Source: Mycobacterium dioxanotrophicus (lineage in GTDB: Bacteria > Actinomycetota > Actinomycetes > Mycobacteriales > Mycobacteriaceae). From it: a stretch of 64,000 nucleotides of DNA. A program made the translations under genes and the position numbers. Position 1 is the first letter of the stretch; each line of letters begins with the position of its first letter. The notes below the pieces were generated by a model. It did no database searches. It was not told the origin of the DNA and saw only the letters and a list, made by a program, of their open reading frames with translations. Of this stretch, positions 1 through 64,000 are shown in pieces. The stretch covers positions 5,876 through 69,875 of the forward strand of contig NZ_CP020813.1 in the NCBI RefSeq assembly GCF_002157835.1, written 5' to 3'.

Positions 1-385
1 CCGGAATCCCGATCAGGCACAGCGGCTGGCCCTTCCGCACCCACTCGCCGGTCGCCAACTGGTGGATGGTGGCGGGGTTGATGTTCGAGTTGGCGTCGAA
101 GTCGAAGTCCGCGAGGAACTTGCTCCGCGGGAACCCGGCGCCGTTCACGCGCCGGATGGTGGACCGACGGTCGCGGTCGTCGCACTCGGCCAGGAGCAGC
201 TCGGCGAGGAATCCGGTGTAGGTCAACTGGTCCTTGTTCGCCGCCGCGACCGCGTCGCCAAGCAGGGCCCGCATGGTCGGGAGCCGGAGCCTCCGGCAGG
301 CCTGGTCGACCGCCGCTACGGCGGCTTCCTCGGTCAGGCCGCGGCGGCGGCGCAAGGTGGTGGTCACGCTGGTGACTGTGCTCAT
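1..385 (-). CDS. istB: IstB-like transposition helper ATPase, partial (N-terminal part)
   Basis: The minus-strand frame is open from an ATG at 385 to the window edge (128 codons). It begins MSTVTSVTTTLRRRRGLTEE and includes a helical segment ending DFDFDANSNINPATI, the N-terminal region of IS21 helper proteins that precedes the AAA+ Walker A loop. The Walker A motif would lie outside the window. The ATG overlaps the istA stop as ATGA, the usual istA/istB arrangement in IS21. IstB proteins bind ATP and direct IstA to the target DNA. Intact as far as it can be seen. Confidence 0.7.
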   Translation of the reverse strand, partial: MSTVTSVTTTLRRRRGLTEEAAVAAVDQACRRLRLPTMRALLGDAVAAANKDQLTYTGFLAELLLAECDDRDRRSTIRRVNGAGFPRSKFLADFDFDANSNINPATIHQLATGEWVRKGQPLCLIGIP

Positions 386-2091
386 CGGGGTGCTCCGCTC
401 TCATCGGGACTCATCGGGTCGGGGTGGTGGTCGGTGCCGGTGCGGCGGCCGAGCAGTTGCTGGTATTTCTCCATCGACGGCAGCGGCCGGGTGTCGGGCG
501 GGAGGCCGGCGATGACCGCGGCCGGGTCGAGCAGCAGGCGTTCGGTGAGGGACACGACCTTCCGGCTGCGCTTGGCGTCGCCATCTCGTCGTTCGCCATC
601 GCTGGGCTGCGCAACGGGATGACGGTCTGAACTGGCCCCGGTGGGCGCTGCGAGGGTGGTGTGCAGGCGTGCTTCGACCGCGACCACATCAGCTGAGACT
701 GCACCGACGCTCACTGCGGCGAGCAGCCCGGCTTCGACTTCGTCGGCGGCCATGGCGCGGTGCAGTAGGAGCACGTCGATCAGTTCCCGGGTGCCGACCG
801 CATCCCGAGCCGCCTGCGGCGTTCGCCCAGAACGCCTCATGCGCAGGCGTGAACGCCCCGATTCGCGGGCCTGCGCCAACGCGGTGGAGCCTGGCAATGC
901 GCCGGCTTACCCTTGAGCACCTCGAGGTAGTGGTCGAGGTTCACCGACTGGCCACCCCTTGTGATGACGCGGGCGTGCCGGGCGATCTGGAGTCGGCCGT
1001 CGAACACGACGACCTCGGATGCGCGCAAGGAGACGCGGACGCGGCGGTGGATGAACCGCGCCGGACGGAGTACCGGGCCATGCGGACGGTGATCATCGCG
1101 GAGCGGTCGACCATCGGGTTCAGCATCAGCCCGGGGTCGAACCCCTCGACCGGGAGCGGCGCGAGGTTCTCGCGTTCGGTCGCGAAGTCCTCGCCGACGG
1201 TCCGGATCCGCGACGAGATCCGTCGGCGGTCGTCGGCGGCGTCCAAGGCACGGACCTTCTCGTTCAGCTCGTCGAGCGAGTCGACGACGGGCATGGCACG
1301 AGGTGCTGGCGGCGGAACCGGCCGACGTCGCCTTCCACACCGCCCTTCTCATGTGCCCCGGCGATGCCCGGCTGGCAGTAGAACGCGTCGAACCCGAAGT
1401 GAGAGCGGAACAGCACCCAGCGGTCGTTCTCTACCCGCTCACGACCGCGCGCGTTGACGACCCGGGTGACTGCGGCGGTGAGGTTGTCGTACCGGACGTG
1501 CCGGGCGGGATGCCGCCGATCTCGTTGAACGCGGCGATGTGGCCCTCGAGGAACGCCTCTTGGCCTTGGGTGGCGTAGATCCGGTGCACCGCCTTCCCGG
1601 AGTAACTCAACCTGAATGTGAAGAGGAAGACCTTCGTCTTCACCCCGGCCAGGATGACGTAGAGCTCGCCGAAGTCGACTTCTGCTTCTGCGCCTGGCGC
1701 GTGCTCCTGGGGATCATGACTTCGACCCGGCGGCCAGCTTCGAGGCCGATCTGCGTGCGGCGGATGCGGACGTAGTCGCGAACCGTCGAGTACGACACCT
1801 CAATGGCGTCGTGTTCCTCGATGAGGCGGACGTGGATCCGGCGGGCGGTGTGCCGTTGCTTCCGCGGCGCCTCAAGGTCGGCGCGGAGCATGTCGTCGAT
1901 GGCCGACTTGAACGGATCCAACCGGGGCGAGGAACGCACCGGGTCTTCCGCGGCGGTGGTTCCGCGGACGTGAGGGCCCGGCGAACGGTGCCGCGTCCGA
2001 CTTGGTGCTTGCGTGCGAGCGCTCGGATCGACATGCCCTCGACCCGGGCGTCCCGACGGATCGCAGCGAACAGTTCCACACGCACCCTCAT
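382..2091 (-). pseudogene. istA: IS21-family transposase IstA, frameshifted
   Basis: Segments of one IstA lie in order in different minus-strand frames. The HTH start MRVRVELFAAIRRDARVEGM begins at 2091. A helical region (SAIDDMLRADLEAP) and a catalytic-core segment ([28 protein letters not shown]) lie around 1.4-1.9 kb. The C-terminal beta region (RRVRVSLRASEVVVFDG, then LDHYLEVLKGKP) follows around 0.9-1.3 kb, and the tail (GTRELIDVLLLHRAMAADEV) ends at 382. At least four frame changes are needed to read through, so no complete transposase is made from this sequence as given. Length and order match a full istA of about 550 codons. Confidence 0.7.
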
Positions 2092-2198
2092 CCCGAAACC
2101 CACTTCCGGTGCCGCGAGGACCGCTGGATGCGGGTCCTCCTGACGCCACGGAAGTGGGTCCAGATCAAGCCGTCACGACGCCACGCCGAAGCCCGGGT

Positions 2199-2244
2199 GG
2201 GTCCCGAATCAGACCGTCACACTGGTCCCGAATCAGACTGTCAC
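2199..2244. repeat. IS21 terminal direct repeats
   Basis: Two copies of a 21-bp motif, GTCCCGAATCAGACCGTCAC at about 2201-2220 and GTCCCGAATCAGACTGTCAC at about 2225-2244, differ at one base. A diverged copy lies near 2154-2177. They sit just upstream of istA, where IS21 elements carry transposase-binding repeats. Confidence 0.65.
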
Positions 2245-2292
2245 CGCCATGAGTACGTCAGGGGCGCCTCGGTCGTGACGCTCTGACACCTG

Positions 2293-2685
2293 CTATCCGG
2301 CCGACCCAGGCGTACCGACGTATAACGCACCGCCGAGGTGCCACTCTGCGTGCGGCATTCCACAGTCGGGTCGATACCCCCGGCGATAGGCATTGAGCCC
2401 GCACCTGTGCTCCGTCAGGGTCGATCCCGGCCAGATCTCGGCGATGCGCTGCCTCGCCACGCCGACGCACTCCACGCGAGCGATGGGATCGCTCGCCCAC
2501 AACGTGGCGCCGGCCCTGTCGCAGACCGCCACTCTCCAGCCTTCGGCTGTCCGCTCGGAGCCCAGGTCCCACCGCCTGAGCTCACGGCGAACATCGTCCT
2601 CGCCCAGACGATTCCACCCCAGTGTTCCGTCCGGGAGAATGGCATATCTGCCGTCGCCACTGATCCGTGTTCCTGTCGGCCACAT
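2293..2685 (-). CDS. hypothetical protein, second gene of a two-gene unit
   Basis: 130 residues from an ATG at 2685, 4 bases after the stop of the upstream minus-strand gene at 2690, so the two are probably cotranscribed. A longer frame upstream exists, but this start fits the gene junction. The protein is soluble, starts MWPTGTRISGDGRYAILPDG and has a central W-rich alpha/beta part. Two cysteines lie near the C-terminus (HRCGLNAYRRGYRPDCGMPH). The first half resembles a substrate-associated small beta domain, but I do not recognise a family. It lies between the IS21 copy and other plasmid genes. Confidence 0.5.
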   Translation of the reverse strand: MWPTGTRISGDGRYAILPDGTLGWNRLGEDDVRRELRRWDLGSERTAEGWRVAVCDRAGATLWASDPIARVECVGVARQRIAEIWPGSTLTEHRCGLNAYRRGYRPDCGMPHAEWHLGGALYVGTPGSAG

Positions 2686-2689
2686 CGCG

Positions 2690-3268
2690 CTACTCGCTCC
2701 CCGTCCGCACGCGGGCTCGCTGGCCACCAATCGCGTCGATCTTCGACGGGTCGGCCCGGAATCGGCCTCCGTCTGCGAACACCGCTACCGCTGTTCTATG
2801 CGCGTTGCGAAGCACCGCCAGCGCAGCCTCATATCCAGCCCAGTCCACCACGCGCCACAGCACAGGCCCCATGTGCACGTCCACCCACCGCACCTCACTG
2901 CCCCCACGCTGCCGAACGCCGCACTGGGGCACCACTGACCATTCCGGCGGTCGCGTCCACGTCACCGACACCACCGACACGCCCGGCCACTCCTCACGCT
3001 GCTCCCCGAGCATCGCTGTGCCCACAGCGCCACGCAGAGCCTCACGCACAGCACCGAACGCTTCCAGCACCGCGGACACCTGCGCCGCCGAGGTGAACCG
3101 CATCAGGACATCACCCCACTGCACCGACACCACCGCCAGGTCCGTTCGCGAATCCGACACCGAGATATGCCCCGGACTCGGTCGCACAACGACCAGCGTC
3201 TGGGTTACCAGCCCTGAGGGAATTACCATTCGATCAACAACCCGAGAACCCAACACCGAAGCAGTCAC
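2690..3268 (-). CDS. hypothetical protein
   Basis: 192 residues from a GTG at 3268, chosen because GGAAAGGGG lies 8 bases upstream; a longer start at 3307 has no comparable site. Composition is natural for a folded protein, with alternating hydrophobic strands (VTQTLVVVRPSPGHISVSDS, then a WTRPPEWSVVPQCGV segment). There is no signal peptide or membrane segment. The C-terminal third (WRVVDWAGYEAALAVLRNAHRTAVAVF) looks helical. It is followed closely by the gene at 2293-2685. No family recognised. Confidence 0.5.
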   Translation of the reverse strand: MTASVLGSRVVDRMVIPSGLVTQTLVVVRPSPGHISVSDSRTDLAVVSVQWGDVLMRFTSAAQVSAVLEAFGAVREALRGAVGTAMLGEQREEWPGVSVVSVTWTRPPEWSVVPQCGVRQRGGSEVRWVDVHMGPVLWRVVDWAGYEAALAVLRNAHRTAVAVFADGGRFRADPSKIDAIGGQRARVRTGSE

Positions 3269-3447
3269 GACAGAATCCCCTTTCCGTGGGATACCAGGCC
3301 AGCCCAATAGCGTGCCATTACCGCCAATTCTACTGTGCTACACCGACAAAATGCGCCACACAGATGACCTCTCGATGTTCACGGCTGCCGCTGAGCGCCA
3401 CCACCGCCCGCCTCCCCTCCCTCCTCCTACCCGACAGCTGTACACAC

Positions 3448-3494
3448 GCCGCACCCTCCCCAACTCTGTGCGTGCCGGGTGGGGAGGGTGCGGC
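3448..3494 (-). terminator. strong hairpin, likely terminator
   Basis: A perfect 14-bp inverted repeat (GCCGCACCCTCCCC at 3448-3461 and its complement at 3481-3494) with a 19-base loop. It lies about 50 bases beyond the stop of the minus-strand lipoprotein gene (3544) and before the next minus-strand gene. No long T run follows, as is common for actinobacterial terminators. Confidence 0.6.
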
Positions 3495-3543
3495 GCGGCG
3501 GGTGGTTGTCTTGCAGGCATAGCGGGGTGGTGCGATCTCGCCA

Positions 3544-4239
3544 TCAGCAGGTATCGACGTCTTCATTGTCGACGTTGACCGCTGTTGACCACCACCACAC
3601 GTCGCCAAGGAGGCTCACAGCTGCGGCGGGCAAGACCATTCTGATCGTGCCGGCCGCGCTGGTGTCGGCGCCCCCGACCATGTTGTGGTTCATTGCCTGC
3701 CCATCGCGTGGTGACTCGAACCAGAAGTACTCCAGCGTCTGCCCGCCGAGCTCGTCGTAGCCCAGTTGGACGAAGTCTCCGTCCGGGTTACTCGCGAGTA
3801 GCGACCACAGCACTGGGGCGGTGGGAGGAACATCGCCGGTGTAGGTGATGGTCACCTCGGCGGTTGTGCCCTCCCATCCTGGGGTGTCTCCCACACGGAC
3901 CTGCGTCGAGATCAGATCAACCGGTGCCCCAACTGTGGGCGAGGTACACATCGAGTCCTGGCCGGCCAGTGTCTTCCCGCGCGGAGGCGTTGCAGGCCCG
4001 TCTGATGTATCTGTATCCGGCGCGGCTGATCCACCTGGGGCGAGCGGTGGTGCCGGCGAACTGCTCGGCGCCATTCTCGGTGCAGCGACAGTTGTGGTCA
4101 CCACTGGCGAGGAACGATCAGCCGGTGCTTCATTGCTGGTGCACGCAGCAACGAACCCGCACCCAACGACAACGGCTAGACCGACTCCGCGCAACGAATA
4201 CTCCGTTCCCCGATTCAAACAAGCTACGTGAGCCGCCAT
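3544..4239 (-). CDS. putative secreted lipoprotein
   Basis: 231 residues from an ATG at 4239. The N-terminus has basic residues, a hydrophobic stretch (VGLAVVVGCGFVAAC) and a lipobox-like VAAC with Cys33 as the expected lipidation site. A Pro/Ala/Ser/Thr-rich linker (about 35-95) leads to a beta-rich domain containing VTITYTGDVPPTAP and a Trp-rich strand near the end. The mature protein would sit on the outer face of the membrane. The longer frame upstream lacks natural composition, so I chose the internal start. A strong hairpin follows the gene. The upstream neighbour is an EspC-like secretion substrate. Function unknown. Confidence 0.6.
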   Translation of the reverse strand: MAAHVACLNRGTEYSLRGVGLAVVVGCGFVAACTSNEAPADRSSPVVTTTVAAPRMAPSSSPAPPLAPGGSAAPDTDTSDGPATPPRGKTLAGQDSMCTSPTVGAPVDLISTQVRVGDTPGWEGTTAEVTITYTGDVPPTAPVLWSLLASNPDGDFVQLGYDELGGQTLEYFWFESPRDGQAMNHNMVGGADTSAAGTIRMVLPAAAVSLLGDVWWWSTAVNVDNEDVDTC

Positions 4240-4539
4240 CGCGAAACCGGAGGCTTGCCGATCTGCTGTCGCGGAGCAGCGGAATGGTGTGTTGGCGACG
4301 CCGCACGCCGTTCGCGACAGACCGGCTGCCTGCCGGGAGTTTCGATCACCCTTTTCGAATATGTGTGGGTACAACGGTTGCCCTGGTGTCGTCAGGCTGC
4401 TGGTGAAGACCGCCACAGGTCACGCAGTAGCCGCGCTGAACCCAATGATCAACACCGTTGGGACTGATCCACGCCCCGGTCCATGCATTGCTGTTGTTCC
4501 GCACGGCCTCGTCTTCCCCTTGGGCACGTGGGCCGCAGT
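4240..4539. other. 300-bp intergenic stretch, no gene seen
   Basis: It lies between the lipoprotein start and the end of the EspC-like gene. Frames here have unnatural composition. It presumably holds the lipoprotein promoter, but no convincing -10/-35 pair stands out. Confidence 0.3.
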
Positions 4540-4998
4540 TTAAGTGATCCGCACCGGAGCCAGGCCACCGCTTACGCTGGGCCCCGGGCCGGCGCCCGCG
4601 GGCCCGGTGGGCAGCGGCTGAATGCTGCCCTCGGTGAAATCGCCCCAGTTAGGGTCGGCGTATCCACCAGGACCGTCGAAAGCGCCGACCGGCGTAGCCT
4701 CCACCGACCCGACTCGCTGTGCACCGTCTTGATCGGAGGTTGTGTAGCGCTGCGAGGCATCCCGGAGGTCATCTGCGTGGCGCTCGTACCGGCTGGCCAC
4801 GTACGCTCCTGCCGCTTGCAGAGCCGCTTGGAACTCGCCAAACGCGGCGGTGAATGCGGCCCCGACCGGCCCGTATCCCGATTCCATCGCCGCAACCACC
4901 GAAGGGTCTGCCTGGCAATCGGCCTGGACCTCGGCGCCGACGGTCCGGCAGGACTCGGCGTAGGAGTCAACGGCGTGTGTATCGACTTCAAGCGCCAT
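4540..4998 (-). CDS. type VII secretion substrate-like protein, EspC/DUF2580 type
   Basis: 152 residues. The first 90 resemble the EspC-type ESX target family: a helical hairpin with a short loop (GYGPVG, 41-46) and amphipathic helices ending RHADDLRDASQRY. The rest is a Gly/Pro-rich tail ending LAPVRIT. It is a clear paralogue of the 99-residue protein at 24605-24904, which has the same GYGPVG loop at the same position. Family members are small helical proteins exported by, or linked to, mycobacterial ESX systems. No ESX core (EccB-E) gene is present in this window, so the exporter would be encoded elsewhere. Divergent from the gene at 5214. Confidence 0.6.
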   Translation of the reverse strand: MALEVDTHAVDSYAESCRTVGAEVQADCQADPSVVAAMESGYGPVGAAFTAAFGEFQAALQAAGAYVASRYERHADDLRDASQRYTTSDQDGAQRVGSVEATPVGAFDGPGGYADPNWGDFTEGSIQPLPTGPAGAGPGPSVSGGLAPVRIT

Positions 4999-5213
4999 GG
5001 GCGGCTACCTCCCCTTGTGTGGCCTGTGGGGCCAAGTTTACCGCCATCGACCAGAAGCACCCCCGGGCTCGACCGGAGGCATTTGTTGCAACGTCGAACC
5101 CCTATCCGCGAGCCACCCCGAACATGGCACATCTGTCAGACTGCCCAGATGAAAACGGTCCGCCCCCTCGGACCCGCCTACGCGCGGGCCCGGACGACCG
5201 CGGTGGCGACCCG

Positions 5214-6179
5214 ATGAGCGGCCGGCGCGCTTCGCCGACCTGGGCCGCAACCAGCGTCCCCGAGATCCGCCAGCGGTGGTGCAACGCTCTCGATGCAGTA
5301 GCTCACCGCTTCTCCGATGTTGGGCTAGCCCCACCAGCCCCGTTCCACGACCGCGCGTCGGCAGCCCGCCGTCAGCAGATGCAGGACCAACTAGCCGCAC
5401 AGCTGCGGGTCATGCAGACCGAGACAGCCGCCCTACGCGACGCCGAGTTGTTCTGGGTAACGCGTCCGATGGTCGATTTCATCGTCGAAGCAGCGTTGTC
5501 ATTGCCGGAGTGGACACCGGCGCTCGCGATCCCTTGTCCCAACGGTCTGCTCTGCTGGGCTAAGCCCGCCGGTTTGGTGCCGTTCGGCGCGCCCGGCTCC
5601 GCGACCGCCGACGTCAACTGGGACGGGGTCTGGTGGTGGACCCGCCCCGATGGTTTCCTTCAGCTCGCGCCGGCGAGCCGGTTCGCCAAGCACGCCGACC
5701 TGCTGGAGCCGTATCAGGTGACCACCCCACTCTGGGCGGCCACGAGCATCGTGGTCGATCCCCGCGCTAATCGCACCGCAGAGGCCAACGGCTCCGAGGA
5801 TGCTCATCCGTTCATCAGTGTCGTCGGCGCTACCTGGCTATTGATGAATCAGGCCAGCACTCAGACGCGCACCCTTTCAGATCCTTCCGGCACCCGACTA
5901 GGTGAGCCGACGCGGCAGAAGGGCTCCGGAACCACGGAGCCGGCGCAGGTGACCCTTGTCGACATTCGGCACAGCACTGAGCCTGCCAATCCTGCCGAAA
6001 GCACTGACGAGTCCAATCGCCAGTACAGCCACCGCTGGTGGGTGCGCCCCCACTGGCGCCAGCAGGCCAAGGGCCCGAACCGGAGCCTGCGCGAGCCGAA
6101 ATGGATTGGCCCCCATATCAAAGGACCCGGTGATGCGCCCCTGATCGAAAAGCCGCGGGTCAACGTCCTTCGTCGCTGA
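5214..6179 (+). CDS. hypothetical actinobacterial plasmid protein with conserved Trp/Arg-rich C-terminus
   Basis: 321 residues from ATG 5214; the longer frame upstream overlaps the divergent gene and has unnatural composition. A helical N-terminal half (about 1-100, RQQMQDQLAAQLRVMQTE) leads to a beta-rich Trp-containing middle (DVNWDGVWWWTRPDGF). The C-terminus carries RWWVRPHWRQQAKG and IGPHIKGPGDAPL, a block I recall from unnamed actinobacterial plasmid and phage proteins. No catalytic motif is evident. The basic aromatic tail may bind nucleic acid, which is inference only. Confidence 0.55.
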   Translation: MSGRRASPTWAATSVPEIRQRWCNALDAVAHRFSDVGLAPPAPFHDRASAARRQQMQDQLAAQLRVMQTETAALRDAELFWVTRPMVDFIVEAALSLPEWTPALAIPCPNGLLCWAKPAGLVPFGAPGSATADVNWDGVWWWTRPDGFLQLAPASRFAKHADLLEPYQVTTPLWAATSIVVDPRANRTAEANGSEDAHPFISVVGATWLLMNQASTQTRTLSDPSGTRLGEPTRQKGSGTTEPAQVTLVDIRHSTEPANPAESTDESNRQYSHRWWVRPHWRQQAKGPNRSLREPKWIGPHIKGPGDAPLIEKPRVNVLRR

Positions 6180-6291
6180 CGGTCCGTTGATGCCGCAAGT
6201 TGGCGAATAGCAACTCTGGCAATTCGAATCGCCGGCCGCCGTGTGGAACGTAGTCTGATCAAGGCAACCGTGAGTGGCCCGGGGGATGCAA

Positions 6292-6879
6292 ATGACCGAG
6301 TACGACGCAGCTATTCCTGATGAGGCGTTAGCGGCCCTCGATGCCGTCCCATGGGACATCTCACGTCCACCGCGTCACACGCCCCCAGATCTGCTAGCGA
6401 AGTTCCCGGCGGCAATGGTGGTGGACGAGACTCTGGTCTGGGCATCGATTCGGTGGCCTAAGTCCGTTGGCCGGCCAACGACGAAGCATCTTCATCAGGG
6501 CTTTGATATTCAGATGTACCGCAAGGACAAGGTCTATGGGCTGGAAAACGGGGCTGAGCGAGATTGGGATATCAATACCCCCATGGCCAGAATGAGTGTG
6601 CGAGATAGCAACGCCGACAACGATTATCACTACGGCGTCCACATTGTCGCGCACATGCATTCCACAGGAAACAAGGACAGCAAGGGCAGAGATATGCTCT
6701 ACACCGCCGAGGTGGCGCTTCTGCCTGGGATCAAATGGACTTCGCCGGCCGCATTGTTCACACAGGGCCGATACCGGACCGTTGATCCCCCAAAGCGGTG
6801 GTTCTCATTCCCGGGCCCGGTACGACTAGACCCCTTCACCGTGCAGTTCGTCGTTCCCGAGTTTCACTTCCGGGCGTAA
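6292..6879 (+). CDS. hypothetical protein
   Basis: 195 residues from ATG 6292, chosen over the in-frame GTG at 6274 because the protein starts cleanly MTEYDAAIPDEALAALDAVP. It is soluble and rich in His, Asp and Trp, with HYGVHIVAHMHSTGNKD and a C-terminal FSFPGPVRLDPFTVQFVVP strand region. The base composition is lower in GC than its neighbours, hinting at separate acquisition. It lies between two other plus-strand unknown genes with no overlap. No family recognised. Confidence 0.5.
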   Translation: MTEYDAAIPDEALAALDAVPWDISRPPRHTPPDLLAKFPAAMVVDETLVWASIRWPKSVGRPTTKHLHQGFDIQMYRKDKVYGLENGAERDWDINTPMARMSVRDSNADNDYHYGVHIVAHMHSTGNKDSKGRDMLYTAEVALLPGIKWTSPAALFTQGRYRTVDPPKRWFSFPGPVRLDPFTVQFVVPEFHFRA

Positions 6880-7004
6880 CGACCTGCGGGTGCGCACCAA
6901 AGCGAAAGAGGCCCACGCACTAGCCGAGGCGCTGACTTACTCCGCGAGCTAACTCGTACAGTTTTCTCCTCTCTTTCGCGGACCTACTGGCTTAGCCTGG
7001 TTTC

Positions 7005-8156
7005 ATGGGCAGCAGCGAGACCACCGGCAACGCCGGAGTCGACTTCATCAACGACCCCGACCTGCGTATACGGGATCTGTCATACACCGGCAGTCGTATG
7101 CGCCAGCTGGTTGATCTCGCCAAGGGATCGTTCGTCGACATGGGCTTCGGGCCACGCAATGGGGACTCCGACAGCTACGACGCCACCGTCGACGAGGAGT
7201 GGCCAAGAGACCGCCTAGAGATCTACATCAAAGATAAGCCTCGTGGCCCCGGCTATGTCTGCGACATCGTCTACTACTGCGAAGATCTGCCCGTCACTGT
7301 GTATGCGGTTCTGATCAACCGCGGCCGCGGACTTGAGGTCGCCGAGCTGGAGCTGTTCCGCCGCAACTGGGGCTGCTTCGACGACCACGACAACTACCTG
7401 CATCCCGATGACCAAGACCCTATCGACCCCGACGAGCCCACGACCCTGATCACAAGCGATACGCTGCGCCGCATCCCGCTCGGGGACATCCTCGCTCGCG
7501 TCGAACGCGACCTGCCCGATGATGCGTGGCGCAACGAGGGCATACAGCAGATGCCCGGGAACACACGCCTGCGGGTCGAGGACCTCTCCGGCGATCAGCG
7601 TCGAGCCCTGGAGAACACAGCCACGGTGACCGCGAGGCGCAAGGGGCGCCCGGAACTCAGCGACGAGCTGCTGATCGAGGTCGCCGAGGCCTACATCGAT
7701 GAAGCAGCCCGCGGCCGCGGGGCGATCGGCCGCCTCTCAACAACGTTCGACCGACCTGAACCGACCATCCGCGACTGGATAGCCACAGCACGCAAACGCG
7801 AATTCCTCGCTCCCACCACACCAGGCCGGCGCGGGGCCGCTCCCGGCCCCAAACTGCCCCGCCCGCCTCGGGCGTATGCGGCACCAGACCTCACTCGGGC
7901 ACGCAGACGTACGGTGCTGCGGATGATCGAGAGGGATCGCATTCTTGATGCCGACATCGGCGAGGACGCCTTGCTCTTGTACACCGTGTCCGGCCTGGTA
8001 TGCAACGAGGTTGGGGTGGCCAAGATGGATGCGCTGCAGGCAGCGATGCAGGACCCACAGGTGCTCGACGCGGCGCTGAACATTCTGAATAAGGCGCGGC
8101 GCCGTCACGCCGCTGCGGCCGCCAGGAGCGGCAGCAGCGCTTCTCAACCACGCTAA
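7005..8156 (+). CDS. putative DNA-binding protein with internal HTH
   Basis: 383 residues. Residues 1-150 form an acidic alpha/beta domain (RLEIYIKDKPRGPGYVCDIVYYC). Residues about 215-270 carry a helix-turn-helix of a common actinobacterial type: a GRPELSDELLIEVAEAY helix, then STTFDRPEPTIRDWIATARK, ending in REFL. The last 110 residues are helical and basic. It is probably a plasmid regulator or replication accessory protein. The 120 bases upstream contain a widely spaced 9-bp inverted repeat (GCGAAAGAG 6902-6910, CTCTTTCGC 6971-6979), a possible operator. The target is unknown. Confidence 0.5.
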   Translation: MGSSETTGNAGVDFINDPDLRIRDLSYTGSRMRQLVDLAKGSFVDMGFGPRNGDSDSYDATVDEEWPRDRLEIYIKDKPRGPGYVCDIVYYCEDLPVTVYAVLINRGRGLEVAELELFRRNWGCFDDHDNYLHPDDQDPIDPDEPTTLITSDTLRRIPLGDILARVERDLPDDAWRNEGIQQMPGNTRLRVEDLSGDQRRALENTATVTARRKGRPELSDELLIEVAEAYIDEAARGRGAIGRLSTTFDRPEPTIRDWIATARKREFLAPTTPGRRGAAPGPKLPRPPRAYAAPDLTRARRRTVLRMIERDRILDADIGEDALLLYTVSGLVCNEVGVAKMDALQAAMQDPQVLDAALNILNKARRRHAAAAARSGSSASQPR

Positions 8157-8272
8157 GCCGCGCAGTGGGCCCGGGTTTGCGGTGGTCTGGATAACCGCCT
8201 TTCCTCGTGAGTCAATGGAGTGAATCTATCTGCGCCGCTATGGCTTACGTACTCACGAAGGTGGTTGCCGTC

Positions 8273-8512
8273 ATGTCTGCACACTCCCCGGCCGACGTGT
8301 TGGCGGCATCGCGGCTGAGCCTGCACAGCGCGGTCAACGCCGAGTCCGCCGAGCGGCGACGGATGTTCTGCGTGGACGCTGGCGATCTGGCGGCGACCGT
8401 TGCACTGGATCCGACCGCCTCGGCCGCTGAGCGTGACCGCGCCGCTCTCTACGCCGACGAGGCGCGCGGCATGCTCGATGCCCTTCGCCGCTGCGGGGCC
8501 GGCCATGGCTGA
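8273..8512 (+). CDS. small hypothetical protein coupled to the sce7726-family gene
   Basis: 79 residues from ATG 8273; a longer in-frame start at 8207 is less likely because residues 1-22 lack natural composition. The sequence is helical (ADVLAASRLSLHSAVNAESA, then ERDRAALYADEARGMLDALR). The stop overlaps the start of the next gene by 8 bases (ATGGCTGA), which indicates translational coupling to the sce7726-family reading frame. It may be a partner of that protein. No family recognised. Confidence 0.45.
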   Translation: MSAHSPADVLAASRLSLHSAVNAESAERRRMFCVDAGDLAATVALDPTASAAERDRAALYADEARGMLDALRRCGAGHG

Positions 8513-8759
8513 CTTCGGTCGCGCGCTGGCGCTAGCCTTCACCACCCGAACCATCCGCCAGCTCGCCGCCCAACATCACCCACTCCCGTCTGATCGGCTC
8601 GCCCCCGTCGCAGAGCTCGCCGGCCCGGACGACACCCTGGGGAACGCATTCGACTTGGCTTACGCCGAGCTTGCCAGCCGGTATCGCTGTGAGTACGTCT
8701 TCGTCAACAGCCTGATCCACACACTGAGCGCACCGCGGAGCACCAGCAATGCCATCAGC
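8505..8759 (+). pseudogene. sce7726-family protein, 5' part, interrupted by an IS
   Basis: 85 codons from ATG 8505. The segment ends LAYAELASRYRCEYVFVNSLIHTL; the RCEYV.N motif is the conserved N-terminal signature of sce7726-family proteins, which are often encoded in mobile and defence-like contexts and have no established role. Three codons past that region the reading frame runs into the end of an IS21-family element at 8760 and stops at once. Removing the IS and one copy of the CAGC duplication joins this frame exactly to the frame at 11439. Confidence 0.7.
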
Positions 8760-8901
8760 TGATGGCGCTAAAGAAGACTGCCCAGAGATGCTAAGCGAAA
8801 TTGCCCAGTTGGCTTGAGTGGCTAAGGTTAGCAGGTTCGTCGTTGCAGGGGAACGATTGTGCCGTCGCCGGGGGTGCTGGGGCGGGCAGCTTCTGGAGTG
8901 G

Positions 8902-9126
8902 TCAGCAAAGCGACGATGGTGATGGGTTCGCCGCAATGCGGGCAGGAACGGGTGGCGGCCGGCTGTGGGCGGGTGGCCGGGCCTCGGTGACGGTGGCGGC
9001 GGTGTCGCTGTGTTTGCGTTGCTCCCAGGCGTGTTTGCGGCAGCGGTCTGAGCAGTAGATCTTGGTCGGTGTGGTGGCGGTGAATTCGGTCCAGCAGGCT
9101 TGGCAGGAACGGGTCTCAGCTGACAT
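8902..9126 (-). CDS. small zinc-ribbon protein carried by the IS21 element
   Basis: 74 residues from ATG 9126, overlapping the istB 3' end by 11 bases. It contains CQACWTEF followed by YCSDRCRKHAW, i.e. two CxxC-type pairs that would bind one zinc ion, then a basic and Pro-rich tail. It is a passenger or accessory gene downstream of istB within the element. Its role in transposition is not known to me. Confidence 0.5.
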   Translation of the reverse strand: MSAETRSCQACWTEFTATTPTKIYCSDRCRKHAWEQRKHSDTAATVTEARPPAHSRPPPVPARIAANPSPSSLC

Positions 9127-9902
9127 GGGCGGCGACCGCCTTACGCATCGTTTCGGCGGTGGCTTGGTGGTTGCGCAGCCGGTAGCTGGGTCCGTCGATA
9201 CCGACCACGGTGGCGCGGTGCAGTAGCCTGTCCAACATGGCGGCTGCGACGGTGGCGTCTCCGAAAGCGGTTGCCCAGTCAGCGATCCCAACATTGGTTG
9301 TCAGAATCGTACTCGACTTCAGATACCGTTGGTTGATCACCTGGAACAACGCGGATGCCCATCGCCGGGCAGCGGAAGGTAGCCAAGTTCGTCAATCACC
9401 AACAGTTTCGGTCCGGCGAAGAACCGCATGCAGGTGTGCCAGCGGCCTTCCAGGGCGGCTTTGTGGCAGCGGGCCGCCAGGTCGGCGGCGGTGGTGAAAT
9501 ACACCCGGTGGCCGGCCTCGACCGCGCCGCGGGCCAACGCGACGGCCAGCATGGTCTTGCCGACCCCGGGTGGGCCGACGAACAGCACGTTGGCCGCGTC
9601 GTCGAGGAAGCGCAGACTGGCCAGGTCGTTGATCAGTTTGGCGTCGACCCGGGCTGGGCGGCGAAATCGAAATCGGCCATGGTCCAGGGTTCGGGCAGAC
9701 AGGCGAACCGCAACCGTGAGGTCAGCCGGCGGGCTTCGGTGGCGTTGACCTCGATCTCCAACAGCCGCTCCAAAGCGGCGGTCAGGGACAGGTTTTCGGC
9801 GCGGGCGGCATCGAGGATGCGGGGTAGCGCTTCGGCTGCGTCGCCGAGTTTCAGATAGGACAGATGTGCCCGGAGTTGTTGGTATCGGCGGGCTTCGCTC
9901 AT
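9116..9902 (-). pseudogene. istB: IS21-family helper ATPase IstB, frameshifted
   Basis: The start MSEARRYQQLRAHLSYLKLG at 9902 runs to about 9640. The Walker A segment MLFVGPPGVGKTMLAVALAR lies in another frame (9588 downward), followed by Walker B LLVIDELGYLPLPG. The last part (INQRYLKSSTILTTN, then DRLLHRATVVGIDGPSYRLR) is in a third frame ending at 9116. All IstB blocks are present in order, but at least two indels break the frame. Confidence 0.75.
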
Positions 9903-11287
9903 CTGTGGGACGGTTTTGCTCAAGGGGTTACTCCTGGTTCTGTTCGGTTGGATGGTGTTGGGAACAACGGATAGCCGTGCTGCGGTCGCCGCATAGACGG
10001 CCAGATCGATCACTACCTTCTGGGCGGGATCGTTCGCCGGGGCACCACGCAGCCGCGCGGCCTCGGCAACGGCGGCCACCGAGGGCGGTCGCCGGGTCTT
10101 ATGAGTGCAAGGCCTGGCCGTCGAGAACCCCGATAGCACTGCCTGTTCGAGCGCGACGACGTGACCGGCATCGCGCACCACCGCGCCGCTGCCGTCGACC
10201 GCGCGGCGGTGCGCGGCAACAACGGCTCCCGATGCCGTGGTCAATTGCACGGTGTCAGAGCCCAGGCGGTGGGTGACGGTCACCGTGGCCCGGCCAGCCC
10301 CGGCGGCACCGAGTACTGATTGCCCGCCAGGACACCAACGCTTGTGGAGTGACGATGCGGTGTTCGGTCAACTCGGCCGGATACGAACCCGTCGGCAGTG
10401 ACCGTAGTGGTTCGGCATCGGCCAGGGCGCCGACGGTGGTGGCCTGCCCGTCGCGGCGCCGGCGGCGCCCGTCGAGCTTCACGCACAGCCGGTCCAGCGA
10501 CGCCTGGGCTTGCTCGATCGTGGTGTCGTCGGTGACGGTGCGCCACCAGCGTTGGGCGGCAGCGTGATTGGACTTCTCCACCACACCCTTGCGGTTGCCC
10601 CGTCGTGGCGGGCACACATCGACGGCGACAGCGTAGTGTTTGGCCACCCCGGCGAACGCCGCGGTGATCCGGCCCGATTCGGGATGACATACCGTGGCCA
10701 TCCGGTCGAACCGCCACCGCTGGGTGACCCCACCCAACCGGATGCTGACCGCCTCGATCGCTTCCACGACGTGCGCGAAGTCCTCGGCCGGGGCCAGCGC
10801 CCGCGCCAGCGGCTCGAATGGGCCAACGCCCCGACCAGCAGGTGGGCATGCCGGTCAGCCGCCCACGATGCTGGTGGATCGGGCAGCTCGACCCAGTCCC
10901 ACTGAGTCTCGACCCCGGCGGATGATCGATGACCGCGACGTCGCGGCCCTTGACCGACTGACACGGCTCGCAATGCGGTCGCAGCCCCAGGTTTCGGATT
11001 GCCAGGGTCAGCGACGGATACGAGCCGGTAAAACCTAGCTCGACGAGTTCGTCGAACAGGGTTGAGGCCCACAGGTGCGGATCGTCAGCCAGGCGGATCC
11101 GGCAGTACTCGACGAACGGATCGATCACCAGCGGTTCAGAGCGTTGGCGTTGCCCGGGTACTCGTTCCCCAGCCAGATAGGCCCGAACGGTTCGGCGATT
11201 GATCCCGAGATGGCGAGCGATCGCCGATATCGACCAACCCTGCTCCCGAAGCGCATGCGCTTCCACATCACCCTCCAGCGACAGCAA
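9902..11287 (-). pseudogene. istA: IS21-family transposase IstA, frameshifted
   Basis: The first frame holds the HTH (GWSISAIARHLGINRRTVRA) and continues to VIDHPPG near 10920. The catalytic core continues in a second frame (VETQWDWVELPDPPASW) and, after about 10818, in a third (AIEAVSIRLGGVTQRWRFDR). One or two more shifts near 10260-10330 are needed to reach the C-terminal GHVVALEQAVLSGFSTARP. The last frame runs into istB without a visible stop. A single intact IS21 transposase would need about four corrections. Confidence 0.75.
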
Positions 11288-11438
11288 ACGACGGCCCTCC
11301 CATTCATCAGCGGAAACACAACTCCGCTGACGATGAGCAGAACCCCGACAAGCAGTCCGACGACACGCCGAACCACCGCTGCCAACTGGGCACTTTCAAT
11401 TAGCGAGACTGAGCACTTTCACTTAGCGCCATCACAGC

Positions 11439-12095
11439 GGGGTGCGGGTCTCGATGTCGATCGCTGACCTGATCGTCGCCGACAAGTCTGCCGCTGCGTA
11501 CGAGATCAAAACCGGCCTCGACAGCTTCACTCGACTGGACATGCAGATGCTCTGCTATAGCAAGTGTTTCGAGTATGTCAACGTGGTGACCACACGCCAG
11601 AAGGCAAGCCGGGCGGGCGCGCAGACGGCCGCCCACATCGGCGTGGTGGCGCTCACCGATGACGGCGCTCTCGATGTGGTGCGCTCGGCCGCCGGCGGGC
11701 TGTCTCGTCTCGACATATCCTCGCTGTTTCGCGTCCTGCGTCGTGGCGAGCTACTGACAATCCTCGGCCGCCATGTCGGCTACAGCATCGATGTGCCCAG
11801 CGCCCAAATCTATCGCCGACTCAACGCACTGTTCATGCAACTGCCGCTCGACACCGCGTACGGCGAGTTCGTCGCCGCGCTGCGTGAGCGCGACCTACGC
11901 TCACGCCAAGCTGCCCGGGACGCGCAATTGCCCGCATCGCTGAGTGCCGCAGCCTCGGGTTTGAGCCTCACTCCGCCGGGGTGGCGGCGGCTGGCCGCGC
12001 AGCTCGGCCGTCCGGCCCACGAGTTCCGGACCCGCGGCGCACAGAGCCACGGTCACGGGTCAATCAGGAACTTCAACAGCTTTTCGATCCGGTAG
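11439..12095 (+). pseudogene. sce7726-family protein, 3' part, beyond the IS
   Basis: This open frame continues the interrupted gene: GVRVSMSIADLIVADK, then AAAYEIKTGLDSFTRL. The SxADL and EIKTxLDSxxRL blocks are conserved in the sce7726 family and resemble a PD-(D/E)xK nuclease core (D, then E-x-K). The rest is helical. The frame matches the 5' part exactly once the IS and one CAGC copy are removed, giving about 303 residues. The tail overlaps the convergent tpg-like gene by 43 bases. Confidence 0.7.
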
Positions 12096-12778
12096 CCGAG
12101 TTCATAGGTGGCGGGCAGATCCCAGCGAGGAGTAATCCACTGCATGACAATCTCGTCGGCGAGAAGCTCGTAGAGGCGTTCGTTGTCGTCGTTGACCCAC
12201 GCCTCGATCACCTCACCCTGAGGGTCGACATCCAGGGGTGCGTAGTCCTCTCCACCGGATTCCGGGATGCGCTTGGGGTACTCCTTGCCATTGATGATCA
12301 CAAACCCGTCGGTCTCCACGCCGATGCGCTGCGTCGGGGCGCCCGGGGGCACCTTCTCGTCGCGACGCCGTGACGGCAGCTTCGCCGCGGGATCAGCGGA
12401 GTCGCGCCAACTCCGCACACGCGCCGGTGTGGTGCCGAGCTGGCGGGCCATCTTGGCCATGCCACCAGCGCGATCGATCGCCGCCCACCGATCCAGCCAT
12501 AGCTTGTCCACACCTGTCGGCGGCTGATCGCGGCGGCCGCGGCGCGCAATCGTCGCCTCCGACAGCGCTTCGGTGTCGGTGTGCTGGGCGATACGGCGGG
12601 CCATCTCCTTGCGAGCTCGCCTGCCTGCCTCGGCACGGCGCATCCGTTCGGGCATCCGTTGCCATACCCCGCGCATCTCGCTGAGGCGCCGCTCGGTGAG
12701 CACTTTGAGCGCCTCCTGAAATCCCTGGCCCTGTGGGGACTGAGGCGTCGACCCGCCGGAGAGCTTCCAGAACTTCAC
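12053..12778 (-). CDS. Tpg-like terminal protein (candidate)
   Basis: 241 residues from a GTG at 12778 that overlaps the stop of the Tap-like gene as GTGA. An N-terminal basic helical region (about 20-90) is followed by an HTH (AGGMAKMARQLGTTPARVRS) and a C-terminal alpha/beta domain ending in a hydrophobic acidic tail (RIEKLLKFLIDP). Order and character match Streptomyces Tpg proteins (about 185 residues; HTH, then a C-terminal domain ending with short acidic hydrophobic strands), and tpg there lies directly downstream of tap. Tpg is the protein bound covalently to the 5' ends of linear replicons and primes end patching. Similarity is remote; the gene order is the main support. Confidence 0.5.
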   Translation of the reverse strand: MKFWKLSGGSTPQSPQGQGFQEALKVLTERRLSEMRGVWQRMPERMRRAEAGRRARKEMARRIAQHTDTEALSEATIARRGRRDQPPTGVDKLWLDRWAAIDRAGGMAKMARQLGTTPARVRSWRDSADPAAKLPSRRRDEKVPPGAPTQRIGVETDGFVIINGKEYPKRIPESGGEDYAPLDVDPQGEVIEAWVNDDNERLYELLADEIVMQWITPRWDLPATYELGYRIEKLLKFLIDP

Positions 12779-14613
12779 AGCAGCTCATCGGGGATGCTCT
12801 TGAGCCGATAACTGCCGTTGGTGCGCGTCCCGTCAGGACGCAATGGGTCCTGCAGGTCCGCCGGGTTGATCCCGTCGGGGACCCGGTAGAACCACGCATC
12901 GGCAAGGCATTCGGTCGGGTACAGGTCGAAGTCGCGGCCGATGCGCCGGGCGTAACGCAGGGCCCGCCAGCGAGTGAACCCTTCGATGGCGGCGTACCAG
13001 GCAGGCTGCTGGTGGTGCAGGTAAGGATGCTTGAACGCGCCCTCACCGGTGCCGGCGAGCCGGCCCAGGTAGCTGGTGTAGATGGCCTTGATCATGTTCT
13101 CGTAGTCGGTGCGGCCGGCCGCGCGGGCGGCAACCAGCCTGGCGCGCAGAGTTTCTCCGAACTGCTTGAGCCACTGGTGCTGTTCGGGCCACACCCAGGC
13201 CTTTTCGATCTGCAGTTCGGCCACGGCCAGACCAGCGCCACCGTTGTCCGGCGGTGCGATGAGCTGCTGGACATCGATCGTGGTGGCCCAGAACGTTGAT
13301 TCTTTGGTCCACGACATGCCCGGGTGAGGCACCGGCAGCTTCGGTGACAGCCCGTCGAGGCTGTCGGCGGCGGGCACGGTGATCTGGTACAGCCCGAACG
13401 GGGGTCGCTGCTCGTCGAACACGGTTGCCTCGATGCTCTCCCACTGGGGTTTGCCGTAGCCCAGGTAGAGACCTTCAGCCGACGGTAGATACGCCGCCTG
13501 CTGGTCGAGTTCGACGTCGGTGCCTTTACCGCGACTGCGGTGGGGCTTGCGCCGCCAGCTGGCCGGGCCCCACCACTGGCTGGGAAACTTGCCGCGCTCG
13601 TCGACAGCGGCCGGCAACGGGCAGGGAAGTACCTTGGCCTGCGGATCGGTCTTGGGTTTGGGACGGGCCCGCCGCATGCCGGATTCGGCGATGTGCACAC
13701 CCACACGTGTCCAGCGTGGTGCGGGCAGGGCCTCGTCGATCTCATGCAACCAGGCGATGCGATCGCCGAGCAGGTGCGCCGCGTCGACCTCATCGTCGGG
13801 CAACACGGTGTCGGTGCCTTCGATCCCGATGATGCCCCGGTCGGCGGGGCGCGCTGCCGACGGCTGTAGCGACGTTGCCGGCATCAGGATGAGTTCGATG
13901 GTGCGGTCGGTGCCGCCGCTTCCCTCTTCGGCGCTGAACTGGCAGGTGAAGTAGCCGGACTGGGCGTATTTCACTGTGGCGCCGAAGAATTCGGCGACCA
14001 GATCGGGCAGGGACGCCTCGTTGGCTTGATCGGCGGGGAAGTTCAGGGCTTCGAGTGCTTCCCCGGTTATCCAGACCTGGGGGTCGCCGTGGTCAGCGCG
14101 GCTGCTCCACCGATATTTGGTGGCCAGTTTGCCGAGGTCCCCGGGCTGGCCTAGTGGCCGTGATTTGACGTCGCCGGCCGGGGTGACGATGCCATAGCTG
14201 GTGGCTATCAGTACCCGGTGATCGGCCGCCGAGAGCGCCACGTCGTCCCACTGGCGGGAGCGCCGGGGCCAGTGCTGCGGGTCGTCGTCGGGGGCGGCTG
14301 CGTTGTCCTGGGTAGCGGTGGTGTCATCACCGGCTGAGTCCTGACGGTCTGTGAGCAGGTATCGCTGGACGGTCGGTTCCCACCAGCCTCGGGTGGGCCC
14401 CTGTTCGGGGTCCCCGACCACGACATCGGGGCCAGGAAAGTCCTCGGGGATGCCCCGGCCGAGCCGGGTGACAACCTGCTGTCGGGAGAGTGTGACCAGT
14501 GGGCCGTCGAGTTCGCGACAGCGTTCGGCGATGATCCAGTCGAGGATGTCACCAGCTTCGCCGTCTTCGCCAAGCTCGTATACCCGACCGTCCTTGATCA
14601 CATAGGTCGTCAC
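12775..14613 (-). CDS. Tap-like telomere-associated protein (candidate)
   Basis: 612 residues from a GTG at 14613 (GTGA overlap with the upstream gene). The C-terminal half matches blocks I recall in Streptomyces Tap: VELDQQAAYLPSAEGLYLGYG (Tap: DVNTAFLAAANRLVVG), NMIKAIYTSYLGRLAG (Tap: LSAIKSTVKGGIGKL), and a closing DLYPTECLADAWFYRVPDG block followed by DG.....NGSYRL (Tap: YPLAVLSDCVVY, then GGFRL). These blocks fall where family-B polymerases carry motifs A, B and C, a parallel I note without claiming activity. The N-terminal HTH of Streptomyces Tap is missing here; the small HTH gene just upstream may replace it. Tap recruits Tpg to telomere DNA. Confidence 0.6.
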   Translation of the reverse strand: MTTYVIKDGRVYELGEDGEAGDILDWIIAERCRELDGPLVTLSRQQVVTRLGRGIPEDFPGPDVVVGDPEQGPTRGWWEPTVQRYLLTDRQDSAGDDTTATQDNAAAPDDDPQHWPRRSRQWDDVALSAADHRVLIATSYGIVTPAGDVKSRPLGQPGDLGKLATKYRWSSRADHGDPQVWITGEALEALNFPADQANEASLPDLVAEFFGATVKYAQSGYFTCQFSAEEGSGGTDRTIELILMPATSLQPSAARPADRGIIGIEGTDTVLPDDEVDAAHLLGDRIAWLHEIDEALPAPRWTRVGVHIAESGMRRARPKPKTDPQAKVLPCPLPAAVDERGKFPSQWWGPASWRRKPHRSRGKGTDVELDQQAAYLPSAEGLYLGYGKPQWESIEATVFDEQRPPFGLYQITVPAADSLDGLSPKLPVPHPGMSWTKESTFWATTIDVQQLIAPPDNGGAGLAVAELQIEKAWVWPEQHQWLKQFGETLRARLVAARAAGRTDYENMIKAIYTSYLGRLAGTGEGAFKHPYLHHQQPAWYAAIEGFTRWRALRYARRIGRDFDLYPTECLADAWFYRVPDGINPADLQDPLRPDGTRTNGSYRLKSIPDELL

Positions 14614-14921
14614 GGGTGCCCCTTTCCGGCTTCGTCGGATGTCAGCGGTGGTGGTGGTACTTGCAGGGCAAGGCTTTCGGCCAATGTGCCGCGGCGCCAT
14701 TTCGCGCGCAGGGACTCGACGGCTGAGGCGGTACGGCCTACCTGGATGGCGGCTTCGGTCACCGGCAGTGACAGGTCCAGCGCGATACGGGCGTCGCCGA
14801 TGGTCCAGGGGTGTCCGCGTTTGGCTGCTGCGGCGCCGGTGCGCTCGGCGCGGCGCTCGCTGTAGCGACGGCGCTCGTCGCGGGAGCGTCGCCGCGGGGG
14901 TGGTGTCGGGTCGTCCGGCAT
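14610..14921 (-). CDS. small HTH protein coupled to the Tap-like gene
   Basis: 103 residues from ATG 14921 with AGGAAGG upstream; a longer frame exists but lacks this site. A very basic N-terminus (PPPRRRSRDERRRYSERRAE) is followed by a helix-turn-helix-like segment (WTIGDARIALDLSLPVTEAA, then IQVGRTASAVESLRAKW). The stop overlaps the tap-like GTG. Streptomyces Tap carries its DNA-binding HTH in the same chain, so this may be the split-off DNA-binding subunit (inference from gene order). Confidence 0.55.
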   Translation of the reverse strand: MPDDPTPPPRRRSRDERRRYSERRAERTGAAAAKRGHPWTIGDARIALDLSLPVTEAAIQVGRTASAVESLRAKWRRGTLAESLALQVPPPPLTSDEAGKGHP

Positions 14922-15016
14922 AGGCGTCACCTTCCTGCGGAACCAGTGAGCCCTCATGCTAGGCGCGGGCGACGGCTGAGGGAGACCGGCGGCTTCTTTA
15001 CGAACCGCCGCCAGCC

Positions 15017-15760
15017 TCACGGCGCGACCGCCGGGCAGGTGGCGGCGGCGATGTTGCGCTCCTCGGTGGTGATCGCCAGGCCGTAGGTCACCGCGACGGT
15101 GAGGTATCGGGCGATGTAGGGGCAGCGGTATGACGGGTTCGGCGGCAGCCATGTCAGTCCTGAGTCCGACTTCTCGCGGTTGATCGTGCCACCGACTGCG
15201 ATCAGGTTCAGCGGATCGTTAGCGAACGCGACCCTCTGGGCGAGGCCCCAATGGGCTGCCCCAGCATGCCATGAGCGCCCCAGAGCAAACAGATGGTCGA
15301 TCTGGACCGCGGCCGGGTCACTGACGTCGAAGTGGATGGTCTCAGCCGTGTATGGGTCGACGAGGACCCCGGAAAGGACCTTGCAGCCCTGCGTGCCGGG
15401 CTTGATGGAGACCTGTTCTAACTGGCTACGCAGAATCCGCGACCGCGTATCGCATCCGCTGTGATCGTTGGGATCGTTCCACGCGGGGCCGAATGAACAT
15501 GCCTGTCCCCGTTTGCATCCCCGGTCATATCCGTCGACTTCGGGCAGGGTGTCGACGACGCGCACCTGCTCGAGGAGTACCGCGATCTGTTCGTCGGGCA
15601 CCGCAGCCACCGGTGGTGCGGACACTGTAGTCGGAGACGGCAGCAGCGAAGACAGTTCCTCAGGTATGCCTCCGGCCAGCACGGTCAGTGTGATCGCGGC
15701 AGCCGCGGCGATCAGCAAACGCCGCTGCAGGGACTTCATCCTCCGCTTGATCCGTGCCAT
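15017..15760 (-). CDS. secreted HNH endonuclease-like protein (DUF1524 type)
   Basis: 247 residues from ATG 15760, with AGGAAGG upstream. It has an N-terminal signal or anchor (RRLLIAAAAAITLTVLAGG). The C-terminal half holds the GmrSD-C/DUF1524 form of HNH: QIDHLFALGRSWHAGAAHWG with the His-containing DH motif, the Asn-containing FANDPLNLIAV, and NREKSDSGLTWLPP. Cysteine pairs suggest disulfides and extracytoplasmic location. Such proteins are common in actinobacteria and cut DNA non-specifically in some cases; the role in a replication operon is unclear. The parS-like palindrome at 15782-15802 sits just before it. Confidence 0.7.
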   Translation of the reverse strand: MARIKRRMKSLQRRLLIAAAAAITLTVLAGGIPEELSSLLPSPTTVSAPPVAAVPDEQIAVLLEQVRVVDTLPEVDGYDRGCKRGQACSFGPAWNDPNDHSGCDTRSRILRSQLEQVSIKPGTQGCKVLSGVLVDPYTAETIHFDVSDPAAVQIDHLFALGRSWHAGAAHWGLAQRVAFANDPLNLIAVGGTINREKSDSGLTWLPPNPSYRCPYIARYLTVAVTYGLAITTEERNIAAATCPAVAP

Positions 15761-15781
15761 GCCACGCCTTCCTGTGTCGTT

Positions 15782-15802
15782 GGTGATGCAGGCTGCATCA
15801 CC
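15782..15802. promoter_or_regulatory. lone parS-like palindrome between dnaB and the HNH gene
   Basis: TGATGCAGGCTGCATCA with symmetric flanks GG and CC. It is the reverse complement of the copies in the partition region 33 kb away (48463, 49659, 49695). The site is a candidate ParB-binding centromere element placed in the replication operon. Confidence 0.65.
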
Positions 15803-15846
15803 GAGGGGTGCCCTCATGCTACACACGTAGTGAGCATGAGGGGTGA

Positions 15847-17241
15847 TTATCCGCGCGCGAGGTCGCGGAACGAGGACATGTGAAGAGTTGACGCCACGGT
15901 GCACGTCCTCGTTGGCCCGTTCCTGTGCTTTGCCAGGATGAGGTCTGCTTCACCGGCCCGTGGGCTGTCCCGGTCGTAGCCGTCCGGGCGGTTGATAAGG
16001 ATTACCAAATCCGCATCCTGTTCCAGCTGACCGGTCTCGCGCAGGTCAGAGAGCTGTGGAACCTTGTCGACACGCTGTTCGGGTCCGCGGTTGAGCTGGC
16101 AGACCGCGACCACCGGCACGTCAAGTTCCTTGGCCATCAACTTGAGGCTGCGCGAAAACTCCGCCACTTCTGTTTGCCGAGATTCCACCCTCTTACCTGA
16201 GGACATCAGCTGCAGGTAGTCCACCACAATCAGCTGCAGATCCGTCTTCTGCTTGAGCCGGCGCGCCTTGGCGCGGATCTCCATCATGGTCAGGTTCGGG
16301 GAGTCGTCGATGAACAACGGGGCGTCGGAGATCTCGCCCATCCGCCGGGCCATCCGCGTCCAGTCGTCGTCGCTCATCCGGCCAGAGCGCATGTCGGCCA
16401 ATTTGATGCGGGCCTCCGCCGACAGTAGTCGCATCACAATCTCGGACTTACTCATCTCCAAGCTGAAGATGACGCTCGCGTGTCCGTGCTTGATTGAGCA
16501 GGACCGCATAAAGTCAAGTGCCAGAGTCGATTTCCCTTGGCCGGGCCGGCCCGCGACGATGACCATCTGGCCGCCGTGCAGGCCGGTGGTCACTTCGTCG
16601 AGATCGGCGAATCCGGTCGGAACTCCTTGGCCTTGACCGCCGCCGGCCTGGATCGCGTCGATCTCGTCCATGGTGGGCTGCAGCAGGTCCTCCAGCGCCA
16701 CCATGTCCTCACTGCCGCGGTCCTCGGTGACGTCGTAGATCTCGGCCTGGGCGCGGTCGACGACCTCGGCGATGTCGGCGCCGTCGGCGCCGGCGTAGCC
16801 GTACTGCACCACCCGGGTGCCGGCCTCCACCAAGCGGCGCAGGACGGCCTTCTCGGCGACGATGCCGGCGTAGTAGCCGGCATTGGCGGCCGTGGGAACC
16901 GTGGCGATCAGCGTGTGCAGGTAGGGGGCTCCTCCGACACGCCGCAGCACTCCGCGTCGATCGAGTTCGGCGGCGACTGTCACCGCGTCCGCCGGTTCGC
17001 CCTGGCCGAACAGGTCCAGGATCGCGTCGTAGATCTGTTGATGGTTGGGCCGGTAGAAGTCCTTGGGCCGCAGCCGTTCGAGCACATCGGCGATCGCATC
17101 CTTGCTCAGCATCATCCCGCCCAGTACGGACTGCTCGGCCGCTAGGTCCTGCGGTGGTTGGCGAGCATCGTCGAGATCGGTGTAGGGCTCCGCCGGCCGT
17201 CGGTGCTGGGTACGCGCTGGAGCGTCGTCGAGATCGGTCAT
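15847..17241 (-). CDS. dnaB: replicative DNA helicase, DnaB family
   Basis: 464 residues, intact and without intein. The N-terminal helical domain (DLAAEQSVLGGMMLSKDAI) is followed by the RecA-like core. Walker A is GRPGQGKST (231-239). SVIFSLEMSKSEIVMRLLSA, Walker B (LQLIVVDYLQLM), the CQLNRGPE motif and SDLRETGQLEQDADLVILI follow. The hexamer unwinds DNA at replication forks. A plasmid-borne copy suggests that the replicon brings its own fork helicase. The ATG overlaps the stop of the upstream rep-like gene (ATGA), so loader and helicase are translationally coupled. Confidence 0.92.
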   Translation of the reverse strand: MTDLDDAPARTQHRRPAEPYTDLDDARQPPQDLAAEQSVLGGMMLSKDAIADVLERLRPKDFYRPNHQQIYDAILDLFGQGEPADAVTVAAELDRRGVLRRVGGAPYLHTLIATVPTAANAGYYAGIVAEKAVLRRLVEAGTRVVQYGYAGADGADIAEVVDRAQAEIYDVTEDRGSEDMVALEDLLQPTMDEIDAIQAGGGQGQGVPTGFADLDEVTTGLHGGQMVIVAGRPGQGKSTLALDFMRSCSIKHGHASVIFSLEMSKSEIVMRLLSAEARIKLADMRSGRMSDDDWTRMARRMGEISDAPLFIDDSPNLTMMEIRAKARRLKQKTDLQLIVVDYLQLMSSGKRVESRQTEVAEFSRSLKLMAKELDVPVVAVCQLNRGPEQRVDKVPQLSDLRETGQLEQDADLVILINRPDGYDRDSPRAGEADLILAKHRNGPTRTCTVASTLHMSSFRDLARG

Positions 17242-18548
17242 GCCGGGATCACCTCCTCGAATTCGGCGTCGTCTTCACCTGCGGCCAAGTCGGCAGCGAT
17301 GTGCGGCCAGCACTGGTCGCACACGTTCGCCATCGACTTGAGTGGCAGTTCAGGGCGGTAAACGCCGCCCTCGGAGCCGCAGACCACGCAGTCGCAGCCA
17401 CCGCTGATCGCCAGATCGATCAGCAGGTCGGTGCTCAGCGACGTCACCGCCGGAACCGGTTCCACCACGGCGGGTTCCGCGCGCTGGGCCAGGATGTCTC
17501 TGGCCCAGCGCGCCAACGCTTCCGCCAGGGGCATCTCCGGGAACATGCCGGCCACTCGACGCGCCGCCGCTGCCAACGCGGCCACCGGATCCTTCGACCG
17601 CCGCCCGAACTTCACCTCGTCGGCCCGAAGCACCTCCGCGCGCAGCTCCGGGCTGGTCACGGCCGCCACGTCGGCGTACCGGCGGGCTTTGGCGTCGTCA
17701 GCTTCGGCACGGGCCGTTGCAGCGGCTTCGGCATCCCAGGCCTGCTGCAGGGGGCGCAACCGCGGCCCGGAACCCACGACGTTGCGCTGGAGGCGCCAGA
17801 CCGCCAGCTTGTACGGGCGCTGCACGTCGGCGGGCATATCGGCGGTCAGCACGTCGAGGATCTGATCCGGGCGCCATCCCCGCTTCAACCGCTGCAGGAT
17901 CTCGCTTCCGAGCTTCCACCGCAGGTGCTTCGGGAGGTTGGCCATAGGCTTGGGCAGCCCATCGAGGACCGTTTTTAGCTCCCCTTTGGGAACCTTCACC
18001 TCAGTCGGTCGCGGACCCGGCCGCCGCCTGTCGCAGCGGAGGGTAGGGAGGTACTTCGTTTGGTCTATATAAGGACGCGGCCCAGAAAAGGTGACGGAAT
18101 CGGGCCGCGAATGGCCGCCGCAATTGGTGATTACCCGGCCGGAGCTGTCTCGTTCGAGCACCTCGACATCGCCCACGAACTGGCCGTGAACGGCGATCAG
18201 CGAGCGGGCACCGCGGCCCCTAGCAGGCCGATACACGATCAGGTCGGCTGCAGCTAGCCCGGCCAGCGCCCGCCCGATGGTCTTGACGTCGTAGCGCCGC
18301 TCACCGGCCGCTGCGACAAGCTCAACGATCTGCGTCAGCGCCACCGCGTCGTCGGACAGCCTGCTCCACCCGCACAACAAGCGCAGCACGGCCGCCAGCA
18401 CGTGACGGCGCGCCCCGCGTAGCTTCAAGCCAGCGGCAGCGCCTTCAACGCGTTCGCGCACCGTGGCCGCGTCGTCGAAGGCGATCCGCTGGCGCGGCGG
18501 CCTCGACGACCCCGGCCGGCGTACGCCGCGCCTGCTGGCGGCCGACAT
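17238..18548 (-). CDS. putative replication initiator / helicase-loading protein
   Basis: 436 residues from ATG 18548; upstream codons in the same frame cover the palindrome at 18608-18626 and look non-coding. The first 130 residues resemble a winged-helix domain (ARRHVLAAVLRLLCGWSRLS, then DVKTIGRALAGLAAADLIVY). The middle is basic. The C-terminus has a Cys cluster (CDCVVCGSEGGVY, then VCDQCW) that may bind zinc. Direct coupling to dnaB (ATGA) and position at the head of the operon suggest the plasmid Rep protein. I do not recognise a named Rep family, so the assignment is contextual. Confidence 0.55.
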   Translation of the reverse strand: MSAASRRGVRRPGSSRPPRQRIAFDDAATVRERVEGAAAGLKLRGARRHVLAAVLRLLCGWSRLSDDAVALTQIVELVAAAGERRYDVKTIGRALAGLAAADLIVYRPARGRGARSLIAVHGQFVGDVEVLERDSSGRVITNCGGHSRPDSVTFSGPRPYIDQTKYLPTLRCDRRRPGPRPTEVKVPKGELKTVLDGLPKPMANLPKHLRWKLGSEILQRLKRGWRPDQILDVLTADMPADVQRPYKLAVWRLQRNVVGSGPRLRPLQQAWDAEAAATARAEADDAKARRYADVAAVTSPELRAEVLRADEVKFGRRSKDPVAALAAAARRVAGMFPEMPLAEALARWARDILAQRAEPAVVEPVPAVTSLSTDLLIDLAISGGCDCVVCGSEGGVYRPELPLKSMANVCDQCWPHIAADLAAGEDDAEFEEVIPA

Positions 18549-19003
18549 GCCGACACCGCCGGCCCCCCCACGACAGGCGGGCTGGCGAACTCCGGTTGAA
18601 CTGTGTTCAGGGTAGGAGCTACCCTGAGAACTACCTAGCATGGTGTTCTCCCTGGTGGCACAGGGACCGCGATCTCACCGTCTGGCAGCGGTGGTTTCGA
18701 CACGAGACTCGGAGCGCGTTACTCCGGGGATCGGATGTTCATCTCGTTCCAGACCCCCCCTTCAGGGGGGCTCTGGCTTGCGGTCCCACTATGGATTTGT
18801 CAGAAGTGGCCCCCTACTGCCGGGAACCCGATAACAGAGTCAGATCACCCCCTTGCAATCCGTGGGATGTCACGGCGCGGCATCCGATCAGCGGGTGACG
18901 GTGGACGTTGGACGGCGCTGTGCCCTCCCCCACGGCCAAGAGGCGGGATCGGCCGCCGGGGGCGGGCGTGCCGAGCCGGCGCTCTCTCCCGACGAGGCGA
19001 CTT
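18549..19003. other. 455-bp non-coding region upstream of rep; candidate origin
   Basis: No convincing gene. It contains a 19-bp palindrome (18608-18626), a C-rich/G-rich hairpin (CCCCCC and GGGGGG around 18753-18770) and several short repeats. Its position just upstream of the rep-dnaB operon makes it the best candidate in this half of the window for a replication origin or its control region. Confidence 0.4.
18608..18626. promoter_or_regulatory. palindrome upstream of rep, possible operator
   Basis: CAGGGTAG-GAG-CTACCCTG: perfect 8-bp arms with a 3-base centre, 60 bases upstream of the chosen rep start. The symmetry and spacing suit a repressor or Rep-binding site. Confidence 0.5.
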
Positions 19004-19609
19004 TCAGGCACTTCTGGTCACCGTGTTGCTGACAGGGATGCTCAGCGGCGCAGCCAGGGCGACCTCGGCTGCCGAGCGCAAGACCGCCAGCATCGATTCG
19101 CCGTCGACCTTTGCGGCGAAGTCGGTGAGCGTGGTGTGCGGCGGCAACTGCGCGCGTACCGCGGCGAGCACAGCGGCGTAGGGCGCGGCCCGGCCGGTCT
19201 GCTCCCAGGCAGTTCGCAGGGCGTCGTAGATGTAGCAGTGCGCCACCGCGGAGGCATTACCGGCCAAGGCGCCCGCCGCGGTCGTGAGTACCTCACCGAC
19301 CACCGTCCCGAGCTCCCCGCCTCGCGGGGTACGACCGGCACCGGTGGTTGGACCGCTGGTAGGGCCACCGACATCCACTCGCCGATAGGCCGCACGCAGG
19401 CAGGTCGCCAGATCAGCCACGGACTTGCCCTCTGTCGGCTGCATCGGCACCGTCACTGCGCCGTGGTGGCCAATGTGGACCTCCCAGCCGCGGTAAGCGA
19501 CCTGAGCCGTGCGCGAGACGCCCTGCGCGGCGGTCTGGTCGATCTCCTCGACCTGGATCTCATCGTCGGAGCCCGCCTCGGGTCGGACTTCAAAGATGTT
19601 GCGTGTCAT
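19004..19609 (-). CDS. hypothetical protein, last gene of the methylase-WhiB operon
   Basis: 201 residues from ATG 19609, preceded by AGGAGG and overlapping the methylase 3' end by 20 bases. An acidic N-terminus contains a short beta motif (AQVAYRGWEVHIGHHGAVTV). A linker of Gly/Thr/Pro follows, then a helical C-terminal domain (TVVGEVLTTAAGALAGNASA, then ALRTAWEQTGRAAPYAAVLA). No signal peptide. No family recognised. Coupling to the methylase suggests a shared role. Confidence 0.55.
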   Translation of the reverse strand: MTRNIFEVRPEAGSDDEIQVEEIDQTAAQGVSRTAQVAYRGWEVHIGHHGAVTVPMQPTEGKSVADLATCLRAAYRRVDVGGPTSGPTTGAGRTPRGGELGTVVGEVLTTAAGALAGNASAVAHCYIYDALRTAWEQTGRAAPYAAVLAAVRAQLPPHTTLTDFAAKVDGESMLAVLRSAAEVALAAPLSIPVSNTVTRSA

Positions 19610-20516
19610 ACGGTTTAGAACCTCCTTCGGATCGGGTGAATGTCGCCGTCATGGCCGGACGCAGCGGCCGGAACCCCACCGCATCGTCGAAACTGAGCTG
19701 TTCTGCAATGGGCCGGTTGGACCACAGCACCTCGCAGCGCGCCGTCCGGGAGCGGCCCTGCCCAGTTTTTGCCGGTACCTCCAAGCGCGACCACCCGACC
19801 AACGCCTCGTCATAAAGCGCCGACGGGTAGCCGGAGAGGACCACAGCTGCCCGACACGCCAGCAGCGCCTCCAGCAGCTCGATGTGCTCAGCGTCGGACT
19901 TGAACTCATGGCGATACCCGGCCCCGCCGGCAGTACGGCTGGAACCCACATACGGGGGGTCGACGTAGAGGCAACAGGAGCGGTGCGCACCGTACTGGGT
20001 GATCACATCCAATGCGGGACGGCACTCCAAGCTCACCCGGTGCAGGCGCTCGGCGGCCGCGGCCATGCGTTCGGTGTAACCGTCGAGATAACCCGGCATG
20101 CTGGTCGACGATCCCGCTGGGTCGACATACATGCGCCACCCGGTGCGGCGCAGCGTGCCACCACGACTCTGGGAGATCTGTATCCACACCAGACGCGCGA
20201 CTTCCAGTTCATTCAGCACAGTGAGGTCGGCGTCCCATGCCTGCTGGTGCTCGGCCCGCGAATGCGGAGTCAGCGCGCACAGACGCGCGAGTTCAGCTGG
20301 ACGCTCACGCAACACCCGCCAGAAGGTGATCAACCGCTCGTCGATGTCATTGACCGTCTCCATCGAGCTCACCGGCTTAGCGAGCAATACCGCCAGGCTT
20401 CCGCCGAAGGGTTCGACATAGTGCTGATGGCGCGGAAGAGCCGCCGCGATCCGGGTGGCCAACCGAGTTTTTCCGCCGCGGTAGGCGAACGGCGGCGTAC
20501 GCGCAGGGGTGGTCAC
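19590..20516 (-). CDS. DNA adenine methylase (D12 class, Dam-like)
   Basis: 308 residues from a GTG at 20516 (GTGA overlap with the upstream gene). S-adenosylmethionine-binding motif FAYRGGKTRLA (10-20), VEPFGG (34-39) and catalytic DPPY (186-189) are all present, with HEFKSDAEHIELLEALL after it, as in D12-class N6-adenine methylases. It would methylate adenine in a short target sequence. No restriction endonuclease gene is adjacent, so it is an orphan methylase, more likely used for regulation or protection from host restriction. It lies in the middle of a chain of overlapping genes. Confidence 0.85.
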   Translation of the reverse strand: MTTPARTPPFAYRGGKTRLATRIAAALPRHQHYVEPFGGSLAVLLAKPVSSMETVNDIDERLITFWRVLRERPAELARLCALTPHSRAEHQQAWDADLTVLNELEVARLVWIQISQSRGGTLRRTGWRMYVDPAGSSTSMPGYLDGYTERMAAAAERLHRVSLECRPALDVITQYGAHRSCCLYVDPPYVGSSRTAGGAGYRHEFKSDAEHIELLEALLACRAAVVLSGYPSALYDEALVGWSRLEVPAKTGQGRSRTARCEVLWSNRPIAEQLSFDDAVGFRPLRPAMTATFTRSEGGSKPYDTQHL

Positions 20517-21157
20517 GAGTCCATTCCGGCCGCGCGCAGGAATCGCTGCTGGTAGCGACGGTCAACGCCCGACGATCTGGTCAGTGCGCCGCCGCAGCTC
20601 AGATCCCGCATCACCTGGTACCGCTCACCGGCGCCGGCCGCGCCCAGCCGCGTCAGCGCCTCTGCGGTCTCGGCGGCCCTGACGCCTACGCGAGCGGGGT
20701 TGTCCAGCAGCGACGTCTCGATGCCAAGGCGACCCAGCACCGTCGCTAGGGTCAGCATCATTGGCACCGACGGGCAGTACACCTTCATGCCGTGCCGGGT
20801 GAACCGTGACGCCGCATGCACCGCGCCCCTGCCGATACCTTCGGCCTCAACCAGCCCGCGGCCGAACGCCCACCGGCCGTCTTCATGTAACCCATACCGC
20901 CGCAGCGTCTCTCGTGGCCTCGGAACGTGAACCACGCCTGGCCGCGGGGAACACACGGTTGGCTCGACCAGGGTGTCGAGCACCCATCGCGCGGTGGCCT
21001 GGTGAGCGAACTCGAACTGCAGCCCACCGCCTACCCGCCGGTGCGGGGTGAAGGCCAGCAGTGCCCCCAGATGCACGACACGCACTTGGGCGCTCGACGA
21101 TAACCGGCACAGCTCGACACGCACCGCGGTTGCGAGCTCATCCATCGCCTCACTCAC
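20513..21157 (-). CDS. WhiA-like protein (N-terminal domain only)
   Basis: 214 residues. The pattern resembles the LAGLIDADG-derived N-terminal half of WhiA: ELCRLSSSAQVRVVHLGALL, GGGLQFEF, ARWVLDTL, then a second repeat (MLTLATVLGRLGIE) and ALTRLGAAGAGERYQVMRD, where WhiA has its LTRLGA block. The C-terminal HTH of WhiA is absent; the protein ends soon after the LTRLGA block. WhiA controls sporulation and division genes with WhiB in actinobacteria, and a WhiB gene overlaps this one directly upstream. A truncated homologue could act as a modulator. Remote similarity only. Confidence 0.45.
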   Translation of the reverse strand: MSEAMDELATAVRVELCRLSSSAQVRVVHLGALLAFTPHRRVGGGLQFEFAHQATARWVLDTLVEPTVCSPRPGVVHVPRPRETLRRYGLHEDGRWAFGRGLVEAEGIGRGAVHAASRFTRHGMKVYCPSVPMMLTLATVLGRLGIETSLLDNPARVGVRAAETAEALTRLGAAGAGERYQVMRDLSCGGALTRSSGVDRRYQQRFLRAAGMDS

Positions 21158-21491
21158 GCCGGCATCCCTTGCCAGGGCGGGGTGAGGCCGCGCCCGCTGA
21201 CACCGCGGCGATCTCGCGCAACTGATTCATCGCTGCGGCCCAACCTTTGCTCTTGCGGCGCTCGGGGACGAACACACCCGCATAGATCCCGGACTGCTGC
21301 TCGGCGGCGACGGCCTCGGCCGCGCACCGTCTCCGAACCGGGCAGCGCTGGCACATCTGTTGCAGATAGGTCCACACCGGCTGCGCGGGCCTCCGCTCGG
21401 ATGTCCAGAGCTCAGGAGCATCGGGAGTCTCGCGAAAGCACACCGCCTCGGCTCCCCAATGCTCCTCCGTAACCGCGGGCAGTGATGTCAT
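21150..21491 (-). CDS. WhiB-family iron-sulfur protein
   Basis: 113 residues from ATG 21491 (ATGA overlap with the MazG-like gene). The four cysteines expected to hold a [4Fe-4S] cluster are C18, C47, C50 and C56 (CxxCx5C). The usual GVWGG turn is present as GIYAG (68-72), followed by a basic tail (PERRKSKG). WhiB-like proteins bind sigma factor A and adjust transcription, often sensing NO or oxygen. The stop overlaps the WhiA-like gene by 8 bases. Confidence 0.8.
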   Translation of the reverse strand: MTSLPAVTEEHWGAEAVCFRETPDAPELWTSERRPAQPVWTYLQQMCQRCPVRRRCAAEAVAAEQQSGIYAGVFVPERRKSKGWAAAMNQLREIAAVSAGAASPRPGKGCRRE

Positions 21492-22018
21492 CGCACCAGG
21501 CCCTGCATGGGCGACCGCCCGGAAATCTCGGCGATGAACCGAACCGCCATCGCCGCCACACGAACCGCGGCCGGGCGCGCCGGGTCGTCGAAGCGCACCG
21601 CCGACCACAGGGACTCGTATTCGCGCTTGAGATAACCGAACCCTTCATGACTGGACGCCAATGTCCGGCCGACCGGCCCGACATCACCGATGGCGCAGTG
21701 GCATTCCCGCGCGGCCGCCGCGTAGCGCTGCGATGCTGGCCCACTCTCGTAGAGGTCGGCAACGAACCGCAGCGCCATAGCGCCGACCTGCACTGCCTCG
21801 GCACGCGCTCTGCCGATCCGGTTGGCCCGGACCTCGTCCCAAAGCTCGTCGACCTCCTCAGCCAGCACCATCGCCGCTTCCTCGGCCGAGCAGAAGACGC
21901 CCGGGAATGCCTCCAGCGCCGCGCGTAGTTCATCACCGATCGCCAGTTCGGCATTGCGGCAACGGTCTTCGGCGTCGATGGTGGCGCAGGCGCTGAACAT
22001 CAGGCGCGGAGTTCTCAT
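21488..22018 (-). CDS. MazG-like protein with internally repeated helical unit
   Basis: 176 residues from ATG 22018 (ATGA overlap with the upstream stop). It holds two related segments: AMVLAEEVDELWDEVRANRI with AVQVGAMALRFVADL, and GYLKREYESLWSAVRFDDPA with VRVAAMAVRFIAEI. The first matches the EExxEL plus distal helix of MazG-type nucleotide pyrophosphohydrolases. The second keeps the hydrophobic pattern but loses most acidic metal ligands. It may form its own half-active four-helix bundle. Phage proteins of this type are common. Enzyme activity is uncertain. Confidence 0.5.
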   Translation of the reverse strand: MRTPRLMFSACATIDAEDRCRNAELAIGDELRAALEAFPGVFCSAEEAAMVLAEEVDELWDEVRANRIGRARAEAVQVGAMALRFVADLYESGPASQRYAAAARECHCAIGDVGPVGRTLASSHEGFGYLKREYESLWSAVRFDDPARPAAVRVAAMAVRFIAEISGRSPMQGLVR

Positions 22019-22347
22019 GATCCGACCAGCTCTCGCACCGGGTGGAGCAACGCCATGCACCCCGCGCAGGCGTCATCACCGGGAACGCTGGGGGACCCAC
22101 ATACCGTGCACGCTGCGGTGCACGTCCAGCACGCCATCTGTCCCTCGATGCGTACCGGGTCAACGGGCAATCGCCCACACATCGGGCAGGTAGCGAACAC
22201 CGATGGCACCGCACGGCGGCGATGACCAGCGGCCACTCCGTTGTGCAGGCCCAACGCGCACGCCGGGGCGGCGACTACGGCAGATAAATCAGCTTCTCGG
22301 GTTGATTCGGCTGTAGAGCAGCCGCTACCCTGAGTATGACCGTGCAA
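22015..22347 (-). CDS. small zinc-ribbon protein
   Basis: About 110 residues. No ATG is available; a TTG at 22347 follows GAGGAG at about 6 bases and is preferred to the TTG at 22353. The C-terminal half carries CPMCGRL, CWTCTAACTVC and CAGCM, i.e. several CxxC pairs able to bind one or two zinc ions. It is the first gene of the chain of overlapping genes ending at 19004. Role unknown; protein or nucleic-acid binding is likely. Confidence 0.5.
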   Translation of the reverse strand: MHGHTQGSGCSTAESTREADLSAVVAAPACALGLHNGVAAGHRRRAVPSVFATCPMCGRLPVDPVRIEGQMACWTCTAACTVCGSPSVPGDDACAGCMALLHPVRELVGS

Positions 22348-22574
22348 AGTCAACTCCTCTCAGTGGGAGACCCGGGACGCAGAAGTTGCGGTCTGTCGTC
22401 CTAACCCAGATCAGCCCTCCGTTTTCGCCGGGGGGTTGGTCTATTTCTGGGCCCGGGTCATCGCTATGAAGATGTCCGATTGACGGCTCCTGGGGTCAGC
22501 GCCCGGCTCCGCCATCGCTCACAGAGGCAGCGGCATCACCTCATTCGCCAACCGTGGAGCGTGCTGCGCGCTCA

Positions 22575-22913
22575 TCACCGCCGCCCTCGTTTATCGGTGC
22601 AGCCCTCGACGTGGCGGCGCGCTTGCTCGGAGGCCACTGACGGCCGCGCCCAATACACCGTGCGGCCGCGGCTTTCCACGCGTTCGACGACTCCATGTCG
22701 ACGCAGACGCACCAGCGTCCGGTAGACACCTGACTCGACCGCCCACGCACCGAACCCAGCCTCAAGGGCCCGGTGCCGGAACTCCGCCGTCGAAATCGCC
22801 CGCCCGGCAGAGCCGTCGATGACAGCCTGCAGGAATGCACCCAACTCGGCCCTCGGTTCATCGCCGAGGTCAGGGGCGTGATGAGGCTCCCACTGGGCCG
22901 TCGCAGTCTGCAT
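22575..22913 (-). CDS. winged-helix protein
   Basis: 112 residues, 13 bases downstream of the second WhiB gene, so cotranscribed with it. The central part is a winged helix: ELGAFLQAVIDGSAGRAIST, then AVESGVYRTLVRLRRHGVVE, then a wing (RVESRGRTVYWARP). This pattern is typical of small actinobacterial regulators. Possible targets are its own operon or the WhiB regulon. Confidence 0.6.
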   Translation of the reverse strand: MQTATAQWEPHHAPDLGDEPRAELGAFLQAVIDGSAGRAISTAEFRHRALEAGFGAWAVESGVYRTLVRLRRHGVVERVESRGRTVYWARPSVASEQARRHVEGCTDKRGRR

Positions 22914-22926
22914 TTCTGTGGTCCGG

Positions 22927-23472
22927 CTATCCGGTGGGTGCGTGCGCGGACATCGCCAGGGTCAGCGGCAACACCAGCTGTGCCTCCGCTGCACCCCGCG
23001 TCGGCGTGTAGTCCGCCAGCTCGATCACCTCGGCGCCGACTCCATCACTGCCGCTGCTGTCACCGGCCGGCTCTGGGGCGTCAACGTCCTGCACACCCTG
23101 CGCGTCACCGACGCTCTCAGAGCACGCATCACCTGCGGCACGGCGAGACAGGACCTGCGCCACTTCCGCTCCCGGTGAGCGCGCCGGACCGATGTCCAGG
23201 CCGGCGATGATGCGTAGTTCCTTGCGGTTGCGTTTCAAGCCGGGGCCTGGCGCCAGCCGATATCCGCCCCAGACGCCATGCTCGGGCTGCGGATCCAGGG
23301 TTAGGGCGCGCAGGGCGCAACGGGACTGATAGAAGCACGACCAGCAGTCCGCGGCCGCTTCAGCGTCGGGCAGCTGCCCCTCGGGGAACCAGCGCTCGGG
23401 ATCACCCTGGAAGCACGGGGTCATCTGCTCGGGTTCAGTGTCACGCATCTGGTGTTTGGTCACCTTGTGCAT
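22927..23472 (-). CDS. WhiB-family protein with long C-terminal extension
   Basis: 181 residues. Cysteines C20, C43, C46 and C52 form the WhiB cluster motif (CxxCx5C), followed by HGVWGGYRL (GVWGG, 66-70) and a basic KRNRKEL stretch. This is a complete WhiB domain in the first 95 residues. The remaining 85 are acidic and low-complexity (DAPEPAGDSSGSDGVGAEV) and unlike standard WhiB proteins. It is the second WhiB in this operon; the two differ strongly in sequence and are not a recent duplication. Confidence 0.82.
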   Translation of the reverse strand: MHKVTKHQMRDTEPEQMTPCFQGDPERWFPEGQLPDAEAAADCWSCFYQSRCALRALTLDPQPEHGVWGGYRLAPGPGLKRNRKELRIIAGLDIGPARSPGAEVAQVLSRRAAGDACSESVGDAQGVQDVDAPEPAGDSSGSDGVGAEVIELADYTPTRGAAEAQLVLPLTLAMSAHAPTG

Positions 23473-23802
23473 GGGGGCGCCTCCATCGTGGTGAAGGCGC
23501 TGATGAGCGCAGAGTTGGGCACGACAAAGCTCCTCATGTGTCAGAGATTGGTGATCGCCGAAGCGTCGGGGCGTCCAGGCGCGACGAAGACAGCACTTCC
23601 TGGTGCGCGGAAATGGTTCCTGTGCAAGCGAATTCGTGATCGAGATTCGTTCCCCGGGTTCGGCTGCTGACGGCCTGCTGGCCGCTTGAGTGCGAACGTG
23701 TTACCCGGGGGTGGTTACCAGTGACTCCTCAGCGGGCGCTCCCTCCGGTCTGTGTGACCTAACGCCCCGAACGTATCAAAGCACCGAACACGTTGGCAAC
23801 AT
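23473..23802. other. 330-bp intergenic region, no gene seen
   Basis: It lies between the XRE regulator and the second WhiB gene on the minus strand. A short plus-strand frame here has unnatural composition. It probably contains the promoter of the WhiB operon, but I see no certain elements. Confidence 0.35.
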
Positions 23803-24504
23803 TTACCGAGAAGTCGTTGTGTCGTGCACTTCTGATAGTCGCCTGACCAGTGACATTGCATATGAGCGCTCGGATACCGGGAGCTGCGGAATCAAAGGTG
23901 CCAACAAAGTCAGCGTTTGCTCGACGCGACCCTGAATCTCCGTGAACATCGCGAGACGAGCTGACTCGGCCACACCGTCGGCTCGCGCCATCTGCACCGC
24001 ACTCTCGGCAAATCCCAGGACCGCCTCCGCCATCTGCAAGGTTGCGTCAGCCGCTGGCGGCACCACCCCAGCCCCGGATGTCTCACCACCGGTGATTGCC
24101 TCCCGAAGGTCTGATTCGGGAACGCCGTATAGGTCGGCGAGCACCGGACGTAGCGCCGCCGGCGGGGAGTACTTGCCGAGCTCCCATCCCGAGACCGCCG
24201 AGGGTGCCACATTGATGCGCTTGGCCAGCGCAGCCTGGGTGAGGCCGGCCGCGATCCTGAAGTGCTTGAGCTCCCAACGCTGCCGCGCCGGCATCTCCAG
24301 AAAGTCGACGAGATCGCCACCGAAAAAGTCCACGATCTTGGTCAGCAGCTTCAGCGACGGCGTGGAACGACCGCTATAGAGACTGCTCAGCGTCGTTGGA
24401 GTCACGCCCAGGCCGGCGGCGATCGCCTTCTTGGTCATCCCCGCCTTGTCGCAGGCCTCGCGAAATGCTTTGGCGGAGAAAAAGTCAGAAGTATTGTCTG
24501 CCAT
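23803..24504 (-). CDS. XRE-family regulator with two HTH domains
   Basis: 233 residues. The first HTH (about 12-60) is KAFREACDKAGMTKKAIAAG, then LGVTPTTLSSLYSGRSTPS. The second (about 78-128) is LKHFRIAAGLTQAALAKRIN, then VAPSAVSGWELGKYSPP. The C-terminal 100 residues are helical, probably for dimerisation or ligand sensing (LQMAEAVLGFAESAVQMARA). It is upstream of, and in line with, the WhiB-methylase operon and is a plausible repressor of it. Double-HTH XRE proteins are often plasmid or phage control proteins. Confidence 0.75.
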   Translation of the reverse strand: MADNTSDFFSAKAFREACDKAGMTKKAIAAGLGVTPTTLSSLYSGRSTPSLKLLTKIVDFFGGDLVDFLEMPARQRWELKHFRIAAGLTQAALAKRINVAPSAVSGWELGKYSPPAALRPVLADLYGVPESDLREAITGGETSGAGVVPPAADATLQMAEAVLGFAESAVQMARADGVAESARLAMFTEIQGRVEQTLTLLAPLIPQLPVSERSYAMSLVRRLSEVHDTTTSR

Positions 24505-24604
24505 CAGCGGGTCATCCGACCCGGGCAGTCACTGCCGAAGCCGACCAACCTGGTCGCACAGGGAACCGTGGCGCCAGACCGTGACTTCACGAGCCGTGAA
24601 GCCT

Positions 24605-24904
24605 TCAGTAGCCATGGATCGCGGCAGCGCTGCCCTGATCGCCAGCGACATACCTCCCGGCCGCGGCGCGGAGGTCCTCGGCATGTTTGGCGAAGTGTTC
24701 GGCCACCGCGGTCCCCGAGGCCAGCATGGCCTGCTGGAACTCGCCGACCGCAGCCGTGAACTCCGCGCCCACCGGTCCGTATCCGGTCTGCATCGCTGCA
24801 AGCAGCTCGGCGTCGGGCTGGACGTTGGCTGCAACCTCGGAGGCCACCAGATCGTTGGCCGCCGCGAACTGCAGTATGTCCTGATCATCGACGCGCAGAT
24901 TCAT
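24605..24904 (-). CDS. type VII secretion substrate-like protein, EspC/DUF2580 type
   Basis: 99 residues from ATG 24904. The frame is longer upstream, but that part is not protein-like. A single helical-hairpin domain has the GYGPVG loop at 41-46, then EFTAAVGEFQQAMLASG and KHAEDLRAAAGRYV. It is a paralogue of the protein at 4540-4998 and lacks that protein's tail. ESX targets of this family are exported as folded helical pairs. The next gene upstream on the same strand encodes a membrane-anchored protein, and a comparable pairing with a lipoprotein occurs at 3.5-5.0 kb. Confidence 0.65.
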   Translation of the reverse strand: MNLRVDDQDILQFAAANDLVASEVAANVQPDAELLAAMQTGYGPVGAEFTAAVGEFQQAMLASGTAVAEHFAKHAEDLRAAAGRYVAGDQGSAAAIHGY

Positions 24905-24999
24905 GGCAAAAAGGCTATAGCTGTAACTCAGCTGCAAGCAAGACCACCCAAAGCGGGCTCCACCAGTATGAACAGGCGCCACGCAGCGCCGGACGCTGA

Positions 25000-25662
25000 T
25001 CACGAGTGACTTGACCACCAGGTGTACAGCTCCGCGAGCGCGCGATCAGTCGGCGCTCCGCGCGCCACTACCAGCAGCGAGCGCGCTGTGTCAGTCCATG
25101 CCACCGTTGAGGCCTGGGCGTCGAGACCGCAGACCAAGGTGCCGACCGGTTGGCCGGCACCACTGCGACGCCACGGCCCCGGCGACTGGATGTTGCCGGG
25201 GCAAACCACCACATCAAGACCCTCGACGACGCTGCCAAAGGCTGCATCGAGGTCGGCGCGCTCAGTGATCGCGGTGTAGGTCGAGGTAGCGGGCCCGCCC
25301 GGGTCCAAGTTGCGCGCACAATCGACCGTGGCCGCCGCCGACGGCGCAGGTTCGACGGCAGCGCACGCCTGCGAGGGATACCCAGCCGGCAGCAGTGCCA
25401 TCACCTGATCGGCCTCCGACTCATCGGAGCTGGTATCCACCGCGGACTCCTCGACCGCCACCCGCGGGCTGTCGGCCGCGTCCTGCGAAGATCCGGGAGA
25501 GCGGACCATCAGCCACCCGCCGGTGACCACCGCGGCAACCACCACACCGGCGGCGACGCCCGCCCACAGCAAACGTCCCCCCCAACGTGGACGCGTCGGC
25601 GAGTCGTAGAATCGCTGCCACGGGTTGTCCCCGTGGGCGGGTCCAGGAGAGAGTCCGGCCAT
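25000..25662 (-). CDS. membrane-anchored extracytoplasmic protein
   Basis: 220 residues. A short cytoplasmic N-terminus is followed by one membrane helix (WAGVAAGVVVAAVVTGGWLMV, about 33-53), an acidic Ser-rich linker and an extracellular domain of about 130 residues with paired cysteines (QACAAV, VDCARN, VVCPGN, LVCGLD). The YPSQACAAV.PAP...DC block and the C-terminal ALAELYTWW resemble the extracellular part of some mycobacterial Ser/Thr kinases and related proteins of unknown function. There is no kinase domain here. Divergent from the gene at 25737, sharing a 75-bp intergenic stretch. Confidence 0.5.
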   Translation of the reverse strand: MAGLSPGPAHGDNPWQRFYDSPTRPRWGGRLLWAGVAAGVVVAAVVTGGWLMVRSPGSSQDAADSPRVAVEESAVDTSSDESEADQVMALLPAGYPSQACAAVEPAPSAAATVDCARNLDPGGPATSTYTAITERADLDAAFGSVVEGLDVVVCPGNIQSPGPWRRSGAGQPVGTLVCGLDAQASTVAWTDTARSLLVVARGAPTDRALAELYTWWSSHS

Positions 25663-25736
25663 GCCTGCCAGTATGACCGATGTTACCGCAGCAGTGGCTC
25701 TGGAGAACGCGTGTCCACACTGCCAGCATTGAAGTC

Positions 25737-26885
25737 ATGACCAACCCGCTCCAGACAATCCTGGCCGACCCGGAATTACGCGTGTGGCCCACCCGGAATC
25801 ACACCGCGGAACCGGACGGGACGCACGATCTGGACGCGCAGAACATTGCCGCAGAAAGCAATGATCAGACCGGTTCGCAGGTAGGCAAAGATGTGGACGC
25901 TGAAGCGGCTATTTCGCGTATAAACGCGTTACTGGAGCCTGCGTCAGAATTCGACAGGGCGACCAATACCGCGCCAAATCTGCAGCCCGCCGCTGAGGTT
26001 GTCGAATTTAATACCTCGGCGCCTGCAGATTACGCTCCCGACCCGGACGCACAATCTGGCGCGGACTCTCAGTCTTGTCCTTCGGAGGAAGGCACCACCT
26101 CGCCGCGCGGGTTCGACGATATCGCCGCCAAACCGAATGCTGTCGCAGACAGGGTTGCGCAATTCCGGGAATGGCTGAGCGCCGGCGGCTGGAAGAGTCC
26201 TAAAACGCTGGGTTCGGTCGCCGCGGTCGCCGTGGTGCTGGTGACTATCGCGTTGTCAGGCTCCGGCACGGACCCGGCGGCACCGTCGGCACAGATTGCC
26301 GCCGAGCCGCCTCCGATCGCCCAGAGCTCGCCGGGGCCTGCAGCTGCACCAGTAGGTTCCGACGTCCCCTTGGGCCCCGAATCGGTGTTGTCGGCGACCG
26401 CCCGGTGCCCGGCTCCCAGCTCGGATCCGATGAATGCCCTGCGCCCTGAGAGCACGCAGCCCTGGGTGTGCGTCCGGGCCTGGCAAGTCGACGGCCAGCT
26501 ACTAGAGATTGTCTTCGACCGGCCCTATGTCATCAGCTCGGTTGGGATCATGCCCGGCGCAAGCACTGAGGTCGACGGTCAAGACCAGTGGGTCAAGTAC
26601 CGCACGGTCAGCCGGCTCACGTGGAGCTTCAACGACCCCGCTCGAACGAAGGTCTCCCAGACAACCGGGGATCGCCGCGAACTCATGGTCACTCCGGTCG
26701 CCGCGACAGGTTGCAGGTCCGCTCCGGACTGTCCCGTAATCGCCTCGGCGGTCACCATCACCATCGAAAAGACCAGCGAGCCGTCCAACCCGGGCAGTCT
26801 GCAGTCTCCGGGATCAGGTCTGGGTGCGGACTACACGGCATTCGCAGTCAGCCACCTGGAAATCGTGGGGCACCCGGCCGGCTAA
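25737..26885 (+). CDS. membrane-anchored protein with discoidin-like C-terminal domain
   Basis: 382 residues from ATG 25737. An acidic, disordered cytoplasmic part (1-155) leads to one membrane helix (TLGSVAAVAVVLVTIALSG), a Pro/Ala linker and a beta-rich domain with cysteines (ARCPAPSS, WVCVRAW, GCRSAPDCPV). The pattern WQVDGQLLEIVFDRPYVISS, RLTWSFNDP and VTITIEKTSEP, ending AVSHLEIVG, fits a galactose-binding/discoidin fold. Such domains may bind cell-wall sugars. It lies at the entrance to the conjugation operon and may help donor-recipient contact, which is inference. Confidence 0.5.
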   Translation: MTNPLQTILADPELRVWPTRNHTAEPDGTHDLDAQNIAAESNDQTGSQVGKDVDAEAAISRINALLEPASEFDRATNTAPNLQPAAEVVEFNTSAPADYAPDPDAQSGADSQSCPSEEGTTSPRGFDDIAAKPNAVADRVAQFREWLSAGGWKSPKTLGSVAAVAVVLVTIALSGSGTDPAAPSAQIAAEPPPIAQSSPGPAAAPVGSDVPLGPESVLSATARCPAPSSDPMNALRPESTQPWVCVRAWQVDGQLLEIVFDRPYVISSVGIMPGASTEVDGQDQWVKYRTVSRLTWSFNDPARTKVSQTTGDRRELMVTPVAATGCRSAPDCPVIASAVTITIEKTSEPSNPGSLQSPGSGLGADYTAFAVSHLEIVGHPAG

Positions 26886-27272
26886 CCGCCGGCGGGCCTC
26901 AGCCGCTAGCCATGTTACCCATCCCCGTTGCCGTCATGGCCGCATACCTGCAACCGGGCTCGGTAGCACGTTATCTACGCAGCTCAGCTAGATCGGCAGC
27001 AGACCACCCATGCCTGAAAGCCATGAAGCTGGCCGTGTTGGACTCCTCGCATGCCAGCCGGGCGTGCTATCCAGAATGCTAGCAACTTATCAGCTAACGA
27101 CCCGTGTCAGCGTCTCGGCTCCTCGCTTGCCTCCGGCCGCTCAGTGCCGAGCGTAGCACATGGTGTCAAGCATAGCGAACGATTCATATGCCGCTACCGC
27201 CTCGGCCAACCCCGGAGTCGCCAAGGTGAGCTCCTCTGGAAAACGACCGGCACCAGCGGCATCGTCTTAAGC
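26886..27272. other. 387-bp non-coding region before the conjugation operon
   Basis: Frames in this stretch read through with unnatural composition; no gene is supported. Local GC drops (for example near 27060-27100). It is the likely promoter region for the transfer operon that follows on the plus strand. Confidence 0.4.
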
Positions 27273-28247
27273 GTGAGCTTCCGACCCACCGCCGCAGACC
27301 GACTCCACCGAGCCTGGGCCCGCCGCCATGCCCACCGCCGTACCGTGCAGCGGGCGGCTACCGTCACCTGCCTAGCGTTGGGCGCCATCGGTGGACTCGG
27401 AACGTTGGCGGGCGCTTGCTCCCCCGACACCTCTGTCACGGCCGAGCAGATGGCGGTCACTCTCAATCGATCGGTAGCAGTCGAAGGCTTCGCCGATGCC
27501 TTCATCAACGCCTATCTCAGCGGCGCTAAAGGCCCCACTGCGCTGCCGCTGACAGCATTCACTTCCGTCCCCATCACCGCACCCCCGGTGCCAGTGAGCG
27601 TGATCAAGACAGCCCCCTGGTCAGCCCGGCCACAAGACAGCGGCTACGCCAATATCGACTACTGGTCGGTCGTGATCGGCGCCTTCGTCAAACCGCTCGG
27701 CAAATCGCCGCAGCTGTGGTTCTACCAAGTCCCAGTCGCCGTCGTCGATGGAGCACCGCGGGTCACCTCGGCCCCCGCATTCCTCAACGGGCCACCCCCC
27801 GGATACGACCCCGAACTGGCCTACCCCGTCGACGTCCTCGCCCACAGCGACCCAGCCGACACCGTGACGGGATTCCTCGAATCCTGGCTGTCTGGAACCG
27901 GTGACATCACCCGCTACAGCACCGCCCCCGGCATCAGCGCCTTCCCGGAAACCCCATTCACCCGAATCACCAGTACCTCACTCAAATCCACCACCGAAAT
28001 ACCCACCCGACCTGCCGAGGGATTCAGCACACAAGTACTTGCCACAATTACCGCACAGGACCGAGACCGAATAACTCAAACACTCAGCTACCCACTGACA
28101 ATCTCCTACCGCACCAACAAATGGTTTGTCACCGATATCGACCTCGCACCAAAACTCGGAGGACGACTGAGTGAAACCGCCGCAACCACCGCGGCCAACA
28201 CCCCGACTACTACGCCGCCCTATTCACGACCGACACTCCCGCGGTAA
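27273..28247 (+). CDS. tcpC: TcpC-family conjugation protein (VirB8-like)
   Basis: 324 residues from a GTG at 27273; other starts are possible and no strong ribosome site is visible. A basic N-terminus and one membrane helix (TVTCLALGAIGGLGTLAGA) precede two repeated NTF2-like domains. The first contains EGFADAFINAYLSGAKG and WSVVIGAFVKPLGKSPQLWF; the second contains ADTVTGFLESWLSGTGDITR and TISYRTNKWFVTDIDLAP. This layout is that of TcpC, the assembly factor of Gram-positive type IV secretion systems, structurally like VirB8. It starts the transfer operon. Confidence 0.7.
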   Translation: MSFRPTAADRLHRAWARRHAHRRTVQRAATVTCLALGAIGGLGTLAGACSPDTSVTAEQMAVTLNRSVAVEGFADAFINAYLSGAKGPTALPLTAFTSVPITAPPVPVSVIKTAPWSARPQDSGYANIDYWSVVIGAFVKPLGKSPQLWFYQVPVAVVDGAPRVTSAPAFLNGPPPGYDPELAYPVDVLAHSDPADTVTGFLESWLSGTGDITRYSTAPGISAFPETPFTRITSTSLKSTTEIPTRPAEGFSTQVLATITAQDRDRITQTLSYPLTISYRTNKWFVTDIDLAPKLGGRLSETAATTAANTPTTTPPYSRPTLPR

Positions 28248-28285
28248 TTACGGCCACCGACAACAGCCCGAAAGGAACAATAACC

Positions 28286-28537
28286 ATGAGCGGAATCACG
28301 CAAGTACTCTTGAACCTCTCCACCGAGGTCCGCGGAATCATCATCGCAGTTATCACCATCATCGCCCTCATAATGAGCGCGGTCGTCTTCGCACAATCAC
28401 GCGGATCGGTCACCAAAGTGCTCGTCGTTCTCGCCTCATCGGTCGTCGCGGGAATCGTTGTGTGGCAGCTGCCCGACCTCATCCGCCTGGGCGTCAGCGA
28501 CGCGCCCAACCTCACCGGCATCAACAGCCGCTACTGA
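28286..28537 (+). CDS. small two-helix membrane protein, TcpD-like
   Basis: 83 residues from ATG 28286, with AAAGGA upstream. Two hydrophobic helices lie at about 17-36 (GIIIAVITIIALIMSAVVFA) and 43-62 (TKVLVVLASSVVAGIVVWQL). The size, two-helix topology and position between tcpC and the TcpE-like gene match TcpD-type proteins of Tcp-style conjugation systems. Sequence conservation in this family is low, so the name rests on context. Confidence 0.6.
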   Translation: MSGITQVLLNLSTEVRGIIIAVITIIALIMSAVVFAQSRGSVTKVLVVLASSVVAGIVVWQLPDLIRLGVSDAPNLTGINSRY

Positions 28538-28548
28538 GCCCGCCCCCT

Positions 28549-28965
28549 ATGAGCTCGACCATCGACGTCACCGTCTACACGCTCGCCCGCAAATTCCCCA
28601 AGCTGATCGGGAAGTTCGCGAACGGCAAACCGGTACCCCTAGGCCCCTATACCTATCTGCAGGTCGCAACCCTCATCGTCGGCGTCGTCACACTGCTGAC
28701 GATCGTCGGCGTGTTCGACCCGCCCAAGCTGCCCGCCTTGTTCGTCGGAGCCGCCATCATCGGCCCCACTGTGGTCGCTGTACGCCGCATCGGGTTCAGC
28801 ATGGCGCGTACCAGCTCGCGGATGATCTGGACCAGCCGAGCGTGGACACAGCGCAAGCCACTGAGCACCGGCGGCCGCGAAATCACCGCCCCCCATTCCG
28901 GACGGGCACCCCTGACCCCAACTGGCGGCCGCCGTGACGTCTTCGAAATGGACACGACCCACTGA
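28549..28965 (+). CDS. TcpE-like membrane protein
   Basis: 138 residues from ATG 28549; the frame is open much further upstream but overlaps two other genes. The N-terminal part TLARKFPKLIGKFANGKPVP is followed by two membrane helices (about 37-55 and 61-78) and a cytoplasmic basic tail with RTSSRMIWTSRAWTQRK. TcpE proteins of Gram-positive type IV secretion have this size, topology and position, directly before the VirB4-type ATPase. The stop overlaps the next start (TGATG). Confidence 0.65.
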   Translation: MSSTIDVTVYTLARKFPKLIGKFANGKPVPLGPYTYLQVATLIVGVVTLLTIVGVFDPPKLPALFVGAAIIGPTVVAVRRIGFSMARTSSRMIWTSRAWTQRKPLSTGGREITAPHSGRAPLTPTGGRRDVFEMDTTH

Positions 28966-31421
28966 TGCTGAAACTGACCCAACCCACCCTCGCGGTCACC
29001 GGGAACCTGCGCTGGACCCTCACTGGCGTCGTCTACGCCGAGTGGCTACTGTCCCCGCGGCCTAACGGCCACGAACGCCCCAGTGACAGGCGCGAGGTCG
29101 TCAAAGACCACCGCGACCTGTTCACCGATATCCCCGAGACCATCTTGACCACCGTGGTCGCGCCCCTCGACGTCGCCAGCATCGCCGCCCGACTTACCGC
29201 CACAGCCCGCACAGACAGCCAGCACTCAATCGGCTCGTTCCTCCAACGACACCCCGACTACACAGTCGAGGCGTCGGCACAGCTCAACGCGATAGAACTG
29301 CAGGCTCGGCCCCCCCACGAACGGATCATGTGGCTGTCGGTTCCGCTGTGCGGACCGTCGCGCACCGGAGACCTACCTTCTGATTTCATCCCCTCGGACA
29401 AACACCGCGAGCAATTCGACGCCCTCGCTGACGAGATCCGACGCAAGATCCCGGCCTCGTTCGCACCCACCGCGGTCAATGCCACCCAGATGCACTGGCT
29501 TTGGGACCGGGCCCATACCCGCGGCCTCGCCCTGGACCACACCGCCGCCGACCCATCGGCACCGCGTCCCTTTCCCCACAACCGCACCACCACCACACGG
29601 CGGGGACGCATCCGCGGGTTCCGACTCTCTGGAGAACTCGACGAGACTCTGGCCACCGACGACCGCAAGCGTCGCACCCTGACCCGCGCGATCAAGACCT
29701 ACTACACCGACAGTGAGCTCGCCCCGTCCTACCAACAGTTTCTGGTCGTCGACGACTTCGCTACCCGGATGCCCTGGCCAGGCGTCGCCGACCAGATCTT
29801 CGCCGTCCTCAATCATTTCGAGGGCGCTGGCATCGACTTCACCATCCACACCCGCAAGCGGGACCGATCCGAAGCGCTGGCCGCCAACGCGCGAGCTCTG
29901 CGCCAACTCTCCGAGCAGATGGACGAACGCAGCGACGAAGTCAGCTTCGCGCAGAACTTCCTGGTCCACCGCGGACAACAACTGGCCCAATACGACAATC
30001 ACCTCGAAAGCAGGCCCTCGGAAACCGAAATCCAGTTCTGCCCCATCATTGCGATCTCCGCGCCCAGCTTCGAAGAGCTCGAGGACCGCTCGCGCGAGGT
30101 GATCCGCACCTTCAATAGCACCGGCGTGAAACTGGTCGCCCCCTACGGCGCCCAAGCCGAGCTCTGGGCCGCCAGCCAACCCGGATATCCCGAGACCCGC
30201 GCGCGCAGCGACTACACCCATTTCATGCCGACCGACACCTTCGCCTGTTTCATGCCGGTCACCGCACCGCAGATCGGCGACGACTCCGGCCCGTTGATCG
30301 CAACCAACCGGCTCTCCGGCTTCCACGAGCCCGTGCACTTCGACCTACTAGGGGCCACCGAGCGCGACAAGTCCGCCAGCTTCGCCATGACCGGCGACCT
30401 CGGTTCGGGTAAGTCCGTGGCCCTCAAGGTGATCTCAGGGATGGTCGTCGACCTCAGCGGACAGGTGTTCGCCGTGGACCGTTCCAAACTCGGCGAGTAC
30501 CTGCTATTCGCCCAGGCGGTGGCCAACGCGGTAGTCATCGATCCGGCAAACCCCACCTACACCATGGACCTGCTGCGCGTGCTGCCTACGGCCGACGCCG
30601 CCGAACGCATCCTGCCGGTGTTGATGCGGTTGTTCCAGATCAAAAGCGGATCCCCAGAGGCGGCCCTGCTCTCGGATCTGATCGAACCCAACTACCGGGC
30701 CCGCCACCGCATCCGCGGCCTGCCGGACCTGGTGAACCACACCATCGCACTGGCCCGCGACCACACCACCAACACCCCAGCGATCGAAACGCTGGCCGGC
30801 CAGCTGCGGTTCTGGTCGCAACGCACCTACGCGCGTGCACTATTCGCCGACGACCTACACCCACTACCCCTCGACGCACCGATGGTCGTGCTGCGCACCC
30901 ACAGGCTGCAGCTGCCCGCCGAAGAAGAACAACCCGCCGACGACCCGACCAAACTGTTCGGCGAGGTGATCTACGCCCTCTACGCCACCATCGCCCGAGA
31001 GGCGTTGTTCGCCAGCCAAGCGCGATTCGGTCTCCTCGTGCTCGACGAGGCCCTGCACCTGACGCGTTCCGTCGTTGGCCAATCGATCATCAGCGAGTTC
31101 GTCGTCGATGGTCGCAAACACAACGCCGCCATCGGCATCGCCTCCCAGGATCCCGCCCACTTCGGTCGATTCCGCCGACTCATCCCGACGCTGTTCATGT
31201 TCCGGCAGAGCGACGAGGTGTTGGCAGCCGACAGCCTCAAGATGGCCAGCGAGGACGCAGCAGCCGACCATCTCGTGCAGCAGATGACCCGGTTTAGCCC
31301 TGGTGAGTGCTTCATGAAGGACCTCAAGCAACGACTCGGCTCGGTCAAGATCGCCCTACCGGCGCATCCCGACCGCGCTCGCGCGGTGCTGACCACCCCC
31401 ACCCGAGAAGCGATCGCGTGA
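28965..31421 (+). CDS. VirB4/TcpF-type conjugation ATPase
   Basis: 818 residues from ATG 28965. An N-terminal alpha/beta domain (about 1-300) precedes the ATPase core. Walker A is GDLGSGKS (about 477-484) and Walker B is LLVLDEA (about 690-696), followed by ISEFVVDGRKHNAAIGIASQD and FMFRQSDE, typical of VirB4. It powers assembly of, and transport through, the transfer channel at the inner membrane. It is the largest intact gene of the operon, coupled at both ends (TGATG upstream, GTGA downstream). Confidence 0.88.
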   Translation: MLKLTQPTLAVTGNLRWTLTGVVYAEWLLSPRPNGHERPSDRREVVKDHRDLFTDIPETILTTVVAPLDVASIAARLTATARTDSQHSIGSFLQRHPDYTVEASAQLNAIELQARPPHERIMWLSVPLCGPSRTGDLPSDFIPSDKHREQFDALADEIRRKIPASFAPTAVNATQMHWLWDRAHTRGLALDHTAADPSAPRPFPHNRTTTTRRGRIRGFRLSGELDETLATDDRKRRTLTRAIKTYYTDSELAPSYQQFLVVDDFATRMPWPGVADQIFAVLNHFEGAGIDFTIHTRKRDRSEALAANARALRQLSEQMDERSDEVSFAQNFLVHRGQQLAQYDNHLESRPSETEIQFCPIIAISAPSFEELEDRSREVIRTFNSTGVKLVAPYGAQAELWAASQPGYPETRARSDYTHFMPTDTFACFMPVTAPQIGDDSGPLIATNRLSGFHEPVHFDLLGATERDKSASFAMTGDLGSGKSVALKVISGMVVDLSGQVFAVDRSKLGEYLLFAQAVANAVVIDPANPTYTMDLLRVLPTADAAERILPVLMRLFQIKSGSPEAALLSDLIEPNYRARHRIRGLPDLVNHTIALARDHTTNTPAIETLAGQLRFWSQRTYARALFADDLHPLPLDAPMVVLRTHRLQLPAEEEQPADDPTKLFGEVIYALYATIAREALFASQARFGLLVLDEALHLTRSVVGQSIISEFVVDGRKHNAAIGIASQDPAHFGRFRRLIPTLFMFRQSDEVLAADSLKMASEDAAADHLVQQMTRFSPGECFMKDLKQRLGSVKIALPAHPDRARAVLTTPTREAIA

Positions 31422-33529
31422 ACTCCAGAATTCGCAAATCCGCCCGCCGGCTGACCTTGCTGCTGACCCCAGCTGCTTACAGCCTGATCACGGCTGCCCC
31501 AGCGTGGGCCGCAGTGGGACTAGGCGTCGGGGCGTTATGGATCGGGGTGACCGACGGCGACGGCGTGCCGATCGGCACCTATGGACTGTCGTTGGACAAC
31601 GGAAGCCTGACCAACCCGCAGGCTGCACCCTCAGCCATGGTCCACCACTGGCTCTACAGTGTGTTTCTCACCATCATCGGTCTGGCCCTGTGGCTCATCG
31701 ACAACGTGCTCAGCTTTCAGTGGCTCAGCATCATCGCCACCCCCATCGACTTCGTCGGCCAGAAGGTCGCCGCCCTGGTGGTCAGCCCCGCGGTGCTGCT
31801 CTTCGTCGCGACGCTGGCCGCAGGTTTCATCGCCGTCAACGTCCTGACCGGCAAGCTGAGCCGCGCGGCCGTACAGATCGGCACCGCGGTGATCCTCGCG
31901 CTGCTCGCGGTAACGCTGGGCAGCAAGCCCCTCAGCGACCTTGTAGGCCCCGGTGGCGGACTGGCCATGGGCCGCGACATCGGCATCGACCTCACCACTG
32001 AGCTGTCTGGAAAGTCCTCCACAGGGGAGCAAGCGCTCTCCGACTTCACCACCTCACTGGCCGACAACTTCGTCCGCACCCCCACCCTGGTATGGAACTT
32101 CGGCGCTAATCTCGACGCCGCCCCCTACAACTGCGGCAGCGCTTGGTCAGCCGCCGTGCAGGTCGGTGACATCGACACGGTGAAGGACGCCGTACAGGGC
32201 AGCTGTCCCGGCGGCGAGCAGCTGCATCAGTTCGCGATGAACGACTCCAGCAGTAAAGGCGCCACAGCGCTGATGTCGATCCTCTTCGCGCTGTGCGTGC
32301 TGGCCGTCTTCGGCTACCTCTGCTACCAGGTCGTATTGCTGGCCCTGTCGGCGTTGTTCTGGGCGATCGTGGCGATCGTCGCCCTCATCGCCGGAATGGT
32401 CCCAGGATCACCACAGGGGTTAGCCATCAAGTCCGCCCTCGATGCAGTGTTCGCGATCGCCGGAATGACCTGCTACGTCGCCATTCTCGGCCTGACCGGC
32501 GCGCTCACTTCCGCCATGTTCACCCTCGCCGGAGACGATGTGATCATGGCGATGCCGCTGGTCTCGCTGCTGCTGGTAGCCCTTGTGCTGGCACTGCGCA
32601 AGGTCGGAAACGGCCTCGTCGCGGTCCGAAATCGCGCCGCCCAACGGGCAGCCTCATTCGGCGGGGGAAGCGACGCCCTGGGGGGCAATGGGCTCACCAG
32701 TCAGAACAACAGCCCTGGCCTCCTGGACCGCCTCGATCCCCTCACCGCGGTCCCCCATGCCACGCACACCCTTTCGGCGCGGAGCAAGAGCGCCGCCACG
32801 ACCGCCGCGAAGCTCGGCGTGGCTACCGCGGCACCAGAGGTCGCCCCGTTCATCGGGGCCGCCGACGCGCTGATGTCCAAGCAAGCCGCCAGTCAACAAC
32901 GCAGGAAGCGCACGGAATCGACTGCGGCCGAGTCCCGCTCACCTCGGCCCCCGCGGCAATCCCACGGGCGCCCGCAGTCCGCCACCTCGCCCCCGAGCAT
33001 CGGCTCAGCAGACCTGACCGGTGAATCGAACGCTGAGAGCACGTCCCGATTCGCACCCCCGGCCGCGCCACCTGACACGCCGTCGAACCCCGCTTCGAGC
33101 GCCGAGCCCAGCCCAGGCCCGCGCTCCCCCACCGCGGCGTCCACGTTGTCTCAGCTCACCCAACCCCCGGCGGACAACGGTGCATACACACCGACAGGGT
33201 TGCCCGCGCGAGAGCACCGCTCAACCGGGACCGACGCCGCATTCCTCATGGCCAGACCGGCTACCGTCGAAGAAGCTCAGAAACGATTCCCAGCCCTGTG
33301 CGGGCATCTGACCACACGCGGGGACTACTGCATCAACCCTGCGGACACCTGCCCTCATCACCCGCGGCGCACCAGCGCGGCGCCCGCGATGCACCCGGCC
33401 CTGGCCGACCTGGCGCGCGGCGACGGCGGCTCAGCCTCGACCCCGGACGGTTTGGCGAGACCGGCCGACTCGCGCGACGTGCGCACCGAGTTGATGATGG
33501 GCAACGCTTCAGCCGACCGGCAACGATGA
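31418..33529 (+). CDS. VirB6/TrbL-like polytopic membrane channel protein
   Basis: 703 residues from a GTG at 31418 that overlaps the VirB4 stop. A cleavable-looking signal (LTLLLTPAAYSLITAAPAWA) is followed by several membrane helices (for example about residues 85-110, 120-180, 290-410). The C-terminal 270 residues are cytoplasmic, Ser/Pro-rich, with a short Cys/His cluster near the end (LCGHLTTRGDYC, then CPHHP) that may bind zinc. VirB6-like proteins form the inner-membrane pore of type IV secretion systems. The tail is longer than usual in this family. Confidence 0.75.
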   Translation: MNSRIRKSARRLTLLLTPAAYSLITAAPAWAAVGLGVGALWIGVTDGDGVPIGTYGLSLDNGSLTNPQAAPSAMVHHWLYSVFLTIIGLALWLIDNVLSFQWLSIIATPIDFVGQKVAALVVSPAVLLFVATLAAGFIAVNVLTGKLSRAAVQIGTAVILALLAVTLGSKPLSDLVGPGGGLAMGRDIGIDLTTELSGKSSTGEQALSDFTTSLADNFVRTPTLVWNFGANLDAAPYNCGSAWSAAVQVGDIDTVKDAVQGSCPGGEQLHQFAMNDSSSKGATALMSILFALCVLAVFGYLCYQVVLLALSALFWAIVAIVALIAGMVPGSPQGLAIKSALDAVFAIAGMTCYVAILGLTGALTSAMFTLAGDDVIMAMPLVSLLLVALVLALRKVGNGLVAVRNRAAQRAASFGGGSDALGGNGLTSQNNSPGLLDRLDPLTAVPHATHTLSARSKSAATTAAKLGVATAAPEVAPFIGAADALMSKQAASQQRRKRTESTAAESRSPRPPRQSHGRPQSATSPPSIGSADLTGESNAESTSRFAPPAAPPDTPSNPASSAEPSPGPRSPTAASTLSQLTQPPADNGAYTPTGLPAREHRSTGTDAAFLMARPATVEEAQKRFPALCGHLTTRGDYCINPADTCPHHPRRTSAAPAMHPALADLARGDGGSASTPDGLARPADSRDVRTELMMGNASADRQR

Positions 33530-34683
33530 CCGCCTTGACGAAACTGACCCTGGCCGCGGCCGCGGCCGGCGTGATCGCCGTCCTGGCCGCTCCCGTGCTT
33601 CTGATCGTGCTCCTGATACCCGGGCAGACCGCGCAGGACTTCTACCAGGCCTGCATCACCGCGCGGGGACCCCGCGCCACCGTGCTGGCAAACCCTCCAT
33701 CGACAAACTTGAGTCGCGATGAAGTCCTGTTGAGAATCGTCGATACCGCCACAACACTGGGGTTCGGTAGACAGGGAGCAACCGTGACTGTGGCGATCTC
33801 ACTTCGCGCGACCGGGTTAGCGAACGCCGCGAACCCCACCGTGCCCGACACTGTGCGCTATGCGCATAGCGCCGTCATCGACGGCGACGGTGTGGGGGCG
33901 CTTGGCCTGCCCTCTGCCTGGGGCACCGCCGCCGAACTGATGACCCCTGAAGTGTCCACCGCCCTGGCGCTCGACCGCATGGTTGACCGAGCGCCGAAAT
34001 GGCGCGACACCGACCCAGCTGAGCTGGCCTCGCTGATCACCGGTATGCCCACCGAGGCCTTCCATGGCCCCGTCCAGACAGCACAAGTACTCCTTGACCA
34101 GCACCGCCCCACCGTCGAAATCGGCGCCCCGACAATGCGTTCATTGCCCTCGCCTTCGGCTACGCCCACTTCCACCGCCGTGGCCACAGCCAGCGCGTCA
34201 GTGCTCGTGTCCTTGGCCGACGCGCAGTCAGTCGCCTCCACCGCCCCCGAGGCCGCCTCCTGTGCCACAGCGCTGAGCACCCCGATCCCCGGGCTCACCG
34301 ACCACCCCAACCCCGTCGGCCCGGCGATCGCCGGCGCAGCACAACGCCACACTGGCACCGCCGCACAAACCGATGGTCAGACCGACGCCGCTGCACCGCC
34401 CACCGACAGCGCCCAGTTCGTGGCCTTGGTGCTCACCGACGCTCTGCGACAGCACTTCCCGGCCACGGTCACCGGACTGCTTGAGCACGGCCACCGCGCC
34501 GACGCGCCCATCGCCGGAGACCTGATCTTCACCGACATCAGCGCCAACGAAGGGCCCCACCTCGTCGGAATCGCCGTCGACCCCACAACCATGATCACGC
34601 TGCTACCTGGCCGACTCACCCCCGAACCCATCGAGATCGGACCGGCCCGACTTATCCGGCGAATCGAGGTGCCCACACCGTGA
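33526..34683 (+). CDS. membrane-anchored, apparently inactive transglycosylase-like protein
   Basis: 385 residues from ATG 33526 (ATGA overlap). One membrane anchor (about 5-32) is followed by a lysozyme-like region. The GVGALGLPSAWGTAAELMTP block (122-141) and KWRDTDPAELASLITGMP correspond to the GLFQQRPSWGT...LMDP region of transglycosylase domains fused to NlpC/P60 in conjugative systems. Where such enzymes have their catalytic Glu (MxESGLRN), this protein has ISLRATGLAN (91-100), so the Glu is missing. A disordered linker and a C-terminal beta domain follow. Probably structural rather than catalytic. GTGA overlap with the hydrolase gene downstream. Confidence 0.55.
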   Translation: MTALTKLTLAAAAAGVIAVLAAPVLLIVLLIPGQTAQDFYQACITARGPRATVLANPPSTNLSRDEVLLRIVDTATTLGFGRQGATVTVAISLRATGLANAANPTVPDTVRYAHSAVIDGDGVGALGLPSAWGTAAELMTPEVSTALALDRMVDRAPKWRDTDPAELASLITGMPTEAFHGPVQTAQVLLDQHRPTVEIGAPTMRSLPSPSATPTSTAVATASASVLVSLADAQSVASTAPEAASCATALSTPIPGLTDHPNPVGPAIAGAAQRHTGTAAQTDGQTDAAAPPTDSAQFVALVLTDALRQHFPATVTGLLEHGHRADAPIAGDLIFTDISANEGPHLVGIAVDPTTMITLLPGRLTPEPIEIGPARLIRRIEVPTP

Positions 34684-36107
34684 ACACAGTCCTTCCGACG
34701 CAGGGCCCGCTGGATCCCACCGGCGGCGACCTTCTCGGCGACCCCGACGGCGACGAGCAGGCCGACCAGACCACCACGACACCGCCTCCCCTCGGTGACG
34801 AGGACACCCAGTCCGGCCCCGTACCGATCCGCGTTCCCCCACTGGGGAGCGCCGCGCATCCGCCCGCCACCGGTTCCGCAGTGCCCGCCGCCACGACGAA
34901 CACCGCAGCTCCGCCAGCTCCGGGCGGCCCTGCCGCACCGACGCCCACCACCACAGACACCCCCGCTGCAGCGCCAGACGCAGAATCGACGACCGACGCC
35001 GACGCCGACGCCGACGAGGGCCAAGCCATCTCCGACTCCGAACCTGAGACCGAACCCGATGCCGACACCGGACCGGAGATCCCTCAGGAAGCACTGGACG
35101 CCCTCAACGGCCTGGCCACTCTCGGCCCGCAAATCGCCTCGCCCCTGCTCAACGCAGCCACCGGCATCCCCGCCGCCGCCCTGCAAGGTGCCGGCGGACT
35201 CGTCCCCGCCCTCACCTCCGCCGTTCTGCCCCAGCTGGCGGCCATGCTCGACCAACTCGGCACCACCGCACCCCCCGGATCGCCCGCAGCACGCATCGGT
35301 ACAGCTGGCGCCGACGGACTGGCTGGCGCCCTAGGATCACTGGCCGGAGATGGCAGGGCGGCCGACGCCGCGCGCGCCACCAACCAAACGCTGGCCCGCC
35401 AAGTCGGAGCATTGCGCGACGTGGAACAACAGCTCGGCGACATCCTGGGGCTGTCCTCGGCACGCACCGAAGCTGACAGAGCCAAGATCCAAGGCATCAT
35501 CGACGACGTGGAAACCGCTCTCACGTCCGCCGGCGTGCAAGGCAACACACCCGAAGCCCAAGCTGCGGTGCTATCTGCACTACGCAGCGCCCTCGACGAG
35601 GCCGGCGATGTGGTCAGCGGCGCCGCCCGGGACAAACTCAGCGACGCCGAGTTCGTCCGAGAGCTGATCAGCAACTACCTCAACATTTCCAGCGAGCTCG
35701 ACACCCTCCACGCCGGTGTCACCGGCAGCGGCACCGGCGCCAGCGCCGCCCGCGCCGCCCATGAGGCGCTCGGCCTGCCCTACGTCTGGGGCGGCGGCGG
35801 CGCCCTGGGCCCAACCGGGGGCGGATTCGACTGCAGCGGCCTCACCCAGTACGCCTACGCCCAGGGGTCCGGCGGGCGCATCATGCTGCCACGCACCACC
35901 TACGAACAGATCAAGGTGGGCCGACAAGTCCCGATGGGCGCGCTGGCTCCGGGCGATCTCGTGTTCAGCAACTTCTCCGCGCCGGGGGTTCCCGAGCACG
36001 TGGGCATCTACATCGGTGGCGGCCAGGTCATTCACGCACCCCAGCGTGGCCAGGACGTGCAGATCAGCTCCGTACCGTCCGGCGGGCAAGCACGGCGGGT
36101 GATGTGA
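34680..36107 (+). CDS. NlpC/P60 peptidoglycan endopeptidase of the transfer system
   Basis: 475 residues. A Pro/Thr-rich acidic N-terminus (1-140) and a long helical middle (about 140-345, DVEQQLGDILGLSSARTEAD) lead to a complete NlpC/P60 domain: YVWGGGG, FDCSGLTQ with catalytic Cys385, EHVGIY with His440, and IHAP with His452 as the third polar residue. It would cut stem peptides to open the wall for the conjugation channel. No signal peptide is visible, so export must use another route, possibly an ESX-type or the transfer system itself. It is similar to the C-terminal half of the protein at 42185. Confidence 0.85.
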   Translation: MNTVLPTQGPLDPTGGDLLGDPDGDEQADQTTTTPPPLGDEDTQSGPVPIRVPPLGSAAHPPATGSAVPAATTNTAAPPAPGGPAAPTPTTTDTPAAAPDAESTTDADADADEGQAISDSEPETEPDADTGPEIPQEALDALNGLATLGPQIASPLLNAATGIPAAALQGAGGLVPALTSAVLPQLAAMLDQLGTTAPPGSPAARIGTAGADGLAGALGSLAGDGRAADAARATNQTLARQVGALRDVEQQLGDILGLSSARTEADRAKIQGIIDDVETALTSAGVQGNTPEAQAAVLSALRSALDEAGDVVSGAARDKLSDAEFVRELISNYLNISSELDTLHAGVTGSGTGASAARAAHEALGLPYVWGGGGALGPTGGGFDCSGLTQYAYAQGSGGRIMLPRTTYEQIKVGRQVPMGALAPGDLVFSNFSAPGVPEHVGIYIGGGQVIHAPQRGQDVQISSVPSGGQARRVM

Positions 36108-36159
36108 GCGGAAGCCAGAAGGGTCGACCATGCCACCGTTGCGCTGGGACAATGACGCT

Positions 36160-36972
36160 ATGACCGCCGCCGAGGAACCCACCAGCCACGATGGATTCGA
36201 GATCAGCGTCGACGAAGCGGCATATCTCGTCGAGTATCTGGACCTCATCGGGTTGCTGCCGGAGGTCCTTGCGGTCTACAACCCGATGACCAGCGCTGAG
36301 CTGGTCGACGGCTGGAAGGCTCATCAGCACCAACGGCTGACCGAGCGCGGCATCCTGACCTCCACCGGCGCCCTGCCCGAGGTTGCCGAACAGATGCGTA
36401 CCCTGGCCCACTCGCAAGAAACGTTGGCGATCCGGATCACACCACTGCAGCAGGCAGACACCATGCTGAGGCTGGCGATCGCCACGCGCTACGGCCGGTT
36501 CGTCGTCGCGAGCCGCACACGCGACATTTTCCTCGTTCAGTCGGTTCCGGTAAACGCCTGGCAAGACGCCGTGCGGATGACCTTGGATACCAACCTCGGA
36601 ACGGCCGAGCCGGCACCCTTGAGTCAAACGCTGCAACTCAGCGTCGCCGACGTCAACAAGATCGGCGCAGCGTCGGCAGGGGAGGTGTCCGACCTACTTA
36701 CCGAGATGGGAATCCACCCCCGTGACGCGGCAGTCCTCAACGCCGCCTCAACCCCTACGGTAGCCACCGAGATCACCGCGGCCCGCCGCGTCGACGGCAT
36801 TGTGCGACGCTCAGCCACCGCCGTGACGATCCTGGATACGACACACGGCCGGGTGATGGCCTGGCCGCACATTGGTCCCGATCGCAGCACATGGATCTCT
36901 TACGCCGCCGGTGAACCCCACCGACTCCGGACAGCGATTGCCGGCCTACTTGAACAGTTCGACGCCGAGTAG
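36160..36972 (+). CDS. EspG-family ESX secretion-associated protein (candidate)
   Basis: 270 residues from ATG 36160. Layout and motifs resemble EspG: an N-terminal DGFEISVDEAAYLVEYLDLI strand/helix, a middle with LAIRITPLQQADTMLRLAIA and GRFVVASRTRDIFLVQSVP, a DVNKIGAASAGEVSDLL helix, and a closing ISYAAGEPHRLRTAIAGLL. EspG proteins are cytosolic chaperones that bind PE/PPE substrate pairs of ESX systems. No PE/PPE gene is in the window, yet the gene lies inside the transfer operon between the hydrolase and the FtsK-type ATPase. Moderate similarity. Confidence 0.6.
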   Translation: MTAAEEPTSHDGFEISVDEAAYLVEYLDLIGLLPEVLAVYNPMTSAELVDGWKAHQHQRLTERGILTSTGALPEVAEQMRTLAHSQETLAIRITPLQQADTMLRLAIATRYGRFVVASRTRDIFLVQSVPVNAWQDAVRMTLDTNLGTAEPAPLSQTLQLSVADVNKIGAASAGEVSDLLTEMGIHPRDAAVLNAASTPTVATEITAARRVDGIVRRSATAVTILDTTHGRVMAWPHIGPDRSTWISYAAGEPHRLRTAIAGLLEQFDAE

Positions 36973-37062
36973 CCCGAACGCCAAAATCGCTGCACCGCAA
37001 CGGATACGCGTCAGCAACGAGTCCTCTTGAGAAGCGCTGACACTGCATCGAGAGTGGTAAGG

Positions 37063-37290
37063 GTGAAAAGCTGGCCAGCCACTGCTGTCATGATTGTGCT
37101 CGCTTCCGCCGTCGCAGTAGCGGTAGGACTGCGGCGGGCCGCGGCGCCGACGAACTCGTTCCGGGTCGCCGCAGACGCGCTCCCGCCGGTCGTCATCGAC
37201 CGACTCCGCCATCCCGGTGCGCCGACCTACATGGTCAGCTGGGACCGAGTCGATCGCGTCGCTCTGTGGAGGCCGGTCGAACGCCGATGA
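37063..37290 (+). CDS. small single-pass membrane protein
   Basis: 75 residues from a GTG at 37063, with GTAAGG just upstream. One hydrophobic helix (PATAVMIVLASAVAVAVGL) is followed by a short outside or inside domain ending WDRVDRVALWRPVERR. The stop overlaps the start of the FtsK-type ATPase gene (ATGA), so it is very likely translated with it. No family recognised; perhaps an accessory subunit of the coupling protein. Confidence 0.5.
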   Translation: MKSWPATAVMIVLASAVAVAVGLRRAAAPTNSFRVAADALPPVVIDRLRHPGAPTYMVSWDRVDRVALWRPVERR

Positions 37291-39236
37291 AGAGCACCAG
37301 CAACACCGACAGCGGTACCGGATTCGAATTGGCCATCAGCCTTTTGGTGCTCGGCGCGGCCGGCGGTTGGTTGGGCTACCGATACCTCTCCGATCACCCC
37401 ACCGCCCTGACGTCGCTGGACTTGACCATGCTCGCAGTGATCGGGCCGGCCATCCTCGTCTCGCTGGTCAGCTGGGGCCTGGTCTGGCGGGCCCTCCGCC
37501 CGGGTGTCCCCGCCGACGATGAACTCGACCGCTGGCAGCTGCGATTCCCGGTCCGCGCGGCCACAGTGGGTACTGCTGCCGCGGCCTTTGCCGCCGCGGC
37601 AATCCTGATCCGCTGGAAACTCAGCATTGCATTCTTGCCTAACGTTGGGATCGCGGCCGCTGCGGCCATCGTCGCAGCAGCATTCACCATTGAGAACCAC
37701 CAGCTCCATGGTCAGCGAGTGCGGGTGCGCAGCAATTTGATTCAGGCCCTCTACGGCCCTCTGGGACACAAGGTTCCCTCGGAGGCTGTCGTCCGCGATA
37801 TTTGCTGGCAGCCGAGATCGGCTGTGCCTGAGACGATCACGATCCGCGCCAGCAGGCCGACCAACACCCGCCTCACCTACAGTGAGGACCAAACGCTCGA
37901 CGACGATCCCAAGACCACAGGGCGTACCGACGCTGCAACAGTCATCCGCCGCGCCCTCAAGACTCACTGCGGGGCTCACTACAAAGTCAGCGCCGACCCA
38001 TCGGGACTGCGCTTCCAGGCCACCCATCACGTCCCCGAGCAGCTCGATGAGGACCTCGCCGAGCTCACCCGCAAGGTCCGCGAGTTCTTCGGGCCCACAG
38101 CCACGGTGACCGGCAACCTGGCCTCAGGCTTCACCATTACCCACAGCGTCGCCACCAAGATGACAGGCGAGTTCCGCAAACGGGTAGCCGAGCAGAACCT
38201 CACAGAGCTGATCGGGGGAAACTGGGTCACCACATGGGACATGCAGCAGGGCACGGTGGTCTTCGCCCCCAAGCCCGACCTACCCAGAATCGTCTACCCC
38301 GCCCCTGTGCCCGAAGTGACCTCAATCGACCAGGCAATCGCCGAGTACAAGCAGACGCGCCTGCCCTACGGCATCGATCTCGACCTCAACCCCCAGGAGT
38401 GGGACCCTCTCGACGCTCCGCACACCCTTGTCGGCGGCAAGACCGGCGCGGGCAAGACGGTGTACCTACGCGCCAAGATCATGCAGGCCGCCCGCCGTGG
38501 CTGGGCAGTGGTCATCGTCGATTTCAAGGGCGGATCCTTCTCGGACCTGGCCGGCTGGCCCAACGTCCACATCATCAGCAGCGATCCCTTCGAGTCCATC
38601 GCCACCATCCACCGCATGTACAAGCTGATGGACGAACGCAACGCCAAGGCCCGCTGGAACCCCAAGAGCTGGGAGAAGAACCTGCCCTACCTGCTGGTCA
38701 TCGACGAAGCCGCGCAGTTCAAGGTGATTCTGACCCGGCTCTGGGAGTCTGGCCTCAAACCCAAAGGCGGCCCCAAGGAGCCACCCACCGTCACCGAGAT
38801 CGCCGAACTCGAACGACTGTCGCGTACCGCCCGTATCCACCTCGAACTGGGCATGCAGCGCCCCGATCACGACCTGATCGACACCGAGGCGCGCGACAAC
38901 TTCGGCAACAAAGTTTCAGTCGGTCCGATATCGCGGATCGCCGCCGAAATGCTGTTTGAGGACAGCTATACCGGCCGCAACGTACCCCGGATCAAGGGCC
39001 GTGGAATGTCGCTGGGCACCCACGAGACGCCCCGAGAGACCCAGTACTACTTCTGCCCCGCCGCCGACACCACCAACCCCGACGAGCAAGCCGTGATTGC
39101 CTCCATGCGCCCATCCCGGACGCTGATCCCGCGCTACGTTCCTGAGCTGCCCGCCGACCTGGACTCCTGGACGAGATCGCCGACGCCCCTTGGTTCGATC
39201 TGGCCGCACGCCCGGACCTCGATCCCGCCCTTGTGA
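37287..39236 (+). CDS. FtsK/SpoIIIE-type coupling ATPase of the transfer system (TcpA-like)
   Basis: 649 residues from ATG 37287; an in-frame start 21 bases upstream is also possible. The N-terminal third has four membrane helices. The C-terminal half is an FtsK-type motor: LVGGKTGAGKTVYLRAKI (Walker A about 383-391), VVIVDFKGGSFSDLAGW and LLVIDEAAQF (Walker B about 469-475). An ERLSRTARIHLELGMQRPDH block follows. It delivers DNA to the type IV channel or, like Streptomyces TraB, could move double-stranded DNA itself. The choice matters because no relaxase gene is visible in the window. Confidence 0.85.
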   Translation: MKSTSNTDSGTGFELAISLLVLGAAGGWLGYRYLSDHPTALTSLDLTMLAVIGPAILVSLVSWGLVWRALRPGVPADDELDRWQLRFPVRAATVGTAAAAFAAAAILIRWKLSIAFLPNVGIAAAAAIVAAAFTIENHQLHGQRVRVRSNLIQALYGPLGHKVPSEAVVRDICWQPRSAVPETITIRASRPTNTRLTYSEDQTLDDDPKTTGRTDAATVIRRALKTHCGAHYKVSADPSGLRFQATHHVPEQLDEDLAELTRKVREFFGPTATVTGNLASGFTITHSVATKMTGEFRKRVAEQNLTELIGGNWVTTWDMQQGTVVFAPKPDLPRIVYPAPVPEVTSIDQAIAEYKQTRLPYGIDLDLNPQEWDPLDAPHTLVGGKTGAGKTVYLRAKIMQAARRGWAVVIVDFKGGSFSDLAGWPNVHIISSDPFESIATIHRMYKLMDERNAKARWNPKSWEKNLPYLLVIDEAAQFKVILTRLWESGLKPKGGPKEPPTVTEIAELERLSRTARIHLELGMQRPDHDLIDTEARDNFGNKVSVGPISRIAAEMLFEDSYTGRNVPRIKGRGMSLGTHETPRETQYYFCPAADTTNPDEQAVIASMRPSRTLIPRYVPELPADLDSWTRSPTPLGSIWPHARTSIPPL

Positions 39237-39511
39237 GTCGCACGATTACCCGATGGGATGGCGACGCCACGCTCGGCTTCGACACCGACACCGAGGCCCA
39301 GGAGAACCTCACCGTGTGCGCGCGTGACCTCCAGCCCAAGGATTCGGTGGTTATCGACGGCTTCAGTGGAGAGATCGACGGCATCGACGTCGACGACGAC
39401 GGCACCGTCACGATCATGTGGCAGAAGGACGACGACGGACTTCTCTGCATGTCCAGCACGTCGGCGGGGTCCCACTTCGATATCACCCGCGCGCAGATCA
39501 ACTCCTCTTGA
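39233..39511 (+). CDS. small acidic hypothetical protein
   Basis: 92 residues from a GTG overlapping the ATPase stop. It is highly acidic (DGIDVDDDGTVTIMWQKDDDG) with a beta pattern: RTITRWDGDATLGFDTDTEA, then KDSVVIDGFSGEIDGI. It looks like a small beta-barrel that could bind a partner. No family recognised; coupling suggests a role with the FtsK-type ATPase. Confidence 0.5.
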   Translation: MSRTITRWDGDATLGFDTDTEAQENLTVCARDLQPKDSVVIDGFSGEIDGIDVDDDGTVTIMWQKDDDGLLCMSSTSAGSHFDITRAQINSS

Positions 39512-39597
39512 GAATGCCCAGTCTGGGCCCATAGCGTCATAGCCGGACCTGGTGTACGACACCACACGACGGCTACGAGAGGAGCTCCAGCGCCATC

Positions 39598-40962
39598 ATG
39601 TCGATCGATCTGGGCCCCTTCGGCAGTTTCCCGTTCTTCGTCGGCCCCGCGGGTGCGATCGCTAAGTCTGCATTCGACAAACTCATCGAGGAGGCGCAGG
39701 ACCTGTTCGGCACCGGGGAACAGCCGCAACTCCCCGGACCCCCTCAAGCGATCTTGCCACAGTCTCCCGACGGCCAAGGACCAGCTCAAGACCGCATCGA
39801 CGAGCTCAATCAGATGGTGGCTGAGCTGCAGAAGCGCCTCGACGAGCTGCACAAGGCCGGCGACGAGGCCACCTCAGCGACCGGTGAGAACTCCACCCAG
39901 GGCCGAACTGCGCATGACCAGATTGTCAGTGACGGTGCGCTACTCGGGTCCGGCCTGGCGCCGCAGGGCAGCGTGCCCGAAGCCGACTCCGGGATGCTGG
40001 CGGCGATGCAGCAGCAGATCGACGAGCTCACTCGAAATGTCGAGGACAAAGCTACGGCCGCCAATGGCATCGCCGACAGCCTGCGCGACATGGGCATGGG
40101 CATGCCCGGCCTCGGCGGCCTCGGCGGTGGACCTGGCATGGGCATGCCCGGGCTCGGTGGAGGTATCCCCGGCTTGTCCTCGTTGGACGGGGGCGGGATG
40201 GATGTCCCTGAGGTCAGTTCGCTCGGCGACAACGACGCATTGCAGCCTCCAGAGGTGGCATCGACCTCAGATGACGCACTTGCTCCACCTGAAGTGGGCG
40301 CCGCGGGTATGGCCGCTCCAGAGGTCTCCCCCGGGCCGGAACCCATGCCAGTAACCGCGGCGCCAGCGGCGCCGGCACCAGCGCCCGCGCCGCCGCCGGC
40401 AGAGGCGCCCGGCGAGCCCGCCGCAAGCACCTCCGAGACATCCAGCGAAATCACGCTGCCGTCCGGCCAGGTTGTGACCGCACCGAACCCGCAGGCCGCC
40501 GCCGCGGTACGGAATGCACTCAACCGGCCCGCCGGCGCCGGCGACGTCGCTACTACCGCCTACACGGGCACCGACGTCGAATTGCCCACTGACGGTGCTG
40601 ATCCGGGCCGCAAGATTGACCCGTCTGACGTCAAGCCCGGCGATATCGTCGTCTTCGACGACCACACGGCCATCGTCGCCGGCAACGGACAGCTCATCGG
40701 GCCTGACGGCAAGCTTGAACCCCTGGGCATCATCAATGACAGCCCCGGGTTCAAGGGCTTCTTCCGCCCCACCGAGGACGCAGACGACCTCGCAGCACCC
40801 TCATCGGCCACGATTCCCGCAGCCCCCACCACCGCCGCCCCGCCGCCGACAACCACATTGTCGGCCGCCGTCCCCGATGACGGTGAACCCGACGAAGCCC
40901 CTGCTCCTGCTGCTGATCCCGGATTCGGGCTGTCGACAGTCCCGCCCACCCATGAGCGTTGA
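39598..40962 (+). CDS. ESX-associated-type protein with Cys-less P60-like C-terminal domain
   Basis: 454 residues. It starts MSIDLGPFGSFPFFVGPAGA, then a coiled-coil helix (RIDELNQMVAELQKRLDELH), Gly/Met-rich repeats (MGMGMPGLGGLGGG), a Pro/Ala linker and a C-terminal domain, KIDPSDVKPGDIVVFDDHTA, then IVAGNGQLIGPDGKL. That block resembles the second half of NlpC/P60 (xxPGDLVFF...HVGIY), but no catalytic Cys is present, so it is probably a binding module. The closest look is to mycobacterial proteins linked with DUF4226 and ESX genes. The stop overlaps the next gene by 11 bases. Confidence 0.5.
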   Translation: MSIDLGPFGSFPFFVGPAGAIAKSAFDKLIEEAQDLFGTGEQPQLPGPPQAILPQSPDGQGPAQDRIDELNQMVAELQKRLDELHKAGDEATSATGENSTQGRTAHDQIVSDGALLGSGLAPQGSVPEADSGMLAAMQQQIDELTRNVEDKATAANGIADSLRDMGMGMPGLGGLGGGPGMGMPGLGGGIPGLSSLDGGGMDVPEVSSLGDNDALQPPEVASTSDDALAPPEVGAAGMAAPEVSPGPEPMPVTAAPAAPAPAPAPPPAEAPGEPAASTSETSSEITLPSGQVVTAPNPQAAAAVRNALNRPAGAGDVATTAYTGTDVELPTDGADPGRKIDPSDVKPGDIVVFDDHTAIVAGNGQLIGPDGKLEPLGIINDSPGFKGFFRPTEDADDLAAPSSATIPAAPTTAAPPPTTTLSAAVPDDGEPDEAPAPAADPGFGLSTVPPTHER

Positions 40963-41728
40963 ACAGGCTGTCGACGACTATCTCGACGCCGCGCGAGACA
41001 TCCTTGGAACCACGCAGCCACCCACGGTCCCCGGCGCCCCCAGCAGGGTCGAGACCCTGCCCAACCCGGAGTGGACTGGAAACGCCCACGAGGCTGCAAT
41101 CGCAGCGACCCGCACATTGCAGCTGGCCCGCGACCGGCTACAGGCCGCGGCCGCCAATGCCGCCGGCTACACCGAGTCGGCCAATCAGATTGCCCAGCAG
41201 GCAGCGCTGGACCTAGACGCCATCACCTCGGAGTGGGCCACTACCAAAAACAGCATCGCCGCGATGCCACCCGGCCCCACCCGCGACGTAGCCCTACTGA
41301 CCGCTGCCCAGCAGCGCATCGCCGAAGTGGTGACCCTGATCTCGGCAACCACCGCACGCTACAACGAGGAAGCCGCCAACCTGCGCGCAGAGATGGCTGG
41401 CCTGCCCCAGCCTGACACCACCCACGGCGGCGAAACCCTTCCGGCACCGGCCCCGAACACCCCCCCGTCGCCCACTGCCCCGCCGCCCCCACCCACCGAG
41501 ATGCCGCCACCAACGATGGACGCCGCAGCGACGCCGATGCCGGGGGCACTGCCGGCGATGGCCTCGCCAGCCAGGGCCGCGCCGGCGGCCACGGCACCTA
41601 TGGCCACTGCCCCCCGCCGCGGCCGTGAGCCCGCTGAGCTCCCTGGGATCGCTGGCCCCTTCGCAAACCAACCGCCGCGGCGCAGCTGTCACTCCACAGC
41701 CCGGCGGCGGAAACCCGCTACGCGGTGA
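40952..41728 (+). CDS. DUF4226-like protein, probably the 5' part of a frameshifted fusion
   Basis: 258 residues in this frame. Residues 1-150 form a helical domain (EQAVDDYLDAARDILGTTQP; ARDRLQAAAANAAGYTESAN; LDLDAITSEWATTKNSIAAM) like the N-terminal DUF4226 domain of mycobacterial ESX-linked proteins. It ends in a Pro/Ala linker. After a run of six C (41610-41615) the frame becomes unnatural (RRSCHSTARRRKPATR), while the next frame continues the linker smoothly into a transglycosylase domain. So this and the 41625-42188 frame are probably one protein needing a +1 shift at the C run, or the run has one base too many. Confidence 0.6.
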   Translation: MSVEQAVDDYLDAARDILGTTQPPTVPGAPSRVETLPNPEWTGNAHEAAIAATRTLQLARDRLQAAAANAAGYTESANQIAQQAALDLDAITSEWATTKNSIAAMPPGPTRDVALLTAAQQRIAEVVTLISATTARYNEEAANLRAEMAGLPQPDTTHGGETLPAPAPNTPPSPTAPPPPPTEMPPPTMDAAATPMPGALPAMASPARAAPAATAPMATAPRRGREPAELPGIAGPFANQPPRRSCHSTARRRKPATR

Positions 41729-42188
41729 TTTCGGCGCCTTGGGAAAACTGACACCAGACTCCACCCCGGGCGAAGTCTTCGCCGCGGTCCTCGCCGAAGC
41801 CAAGGCCCGCGGCTACACCCTTGAAGAGGGATTGGCCTGCGCCGCGACGATGCTGCAGGAAAGCTCCGGCAATCCCCGCGCGGTCAGTAGCAACGGCCTA
41901 TGGGTGGGCCCCTTCCAGCAGGACACCAGCTACCCGGGACGTAGCGACCCCAATACCGCGATCGCCGAGTTCTTCAACCGCCTCGACGAGAAGCGCGCCT
42001 CCGCCGGCGCCAGCAGCGACATCTGGAAGAACATCTTCTGGCTCCAACAACGACCTGGTATCTCCACTGCCGAGGAAGCTTTCTCCGGCGGCCGCCAGGA
42101 CTACCTCACCGAGATCCAGAGCCAGCTACCCCGCGCCACGCAGATGTACCGGGATCTGTCCGTCGTCCAAGAGCGAGTCCGTGCATGA
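41625..42188 (+). CDS. transglycosylase-like domain, probably the 3' part of the frameshifted DUF4226 fusion
   Basis: 187 residues if started at the GTG at 41625, overlapping the previous frame by 104 bases. A linker (1-45) precedes a lysozyme-fold domain: ACAATMLQESSGNPRAVSSN with Glu79 in the catalytic position, GLWVGPFQQD, and WLQQRPGISTAEEAFSGG. Unlike the protein at 33526, the Glu is kept. The long overlap and lack of a ribosome site argue that it is translated as a continuation of the upstream frame. The stop overlaps the next ATG (ATGA). Confidence 0.6.
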   Translation: MSPLSSLGSLAPSQTNRRGAAVTPQPGGGNPLRGDFGALGKLTPDSTPGEVFAAVLAEAKARGYTLEEGLACAATMLQESSGNPRAVSSNGLWVGPFQQDTSYPGRSDPNTAIAEFFNRLDEKRASAGASSDIWKNIFWLQQRPGISTAEEAFSGGRQDYLTEIQSQLPRATQMYRDLSVVQERVRA

Positions 42189-43447
42189 GTATCCAAACCG
42201 CAATCGACGCCTACCTGCGGGACGCCCGCGAACTACTAGGCACCGGAGCCGCACCGGGCAACTCCCGGCGCCCGCGCACTGACATGCGCCCGGCCCAACC
42301 CCAATCCTGGATCGGGTCAGCCGCCGACTCTGCTGGCGCCACCGCCGACCGCCTCGACAACGACCGGGGAAAGCTCGGTAGCGCCCACGACCGAGCTACC
42401 CAAGCCCTCGACGCGGCAGCCAGCATCGCTCACGACGCACACGCCGGAATGACGACCATTGAGAACGCCTGGCACAGCGACAAACTTGCCCTCGGACCGT
42501 TCTCCAACACTCCCCAAGGCCAGGCCGCTCTCCTCCAAGCCGGGATGCAGCGTGTGTCCGAAACGCAGTCGTTGGTCTTCGGCGTCACCACCCGCTTCGG
42601 AGACCTCGCCACCAATGTCGGCGACGCCATCACCGAACTACCGACCCCGCTCGACGCAGAAACCTCCACACCCCCTGAAGACACCCCAGCCGACGCCGAC
42701 GAAGACTCGGGAGCCGACGAAGACAGCAGCCAGACCGCGCAGACCGAAGAATTCAACGCGCTGGGCGGCCCACTTGAAGACGAACCCACTACATTCCCGT
42801 CATCAGCGACCGATGCCGCCCCGATAACCACGTCCGCCGGACTCGGATCCGGATCGCCCATGGAATCGCTGCTCAGCAGCATGGGTTCCGGCGGCACGCC
42901 TTCGATGGGCCAGCTCCCCCTCAGTGGTGGAGTGCCCGGCGGCGGCGCCGCCGGACTGTCCTCGCTGCTGCAGCCGCTCATCGACGCCGCCGGATCCACC
43001 GACAGCACATCAGAGGGCGACGGCAGCGCCGAAGACGACAACCACGCCGGCGTCGCGTGGAACGGCACCGAGGCCCAGCGGGCGATCAAGACCGCCGAAC
43101 AGGCGCTGGGACTGCCCTACGTGTGGGGAGGTGGCGGCACCGCGGGTCCATCCGGCGGCGGCTTCGATTGCAGCGGCCTGACCCAATGGGCGTTCGCCCA
43201 GGCCACTGACGGCCGCGTCGTCCTGCCTCGCACTACCTACGACCAGATCAACATGGGACAGAACGTCGCCCCCGCCAACATCCGCCCCGGTGATCTCGTG
43301 TTCAGCAACTTCTCCGCCCCTGGCGTGCCTGAGCACGTCTCGCTCTACGTCGGCGACGGCAAGATCATCGAAGCCCAGCAGACCGGCGTCCCCGTCAAGT
43401 ACTCCGCGGCGCCCACGGGCGATATCGTCGTCAGGCGCGTCCTGTAA
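42185..43447 (+). CDS. DUF4226-like / NlpC/P60 endopeptidase
   Basis: 420 residues. The N-terminal helical domain (1-150: IQTAIDAYLRDARELLGTGA; AHDRATQALDAAASIAHDAH) is paralogous to the protein at 40952. An acidic linker follows, then an NlpC/P60 domain with YVWGGGG, FDCSGLTQ (Cys329) and EHVSLY (His384); the third position is Glu (IIEAQ) where the protein at 34680 has His. Fusion of DUF4226 to P60 is known in mycobacteria (Rv0024-like proteins). Last gene of the transfer operon; it meets a convergent rep-like gene 23 bases on. Confidence 0.8.
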   Translation: MSIQTAIDAYLRDARELLGTGAAPGNSRRPRTDMRPAQPQSWIGSAADSAGATADRLDNDRGKLGSAHDRATQALDAAASIAHDAHAGMTTIENAWHSDKLALGPFSNTPQGQAALLQAGMQRVSETQSLVFGVTTRFGDLATNVGDAITELPTPLDAETSTPPEDTPADADEDSGADEDSSQTAQTEEFNALGGPLEDEPTTFPSSATDAAPITTSAGLGSGSPMESLLSSMGSGGTPSMGQLPLSGGVPGGGAAGLSSLLQPLIDAAGSTDSTSEGDGSAEDDNHAGVAWNGTEAQRAIKTAEQALGLPYVWGGGGTAGPSGGGFDCSGLTQWAFAQATDGRVVLPRTTYDQINMGQNVAPANIRPGDLVFSNFSAPGVPEHVSLYVGDGKIIEAQQTGVPVKYSAAPTGDIVVRRVL

Positions 43448-43470
43448 GCCAACGCGTGTTCCCCAGCGTC

Positions 43471-44520
43471 TCAGCGTTGAATCCGACCGCGCCGATGCGC
43501 ACGGAAGTACTCCATGGCCTCAGCGCGGGTCTTGGCACTTGCCGGCGGCGCGACTTCCCCGGCGACGGCGGCCGAGGTACAGCGGTCCTGGGAGCGAGGG
43601 GCCGCCACAGGAATCCGCGGCAACTCACGCAGCCGAACAGCCAGGAATCCAGCAGGCCGCAGCAGGGAATCCGGCCACGTCCTACCCGTTCGCCGCATGT
43701 CAGCATTGAGCGCATCGACGATCTGCGCACCAGTCCAGGTGTCCAGGTCTAACCCCGATCGGGTGAGAACCTCGCAGATCTGGCCGGGATGGACGGTATC
43801 GAGGCCTCGGCAGCGGGAGATGACACGCGCGGCAAGCAATTGGAGTTGCAGCGGGCGGGGTTCGCCCCGCCCCGCGGTGTCTGGTTGGGGAGAATTCGTC
43901 GACGTGGGCCGGCAACGGCCCTTTGGTGAGTTCTTTCCAACGTGAGTTACCCGCCTATCCCTACGGGATGGCGGTAGGTCGCAAACCGCCACGTTATCCA
44001 CAGGCCTGCGCCGGCTCACCAAATGCCACACCGACGGCCGCCGATACCGCTGAGGGGACGCCATCGACCCGGTGCCGCGACGAACTTCCACAGCAAGACC
44101 GGCTTTAGCGAGGACCGCGCGCACGGTCGTCACACTGCGCTGGGAGCATCCCGCAGCCTTGGCCGCGGCCGCGTTGGTTACTGCGCAGTGCCGGCCAGTC
44201 GCGTGATCGGCGCGCGCGGCCAGCGCCACGCAGACCTTGAGCAGCATCGACTGGCTCAGGTTCACGCGCGTGAGAACCGCAGAGCCAGAGGCCGTTTCGG
44301 CCCAACAATCCACTTCCTCGATCCAGCCGGCGCGGCTGGTCCACATCGATGTCGTGGGTGAAGTCGCTCCGGCGACGACGATCCATTGCCGCCGCTGTTC
44401 CCGTTGCTTGATGCGAGCTATACGAGCCGACACCGGCGGTCTGCAAGCATCGGCGAGATCACGAAACAGCGCGCCATCGTGTCCGTGCAGTAGGCGTGCG
44501 CTATCGTGGTACCTGTCCAT
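43471..44520 (-). CDS. second Rep-like HTH protein
   Basis: 349 residues from ATG 44520, with GAAGGGA upstream. The N-terminal DSARLLHGHDGALFRDLADA region is followed by a winged-helix segment (VTNAAAAKAAGCSQRSVTTV, then RAVLAKAGLAVEVRRGTGS), a conserved VCDLPPSRRDRRVTHVGK and SPKG, then a PRPLQLQLLAARVISRCRGL domain with LNADMRRTGRTWPDSLLRPA and GFLAVRLREL. I recall this family from actinobacterial plasmids as putative replication proteins. It is the second candidate initiator of the window and lies beside hairpins and the partition loci. Confidence 0.6.
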   Translation of the reverse strand: MDRYHDSARLLHGHDGALFRDLADACRPPVSARIARIKQREQRRQWIVVAGATSPTTSMWTSRAGWIEEVDCWAETASGSAVLTRVNLSQSMLLKVCVALAARADHATGRHCAVTNAAAAKAAGCSQRSVTTVRAVLAKAGLAVEVRRGTGSMASPQRYRRPSVWHLVSRRRPVDNVAVCDLPPSRRDRRVTHVGKNSPKGRCRPTSTNSPQPDTAGRGEPRPLQLQLLAARVISRCRGLDTVHPGQICEVLTRSGLDLDTWTGAQIVDALNADMRRTGRTWPDSLLRPAGFLAVRLRELPRIPVAAPRSQDRCTSAAVAGEVAPPASAKTRAEAMEYFRAHRRGRIQR

Positions 44521-44556
44521 GGAGACAAGTCCCTTCGGGGAGGGGCGCGAGCCCAC

Positions 44557-44580
44557 CGAGTCGAGGGCCAACTCGACTCG
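44557..44580. repeat. 9-bp inverted repeat (hairpin)
   Basis: CGAGTCGAG at 44557-44565 and CTCGACTCG at 44572-44580, 6-base loop. It lies in the leader of the Rep-like gene (36 bases upstream of its ATG), where it could attenuate expression. Confidence 0.6.
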
Positions 44581-44590
44581 AAAACTTCAG

Positions 44591-44626
44591 ATTCGAAGCC
44601 CTCGGTTGCCGCCGGGGGCTTCGAAT
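44591..44626. repeat. 11-bp inverted repeat (hairpin)
   Basis: ATTCGAAGCCC (44591-44601) and GGGCTTCGAAT (44616-44626), 14-base loop. It neighbours the hairpin at 44557-44580, giving tandem stems upstream of the Rep-like gene. Confidence 0.6.
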
Positions 44627-45021
44627 GTTTGAAGGCGGCGGGTTCGCGCCGGACTATTCAGGTGTGGTGCCGACTGGTCAGATACGTGCTCCGCCAATGA
44701 GTCTCAGGTGGAGTGTTGTCTGGGGTCGACAGGTGATGTGGGGTCTCTTCTCCTTTCGATGTGACCGCATGCCAGACACGGCCAGCCGGGATGCTGGCCG
44801 GTACCGATCGTCAGGCCCAAGGCGCGCGTCATCGTGAGGTGTACCGGAGATCCGGCAACCCGTCGCTACGGTCGTCGAATCACGCCATCACAAGTGCTGG
44901 CGTGAGAGGTGTTGTAAAGAAAGGGGATTCGCGCGTGAATGTTGGTGATGCGCTACCGAGCGGGTCGTCCCATGCAGCCTCCGGTTGTCATTGGTGTGTC
45001 TGGAGGGATCGTTGCACGGCC

Positions 45022-45061
45022 CGCGCGGGTATCCGCGCATCGACACGCGGATACCCGCGCG
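45022..45061. terminator. 16-bp inverted repeat, likely terminator of the gene ending at 45136
   Basis: CGCGCGGGTATCCGCG (45022-45037) and CGCGGATACCCGCGCG (45046-45061), perfect, 8-base loop. It begins 75 bases beyond the minus-strand stop at 45136. Confidence 0.6.
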
Positions 45062-45135
45062 CGAGTACTACGACGGAGAAACTACAGATTCACGCGCGAC
45101 GGCCCCCGATGGGGCTCACCACGCGGCGCCGGCGG

Positions 45136-45486
45136 TCAGGCCACCGCGGTCGGGGTCGAGGTCAACGCCCTCAGCAGTAGAGCCTGCACTTCAGAGATCC
45201 CGTGCTCGCGCGCGAGAGCGCGCACCGATTCACGGTCTTCGGCCAGGGTGACCAACGCCTCTGGCGACATCAGCGGTTGACAGGCCTCAACGATCAGTTC
45301 CTGGACACTTTTCTTATTGAACCCAGCGGCCACCGCGGCCGCGACATCCGCTTCCCGCGGCAGCAGCCGCAGGGCCATCTGGGCGGAGCGCTTGCGTGTC
45401 TCGGTCCCCCGGCGCGTCTTTTGTTGCCGCGTCGGGGGCACGTCTGCAGCGACCTCGCCTGGAGCCGTATCCAAAGTGGTCGTCAT
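45136..45486 (-). CDS. small hypothetical protein
   Basis: 116 residues from ATG 45486, preceded by GGAGGA; the longer frame upstream has unnatural composition. A disordered N-terminus (TTTLDTAPGEVAADVPPTRQ, then KTRRGTETRKRS) is followed by a helical part: LPREADVAAAVAAGFNKKSV, QELIVEACQPLM, and EHGISEVQALLLRALTS. It may be a small DNA-binding protein of the ribbon or HTH type. Divergent from the MerR-like gene at 45678. No family recognised. Confidence 0.5.
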   Translation of the reverse strand: MTTTLDTAPGEVAADVPPTRQQKTRRGTETRKRSAQMALRLLPREADVAAAVAAGFNKKSVQELIVEACQPLMSPEALVTLAEDRESVRALAREHGISEVQALLLRALTSTPTAVA

Positions 45487-45677
45487 CGCGTCCTCCTCCG
45501 CTGAGCTCGCGCGGGTAGCCGCGCAAGCACCACGGTAGCGCAGGATGCGCCATAGTGCGGGATTACGGTGCGAACGTGCGTCGCGTGTTGCGTGATCATG
45601 CGCTGGGGCGCGGGATGGTGCGCTGAGATCCGCCAGGATGCGCCATGGCACCGCGCAGTGTCGTACATTGTGGGGCT

Positions 45678-46298
45678 ATGGCGACCCCCGATGGCCCACC
45701 CGGCGCCATCGACCCAGACTCGCTGCTGACCGCTGACGGCATTGCCGAGCTGGCCGGCGGCATGGTCAAGCCCAACACGGTGCGCTCCTGGTGGCGCAAC
45801 GGGTCCCTGCCGTATGAGGTCTTCCCTGAACTGGGCGCCAAGTCGAACAAGCGCACCCGCCGCAGAGATGCCGAGCGTTTCCTGCGGCGCAAGCTCGGAG
45901 GCCTCCCCGCGGCTCCCCTTGCGGAAACCTCCATGGCTACGCCCACGGAATCCGACGAACCGCACGCCAACTCCTCCCCCACCCCGCCGTCGGCGAGCAG
46001 CGCCGATCTGCTCGACACGTTGGCCTCACTCAAAGCCGCGGCCGACTCGGCAATGCAGGCGCTGATCGCTGAAGCCGAACATCACGCCGAGATGGCCGCC
46101 GCTCAGGCCGCTGTCTCTCGCGCCCAGGCCGAGGCTGACACGATCCGCGCTCAGGCCGACGCCAAACGCGTCGAAACCCTCAAGCATCTGCAGAATGTGT
46201 TCCGCGGCTACGACCTGGCCCTCGCCACACACCTGCAGCCTGCCTACCCGCCGCATTTCGACAGGACCGCGGAGCAACCCCACACTCCCCAGCGCTGA
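45678..46298 (+). CDS. MerR-like HTH protein with coiled coil (KfrA-like layout)
   Basis: 206 residues from ATG 45678. The HTH near the N-terminus (LTADGIAELAGGMVKPNTVR, then SWWRNGSLPYEVFPELG) resembles MerR/excisionase folds. A linker and a long Ala/Glu-rich coiled coil follow (about 115-180, MQALIAEAEHHAEMAAAQAA). DNA-binding proteins with long coiled coils next to partition genes are typical of plasmid stability loci (KfrA layout). Probably a plasmid regulator or nucleoid-like protein. Confidence 0.55.
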   Translation: MATPDGPPGAIDPDSLLTADGIAELAGGMVKPNTVRSWWRNGSLPYEVFPELGAKSNKRTRRRDAERFLRRKLGGLPAAPLAETSMATPTESDEPHANSSPTPPSASSADLLDTLASLKAAADSAMQALIAEAEHHAEMAAAQAAVSRAQAEADTIRAQADAKRVETLKHLQNVFRGYDLALATHLQPAYPPHFDRTAEQPHTPQR

Positions 46299-46837
46299 TC
46301 GCACCGCGCCGCATCGCCGCCCCACGCAGGTCACGGCCCGTCCATCTGTCCGATTCGCGGCCACGGCCGAGGTCGCCGCGTCGGTTACGCGACGTCCCGT
46401 GCGTCGGCCAAGAGATGACCGGACGTTGGGTGCGAGCCTTGGACTATAGTCCGTGAAAAGGGCGCTGACCTGCAAAATACGGGCCTATCACGGACAATCA
46501 CACGGGCAGGCGCCGGGCAGACGCCGGGCAACACACGCCCTAGAGCACGCCGATCCGCACGTCCGTGTCAACGAGCGATCATTCGCCATCAGGCCCGACC
46601 CATTACTGAGGCGTGTCAACGCCCCGACAACCATGTTGGCGTACACCGTGACTCACGCGGCACGGTACTGACGTTGATCCGCTCGCACCCACTCACGCAT
46701 CCCACAGCGTCACGCCTGGCGTTGACCAGCACCGTGCGCCGTGGCACCACACGCCACAACAACCACACGAATAACAGTTCGGACTCACCCGGGTGCGTCG
46801 CCGAGAGGCCACGGACGAACAGACCTACGGTGCATGC
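46299..46837. other. 539-bp non-coding region before parA
   Basis: No gene supported. It shows short repeats such as GGCGCCGGGCA and GACGCCGGGCA near 46510-46535. It may hold the parA promoter and binding sites for the HTH protein upstream. Confidence 0.35.
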
Positions 46838-47767
46838 ATGACGATGACCGGACCGGCCCGAACAATCCTCGTGGCCAATCAGAAAGGCGGCGTCGGTAAA
46901 TCGACCACCGTTGCCGCGGTTGCGGAGATGATCGCCACCGCCGGAAAGCGGGGTCGGCGCGTCCTGGTCGTTGACGGTGACCCACAGGCCAACGTGACCG
47001 TCGAGGACCTTGGTGTCGACGGCGACCGTGGCCAATCACTGGCCGCCACGCTGCAGTTCGGGACCCCGCTGACGCCGGTACGCGACGTGCGCACCCACCT
47101 CGACGTCATCGCTGGGGGACCGCAGCTGGCCGTCGTAGGCGCAGCAGCCAACACCATCGCCGAGAACGGCATCGACATGGCCACCAACATGCAGACCCAA
47201 CTTCAAGCACTGTGCGACGCCGAAGGCTACGACGTCGTGCTGATCGACTCTGGGCCCGGAGACGTGCCCCTCCTGGACACCTATCTGTCGGTTGCGAACT
47301 ATTTGCTCATTCCGACCCGGGCAGACCAGGCCAGCCTTGGCGGCGTCGAACGCCTGGCTCGCCGCTTCTGGCGAGCCCGCAAACATGGCGCGTCCATCCA
47401 ACTGCTCGGCGTGCTGCTCTTCGATGTGAACCCTCGGGCTACCAAACGCAACGAGGAAGTGTTTGCACAGGTCAACGACATGCTGGCTGGTAGCGGCACA
47501 AGCCCCTTCGACATCACCATTCGATCGGCTCCGGCCGCGGCGGTGGACATGCGCACGCTGCACCGGACTGCTGGCGAGCTCGTGGCGCTCGCTCATGACG
47601 AACGGCGCAGTCGACTGACCAGACTGCGCGACAAACAGCGCCCCGAACGGGCCTTGTGGTCAAGCGACCCGACTGGACTGGCCGCCGACTATCAAGAGCT
47701 CGTGCGCCAGATCGTGTCCCGCCTGGTGAGCTATGAAGCGGCGGCCGTGGGGGAGAGGGTCGGATGA
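46838..47767 (+). CDS. parA: ParA-family partition ATPase (first system)
   Basis: 309 residues from ATG 46838 (MTMTGPARTILVANQKGGVGKST). The deviant Walker A KGGVGKST (16-23) keeps both lysines; VDGDPQAN (45-52) and VVLIDSGPGDVPLLD follow. ParA forms ATP-dependent dimers on DNA that move ParB-bound plasmid copies apart. The stop overlaps the start of the next gene (ATGA-type), the partner. It points away from the second system, with which it shares the parS-like sites. Confidence 0.85.
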   Translation: MTMTGPARTILVANQKGGVGKSTTVAAVAEMIATAGKRGRRVLVVDGDPQANVTVEDLGVDGDRGQSLAATLQFGTPLTPVRDVRTHLDVIAGGPQLAVVGAAANTIAENGIDMATNMQTQLQALCDAEGYDVVLIDSGPGDVPLLDTYLSVANYLLIPTRADQASLGGVERLARRFWRARKHGASIQLLGVLLFDVNPRATKRNEEVFAQVNDMLAGSGTSPFDITIRSAPAAAVDMRTLHRTAGELVALAHDERRSRLTRLRDKQRPERALWSSDPTGLAADYQELVRQIVSRLVSYEAAAVGERVG

Positions 47768-48441
47768 GCACGCCTACACGCCGCAAAGCCGTCTTCGACC
47801 CTAACGCTCTCGACGACGACCTCGACGATCTTTGGCCAGCCCGCCCCGCGAAGCCCCGGGATGAACCCGCCCCGGAGCCCGCCGCCGAGACCGAAGCGCC
47901 ACCGAAATCGCCGCCGCAACCACCGGCAGAAGCGGTGTCGGAACCACGTACTCGAACGGCGCCGCGACGCCCCTCGGTGCCGTCGCCGGGCACACGCCAA
48001 AGTGTTCGAGACGCGGAACCGGCAGGGCGTCCCCCATCGAAACGGCACCGCCCACCTGAGGCCCTGCTATCCGCCGAGGTCTATGACGAGCTCTACCGGG
48101 TGCAGAACGCTGAGAAGAAAGTGCGGCGGGGTTTGGCCAGGACCATGGGCGCCATCGTCCTGGACGCGATCGAAGCCCACGCCCACCGGCTCCAAACCAC
48201 CTGGACGGTCCCTCAGACAACGATCGCCGAGGGACAGCTCTTCGAACGTCCATCGGCAACAGCGGTACCCCCGCGACGGCGGCACCTGACCGCGCCACGC
48301 ACGGTCGTCCTGTCCGGTGTCACCGCCGGCAACGCCGAACGTCTCGACGACCTCGTGCAGCGGTGGGGTGCAGGCACCCGCAGCGCTCTGGTAGAGCAAG
48401 CGCTGCGCTACGAGTTCGGACTACTCCCGGAACCGCAGTAG
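47764..48441 (+). CDS. partition partner protein, likely a RHH-type centromere-binding protein
   Basis: 225 residues. The N-terminal half is disordered, Pro/Glu-rich, starting STPTRRKAVFDPNALDDDLD. The C-terminal half has a helical region (EVYDELYRVQNAEKKVRRGL, then ARTMGAIVLDAIEAHAHRL) and ends TAPRTVVLSGVTAGNAERLD, then ALVEQALRYEFGLLP, a strand-helix-helix of ribbon-helix-helix form. Directly coupled to parA, it takes the place of the ParB adaptor. A parS-like palindrome lies 22 bases after its stop. Confidence 0.6.
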   Translation: MSTPTRRKAVFDPNALDDDLDDLWPARPAKPRDEPAPEPAAETEAPPKSPPQPPAEAVSEPRTRTAPRRPSVPSPGTRQSVRDAEPAGRPPSKRHRPPEALLSAEVYDELYRVQNAEKKVRRGLARTMGAIVLDAIEAHAHRLQTTWTVPQTTIAEGQLFERPSATAVPPRRRHLTAPRTVVLSGVTAGNAERLDDLVQRWGAGTRSALVEQALRYEFGLLPEPQ

Positions 48442-48462
48442 CAGCCACACACCTGAGGCGAT

Positions 48463-48483
48463 GGTGATGCAGCCTGCATCACC
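48463..48483. promoter_or_regulatory. parS-like palindrome between the two partition loci
   Basis: TGATGCAGCCTGCATCA flanked by GG and CC, perfectly symmetric apart from the central base. It lies between the ends of the two convergent units. Same core as 49659-49677 and 49695-49713. Confidence 0.75.
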
Positions 48484-48505
48484 GCCCCCTCACGCCGCCG
48501 GGGAT

Positions 48506-48760
48506 CTAGCGTCGCCGGCCCGGCCCCAAAGGCTCATCGTCCGGGTAGATCTCAGCCCCGCGGTTGTAGTCGCGCGCGATGACGGCCAGCTGGGCAATGA
48601 ACGCCTCACGAACGAACTGCGCGAAGGTGTACGGCCGCCCCGTGACCCGCTGCACAATTCGCACCGCCGCGCGCGCACGCCGGTGTAGGTCCCGTGGAAT
48701 GTTGACCTTGCTGACCTCGGTGGAATCCCCGGCGCGACGCTGGGAATCTTGATCAGGCAT
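48506..48760 (-). CDS. small CopG/RHH-like protein coupled to the second ParA
   Basis: 84 residues from ATG 48760, overlapping the parA stop by 8 bases. EVSKVNIPRDLHRRARAAVR, then YTFAQFVREAFIAQLAVIAR is a strand-helix-helix ribbon-helix-helix pattern (DNA-binding beta-strand VSKVNIP). It is a probable regulator or third component of the parAB locus. One parS-like site lies 23 bases beyond its stop. Confidence 0.6.
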   Translation of the reverse strand: MPDQDSQRRAGDSTEVSKVNIPRDLHRRARAAVRIVQRVTGRPYTFAQFVREAFIAQLAVIARDYNRGAEIYPDDEPLGPGRRR

Positions 48761-49622
48761 GGATGGATGCGGGCCGGAACATCCCCTGACTCTTCATGTG
48801 ATCGACAACGGCCTGATAGTCGTGGGTGACGTCTTTGGCTCGGTAGCCGTACAGCGGCACCGGCGTGTAGTTCGTGTACGCCTCGTCCACGATGGAGCTA
48901 CGTCGAACCGCGGGGGTCACCTTCGCATCGAAGCCCTCATGTAGATACTCCATCTGCTGGCGATACACGGTCCCGCTGGAGGGCACAGCGCAGGGCACGA
49001 TGGCCAGTAGCGGAATGTCGATCCGATAGGTCTTCTTAAGCACCGCAAGCTCACGCAGCAAGTCCTGAATGCCCTCTGCTTCCTTGCCTGAGGGCTTCGT
49101 GCACGTAATCAGGCCCCAGGAGCCCGCCGGGCCCTCTTCCTCGGTCGAGGAGGCAATCAGTGCCGTCGTCACGAGCGCACTGTTCGAGCCGGGGGAGTCG
49201 ATGAGCGTGACGTCGACCGGCGCCGCGGACTCCATGGCCTCACGCAGCCGTGTCACACCACCGGTGACCGCCGGCAGTTCCACCATGAGCTTGTCGAGGG
49301 TCGATCGTGCCGCCGGGACCACCGTGAGATTGGGAATCTGCCCTTCGGTGGCGTCGGTGTACACCGGACCTTGATCGTCGTAGTCGGCCAGGACACGAGC
49401 AGGACGCTCGATGTCGTCGATGGTGCAGTTCAGACGCAGGACATCAGCCACGGTGGATCCGCTGATATCGGGATAGCCCAGCCAGGTGCTCGCGTTCGCC
49501 TGCGGATCGAGATCAACAACGCGGACACGCAGCCCCGAGGCGGCGAGAAGGACGGCGGTAGTGACCACGGTGGTGGTCTTACCGACACTGCCGGACATGT
49601 TGGCAACGGTGTAGGTGGGCAT
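48753..49622 (-). CDS. parA: ParA-family ATPase (second system), atypical Walker A
   Basis: 289 residues from ATG 49622. The Walker A reads MSGSVGKTTT (9-18), so the signature Lys of ParA (KGGxGKT) is Ser10, while Lys15 is kept. VVDLDPQAN (35-43) and a DVTLIDSPGSNSALVTTALI block follow. Loss of the signature Lys would change dimer activation, unless another residue replaces it. It is paired with the ParB at 49710-51374 across an 87-bp gap containing two parS-like sites. Confidence 0.8.
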   Translation of the reverse strand: MPTYTVANMSGSVGKTTTVVTTAVLLAASGLRVRVVDLDPQANASTWLGYPDISGSTVADVLRLNCTIDDIERPARVLADYDDQGPVYTDATEGQIPNLTVVPAARSTLDKLMVELPAVTGGVTRLREAMESAAPVDVTLIDSPGSNSALVTTALIASSTEEEGPAGSWGLITCTKPSGKEAEGIQDLLRELAVLKKTYRIDIPLLAIVPCAVPSSGTVYRQQMEYLHEGFDAKVTPAVRRSSIVDEAYTNYTPVPLYGYRAKDVTHDYQAVVDHMKSQGMFRPASIHA

Positions 49623-49658
49623 CGAAGGTTCTCCTGTCTCAGGCGGTGGGGCGATGCC

Positions 49659-49677
49659 GTGATGCAGCCTGCATCAC
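49659..49677. promoter_or_regulatory. parS-like palindrome, parA-parB spacer (1)
   Basis: TGATGCAGCCTGCATCA core with flanking G and C, 18 bases from the next copy. It lies in the parB-parA intergenic gap, where it may also serve autoregulation. Confidence 0.75.
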
Positions 49678-49694
49678 GATCGGCGGGGTGGGCG

Positions 49695-49713
49695 GTGATG
49701 CAGCCTGCATCAC
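49695..49713. promoter_or_regulatory. parS-like palindrome, parA-parB spacer (2)
   Basis: The same 17-bp core as at 49659, overlapping the last codon of parB. The two copies are 36 bp apart start to start. Confidence 0.75.
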
Positions 49714-51374
49714 GGGCGAGCAGCGTCGAGCTGGCGACGTTCCCACTCCGTGGGTTGGTAGCCGACGCGGTCAATCAGTCGTTCAATGTGGGCAACCGCA
49801 TCGTCATCCCACATCTTGTCCTTCAACTCGGCGGTGTGCAGTTCGTCAGCGGCCACCGCACGATGCCATGCCATCGTGGAACGAGCCTTGTCCGAGTTGC
49901 CCTCGACGTGGGAGTCCCAGTCGCGTAGCAGGGCCCGCACCGCTGAGGTTTGGCACCGCACCGCCACCCCGGATAAGTACTGCCGTACGAGGGTCTTGAG
50001 TAGCTCTGCGTTGGTAGGTGCAAGTCCGATGAGCGTGGAGCAGGCTTGCCGGCGATGTGCCTGGGCCGCCGCGGCGGCCGCGACGTCTTCGCTGCGCCGA
50101 GCCGTCTCTGGGTCGACCACAGCCGGTTCTTCCTGGAGGTCGTCGCGGACCTCCGGCGGAGGTGGATCACTGGCGGCTCCAGCCGACTCCGGACGCTCCG
50201 GCGCCGACTCCGGGGGTGCATGGCCGCTGACGGGGCCGAGGCCGCCATCATCACCATCGCCGTCGGACGGCGGCGATGGAGACTCATCGGGGACCGCCAG
50301 TGAGCGCACATAGAGATCGAGGTATCCCGTACCGGAATTGATCGCTCCCACCACGTCGGCGCCCGGCTGGTACTCGTCACGGCTGATGCGATGGTCGATG
50401 TAGTGCTCACCCAGCTCGGCACGGGGATCGTCGACCAAGACGACTCCGAGGCCACGCGCTTCGGCGCGCGCCTCCCGTTCAGCGATGACGCGTTCCGCGG
50501 CTCGTGATGCCGTCCAGTTGTGCTGCACGACGAGCCGCTGGGCCTCAACCTGCTCGGCTCGGCGACGATCGCTGCCTTGGTCGGGGTCCTTGCTCTTCTG
50601 CCAGCGACGCGGGGGACCGTAGGGCAGCATGCCGGACAGGATGGCCGCTTCGGCGCTGGGGAGACGTCCGGTCTCCACAGCCTTGCGCACCTCGGGGGCC
50701 AGCAGAAGCAGCGCCAGACGCCGCGAAACCGTAGCCTGGTTGACGCCCAGCCGCTCGGCGATCGCACGCTGGGACAAACCAATATCGGAGTACCTCGCGA
50801 ACAGCTCAGCCTCAGCAAGATCGGGGAGATCCTCGCGACCAAGGTTCTCCGTAGCCATAGCATCGAGGTCGCCGTGGTCGGCGAGGACCGCGTCGTCGAC
50901 GACCACGGGGACCGACTGCCGGTCGGCCTCCAATGCGGCGATCCGGCGCCGATGCCCGTAGATGAGCACATATCGATAGCCGTCGTCGATAGACGAACCG
51001 GCCTCAGGCCGTGCGGCAACGAATGCTTCCCGGCTAACGGCCAGCAGCGGCAGCCGTACCCCGTTTGCACGCACGGAGGCCAACAGCTCTTCCCATTTCG
51101 GGTCGTCGGGCTGAGGCTGGGAGCGTTCGGCGGCGTTGAACGGGTGGGGCGCGATCTCGCTGACGGACAGCTGCAGGACCCGGTGGGCGCTGCCGGCGGC
51201 GATGGCCGACATTCCACCGATGAGCCCGGAGACTTCGGTCGATCCCTCGACGGCGGGGGAAGGGATGTCGGCGGCGTCTCCCCCGGCGAACTGGGCGAAG
51301 CGGTTCGCGGTCTTGCGCTTCCCGGCGGCTTTCGCGGGCCGGCGTGGCATGCGGGCGGTGGGCGTCTCTGTCAC
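49710..51374 (-). CDS. parB: ParB-family centromere-binding protein
   Basis: 554 residues, longer than typical ParB because of a disordered acidic insert (about 365-430). The ParB/Srx N-domain shows VSEIAPHPFNAAERSQ, LIYGHRRRIAALEA (GxRR-type CTP-binding box, 140-144) and TENLGREDLPDLAEAE (175-190). The HTH is GLSQRAIAERLGVNQATVSR (199-218). The C-terminal helical part would dimerise. ParB loads at parS and spreads as a CTP-gated clamp; the palindromes beside this gene are the natural candidates for its sites. Confidence 0.88.
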   Translation of the reverse strand: MTETPTARMPRRPAKAAGKRKTANRFAQFAGGDAADIPSPAVEGSTEVSGLIGGMSAIAAGSAHRVLQLSVSEIAPHPFNAAERSQPQPDDPKWEELLASVRANGVRLPLLAVSREAFVAARPEAGSSIDDGYRYVLIYGHRRRIAALEADRQSVPVVVDDAVLADHGDLDAMATENLGREDLPDLAEAELFARYSDIGLSQRAIAERLGVNQATVSRRLALLLLAPEVRKAVETGRLPSAEAAILSGMLPYGPPRRWQKSKDPDQGSDRRRAEQVEAQRLVVQHNWTASRAAERVIAEREARAEARGLGVVLVDDPRAELGEHYIDHRISRDEYQPGADVVGAINSGTGYLDLYVRSLAVPDESPSPPSDGDGDDGGLGPVSGHAPPESAPERPESAGAASDPPPPEVRDDLQEEPAVVDPETARRSEDVAAAAAAQAHRRQACSTLIGLAPTNAELLKTLVRQYLSGVAVRCQTSAVRALLRDWDSHVEGNSDKARSTMAWHRAVAADELHTAELKDKMWDDDAVAHIERLIDRVGYQPTEWERRQLDAARP

Positions 51375-51731
51375 TAGACACTAGCTCCTTCCTAAATACC
51401 GGTATTACCGTATGGATCGTTTGAAACGTACGCAAGAGGACCTCCCGGCGTTTCGTTGATCAATGCGTTGATGCACGGTGCATCACCCGAGCGGCCGCCC
51501 TACATCCGTGCCGTCACGTGACGAAATGAGCCCCGATAGAGCGTATGCGAATCAGTCGAACTAGCCTCGATTTTTCGTCCAAGGTGATTGCGGTGGAGCG
51601 TTGGGGCAAGATGGGCCGTGAGGTGGCTTCTGCGGTCACGGGGCGTGGCGGGGTGGTCCCTTATCGCCGGGCTGGGCGGGCTTTCCCAGGGCCAGTGGGC
51701 CTTTCGTCAGTTGGATCAGATGAGCTGTGGA
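51375..51731. other. 357-bp region upstream of parB, no gene
   Basis: It contains the parB promoter side, one variant parS-like palindrome (51469-51485) and the outer end of the IS1380-type element. No gene supported. Confidence 0.4.
51469..51485. promoter_or_regulatory. variant parS-like palindrome upstream of parB
   Basis: TGATGCACGGTGCATCA: the same TGATGCA/TGCATCA arms with a CGG centre instead of GCC. About 95 bases upstream of the parB start, on the side of the promoter. Confidence 0.6.
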
Positions 51732-53133
51732 TCAGTCGAAGGCGGTGCGGATGTGCTGCCAGGCGGTCGCGATCTGGGCGGCCCATCGCCAGGTGGCGTC
51801 GAGACGTAGGCATGTTTGGCGGGCGCTGCGGGTGATGCGGGCGGCGACGTGGAGGACCCGGTAGCGGAAGGTGGCGATCTCGGTGCGGGCCAGGCCCGGG
51901 TGGGTGCGGAATCCGATGAGTCGGCACCAGGTGACCAGGTCGGCGGCGGTGAGGGCGATTTCCAGCCATGCGGCGTTGGCCCAAAATGAGTGGCAGGGCA
52001 GGTTGCGCAGGCCGGTGGCTTTGAGTTCGCGGATGCGGTCTTCGACGCGGGCGTGCTGACGGTGGCGCAGTTCCAGGCCGGCGACCTGTCCTGACACGAC
52101 GCCGGGTGGTGTGTCGGTGATGAACGCTGTGATCCGCATCCCGTCGGCGTCGGTGAATCGCAGCTGGGCGCCCGGATGCGGCCTTTCTTTGCGCAGGATC
52201 AGCCGCGTGCCCGGTGGCCACGACGACAGGTTGACCAGGGTGGTGGCTTCGGCGATCCAGGCGCCGTCGCGGAGACCGCCGGCGGTGCCGATCGCCGGGT
52301 ACCAGCCCTCGGCGAGGTTGAGGGTGTCCACCGCGTCTTGGACGCGCCAGTCGACGGGTAACCGAAGGAGAACCCCACCCGGCGGCCCGGCAGGCGTCGG
52401 CGAAGGTGTGGGTGGCTCCGGCGGTGTCGCAGCGCACCAGCACCTTGGGCTTGTCGGGATGATCGCCAGCCCTGGGTCGGGTCGCCAGGCCGCGGGCAGC
52501 GCTGCCAGCGCTTGGGCCAGCACGATGACGTGGTCGCTGGCGGTGTTGGAGCCGGCGTTGCCGGTGCGTAGCAGCCCGGCCAGGGCTTCCCGCCGGCGAT
52601 CTCGGGCGGTCCAGAAATGCCAGCAGCGGATGGTGCCCGAACGACTTCTTCCAGGTCGGCGTCGCACCGCCTTTGTTGTCGGAGTGATCGATCACCAGGG
52701 TGGCGTCGATGTCGATGTGCAGCCAGTCACCCGGAGCGGGGGCGGCACCGGCGGCCCAGGCCGCCGCCCGCGCGCCCGCTCGGGCCGCCCGCACCGCGGG
52801 TAGGTGTGCGGCGTCGATGCGCTCATCGACCAGCCGCCACATCGTGGTCGTCGAGGCTTTCGCACCGAAGGCGTGCTCACGGTCGCCGCAGAGCTGGCCG
52901 ACCCCGTCGATGCAGTCCGCCCCGTCAGCAACCGCAGCCGCCAGATCAGCGAACACGTCTCCGGGCGCATACACCCACGGCCCGCGGTAGGTGTCGGCCA
53001 AAGCAGCCGTGACCTGCGCCGATAACCCGGTCCGATCGGCCAGTTCACGTAGCAGGCCCATCCCGGCATGCGACACGACGCCATGGCCGTCGGCCGACAC
53101 TTTCACCCGCGATGCGGCCGCGATATTCTTCAC
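51732..53133 (-). pseudogene. IS1380-family transposase, frameshifted
   Basis: The N-terminal frame (VKVSADGHGVVSHAGMGLLR; DGADCIDGVGQLCGDREHAF; LHIDIDATLVIDHSDNKGGA with the first DDE Asp region) runs from 53133 to about 52600. Middle pieces switch frames (REALAGLLRTGNAGSNTASD; then PKVLVRCDTAGATHTFADAC). The C-terminal frame (LVNLSSWPPGTRLILRKERP; ARVEDRIRELKATGLRNLPC; ATWRWAAQIATAWQHIRTAF) ends at 51732. At least three indels are needed to restore one reading frame. Terminal inverted repeats were not identified with certainty. Confidence 0.75.
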
Positions 53134-53214
53134 CTGCGAAGTGCCTTCCCGTCAGGATCTTTGAACCGTAGAGAAGTCCAATTATCCCTTGCAGGACAGG
53201 CACTTTCGCTTATC

Positions 53215-54314
53215 TACACACCGCCAAAGGCAACATTCCGCGAAAAATTCGGGTTAGCTCCAGGGGTATCGACCGCAGAGTCGGCGCGGGTCAAGGAACT
53301 CGAGCAAGAGAACCGAGAACTCAAGCGCGCCAACGCGATTCTGAAGCGAGCGGCCAGTTTCTTCGGGGCGGAGCTCGACCGCCAACACAAGAAATAGTCG
53401 ACTTCATCGACGACAACCGCGAGGAGTTCGGGGTCGAGCCCATCTGCACCGTCCTGCGATCAGCAGGGGTGTCGGTGGCTCCGAGCACCTACTACGCGGC
53501 CAAGTCCCGCGGTCCGTCGCAGCGGGCCCGCCGTGACGCCGTGCTGGGTCCGGCCCTGGTCGGGTTGTGGAAGGACAACTACTGCGTCTACGGGGCGCAC
53601 AAGCTGTGGAAAACGGCACGCCGGGCCGGTCACGATGTGGGCCGCGATCAGGTGGCCCGGCTGATGCGGGCCGCCGGCATCGAAGGGGTGCGTCGCGGCA
53701 AACGGGTCCGCACCACCAAGGCTGACCCCGGCGCTGGGCGGCATCCCGATCTGGTCAAGCGCAACTTCACCGCGACTGCCCCCAACCAGTTGTGGGTCAC
53801 CGACCTGACCTACGTTCCGACCTGGGCCGGCGTGGCGTACGTCTGCTTCATCACCGACGCGTTCAGTCGGATGATCGTCGGCTGGCGGGTCGCGTCGAAC
53901 ATGCGGACCACGATGGTGCTCGACGCGATTGAGATGGCCCGCTGGTCACGCGGAAATACGTTGCCGGGTTTGACATGTCACTCCGACGCCGGATCGCAAT
54001 TCACGTCCGTTCGCTACGGTGAACGCCTCGCCGAGATCGGTGCGGTGCCCTCCATCGGATCCGTCGGGGACAGCTTCGATAACGCCCTCGCGGAGACGGT
54101 GAACGGATACTACAAGTCCGAGCTGATCTACGGGCCGGCCCGCACCGCCCCCTGGAAGACCGTCGAGGATGTCGAACTGGCCACCCTGAGCTGGGTGCAC
54201 TGGCACAACACAGCGCGTCTGCACGGCTACCTCAACGACCTACCGCCCACAGAGTTCGAAGCCATCTTCTACGCTACGAAACGGACCGACCAACCCCTGG
54301 TCGAAATCCAATAG
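53215..54314 (+). mobile_element. IS3-family element, 5'-truncated (OrfA remnant plus OrfB)
   Basis: The OrfA C-terminal part (REKFGLAPGVSTAESARVKE, leucine-zipper LEQENRELKRANAILKRAAS) ends at 53397; its HTH half is absent. OrfB reads from about 53398 (internal ATG/GTG 53469) to 54314 with YGAHKLWKTARRAGHDVGRD, NQLWVTDLTYVPTW (first Asp), CHSDAGSQFTSVRY (second Asp) and DNALAETVNGYYKSELI (Glu), the full DDE triad. OrfB is normally made by -1 frameshifting from OrfA, so loss of the OrfA start probably silences it. It interrupts the istA gene of the next element. Confidence 0.8.
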
Positions 54315-54324
54315 CCCGAGCCGC

Positions 54325-55142
54325 CACCGGAACCAGAGCGTCTCAAGGACTTCACCGATCTGGCCGACGCCCAGCACCGGGCCCGGCTGTGGTGCGCCCA
54401 GAAGGCCGGCTTGCGCATGCACGGCACCACGTGCGCGCAACCGGCGGTGGTGTTCGCCGAACGGGAGGTTGAGCATTTACTGGCGGCTCCGACGGCCCGT
54501 TACGCGGTTCCGGTGTACGCGCAGGTGAAGGTGGCCCGCGACTACCACGTGCAGCTGGCCAAGGCGTTGTACTCCATCCCGCACCAGTTGCGCGGACAGA
54601 CGCTCACCGCCCGCGCCGACGCCGAGTTGGCCAAGTTCTACCACCGCGGGCAGCTGATCAAGACCCATCCGCGTCAGCCCGCGGGATCGCGGTCCACCGA
54701 TCCGGTCGATCTGCCGCCGGACAAGACCGGCTACGCGATGCGGGATCTGCAGCCGCTGATCGCCACCGCCGCCGGACACGGCCCCGACATCGGCATCTAC
54801 GCCGAACGCCTGCTCGATCACGACCTGCCCTGGACGCGGATGCGGCAGGTGTATCGGCTGCTCGGGCTGGTCAAACGCTACGGTCCGGATCCGGTGCAGG
54901 CCGCCTGCGGCCGGTCGTTGGAGCTCGACGTGGTGTCGGTGACCAAGATCGCCGCCATGTTGGAGCAGGCCAGCGAGAACAGCCCGGTCCCGCCGCCGCG
55001 GGCCGCCTCGGGATTGGCCGCAGCGAGGTTCGCCCGAGACCCCCGCGACTACCGGCCCACGTCGCGATCGGCCCGTCCGGACTGGTTGCAGGTCATCGAC
55101 GGCGGCGCCACCGACGAGCAGACCCAGGAGGGGCTGTGGTGA
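54325..55142 (+). pseudogene. istA: IS21-family transposase IstA, C-terminal part only (copy 3)
   Basis: The frame begins at the IS3 junction: LKDFTDLADAQHRARLWCAQ, then VKVARDYHVQLAKALYSIPH, LRGQTLTARADAELAKFYHR, a KTHPRQPAGSRSTDPVDLPP block and LPWTRMRQVYRLLGLVKRYG. This is the C-terminal beta domain of IS408/IS1162-type IstA. The HTH and catalytic core are missing, having been displaced by the IS3-IS1380 insertions. The remaining part is frame-intact to its stop at 55142. Confidence 0.75.
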
Positions 55143-55185
55143 ACAAAGCTGCCAAGACGCTCTCACCGACCCGATCTCGGCGGAC

Positions 55186-55782
55186 ATGAAGAAGGTGATG
55201 CGTCAACTCAAACTCTCACCCATGCTCGACACGCTGCCCGAAAGGCTGGCCCTGGCCCGCCAACAACACCTGTCCCACGCCGCGTTCCTCGAACTAGTCC
55301 TCGCCGATGAAGCTACCCGCCGCGACGCCAGCTCCGCAGCCCGCCGGGCCCGCGCCGCGGGCCTGGACCCGGCTATGCGTATCGACACCTGGGACGACCA
55401 CGCCAAGGTGCGCTACGACCGCACGGTGTGGACCGATCTGACCAGTCTGCGGTTCCTCGACGCCGCGCACGGGGCGGTCATCCTGGGTGCGGTCGGGGTC
55501 GGCAAGACCCACCTCGCCACCGCACTCGGCCACATCGCAGTGCGCCGCCGGATCCCCACCCTCATGCTGCGTGCTGATGCAATGTTCAAGCGGCTCAGAG
55601 CATCTCGACTCGACAACAGCACCGAAGCCGAGATGCGGCGCCTCGCCCAAGTCCGCCTGCTCATCATCGACGACTTCGCACTGCAACCACTGGATGCCAC
55701 CGCCACCGCCGACTTCTACGAACTCGTCGTCGCACGCCACCAACGCAACGCCACCATCGTGACCTCCAACCGCGGCCCCGAC
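55186..55782 (+). pseudogene. istB: IS21-family IstB, 5' part, split by a transposon
   Basis: From ATG 55186: MKKVMRQLKLSPMLDTLPER, Walker A GAVGVGKTHLATALGHIA, Walker B VRLLIIDDFALQPLDATAT, then RHQRNATIVTSNRGPD. After the Asp codon ending at 55782 homology stops. The missing C-terminal codons are found at 59026-59151, so the gene is interrupted by about 3.2 kb. Confidence 0.8.
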
Positions 55783-55846
55783 AAAGCGCACTTGTTCGCG
55801 CGAACCTGTGCGGAAGTGGCGTCGAAACGTGACACGTTCGCACTTA

Positions 55847-57479
55847 TCAGGGTTCAGCGAGATGGTCGGGCAGTCGGCCATCGTCGAGGTGATCGGCGAG
55901 GTAGATCATCGCTCCTTCGGGTCTCATCCCGAACGCTGCCGCGACGAGTTTCGGGTCGATCGTATTGACCAGGTCGGCCAGTCGGGTCGTGCGCAGCATC
56001 TTGGCCGGCAGGCCGCACGGATCGAGCAGATGACTCATGTAGGCCTCGGACGCTGCTCGCCGGTCGGCCTTGGTACCGCGGGTGACGATCACATGCGGGT
56101 TGTTGGTGCGCAAGGTGTCGCGGTGATGGAGGCTGCGTTGCAGAGCGGTCCAGCTGACCGGGTCCAGCGGCACCCGGTGGGGCGCTTGCCGAGGTGGATC
56201 GAGCGATCACTCGCGTCGATATGGTCGACCTCCAGCAGGCGCAGCTCACGGCTGGAGACACCGTGCAATATGGCGAGGAGCCCGAAGAGGGCCTCGTGCG
56301 GATGCGCCGCGGGTCGGCGCTCCAGCGGCGAAACAGCGCGCGCTGTTGCGTGATGGCGAGGGTGCGGCCACGAAATCCCCTGTACCGCTTGGCCGACATG
56401 CCTCGCGTCGGGTCGACGAGCACCACGCGGCGATTGCGGGCGAACCGGAAGAACTGGCCCAACACAGTCAGACGTCGAGCTCGGTTGTTCGGCAACTCAG
56501 CGAGGAACGCCTCAATATCGGCGACGTCCACGAGTGCCCAATCCCGCTTGCCGCGTTGGGTATCGAGGAAGCAGGCCAGATCGCGCACAATTGCCAACGC
56601 CGACTCGATGGTGCGGTCGGCGCGGGGCCGGGTGCCCGCACGCCGAGCCCGATCGCGAGCGCGCAGCATCGACTCGGCGAAGGCCGCGACAGCGGCGCGC
56701 ATCCCGGCTGGTGCGCCGTCGATCCGCTTCTTGCGCCGTCCGGAGGCGAGCCGCTGGTCCTGGTCGGTGGCCATCGCCAGGCCGCGCTGGGTGAAGAACG
56801 TCTCCAGGGCACGCGCCAGTGACCCCATCGACCGGCCAGGTCGGCGGGCCCGCTCGAGCACGCTCTGCGGGTGGTTAGGGTGCTCGTCCTCGAGCAGCCG
56901 AGACAACGTAGTGATCAGCACGCAGGAGCGAGCGGGGCAGTGGTGAGCGGCCAGATACGCGACGAAATCTTCAAGCCAGTCCGGCGGTTCGGCGAGCCGA
57001 GCAGCGAGCGTCTCGCCGCGCACGAACGGCCGGTCCGGGTGGCGCTGCCAGCATCGCCCGCACATACCGCGCCCGGCGTGGCGACGCAACTCGCCGCAGC
57101 TCGCACAGATGCGGGGCGGATCCTTTGACGGGCCGGGACGAGAGCACGAGCCACACCACCCAGTCGTTTCCCGCAGATAGCCCGGCTTCCCGCAACGCGG
57201 GCACGGCGACTTCGCGGCGGCGAGCTCGGCCCGCTTCCGGCACGGCCGGCACACCGTCTCACCGCGGAACCGGATCGGCCCGCCGCATTCGCGGCAGCGG
57301 CGCGAGCACAGCACGCACCGGCCCGTCTGCGACAGCAGCATCCGGTCCCGACCGCAGCCCGGGCATCGCGCCTTGGCCACCTGCGCCCGTAACCGGCGGG
57401 TGCACCGGCAACAGTGCTCGCGGCCGATGTATCCCACCGGCGCACCGCAGTCGACGCAGTCTCGTTGCCGTTTCCCCAT
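55847..57479 (-). pseudogene. zinc-ribbon tyrosine recombinase (transposon), one frameshift
   Basis: ATG at 57479. Residues 1-130 hold many CxxC pairs (CVDCGAP, CCRCTRR, CPGCGRD, CRECGGP, CPRCGKP, CGSCSRP, CASCGEL, CGRCW), then a core-binding domain. The catalytic domain is split by a frame change near 56270-56310. The second frame supplies LLDPCGLPAKMLRTTRLADL with the distal Arg and MIYLADHLDD with the candidate nucleophile Tyr, ending at 55847. Together about 540 residues. It would be inactive unless the shift is a base-calling error. Confidence 0.65.
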
Positions 57480-57512
57480 CAGCCCCAACCCGTTCCGAAA
57501 TCTGCGTGGGGT

Positions 57513-57827
57513 TTACATCGGCGGCATCGACCGGCCCCGCGCAGTGGCCGTCTTCGGCTCCGACGCGACCGGCCGCGGAGGGACCACGAGCCGTTCGACC
57601 GGGGTGGTGTCGACCTCGAACAGGTCGTCCGGGGTGCAGTCCAGCGCGGTGCACAACGCGATCAGCGTTGAGAGCTTGATCTGGCTGGGCTCCTTGGTCA
57701 ACAGCGCCGACACCGACGCCGCCGACAACTCCAGACCCGCTCGCTCGGCCAACAGCCGCCGCAGCTCGGTGCCGGTCCACACCTCGCGCTGGGCCGCGGC
57801 CATCCGCAGCCGCCATCGAATCTTCAT
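57513..57827 (-). CDS. XRE-family HTH protein of the transposon
   Basis: 104 residues from ATG 57827, overlapping the upstream recombinase stop (ATGA). The HTH is ELRRLLAERAGLELSAASVS, then ALLTKEPSQIKLSTLIALCT, ALDCTPDDLFEVDTTP, close to small XRE proteins that go with paired recombinases. It is intact although both flanking recombinases are broken. Probably controls the element or helps recombination, as TnpC does in Tn554. Confidence 0.7.
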   Translation of the reverse strand: MKIRWRLRMAAAQREVWTGTELRRLLAERAGLELSAASVSALLTKEPSQIKLSTLIALCTALDCTPDDLFEVDTTPVERLVVPPRPVASEPKTATARGRSMPPM

Positions 57828-58889
57828 GCCGTCCCGTCCTCTCCGCTCAACTCGGCCAGCGTCGAGGTGACCGCACGCCGGTAGGCGTCCTCGATGAACG
57901 TGGCCGACGGACGCACATACCGCATGGTCGAACTCACCGTCCAATGACCCAAAAGCTGTTGAATCGCAACCAGATCCACACCACGCTCGTAGTTGTGGGT
58001 GGCGCACGCGCGGCGCAGCGCGTGCGGCTGAACCGCTCGGTAGCCGGTCGGCCTCCAGCTCCATCAGATACCGCAACCGGTTGCGGATCGTGCCACGATG
58101 CAATGGGCCGCCGGACTCGTCGGCGAACAGCACCGGCGAGTTCGGGAACTTCGGGCGCACATCGGCCAGGAACCAGCGCAACAGCACGTCCAGCCCGTCC
58201 AGCATCGGCACCCACCGCGGCCGGGGACCGGACATGTGGGCGGCCTTGCCGAACCGCACGTGCAACTTGCCGAACGGTCCACGATCGAAATGCACATCCG
58301 GAATCTCCAGCAGCGCAGACTCTTCCGACCGCAGGCCAGCGTGATACAGGGTCCGGAACATCGCGTAGTCCCGCGCGGCCGGACCGTACTTGCGGGCGGT
58401 GGCGATCCTCGACTTCAGGAACTCGAAGAACTCGCTCACCCGCTGCGGGATCGGCGGCGCCGCGACCGCCGGCGAGTCGTCGCCCACGTGCCGGGAGGCG
58501 TTGAACTCGTCCACCGGGCACACCAGCCGCGCCCGAACGCGGCCTCGATCTCGGCCGCCTTCCGGGTCTGCAGGAACCGATGGAACCCTTGAAGATCTGC
58601 ACATACTCACGCCGCGTCGACGCCGCCCGCCCCGCCACCGCCAGTTCACCGACCACCCGATCGATGTCCTCACTGGTGACCTCCCACGCCGGACGCCCCA
58701 GCGCCGCCAACGTCCGCTCCAACAGCCCAACATCGTTGTCGATCGTCACCAGGCTGAATCCTCGGCATGCCACGACGCCACGAACGCATCGACGCATTCA
58801 CGTTGAAACACAACAGGATCCGCGGCAACAGGCTCGACCGGTGCGACGCCACCGGGAATCAGCCGCAGACCCTCCACTAGCCGCACACC
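57824..58889 (-). pseudogene. tyrosine recombinase (transposon), frameshifted
   Basis: The start is taken as GTG 58889 (VRLVEGLRLIPGGVAPVEPV) with GAAGAAGG upstream. N-terminal segments lie in two frames, with a shift near 58745-58755; the next piece is LERTLAALGRPAWEVTSEDI. After a further shift near 58580 the catalytic part reads YAMFRTLYHAGLRSEESALL (first Arg). The last frame gives LRRACATHNYERGVDLVAIQ, LLGHWTVSSTMRYVRPSATF (His/Tyr motif) and ends at 57824. At least three frame changes. A near-palindrome (58897-58915) lies just upstream and may be its operator. Confidence 0.65.
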
Positions 58890-58896
58890 TTCTTCC

Positions 58897-58915
58897 CGCC
58901 TAACTAGTTAAGGCG
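58897..58915. promoter_or_regulatory. near-palindrome upstream of the transposon recombinase
   Basis: CGCCTAACTAGTTAAGGCG: symmetric apart from one offset base, in an AT-richer stretch just before the recombinase start. Candidate operator for the element's XRE protein. Confidence 0.45.
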
Positions 58916-59025
58916 GCACCTAACATATCGCGACCATGGCTTGAAGATCTGTAAGACACGCAGACCAGTCGAAAGCCCAGCTAGCAGCAGAAATCAGACA
59001 CAACGAACATGTGCCAGCTCCAGTT

Positions 59026-59151
59026 GAATGGCTGACCGTCATGAGCGACGCGATGCTCGCCGAATCCGCCGTCGACCGACTCACCTCCACCGCCCACGAA
59101 CTCGTCGTCGAAGGACCCTCCTACCGGCAACGCCAGAAGCCCCACGGTTGA
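59026..59151 (+). pseudogene. istB: IS21-family IstB, 3' part beyond the transposon
   Basis: The frame reads EWLTVMSDAMLAESAVDRLT, then STAHELVVEGPSYRQRQKPHG and stop. It supplies exactly the C-terminal residues missing from the gene at 55186-55782 (SNRGPD / EWLTV). It is followed by IS21-type end repeats at 59186-59226. Confidence 0.75.
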
Positions 59152-59185
59152 CAGCCCGTCACCGAGCACAGATCATCCCCACTGA

Positions 59186-59226
59186 GCCAAACAGGTGGTC
59201 CCTAGCCTCTGGCCAAACAGTGGTCC
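59186..59226. repeat. IS21 (copy 3) end repeats
   Basis: GCCAAACAGGTGGTC (59186-59200) and GCCAAACAGTGGTCC (59212-59226), two near-identical direct repeats just beyond istB, typical of an IS21 end. The element end is near 59230. Confidence 0.65.
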
Positions 59227-59653
59227 ATCACCCTGGCAAGCGACAGTTACCGACTCAGCGGGCGTGGTGGTGTGTCGGGGCACAGTCGATTGGAGTCTGC
59301 GTCGTACACCACCGGTCGCCGCGACCAACGACGCCTGACCGCAGCCGAGATTGAATGGTCTGCGCGCGGACCGCAACATGTGGTTGGGCGTAGCCGCACC
59401 GAATGTGGCGGTGCTCCTGACTCTCGCGGCCAGTGCGCCGGCACTGCCGTGTGCGCAACCGGTCGGCGGGGCAGGCGAGCCGGAGGGGTTCACCTTTTGA
59501 GGTCGACTCGGTTCGGCACCGTCGAGGGCCGTGCCACGGCGTCTATCTCTATCCGAAGCGGGTCGCCAGGTGGCGACACGGGCAGTATCCCGGTAGCACC
59601 GTGACGACCGGCGTGGGGCAGAAATAGAGCCGGCGCGTGTTGCGATCAGTGGA
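59227..59653. other. 427-bp region with no recognised gene
   Basis: Frames on both strands have Arg/Ser-rich, unnatural composition. It may be decayed sequence between the IS21 end and the monooxygenase gene. Confidence 0.35.
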
Positions 59654-59956
59654 TCAATGCCGTGTCGTCGCCAGCACGTCGACTGCACGGATGTCCGGAG
59701 CCGCGGCAAGGAGATCGGGTGTGGCCTTGCCCAGCGCCTCCGCAACGGCTCCGGATAGGTGCGCTTGGCGGCCTTCATCGTCGGCGAAGGTGTCGAAGAT
59801 GCCAAAAGAGGTGGGCCCGAGTCGAATTGCGTACCACGTCACCGTGGCTGGCTCTTGTTCGACTAGCTGCTGCGCGCTTTCGAGGAACGCGGCGACCTCG
59901 TCGCCCTTGGTGGGCTTGGCTTCAATGGTCACCAGCAGACCGACTCGGATCGGCAT
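59654..59956 (-). CDS. antibiotic-biosynthesis-monooxygenase-fold protein (ABM/YgiN-like)
   Basis: 100 residues from ATG 59956, with AAGGGA upstream. MPIRVGLLVTIEAKPTKGDE, then FLESAQQLVEQEPATVTWYA, FGIFDTFADDEGRQAHLSG and ALGKATPDLLAAAPDIRAVD give the dimeric alpha-beta ferredoxin-like fold of ABM-domain enzymes, which oxidise quinone-like compounds without cofactors or act as sensors. It is intact while its neighbours are broken. Divergent from the GlxA-type regulator gene, which may have controlled it. Confidence 0.75.
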   Translation of the reverse strand: MPIRVGLLVTIEAKPTKGDEVAAFLESAQQLVEQEPATVTWYAIRLGPTSFGIFDTFADDEGRQAHLSGAVAEALGKATPDLLAAAPDIRAVDVLATTRH

Positions 59957-60058
59957 TGGATGTTCCCTTCGCAGTAGGTGGGGTTGCGAGGGCAACTTTA
60001 GAAAGATCAAGTGGCGGTAGCCAGAGGCGGATACGACATATTCAGTACTATTTCCGAC

Positions 60059-61046
60059 ATGCGAGTGGCGCTGCTGCTGACCGAGTCTGTTTTCGATTCG
60101 GGTCTCAGCATCGTGTGCGATGTGTTGGAAACCGCAAATAGCTTGCGCAGTGAGTTGTGCCGCCCACCGGCGCCCTGGGAGATCACCCTGGTTGGTTTCC
60201 GCCGTCTGCACCGCACAGCGCGCGGACACCAGGTGCGCGCCGAGTCGCCCGCTTCCATCGACCCGAAGTCCTAGTGGTTCCCGCCGTGGGAGTCAAAGAC
60301 CCGGCGCAGCTGGTCGGTCTGGTCGAAGCGCCCACGCAGCGGCGTGCGATCGGGCTGGTCTCGACTCTCGCCGCCGGTGGCGTTGTCGTTGCGGGCGCTT
60401 GCACGGGCACGTTTTTCTTGGCAGAGGCAGGGGTGTTGAACGGACGGCAAGCAACGACCAGCTGGTGGCTCGGGCCGGCGTTTCGTACCCGTTACCCGAT
60501 GGTGGATCTCGACACCCGTGCGACGCTCGTCCACGATGCGGCGGTGGCCACGGCAGGAGCGGCCTTTGCGCATATCGATCTCGCCCTCTGGTTGGTGCGA
60601 CGACACAGCCCGGCACTCGCCGAGCTCGTCGCCCGCTATCTGCTCATCGGTGATCGCGCGTCACAGGCTGCGTTCGCGCTGCCCTCCGTGCTGGCCGTTC
60701 AGTGCCCGGAGGTCGCAGCGTTCGAACGCTGGGTTCGCGATCATTTGGGGGAATCGGTGAGTATCTGCGAGGCCGCCGCGGCGATCGGGTGAGTGAACGG
60801 ACGTTGCAGCGCCGGACGATGGCGACGTTGGGATTGAGTCCGCTCGGGTTCGCCAACGAGATCCGCCTGGAGGAGGCGGCGCACCTGCTGCGCAGCACGT
60901 CCTTATCCGCGGATGCGGTGGCGGCGGCAGTCGGGTTTCGCAACGCCAGCAGCTTGGGCCAGCTTGTGCGGCGTCGCCGCGGGAGCACCGTTCGAGCGCT
61001 GCGTGGCGCGACTTCCCGTGTCGGCGAGATCATTTCAGACCCGTAG
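60059..61046 (+). pseudogene. GlxA-type AraC-family regulator, frameshifted
   Basis: From ATG 60059: MRVALLLTESVFDSGLSIVC, then PWEITLVGFRR (DJ-1/PfpI-like start). After a shift near 60240 the frame continues LVVPAVGVKDPAQLV, GACTGTFFLAEAGVLNGRQA with the nucleophile-position Cys, ATTSWWLGPAFRTRYP and VRDHLGESVSICEAAAAIG. After a second shift near 60790 the AraC HTH follows, ERTLQRRTMATLGLSPLGFA, then ADAVAAAVGFRNASSLGQL. All parts of a regulator of about 325 residues are present, but it cannot be translated as one chain. Confidence 0.75.
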
Positions 61047-61147
61047 GGCCGCCCATTTGCAGGGCATCGGGTCAGTCGGGGCTCGTAACGGCTTTCATAG
61101 CGACATCGGCCATCGTTGCGCCGACCGCACGGTCATCGCCCCGACAG

Positions 61148-61369
61148 TCAGGCTACTGTCGCGATCTCGACCGACACAGAAAGGGTGTTTGCCAGCGCGT
61201 AGGCCCGCGGCCAGTTCGATGCCGCGACCGCACGAGCGAGGTCGTCGACGAGCGGGCTTTGAGCCTCGAGTTCAGCCAACCAGGCAGACACTGTGGCGGC
61301 GATCCCGTCACCGGGCACGCGCACCACCCGCCGGGGGTGCAGGCGGTCGATCACCGTGTAGATGGTCAT
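61148..61369 (-). CDS. small hypothetical protein
   Basis: 73 residues. It starts MTIYTVIDRLHPRRVVRVPG, then helices TVSAWLAELEAQSPLVDDLA and RAVAASNWPRAYALANTLSV. Natural composition; no strong ribosome site. No family recognised. It lies between two decayed genes, so it could be functional or a chance survivor. Confidence 0.4.
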   Translation of the reverse strand: MTIYTVIDRLHPRRVVRVPGDGIAATVSAWLAELEAQSPLVDDLARAVAASNWPRAYALANTLSVSVEIATVA

Positions 61370-61774
61370 CGTGTACTACCGTTCGTCGTGCTCAATTCTC
61401 GGTACGGGTGTCCGGATGATCGAAGACCCTCTCACGGGTGCCGTGTTGTTCGTCGACGCCCTTGGCGGAATCCTGTGATCATTCGGGGACCCGTTACGTG
61501 ACTATCGTCACCCCAAAACGTCGTCCGTAAATGTCCGAGAATCGCACAACCGACCAGCCGGCGTGCCCGCTCACCGCGCGACGGAATACCGCGCCGACGT
61601 GCTGATTCGACGCCGCGCGTACAGGACTGCGACCTCGAAGTTGTCCGCGAAGACGGATTCTTACAGCCCAACACTGTGCGCGTACACCGTTATGCTCGGG
61701 CCGCGCTCCACCGAAGCCGCTGCGGGCGTTGTCCGGGTCGTCCGGAAATATTAATTCGCGCAGAGGGGTGAGCC
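61370..61774. other. 405-bp region with no recognised gene
   Basis: No frame has convincing composition. The segment just before 61775 would be the adk promoter region in an intact locus. Confidence 0.3.
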
Positions 61775-62317
61775 GTGCGGGTGCTGTTCATGGGCCGCCT
61801 GGAGCGGGCAAAGGGACCCAGGCCCAGAAGCTGAGCGACAAGCTCGGCATTCCCACATTTCGACAGGCGATCTGTTTCGGCACCACATCGGTTCCTGTAC
61901 CGGGCTCGGAGTCCGTGCCAAGCGCTACCTCGACGCGGCGAGCTGGTACCGACGGCGTTGACCAATGCACTCGTCGACGATCGGCTCAGCCAACCCGATG
62001 CGGCACGCGGCTTCATCCTCGATGGGTATCCGCGATCTGTGGAGCAGGCCGACGCACTGACCGAGATGCTTGATGTCCGGCTGGTGGGACTCGACGCTGT
62101 TGTCGAATTTCGAGTATCCGACGACGAACTGGTGGCCCGCCTCGCCGCACGCGGACGTCAGGACGACGCCGAGCAGATCATCCGAAAGCGGATGGACGTC
62201 TACCGCGGGAAACCGAGCCGCTGCTCGGCTACTAGCGCGTGCTGTTGCGGACGGTTGACGCCGAGGGCAGCGTCGAGAAGGTGTTCGAACGCACGCTACG
62301 CGCCATCGGACTGTAGT
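61775..62317 (+). pseudogene. adk: adenylate kinase, frameshifted
   Basis: It starts GTG 61775 as VRVLFM, then shifts to [20 protein letters not shown] (P-loop), another shift into [10 protein letters not shown], and then a long clean frame: [69 protein letters not shown]. It ends near 62317 with [11 protein letters not shown] in another frame. All landmarks of a short actinobacterial Adk are in order, with at least four indels. A second chromosomal-type gene on a plasmid region, decayed. Confidence 0.7.
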
Positions 62318-62916
62318 GTTCACCGCCGCGGCGGGCCGAGCCGGCTCTCGACAGATCACCCGAGCGGTCCGCGAGCACGCCGCGGCGCCATTCCTGACGG
62401 TCGGGAGACAGCTGCACGCTAATCGAGCCGTGCGCAGCAACCTCCGTGAAGTCCCGCGCTGCAGCCGGTGATCTCGATGATCGTTCGCCTACACCCGCAG
62501 AACCGCTACCAGGCTCCGTTCTAGTGATGCCCCGAGAGACTGCTACCAACCCGATACCAACCTGGGGGTGCGACGGTGCCCATGGGCACAGCGGTGCTGG
62601 CGCCCACGGTGGTGTGACGACTGGATACCAGGACAAGGGAAGCTCTCAGGTGTTTGCGCGGCCGGGTTGTGATCGCGGTGTGGTGGATTTGCTGACCGGT
62701 ATGACAATTTCATCGGCGCTGAGTCCGTGCCGCCGACGTGATGCTGGGCGGTGTTACGGCCGTGTTTTTGCTGACGCGCCGTTGTGGACAGCGTCAACCC
62801 GTTATCATTCGCCGCACGACACGATGGTCATCACGCACCGAAGCGGCGGGAGGACTGGTGCAACATGAGGCGGCGTCGCATAGCGTGCGGGTCGGCATCG
62901 TCGTGAGGAGGCGGCG
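62318..62916. other. 599-bp region with no recognised gene
   Basis: Short frames on both strands have unnatural composition. In an intact context the promoter of the yrbE gene would lie at its right end. Confidence 0.3.
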
Positions 62917-63706
62917 ATGACGGTGTCCACAGGCCTCGGCGGTTATGTCGGTGACCGGCTGAAAGGGCCGCTAGCGCATGTCGGCGGTTTCGCTCGCATG
63001 TGTTCTTTGAGCGGTACAGCGCTATTCCGTAGCCCTTCGAATGGCGTGAGCTGATCCTGCAGTGCTGGTTTCTCTTGCGCGTCACCATCTTGCCCACCGT
63101 CATGGCGGCGATACCGCTGACTGTGCTGCTGACCTTCACCTTGAACGTGCTGCTGGCCGAGTTCGGGCGGCAGACATCTCGGGAGCGGGCGCGGCGCTGG
63201 GCGCTGTCACCCAACTTGGTCCGCTGACTACGGTGCTGGTGGTCGCCGGCGCGGGTTCGACCGCCATTTGCGCCGATTTGGGTGCCCGCACGATCCGCGA
63301 GGAATTGATGCCATGGAGTGATGGCATCGACCCATCAGCCGGCTGGTGGTTCCGCGGGTGCTCGCCGCGACGGTCGTGGCCACGCTGCTCAACAGCCTGG
63401 TGATCACCGTGGCCTGGTCGGCGGGTTCTTCTTCAGCGTGTATCTGCAAGACGTGTCCGCCGGCGCGTACCTGTCCACTCTCACCCTTGTCACCGGCCTC
63501 CCCGAAGTGCTGGTCGCGACGACCAAAGCACTCACCTTCGGACTGATCGCCGGCCTTGTCGGCTGCTACCGGGGTTTGACCGTGTCGGGCGGCGCCAAGG
63601 TGTCGGCACCGCGGTCAACGAAACCGTCGTGCTGTGCGTGATCGCCCTGTACGCGGTGAACGTGATCCTCACCACCATCGGCGTGCGTTTCGGAACCGGG
63701 TACTGA
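62917..63706 (+). pseudogene. YrbE/MlaE-type permease of an mce locus, frameshifted
   Basis: ATG 62917 with GAGGAGG upstream. Pieces in order: MTVSTGLGGYVGDRLKGPLA, then PFEWRELILQCWFLLRVTIL, TVLLTFTLNVLLAEF, a GAALGAVTQLGPLTTVLVVA block, GAGSTAICADLGARTIREEL, VPRVLAATVVATLLNSLVIT, FFFSVYLQDVSAGAYLSTLT, and ALYAVNVILTTIGVRFGTGY ending in TGA at 63704-63706. This is the YrbEA-type inner-membrane subunit of Mce lipid importers. At least four frame changes interrupt it. Confidence 0.75.
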
Positions 63707-63707
63707 C

Positions 63708-64000
63708 ATGTCGAATACCGCAGTTCTAAGTGCTCGCTACCCGCGCGGTGTCCCGATTCGACCGCTACGCCGGTGCCCCGCCCGGGCGCTGGACGCTTTC
63801 GGGCAGATGGTGTGGTTCACCGTGGTCAGCGTCGGCCAGATCGGATCCGCGGTGCGCCGCTACCGCGCGGAGACGGTACGACTCATTGCCCAGATCGGTA
63901 TGGGTACCGGAGCGTTAGCAGTCGTCGGCGCACCATCGCGATCGTCGTTTTGTGACCTTGTCGGGCAGTTCCTAGTGGCCATCCAAGGGTTCTCGTCGCT
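63708..64000 (+). pseudogene. second YrbE-type permease, frameshifted and cut by the window end
   Basis: ATG 63708, one base after the previous stop, the usual yrbEA-yrbEB spacing. MSNTAVLSARYPR is followed, after frame changes, by ALDAFGQMVWFTVVSVGQIG, then RRYRAETVRLIAQIGMGTGA and, near the edge, VAIQGFSSL. The order matches the N-terminal half of YrbEB. At least two frame changes precede the window end. mce genes would be expected to follow. Confidence 0.65.

Follow-up and report, generated by a model that had tools for sequence, protein, structure and literature searches.

A three-gene cassette with a predicted protein-primed family-B DNA polymerase as candidate end-replication machinery of a mycobacterial plasmid

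Do the genes of a Mycobacterium dioxanotrophicus plasmid include a machinery that maintains linear ends, and if so, what kind of enzyme is at its centre? We analyzed a window of 64,000 nucleotides (positions 5,876 to 69,875 of contig NZ_CP020813.1). An earlier note, made from the sequence, had described a gene pair resembling Streptomyces tap and tpg and had proposed a linear plasmid with protein-capped ends. The listing of open reading frames revealed a three-gene unit at 12053-14921 on the minus strand, encoding a small helix-turn-helix (HTH) protein, a Tap-like protein and a Tpg-like protein, the last a candidate terminal protein (TP) (Table 1). The reading frames lie where the note had placed them, and both gene junctions are GTGA overlaps, among them the coupling of the Tap-like to the Tpg-like gene that had been read there. 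The Tap-like frame is open further upstream, where an ATG at 14700 gives 641 aa. A separate, coupled HTH gene directly upstream, also claimed by the note, is real; a homolog is found in 26 of the 28 relative loci searched, the two without a hit being L012 and L042. A split-off of this conserved gene from Tap is plausible. The order tap then tpg, as in Streptomyces, is retained as well, a putative TP gene lying immediately 3' of tap here and in 25/29 loci. Besides the DnaB helicase, the plasmid carries ParA and ParB-type genes. By eye, locus L176 has a similar gene order with a GmrSD_C-domain nuclease-like gene. We consider it likely (probability about 0.8) that these three genes serve to replicate the ends of a linear plasmid of the invertron type.

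Table 1. Positions of the cassette, its domains and motifs and its neighbours within the window
Feature	Position	Strand	Details
DnaB-type replicative helicase gene, in the block of the cassette	15847..17241	-	Pfam DnaB_C, E 1.8e-96
GmrSD_C-domain nuclease-like gene, between helicase and cassette	15017..15904	-	Pfam, E 7e-14
Small HTH gene, first of the cassette	14610..14921	-	ORF, 103 aa from ATG; GTGA overlap with next gene
Tap-like gene, predicted protein-primed family-B DNA polymerase	12775..14613	-	612 aa from GTG
Motif A-like block TDVELDQQAAYLPS	13480..13521	-	residues 394-407 (641-aa numbering), with D399 and Y404; aligned with phi29 motif A
Motif B-like block MIKAIYTSYLGR	13060..13095	-	residues 536-547, in model helix 531-547; phi29 alignment
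Motif C-like block PTECLADAWFYR	12883..12918	-	residues 595-606; D601 aligned with phi29 DTDS
Tpg-like gene, candidate TP	12053..12778	-	241 aa, GTG start
HTH of candidate TP	12398..12481	-	residues 100-127; weak YdaS and carph-isopro matches below cut-offs
Acidic C-terminal domain of candidate TP	12056..12340	-	residues 147-241; model secondary structure

The ordered blocks quoted by the note as shared with Tap are present in the 612-residue protein. Searches with Pfam and NCBIfam gave zero model matches to this protein at E 1, including NCBIfam telomere_Tap (NF047542), which scored 1092.6 bits on the control pSV2 Tap; the NCBIfam Tap and Tpg models do fire on Streptomyces controls. The profile search against both families that had been suggested thus gave a divided result: the NCBIfam models were silent on both proteins, but profile-profile comparison links the Tap-like protein to the Taps of Streptomyces and Arthrobacter pAL1. 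When 22 window-type and Rhodococcus-type proteins were combined in one profile, it matched that of 20 Streptomyces Taps (A3; 20 of 120 listed) with a score of 60.6 (E 1e-6, probability 91%, 429 columns), while the best of 30 column-shuffled decoys reached 23.3 and the reversed profile 18.6. The narrow mycobacterial profile alone matched Streptomyces Tap weakly (probability 22%, E 9e-4; probability 7.5%, E 0.0047). The Tap-like alignment (A1) covers the window's protein plus 36 of 37 homologs (P0032, a short one, was excluded), and 37/37 of its sequences retain both D399 and D601. Because of this invariance and a profile match far above the decoys, the likeness to Tap is more than chance. The pAL1 and pBD2 proteins match telomere_Tap with E 2e-26 and 2e-9, both below the curated cut-off. 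The N-terminal HTH of Streptomyces Tap is indeed missing from the window's protein, as the note had it: Pfam detected none at E 1, with HTH_3 found in the control pSV2 Tap at E 1.7e-4.

The DNA polymerase of phage phi29 starts synthesis on protein, not on RNA. Judging from its structural model, the Tap-like protein looks like such a protein-primed family-B DNA polymerase, a likeness that the earlier note had missed. The predicted fold is closest to phi29 polymerase, and the palm of the model is of the family-B kind, with the protein-primed subfamily as its nearest match. For the motif alignment, three phi29-type loci were used (36 were found and 26 tried, of which the 21 that translated without a stop were kept). 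Its scores lie above decoys, with D399 and D601 in register, and D601 sits between model strands 597-599 and 602-608. Of the two motif C aspartates of phi29, the alignment shows just the second conserved and the first absent. Profiles based on phi29 gave no sequence signal, and no match to the Tap-like protein was obtained among PDB sequences, in PHROGs or by phage tblastn. Known polymerase families in Pfam, NCBIfam and PHROGs did not match either, the phi29 control hitting the PHROGs DNA polymerase at E 1e-201.

That a protein hydroxyl can prime DNA synthesis has been shown for Streptomyces Tap-Tpg, according to the available part of the literature. The accessible text of a 2015 study describes Tap polymerase activity without a polymerase motif and proposes a new class, and a 2026 survey, in the portion available, states that B-family polymerases are typically absent from Actinobacteria. 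A phi29-like fold with conserved aspartates, if true, would explain this puzzling activity. We regard it as probable that all Tap proteins, whether encoded on mycobacterial and Rhodococcus plasmids or on Streptomyces chromosomes, form a widely distributed cellular lineage within the protein-primed family-B polymerases of phi29/tectivirus type, used by Actinobacteria to finish linear DNA; that the third gene encodes the long-missing TP of mycobacterial linear plasmids; and that some mycobacterial plasmids have two polymerase modules per chain, the first without the motif A aspartate. If Tap is a family-B polymerase, it would join bacterial telomeres to protein-primed viruses, and tests by point mutation become possible.

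The third protein was modelled with a helical N-terminus, an HTH and a beta-helix-beta C-terminus (AF2 pLDDT 85, pTM 0.53). The note had likened it to Tpg on account of an HTH and a short acidic C-terminal domain. Among its last 95 residues, 20 are acidic and 9 basic, and therefore the acidic domain stands; for the HTH, Pfam gives a weak YdaS-like match (E 4e-5) that stays below cut-off. NCBIfam telomere_Tpg (NF047541) did not match the protein, with controls at E 2.5e-88 (pSV2 Tpg) and E 2e-5 (pAL1 TP). The third-protein alignment (A2) comprised the window's protein and 25 of 28 homologs, P0063, P0064 and P0068 being left out. By hhalign, matches were obtained to the pBD2-type (E 1e-12, 159 columns), the pAL1-type (E 2e-5) and Tpg (E 7e-4); the C-terminal part alone gave no significant match. 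As far as these comparisons go, the relation to Tpg appears to run through intermediates and to rest largely on the HTH part.

These protein-level readings have to be weighed against two others. It is very unlikely, in our estimate, that the phi29 fold likeness is a prediction artefact and Tap an unrelated protein, a view favoured by low whole-chain TM-scores (0.33-0.37 by query length among the nine best) and by narrow sequence profiles that detect nothing. Likewise unlikely, if somewhat less so, is that the third gene specifies a regulator of transcription, with a gene at another place coding for the terminal protein. The HTH is the clearest domain of the third protein, an HTH alone can yield strong hhalign matches (one HTH decoy family reached E 4e-9 with the pAL1-type and E 4e-5 with the pBD2-type), and the C-terminal result also fits a regulator. 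However, the gene keeps its place directly downstream of tap in the loci counted above, like Streptomyces tpg, and the pBD2-type match far exceeds an HTH decoy match of E 0.0038. Read as a TP gene, it supplies a named candidate for mycobacterial plasmids whose caps are called unknown in the accessible text of a 2026 paper.

The window's contig (69,875 bp) breaks off inside genes. Inspection of contig ends for terminal inverted repeats (TIRs) and palindromes, as the note had advised, found none on this contig, whose ends are unassembled; a relative contig (G199:C36) starts with poly-C. This relative, 95-97% identical over only about 18 of 69.9 kb, continues for 2,059 bases to the left of where the window's contig starts and begins CCCCCC, a published sign of mycobacterial telomeres. 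We take the window's contig to be a linear plasmid whose assembly is unfinished; because neither end is assembled and the relative matches over so short a stretch, we infer the linearity of the replicon.

The linear, protein-capped reading finds support in pairs on other mycobacterial plasmids. A homologous pair lies on M. avium pS2b at 265368-268006 (50% identity over 97% and 41% over 69%), another on pMyong2, and pCLP carries one in pieces. According to the available text of PMC12803027, the ends of pS2b are protein-bound by SDS-PFGE, its terminal proteins are "as-yet-unknown", and pCLP proteins match two pS2b hypothetical proteins, possibly for linear maintenance; for plasmids of the pS2b type, the attachment of protein to the 5' ends is reported to be covalent. 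Both pMyong2 and pCLP are reported linear in the accessible parts of the sources. An IS607-family element interrupts the pCLP tap; as pCLP is reported linear all the same, an intact copy in cis cannot be a constant requirement. The inverted terminal repeat of pMyong2 measures about 470 bp, and the pMyong2 paper describes covalently closed hairpin loops at the termini, a misfit with protein caps. The M. paragordonae plasmid contig has CCCCCCCCCGGCCTTCGGCC at its start and end, with palindromes and mirrored poly-C ends, and the ends of G253:C2 resemble the left telomere of pCLP (77% over 124 columns). Clear TIRs were seen on 4/13 tap-bearing contigs tested (2/5 with a window-type tap), plus one partial, and on 0/12 contigs that had no listed match; the sample is small. 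No TIR was seen in the stored pS2b sequence either, although this plasmid is proven linear, hence TIR absence says little.

In the mechanism that we propose, the plasmid would be copied from an internal origin, with the DnaB helicase gene adjoining the cassette. Such copying would leave 3' single-strand overhangs at both ends that may fold into hairpins, and recognition of the folded end would probably fall to the small HTH protein and to the TP through its own HTH. Synthesis would then begin, we infer, with the Tap-like polymerase linking an initial nucleotide to the hydroxyl of a TP side chain; if the plasmid ends in poly-C, like its relatives, this nucleotide would be dCMP. The Tap-like protein would make a short primer, host polymerases would extend it, and the TP would remain on the 5' end as a cap.

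At the level of the replicon, a circular plasmid with the cassette a relic or serving another purpose seems quite unlikely. It would agree with the lack of a TIR on the window's contig and with the homologous plasmids NZ_CP025548, NZ_CP084587 and NC_020276, all recorded circular; yet the last of these, pMyong2, has been reported experimentally linear, and the M. paragordonae plasmid has its mirrored palindromic ends despite its label. Also against circularity, an ORF of G199:C36 (1798-2280) spans the place where the window's contig begins, the last 5 kb of that contig match none of the 2,059 outer bases of the relative, and these bases are not found in the window's genome. The cassette could help to recognise plasmids whose circular label in databases may be wrong. 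It is highly improbable that, in the manner of phi29, this polymerase starts at the ends and replicates the entire plasmid instead of patching the ends alone: the closeness of the predicted fold to phi29 polymerase would suit it, but the ParA, ParB-type and DnaB helicase genes point to internal replication and, arguing by analogy, synthesis by Streptomyces Tap and Tpg ends after 13 nt in the published text available.

Among known systems, Streptomyces Tap-Tpg (NF047542/NF047541) patches the ends of linear chromosomes and plasmids, and end patching is likewise what we propose for the window's cassette. Both have the order Tap then TP, a Tap homologous over about 400 columns and an HTH in the TP. 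In contrast to Streptomyces, no N-terminal HTH was found in the window's Tap, a separate HTH gene lying upstream instead; the window's proteins are too distant for the NCBIfam models, and its candidate TP has 241 aa versus about 185 in Tpg, the two being related only through intermediates. Arthrobacter pAL1 shares a homologous Tap domain (E 4e-14) and a TP-type gene directly downstream, but its Tap, at 1707 aa compared with 612 aa here, gives a CHC2 zinc-finger match that is weak and falls below cut-off. The Rhodococcus linear plasmids (pBD2; WAY2 plasmids) show the same two-gene Tap/TP design, the pBD2 protein having 32% identity to the window's over 73% of the query; their pairs are, however, a separate sequence type, and the motif B lysine is replaced in pBD2. 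Distant tap/tpg homologs on WAY2 plasmids are already in print, as the accessible text has it. The M. avium pS2b-type giant linear plasmids have the pair in common with the window, for which PMC12803027, in its available text, names no TP and assigns no function. With phi29-type and tectiviral polymerases the Tap-like protein shares the predicted fold and motifs A, B and C, and in phi29, PRD1, Momos and PineapplePizza the polymerase adjoins the TP gene, as in the window's cassette. It differs from them in very low sequence identity and in a single motif C aspartate, and while these phages replicate their whole genome, the cassette would patch the ends.

We consider the three-gene cassette of the window to be an end-replication cassette of a linear plasmid, with a probability of about 80%. 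The decisive link to linear plasmids is pS2b (NZ_CP076860), a giant linear plasmid of M. avium with protein-bound ends by SDS-PFGE, which carries the same pair of Tap-like and candidate terminal protein genes as a tap-like gene (265368-267287) and a following gene (267305-268006), both annotated as 'hypothetical protein', with 50% and 41% identity to the window pair, respectively. In the available text of the pS2b report, pCLP proteins match two pS2b hypothetical proteins by PHMMER, with no function given (PMC12803027). Together with the poly-C start of a related contig and the terminal repeats on some relatives, the pS2b pair supports the proposal of the earlier note that the replicon may be a linear plasmid with protein-capped ends. 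The cassette is preceded upstream by genes for a GmrSD_C-domain protein and a DnaB helicase. Further Pfam matches among the 20 window ORFs scanned were to ParA, a ParB-type HTH and the conjugation-type domains TcpC-like, AAA_10, FtsK-like and NlpC/P60; the conjugation-type genes form a block at 27051-43447.

Features of the cassette and of tap-bearing relatives (G, genome; C, contig; L, fetched locus)
Feature	Location	Strand	Detail
Three-gene cassette	14921 to 12053	minus	genes overlap by GTGA
HTH protein	first gene of cassette	minus	103 aa
Tap-like protein	middle gene of cassette	minus	612 aa
Protein with HTH (candidate terminal protein)	third gene of cassette	minus	241 aa
Terminal inverted repeat	G251:C3		113 bp
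Terminal inverted repeat	G253:C2		717 bp
Terminal inverted repeat	G301:C3		255 bp
Terminal inverted repeat	G253:C3		697 bp
Tandem-Tap loci L170-L174	G253:C3, G301:C3, G187:C2, G305:C2, G034:C2

The profile and NCBIfam results place the Tap-like protein in the Tap superfamily, and outside the Streptomyces Tap equivalog family. The mycobacterial Tap profile alone matched Tap of Arthrobacter pAL1 (prob 91%, E 9e-7) and, weakly, Streptomyces Tap. Broadening the profile to 22 proteins of the window and Rhodococcus types gave E 1e-6 against Streptomyces Tap (429 columns; the shuffled and reversed decoys scored far lower) and E 4e-14 against pAL1 Tap, the latter figure obtained without decoys. The NCBIfam Tap model was matched by the proteins of Rhodococcus pBD2 (E 2e-9) and pAL1 (E 2e-26), both under the model cut-off. 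By tblastn (E up to 1), the window protein matched 130 of 72,556 plasmid records (Rhodococcus 92, Prescottella 11, the remainder mostly mycobacteria), including pCLP and pBD2, both on record as linear. Within the genus 35 of 297 genomes had a match, and the named near relatives of the protein are mycobacteria.

A terminal protein-like gene directly follows tap in 25 of 29 loci (misses: L033, L034, L035 and L102), a set that includes duplicates fetched twice (L026/L097, L008/L027, L031/L103 and the group L029/L030/L100/L101). With a profile of 36 candidate terminal proteins, E was 1e-12 over 159 columns for the pBD2-type (4 sequences) and 2e-5 (prob 76%) for the pAL1-type (6 sequences); the pAL1-type and Tpg profiles matched each other (E 2.5e-8). 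The earlier note had likened the pair to both Tap and Tpg; the Tap part stood through the 22-protein profile, whereas the Tpg comparison (2 sequences) gave E 7e-4 and prob 26%, and the HTH could account for much of the signal of the candidate profile. Against an HTH decoy family, E values were 4e-9 for the pAL1-type, 4e-5 for the pBD2-type and only 0.0038 for the window-type. The C-termini of Tpg and the pAL1-type are alike (E 2e-5), whereas that of the candidate window-type, taken alone, gave no significant profile match to any. Thr76 is the sole hydroxyl residue invariant in all 26 aligned candidates, Thr67, Tyr167 and Tyr229 being nearly so; each may be the priming residue. In the available part of PMC3572947, pAL1 (with dCMP) appears in the list of terminal proteins that were deoxynucleotidylated in vitro.

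The genome of the window comprises 5 contigs (8.08 Mb). Since contig C5 is 69,875 bp long and the window covers its bases 5876 to 69875, the right end of the window is the contig end. C5 breaks off within sequence (window 62501-64000) to which several stretches of other genomes are related, the best at 77% DNA identity; the translated end presumably resembles an mce-operon permease of the YrbE type. The terminal inverted repeats that the earlier note proposed to look for were not found at the ends of C5. Missing repeats are weak evidence, because pS2b is experimentally linear, yet no terminal repeat was found in its stored record. A related contig, G199:C36 (55,327 bp), shares blocks totalling ~18 kb with C5 at 95-97% identity and differs in the remainder; it lacks any equivalent of window 8760-11427, ~2.7 kb lying close to where the cassette ends downstream, which we take to hold degenerate IS21-like ORFs. 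C36 reaches 2,059 bases past the left end of C5 and starts with CCCCCC; in the available literature, poly-C 5' ends are the published telomere sign of pCLP and pS2b. As stored, C5 probably does not close into a circle, because the C36 ORF 1798-2280 spans the point where C5 starts and no match to C36:1-2059 was seen in the final 5 kb of C5. These outer bases were not found in the genome of the window, in a search without positive control, and the first 300 bases of C36 contain only 1 perfect hairpin of the type scored, a number within shuffle range.

Among 13 tap-bearing contigs, terminal inverted repeats were clear in four, partial in one (G305:C2) and absent from eight; by type, 2 of 5 window-type tap contigs have one. 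None of 12 contigs without a listed tap match (one a chromosome) had end inverted repeats, the numbers compared being small. At the right end of G187:C2 we counted 5 hairpins, and shuffled sequences gave no more than 3. By its length and the place of tap, G251:C3 corresponds to the M. paragordonae plasmid NZ_CP025548 (144,093 bp; L121, L133); CCCCCCCCCGGCCTTCGGCC opens both of its ends, which are poly-C, palindromic and mirrored. This 144-kb plasmid is probably linear despite its record as circular. The left telomere of pCLP resembles the ends of G253:C2 (77% over 124 columns). The tap-like gene of pCLP (L009 17407-21371) is split into three open frames, the first two of which are separated by an IS607-family element; this plasmid, reported as linear, may need help in trans. 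pMyong2 has an inverted terminal repeat of ~470 bp (88%); its paper, in the part available, describes a linear plasmid with terminal repeats of 68 bp and also covalently closed hairpin loops.

In the most likely scheme, the plasmid would replicate internally, 3' overhangs would form hairpins, Tap would carry out a short synthesis primed by the terminal protein, and host polymerases would finish. The predicted polymerase fold of the Tap-like protein is highly probable, and confidence in each catalytic step is lower than that in the cassette and the fold. The literature searched yielded no test of these steps for the mycobacterial Tap clade. As far as its available text goes, a 2015 paper reports a 13-nt product made by Tap and Tpg alone, with the polymerase motif absent and no B-family polymerase in Streptomyces. 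A 2026 survey of bacterial polymerases states that the B family is typically missing from Actinobacteria, and its available part mentions telomeres solely in a reference title. If the predicted fold is confirmed, reading Tap as a protein-primed family-B polymerase agrees with the biochemistry and solves the puzzle of how Tap makes DNA.

Other mycobacterial plasmids encode Tap relatives of ~1,100 aa with two Tap modules per chain, as tandem duplications with an intact second module. The halves are related to each other (E 3.6e-6), and the second matches pAL1 Tap (E 2.5e-85). All five loci read (L170-L174) encode a pAL1-type terminal protein (E ~1e-59 or better against the L172 copy, which matches that of pAL1 itself at E 5e-27); a second HTH gene follows it in L170 (7443-8153), with counterparts in L172-L174. 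The second module retains YDRGGSY and a DTVLY-type motif, and the first has, by eye, Thr or Ala at the position of the motif A aspartate in 5/5 loci. This arrangement of two modules, the first without the motif A aspartate, is reminiscent of eukaryotic Pol epsilon.
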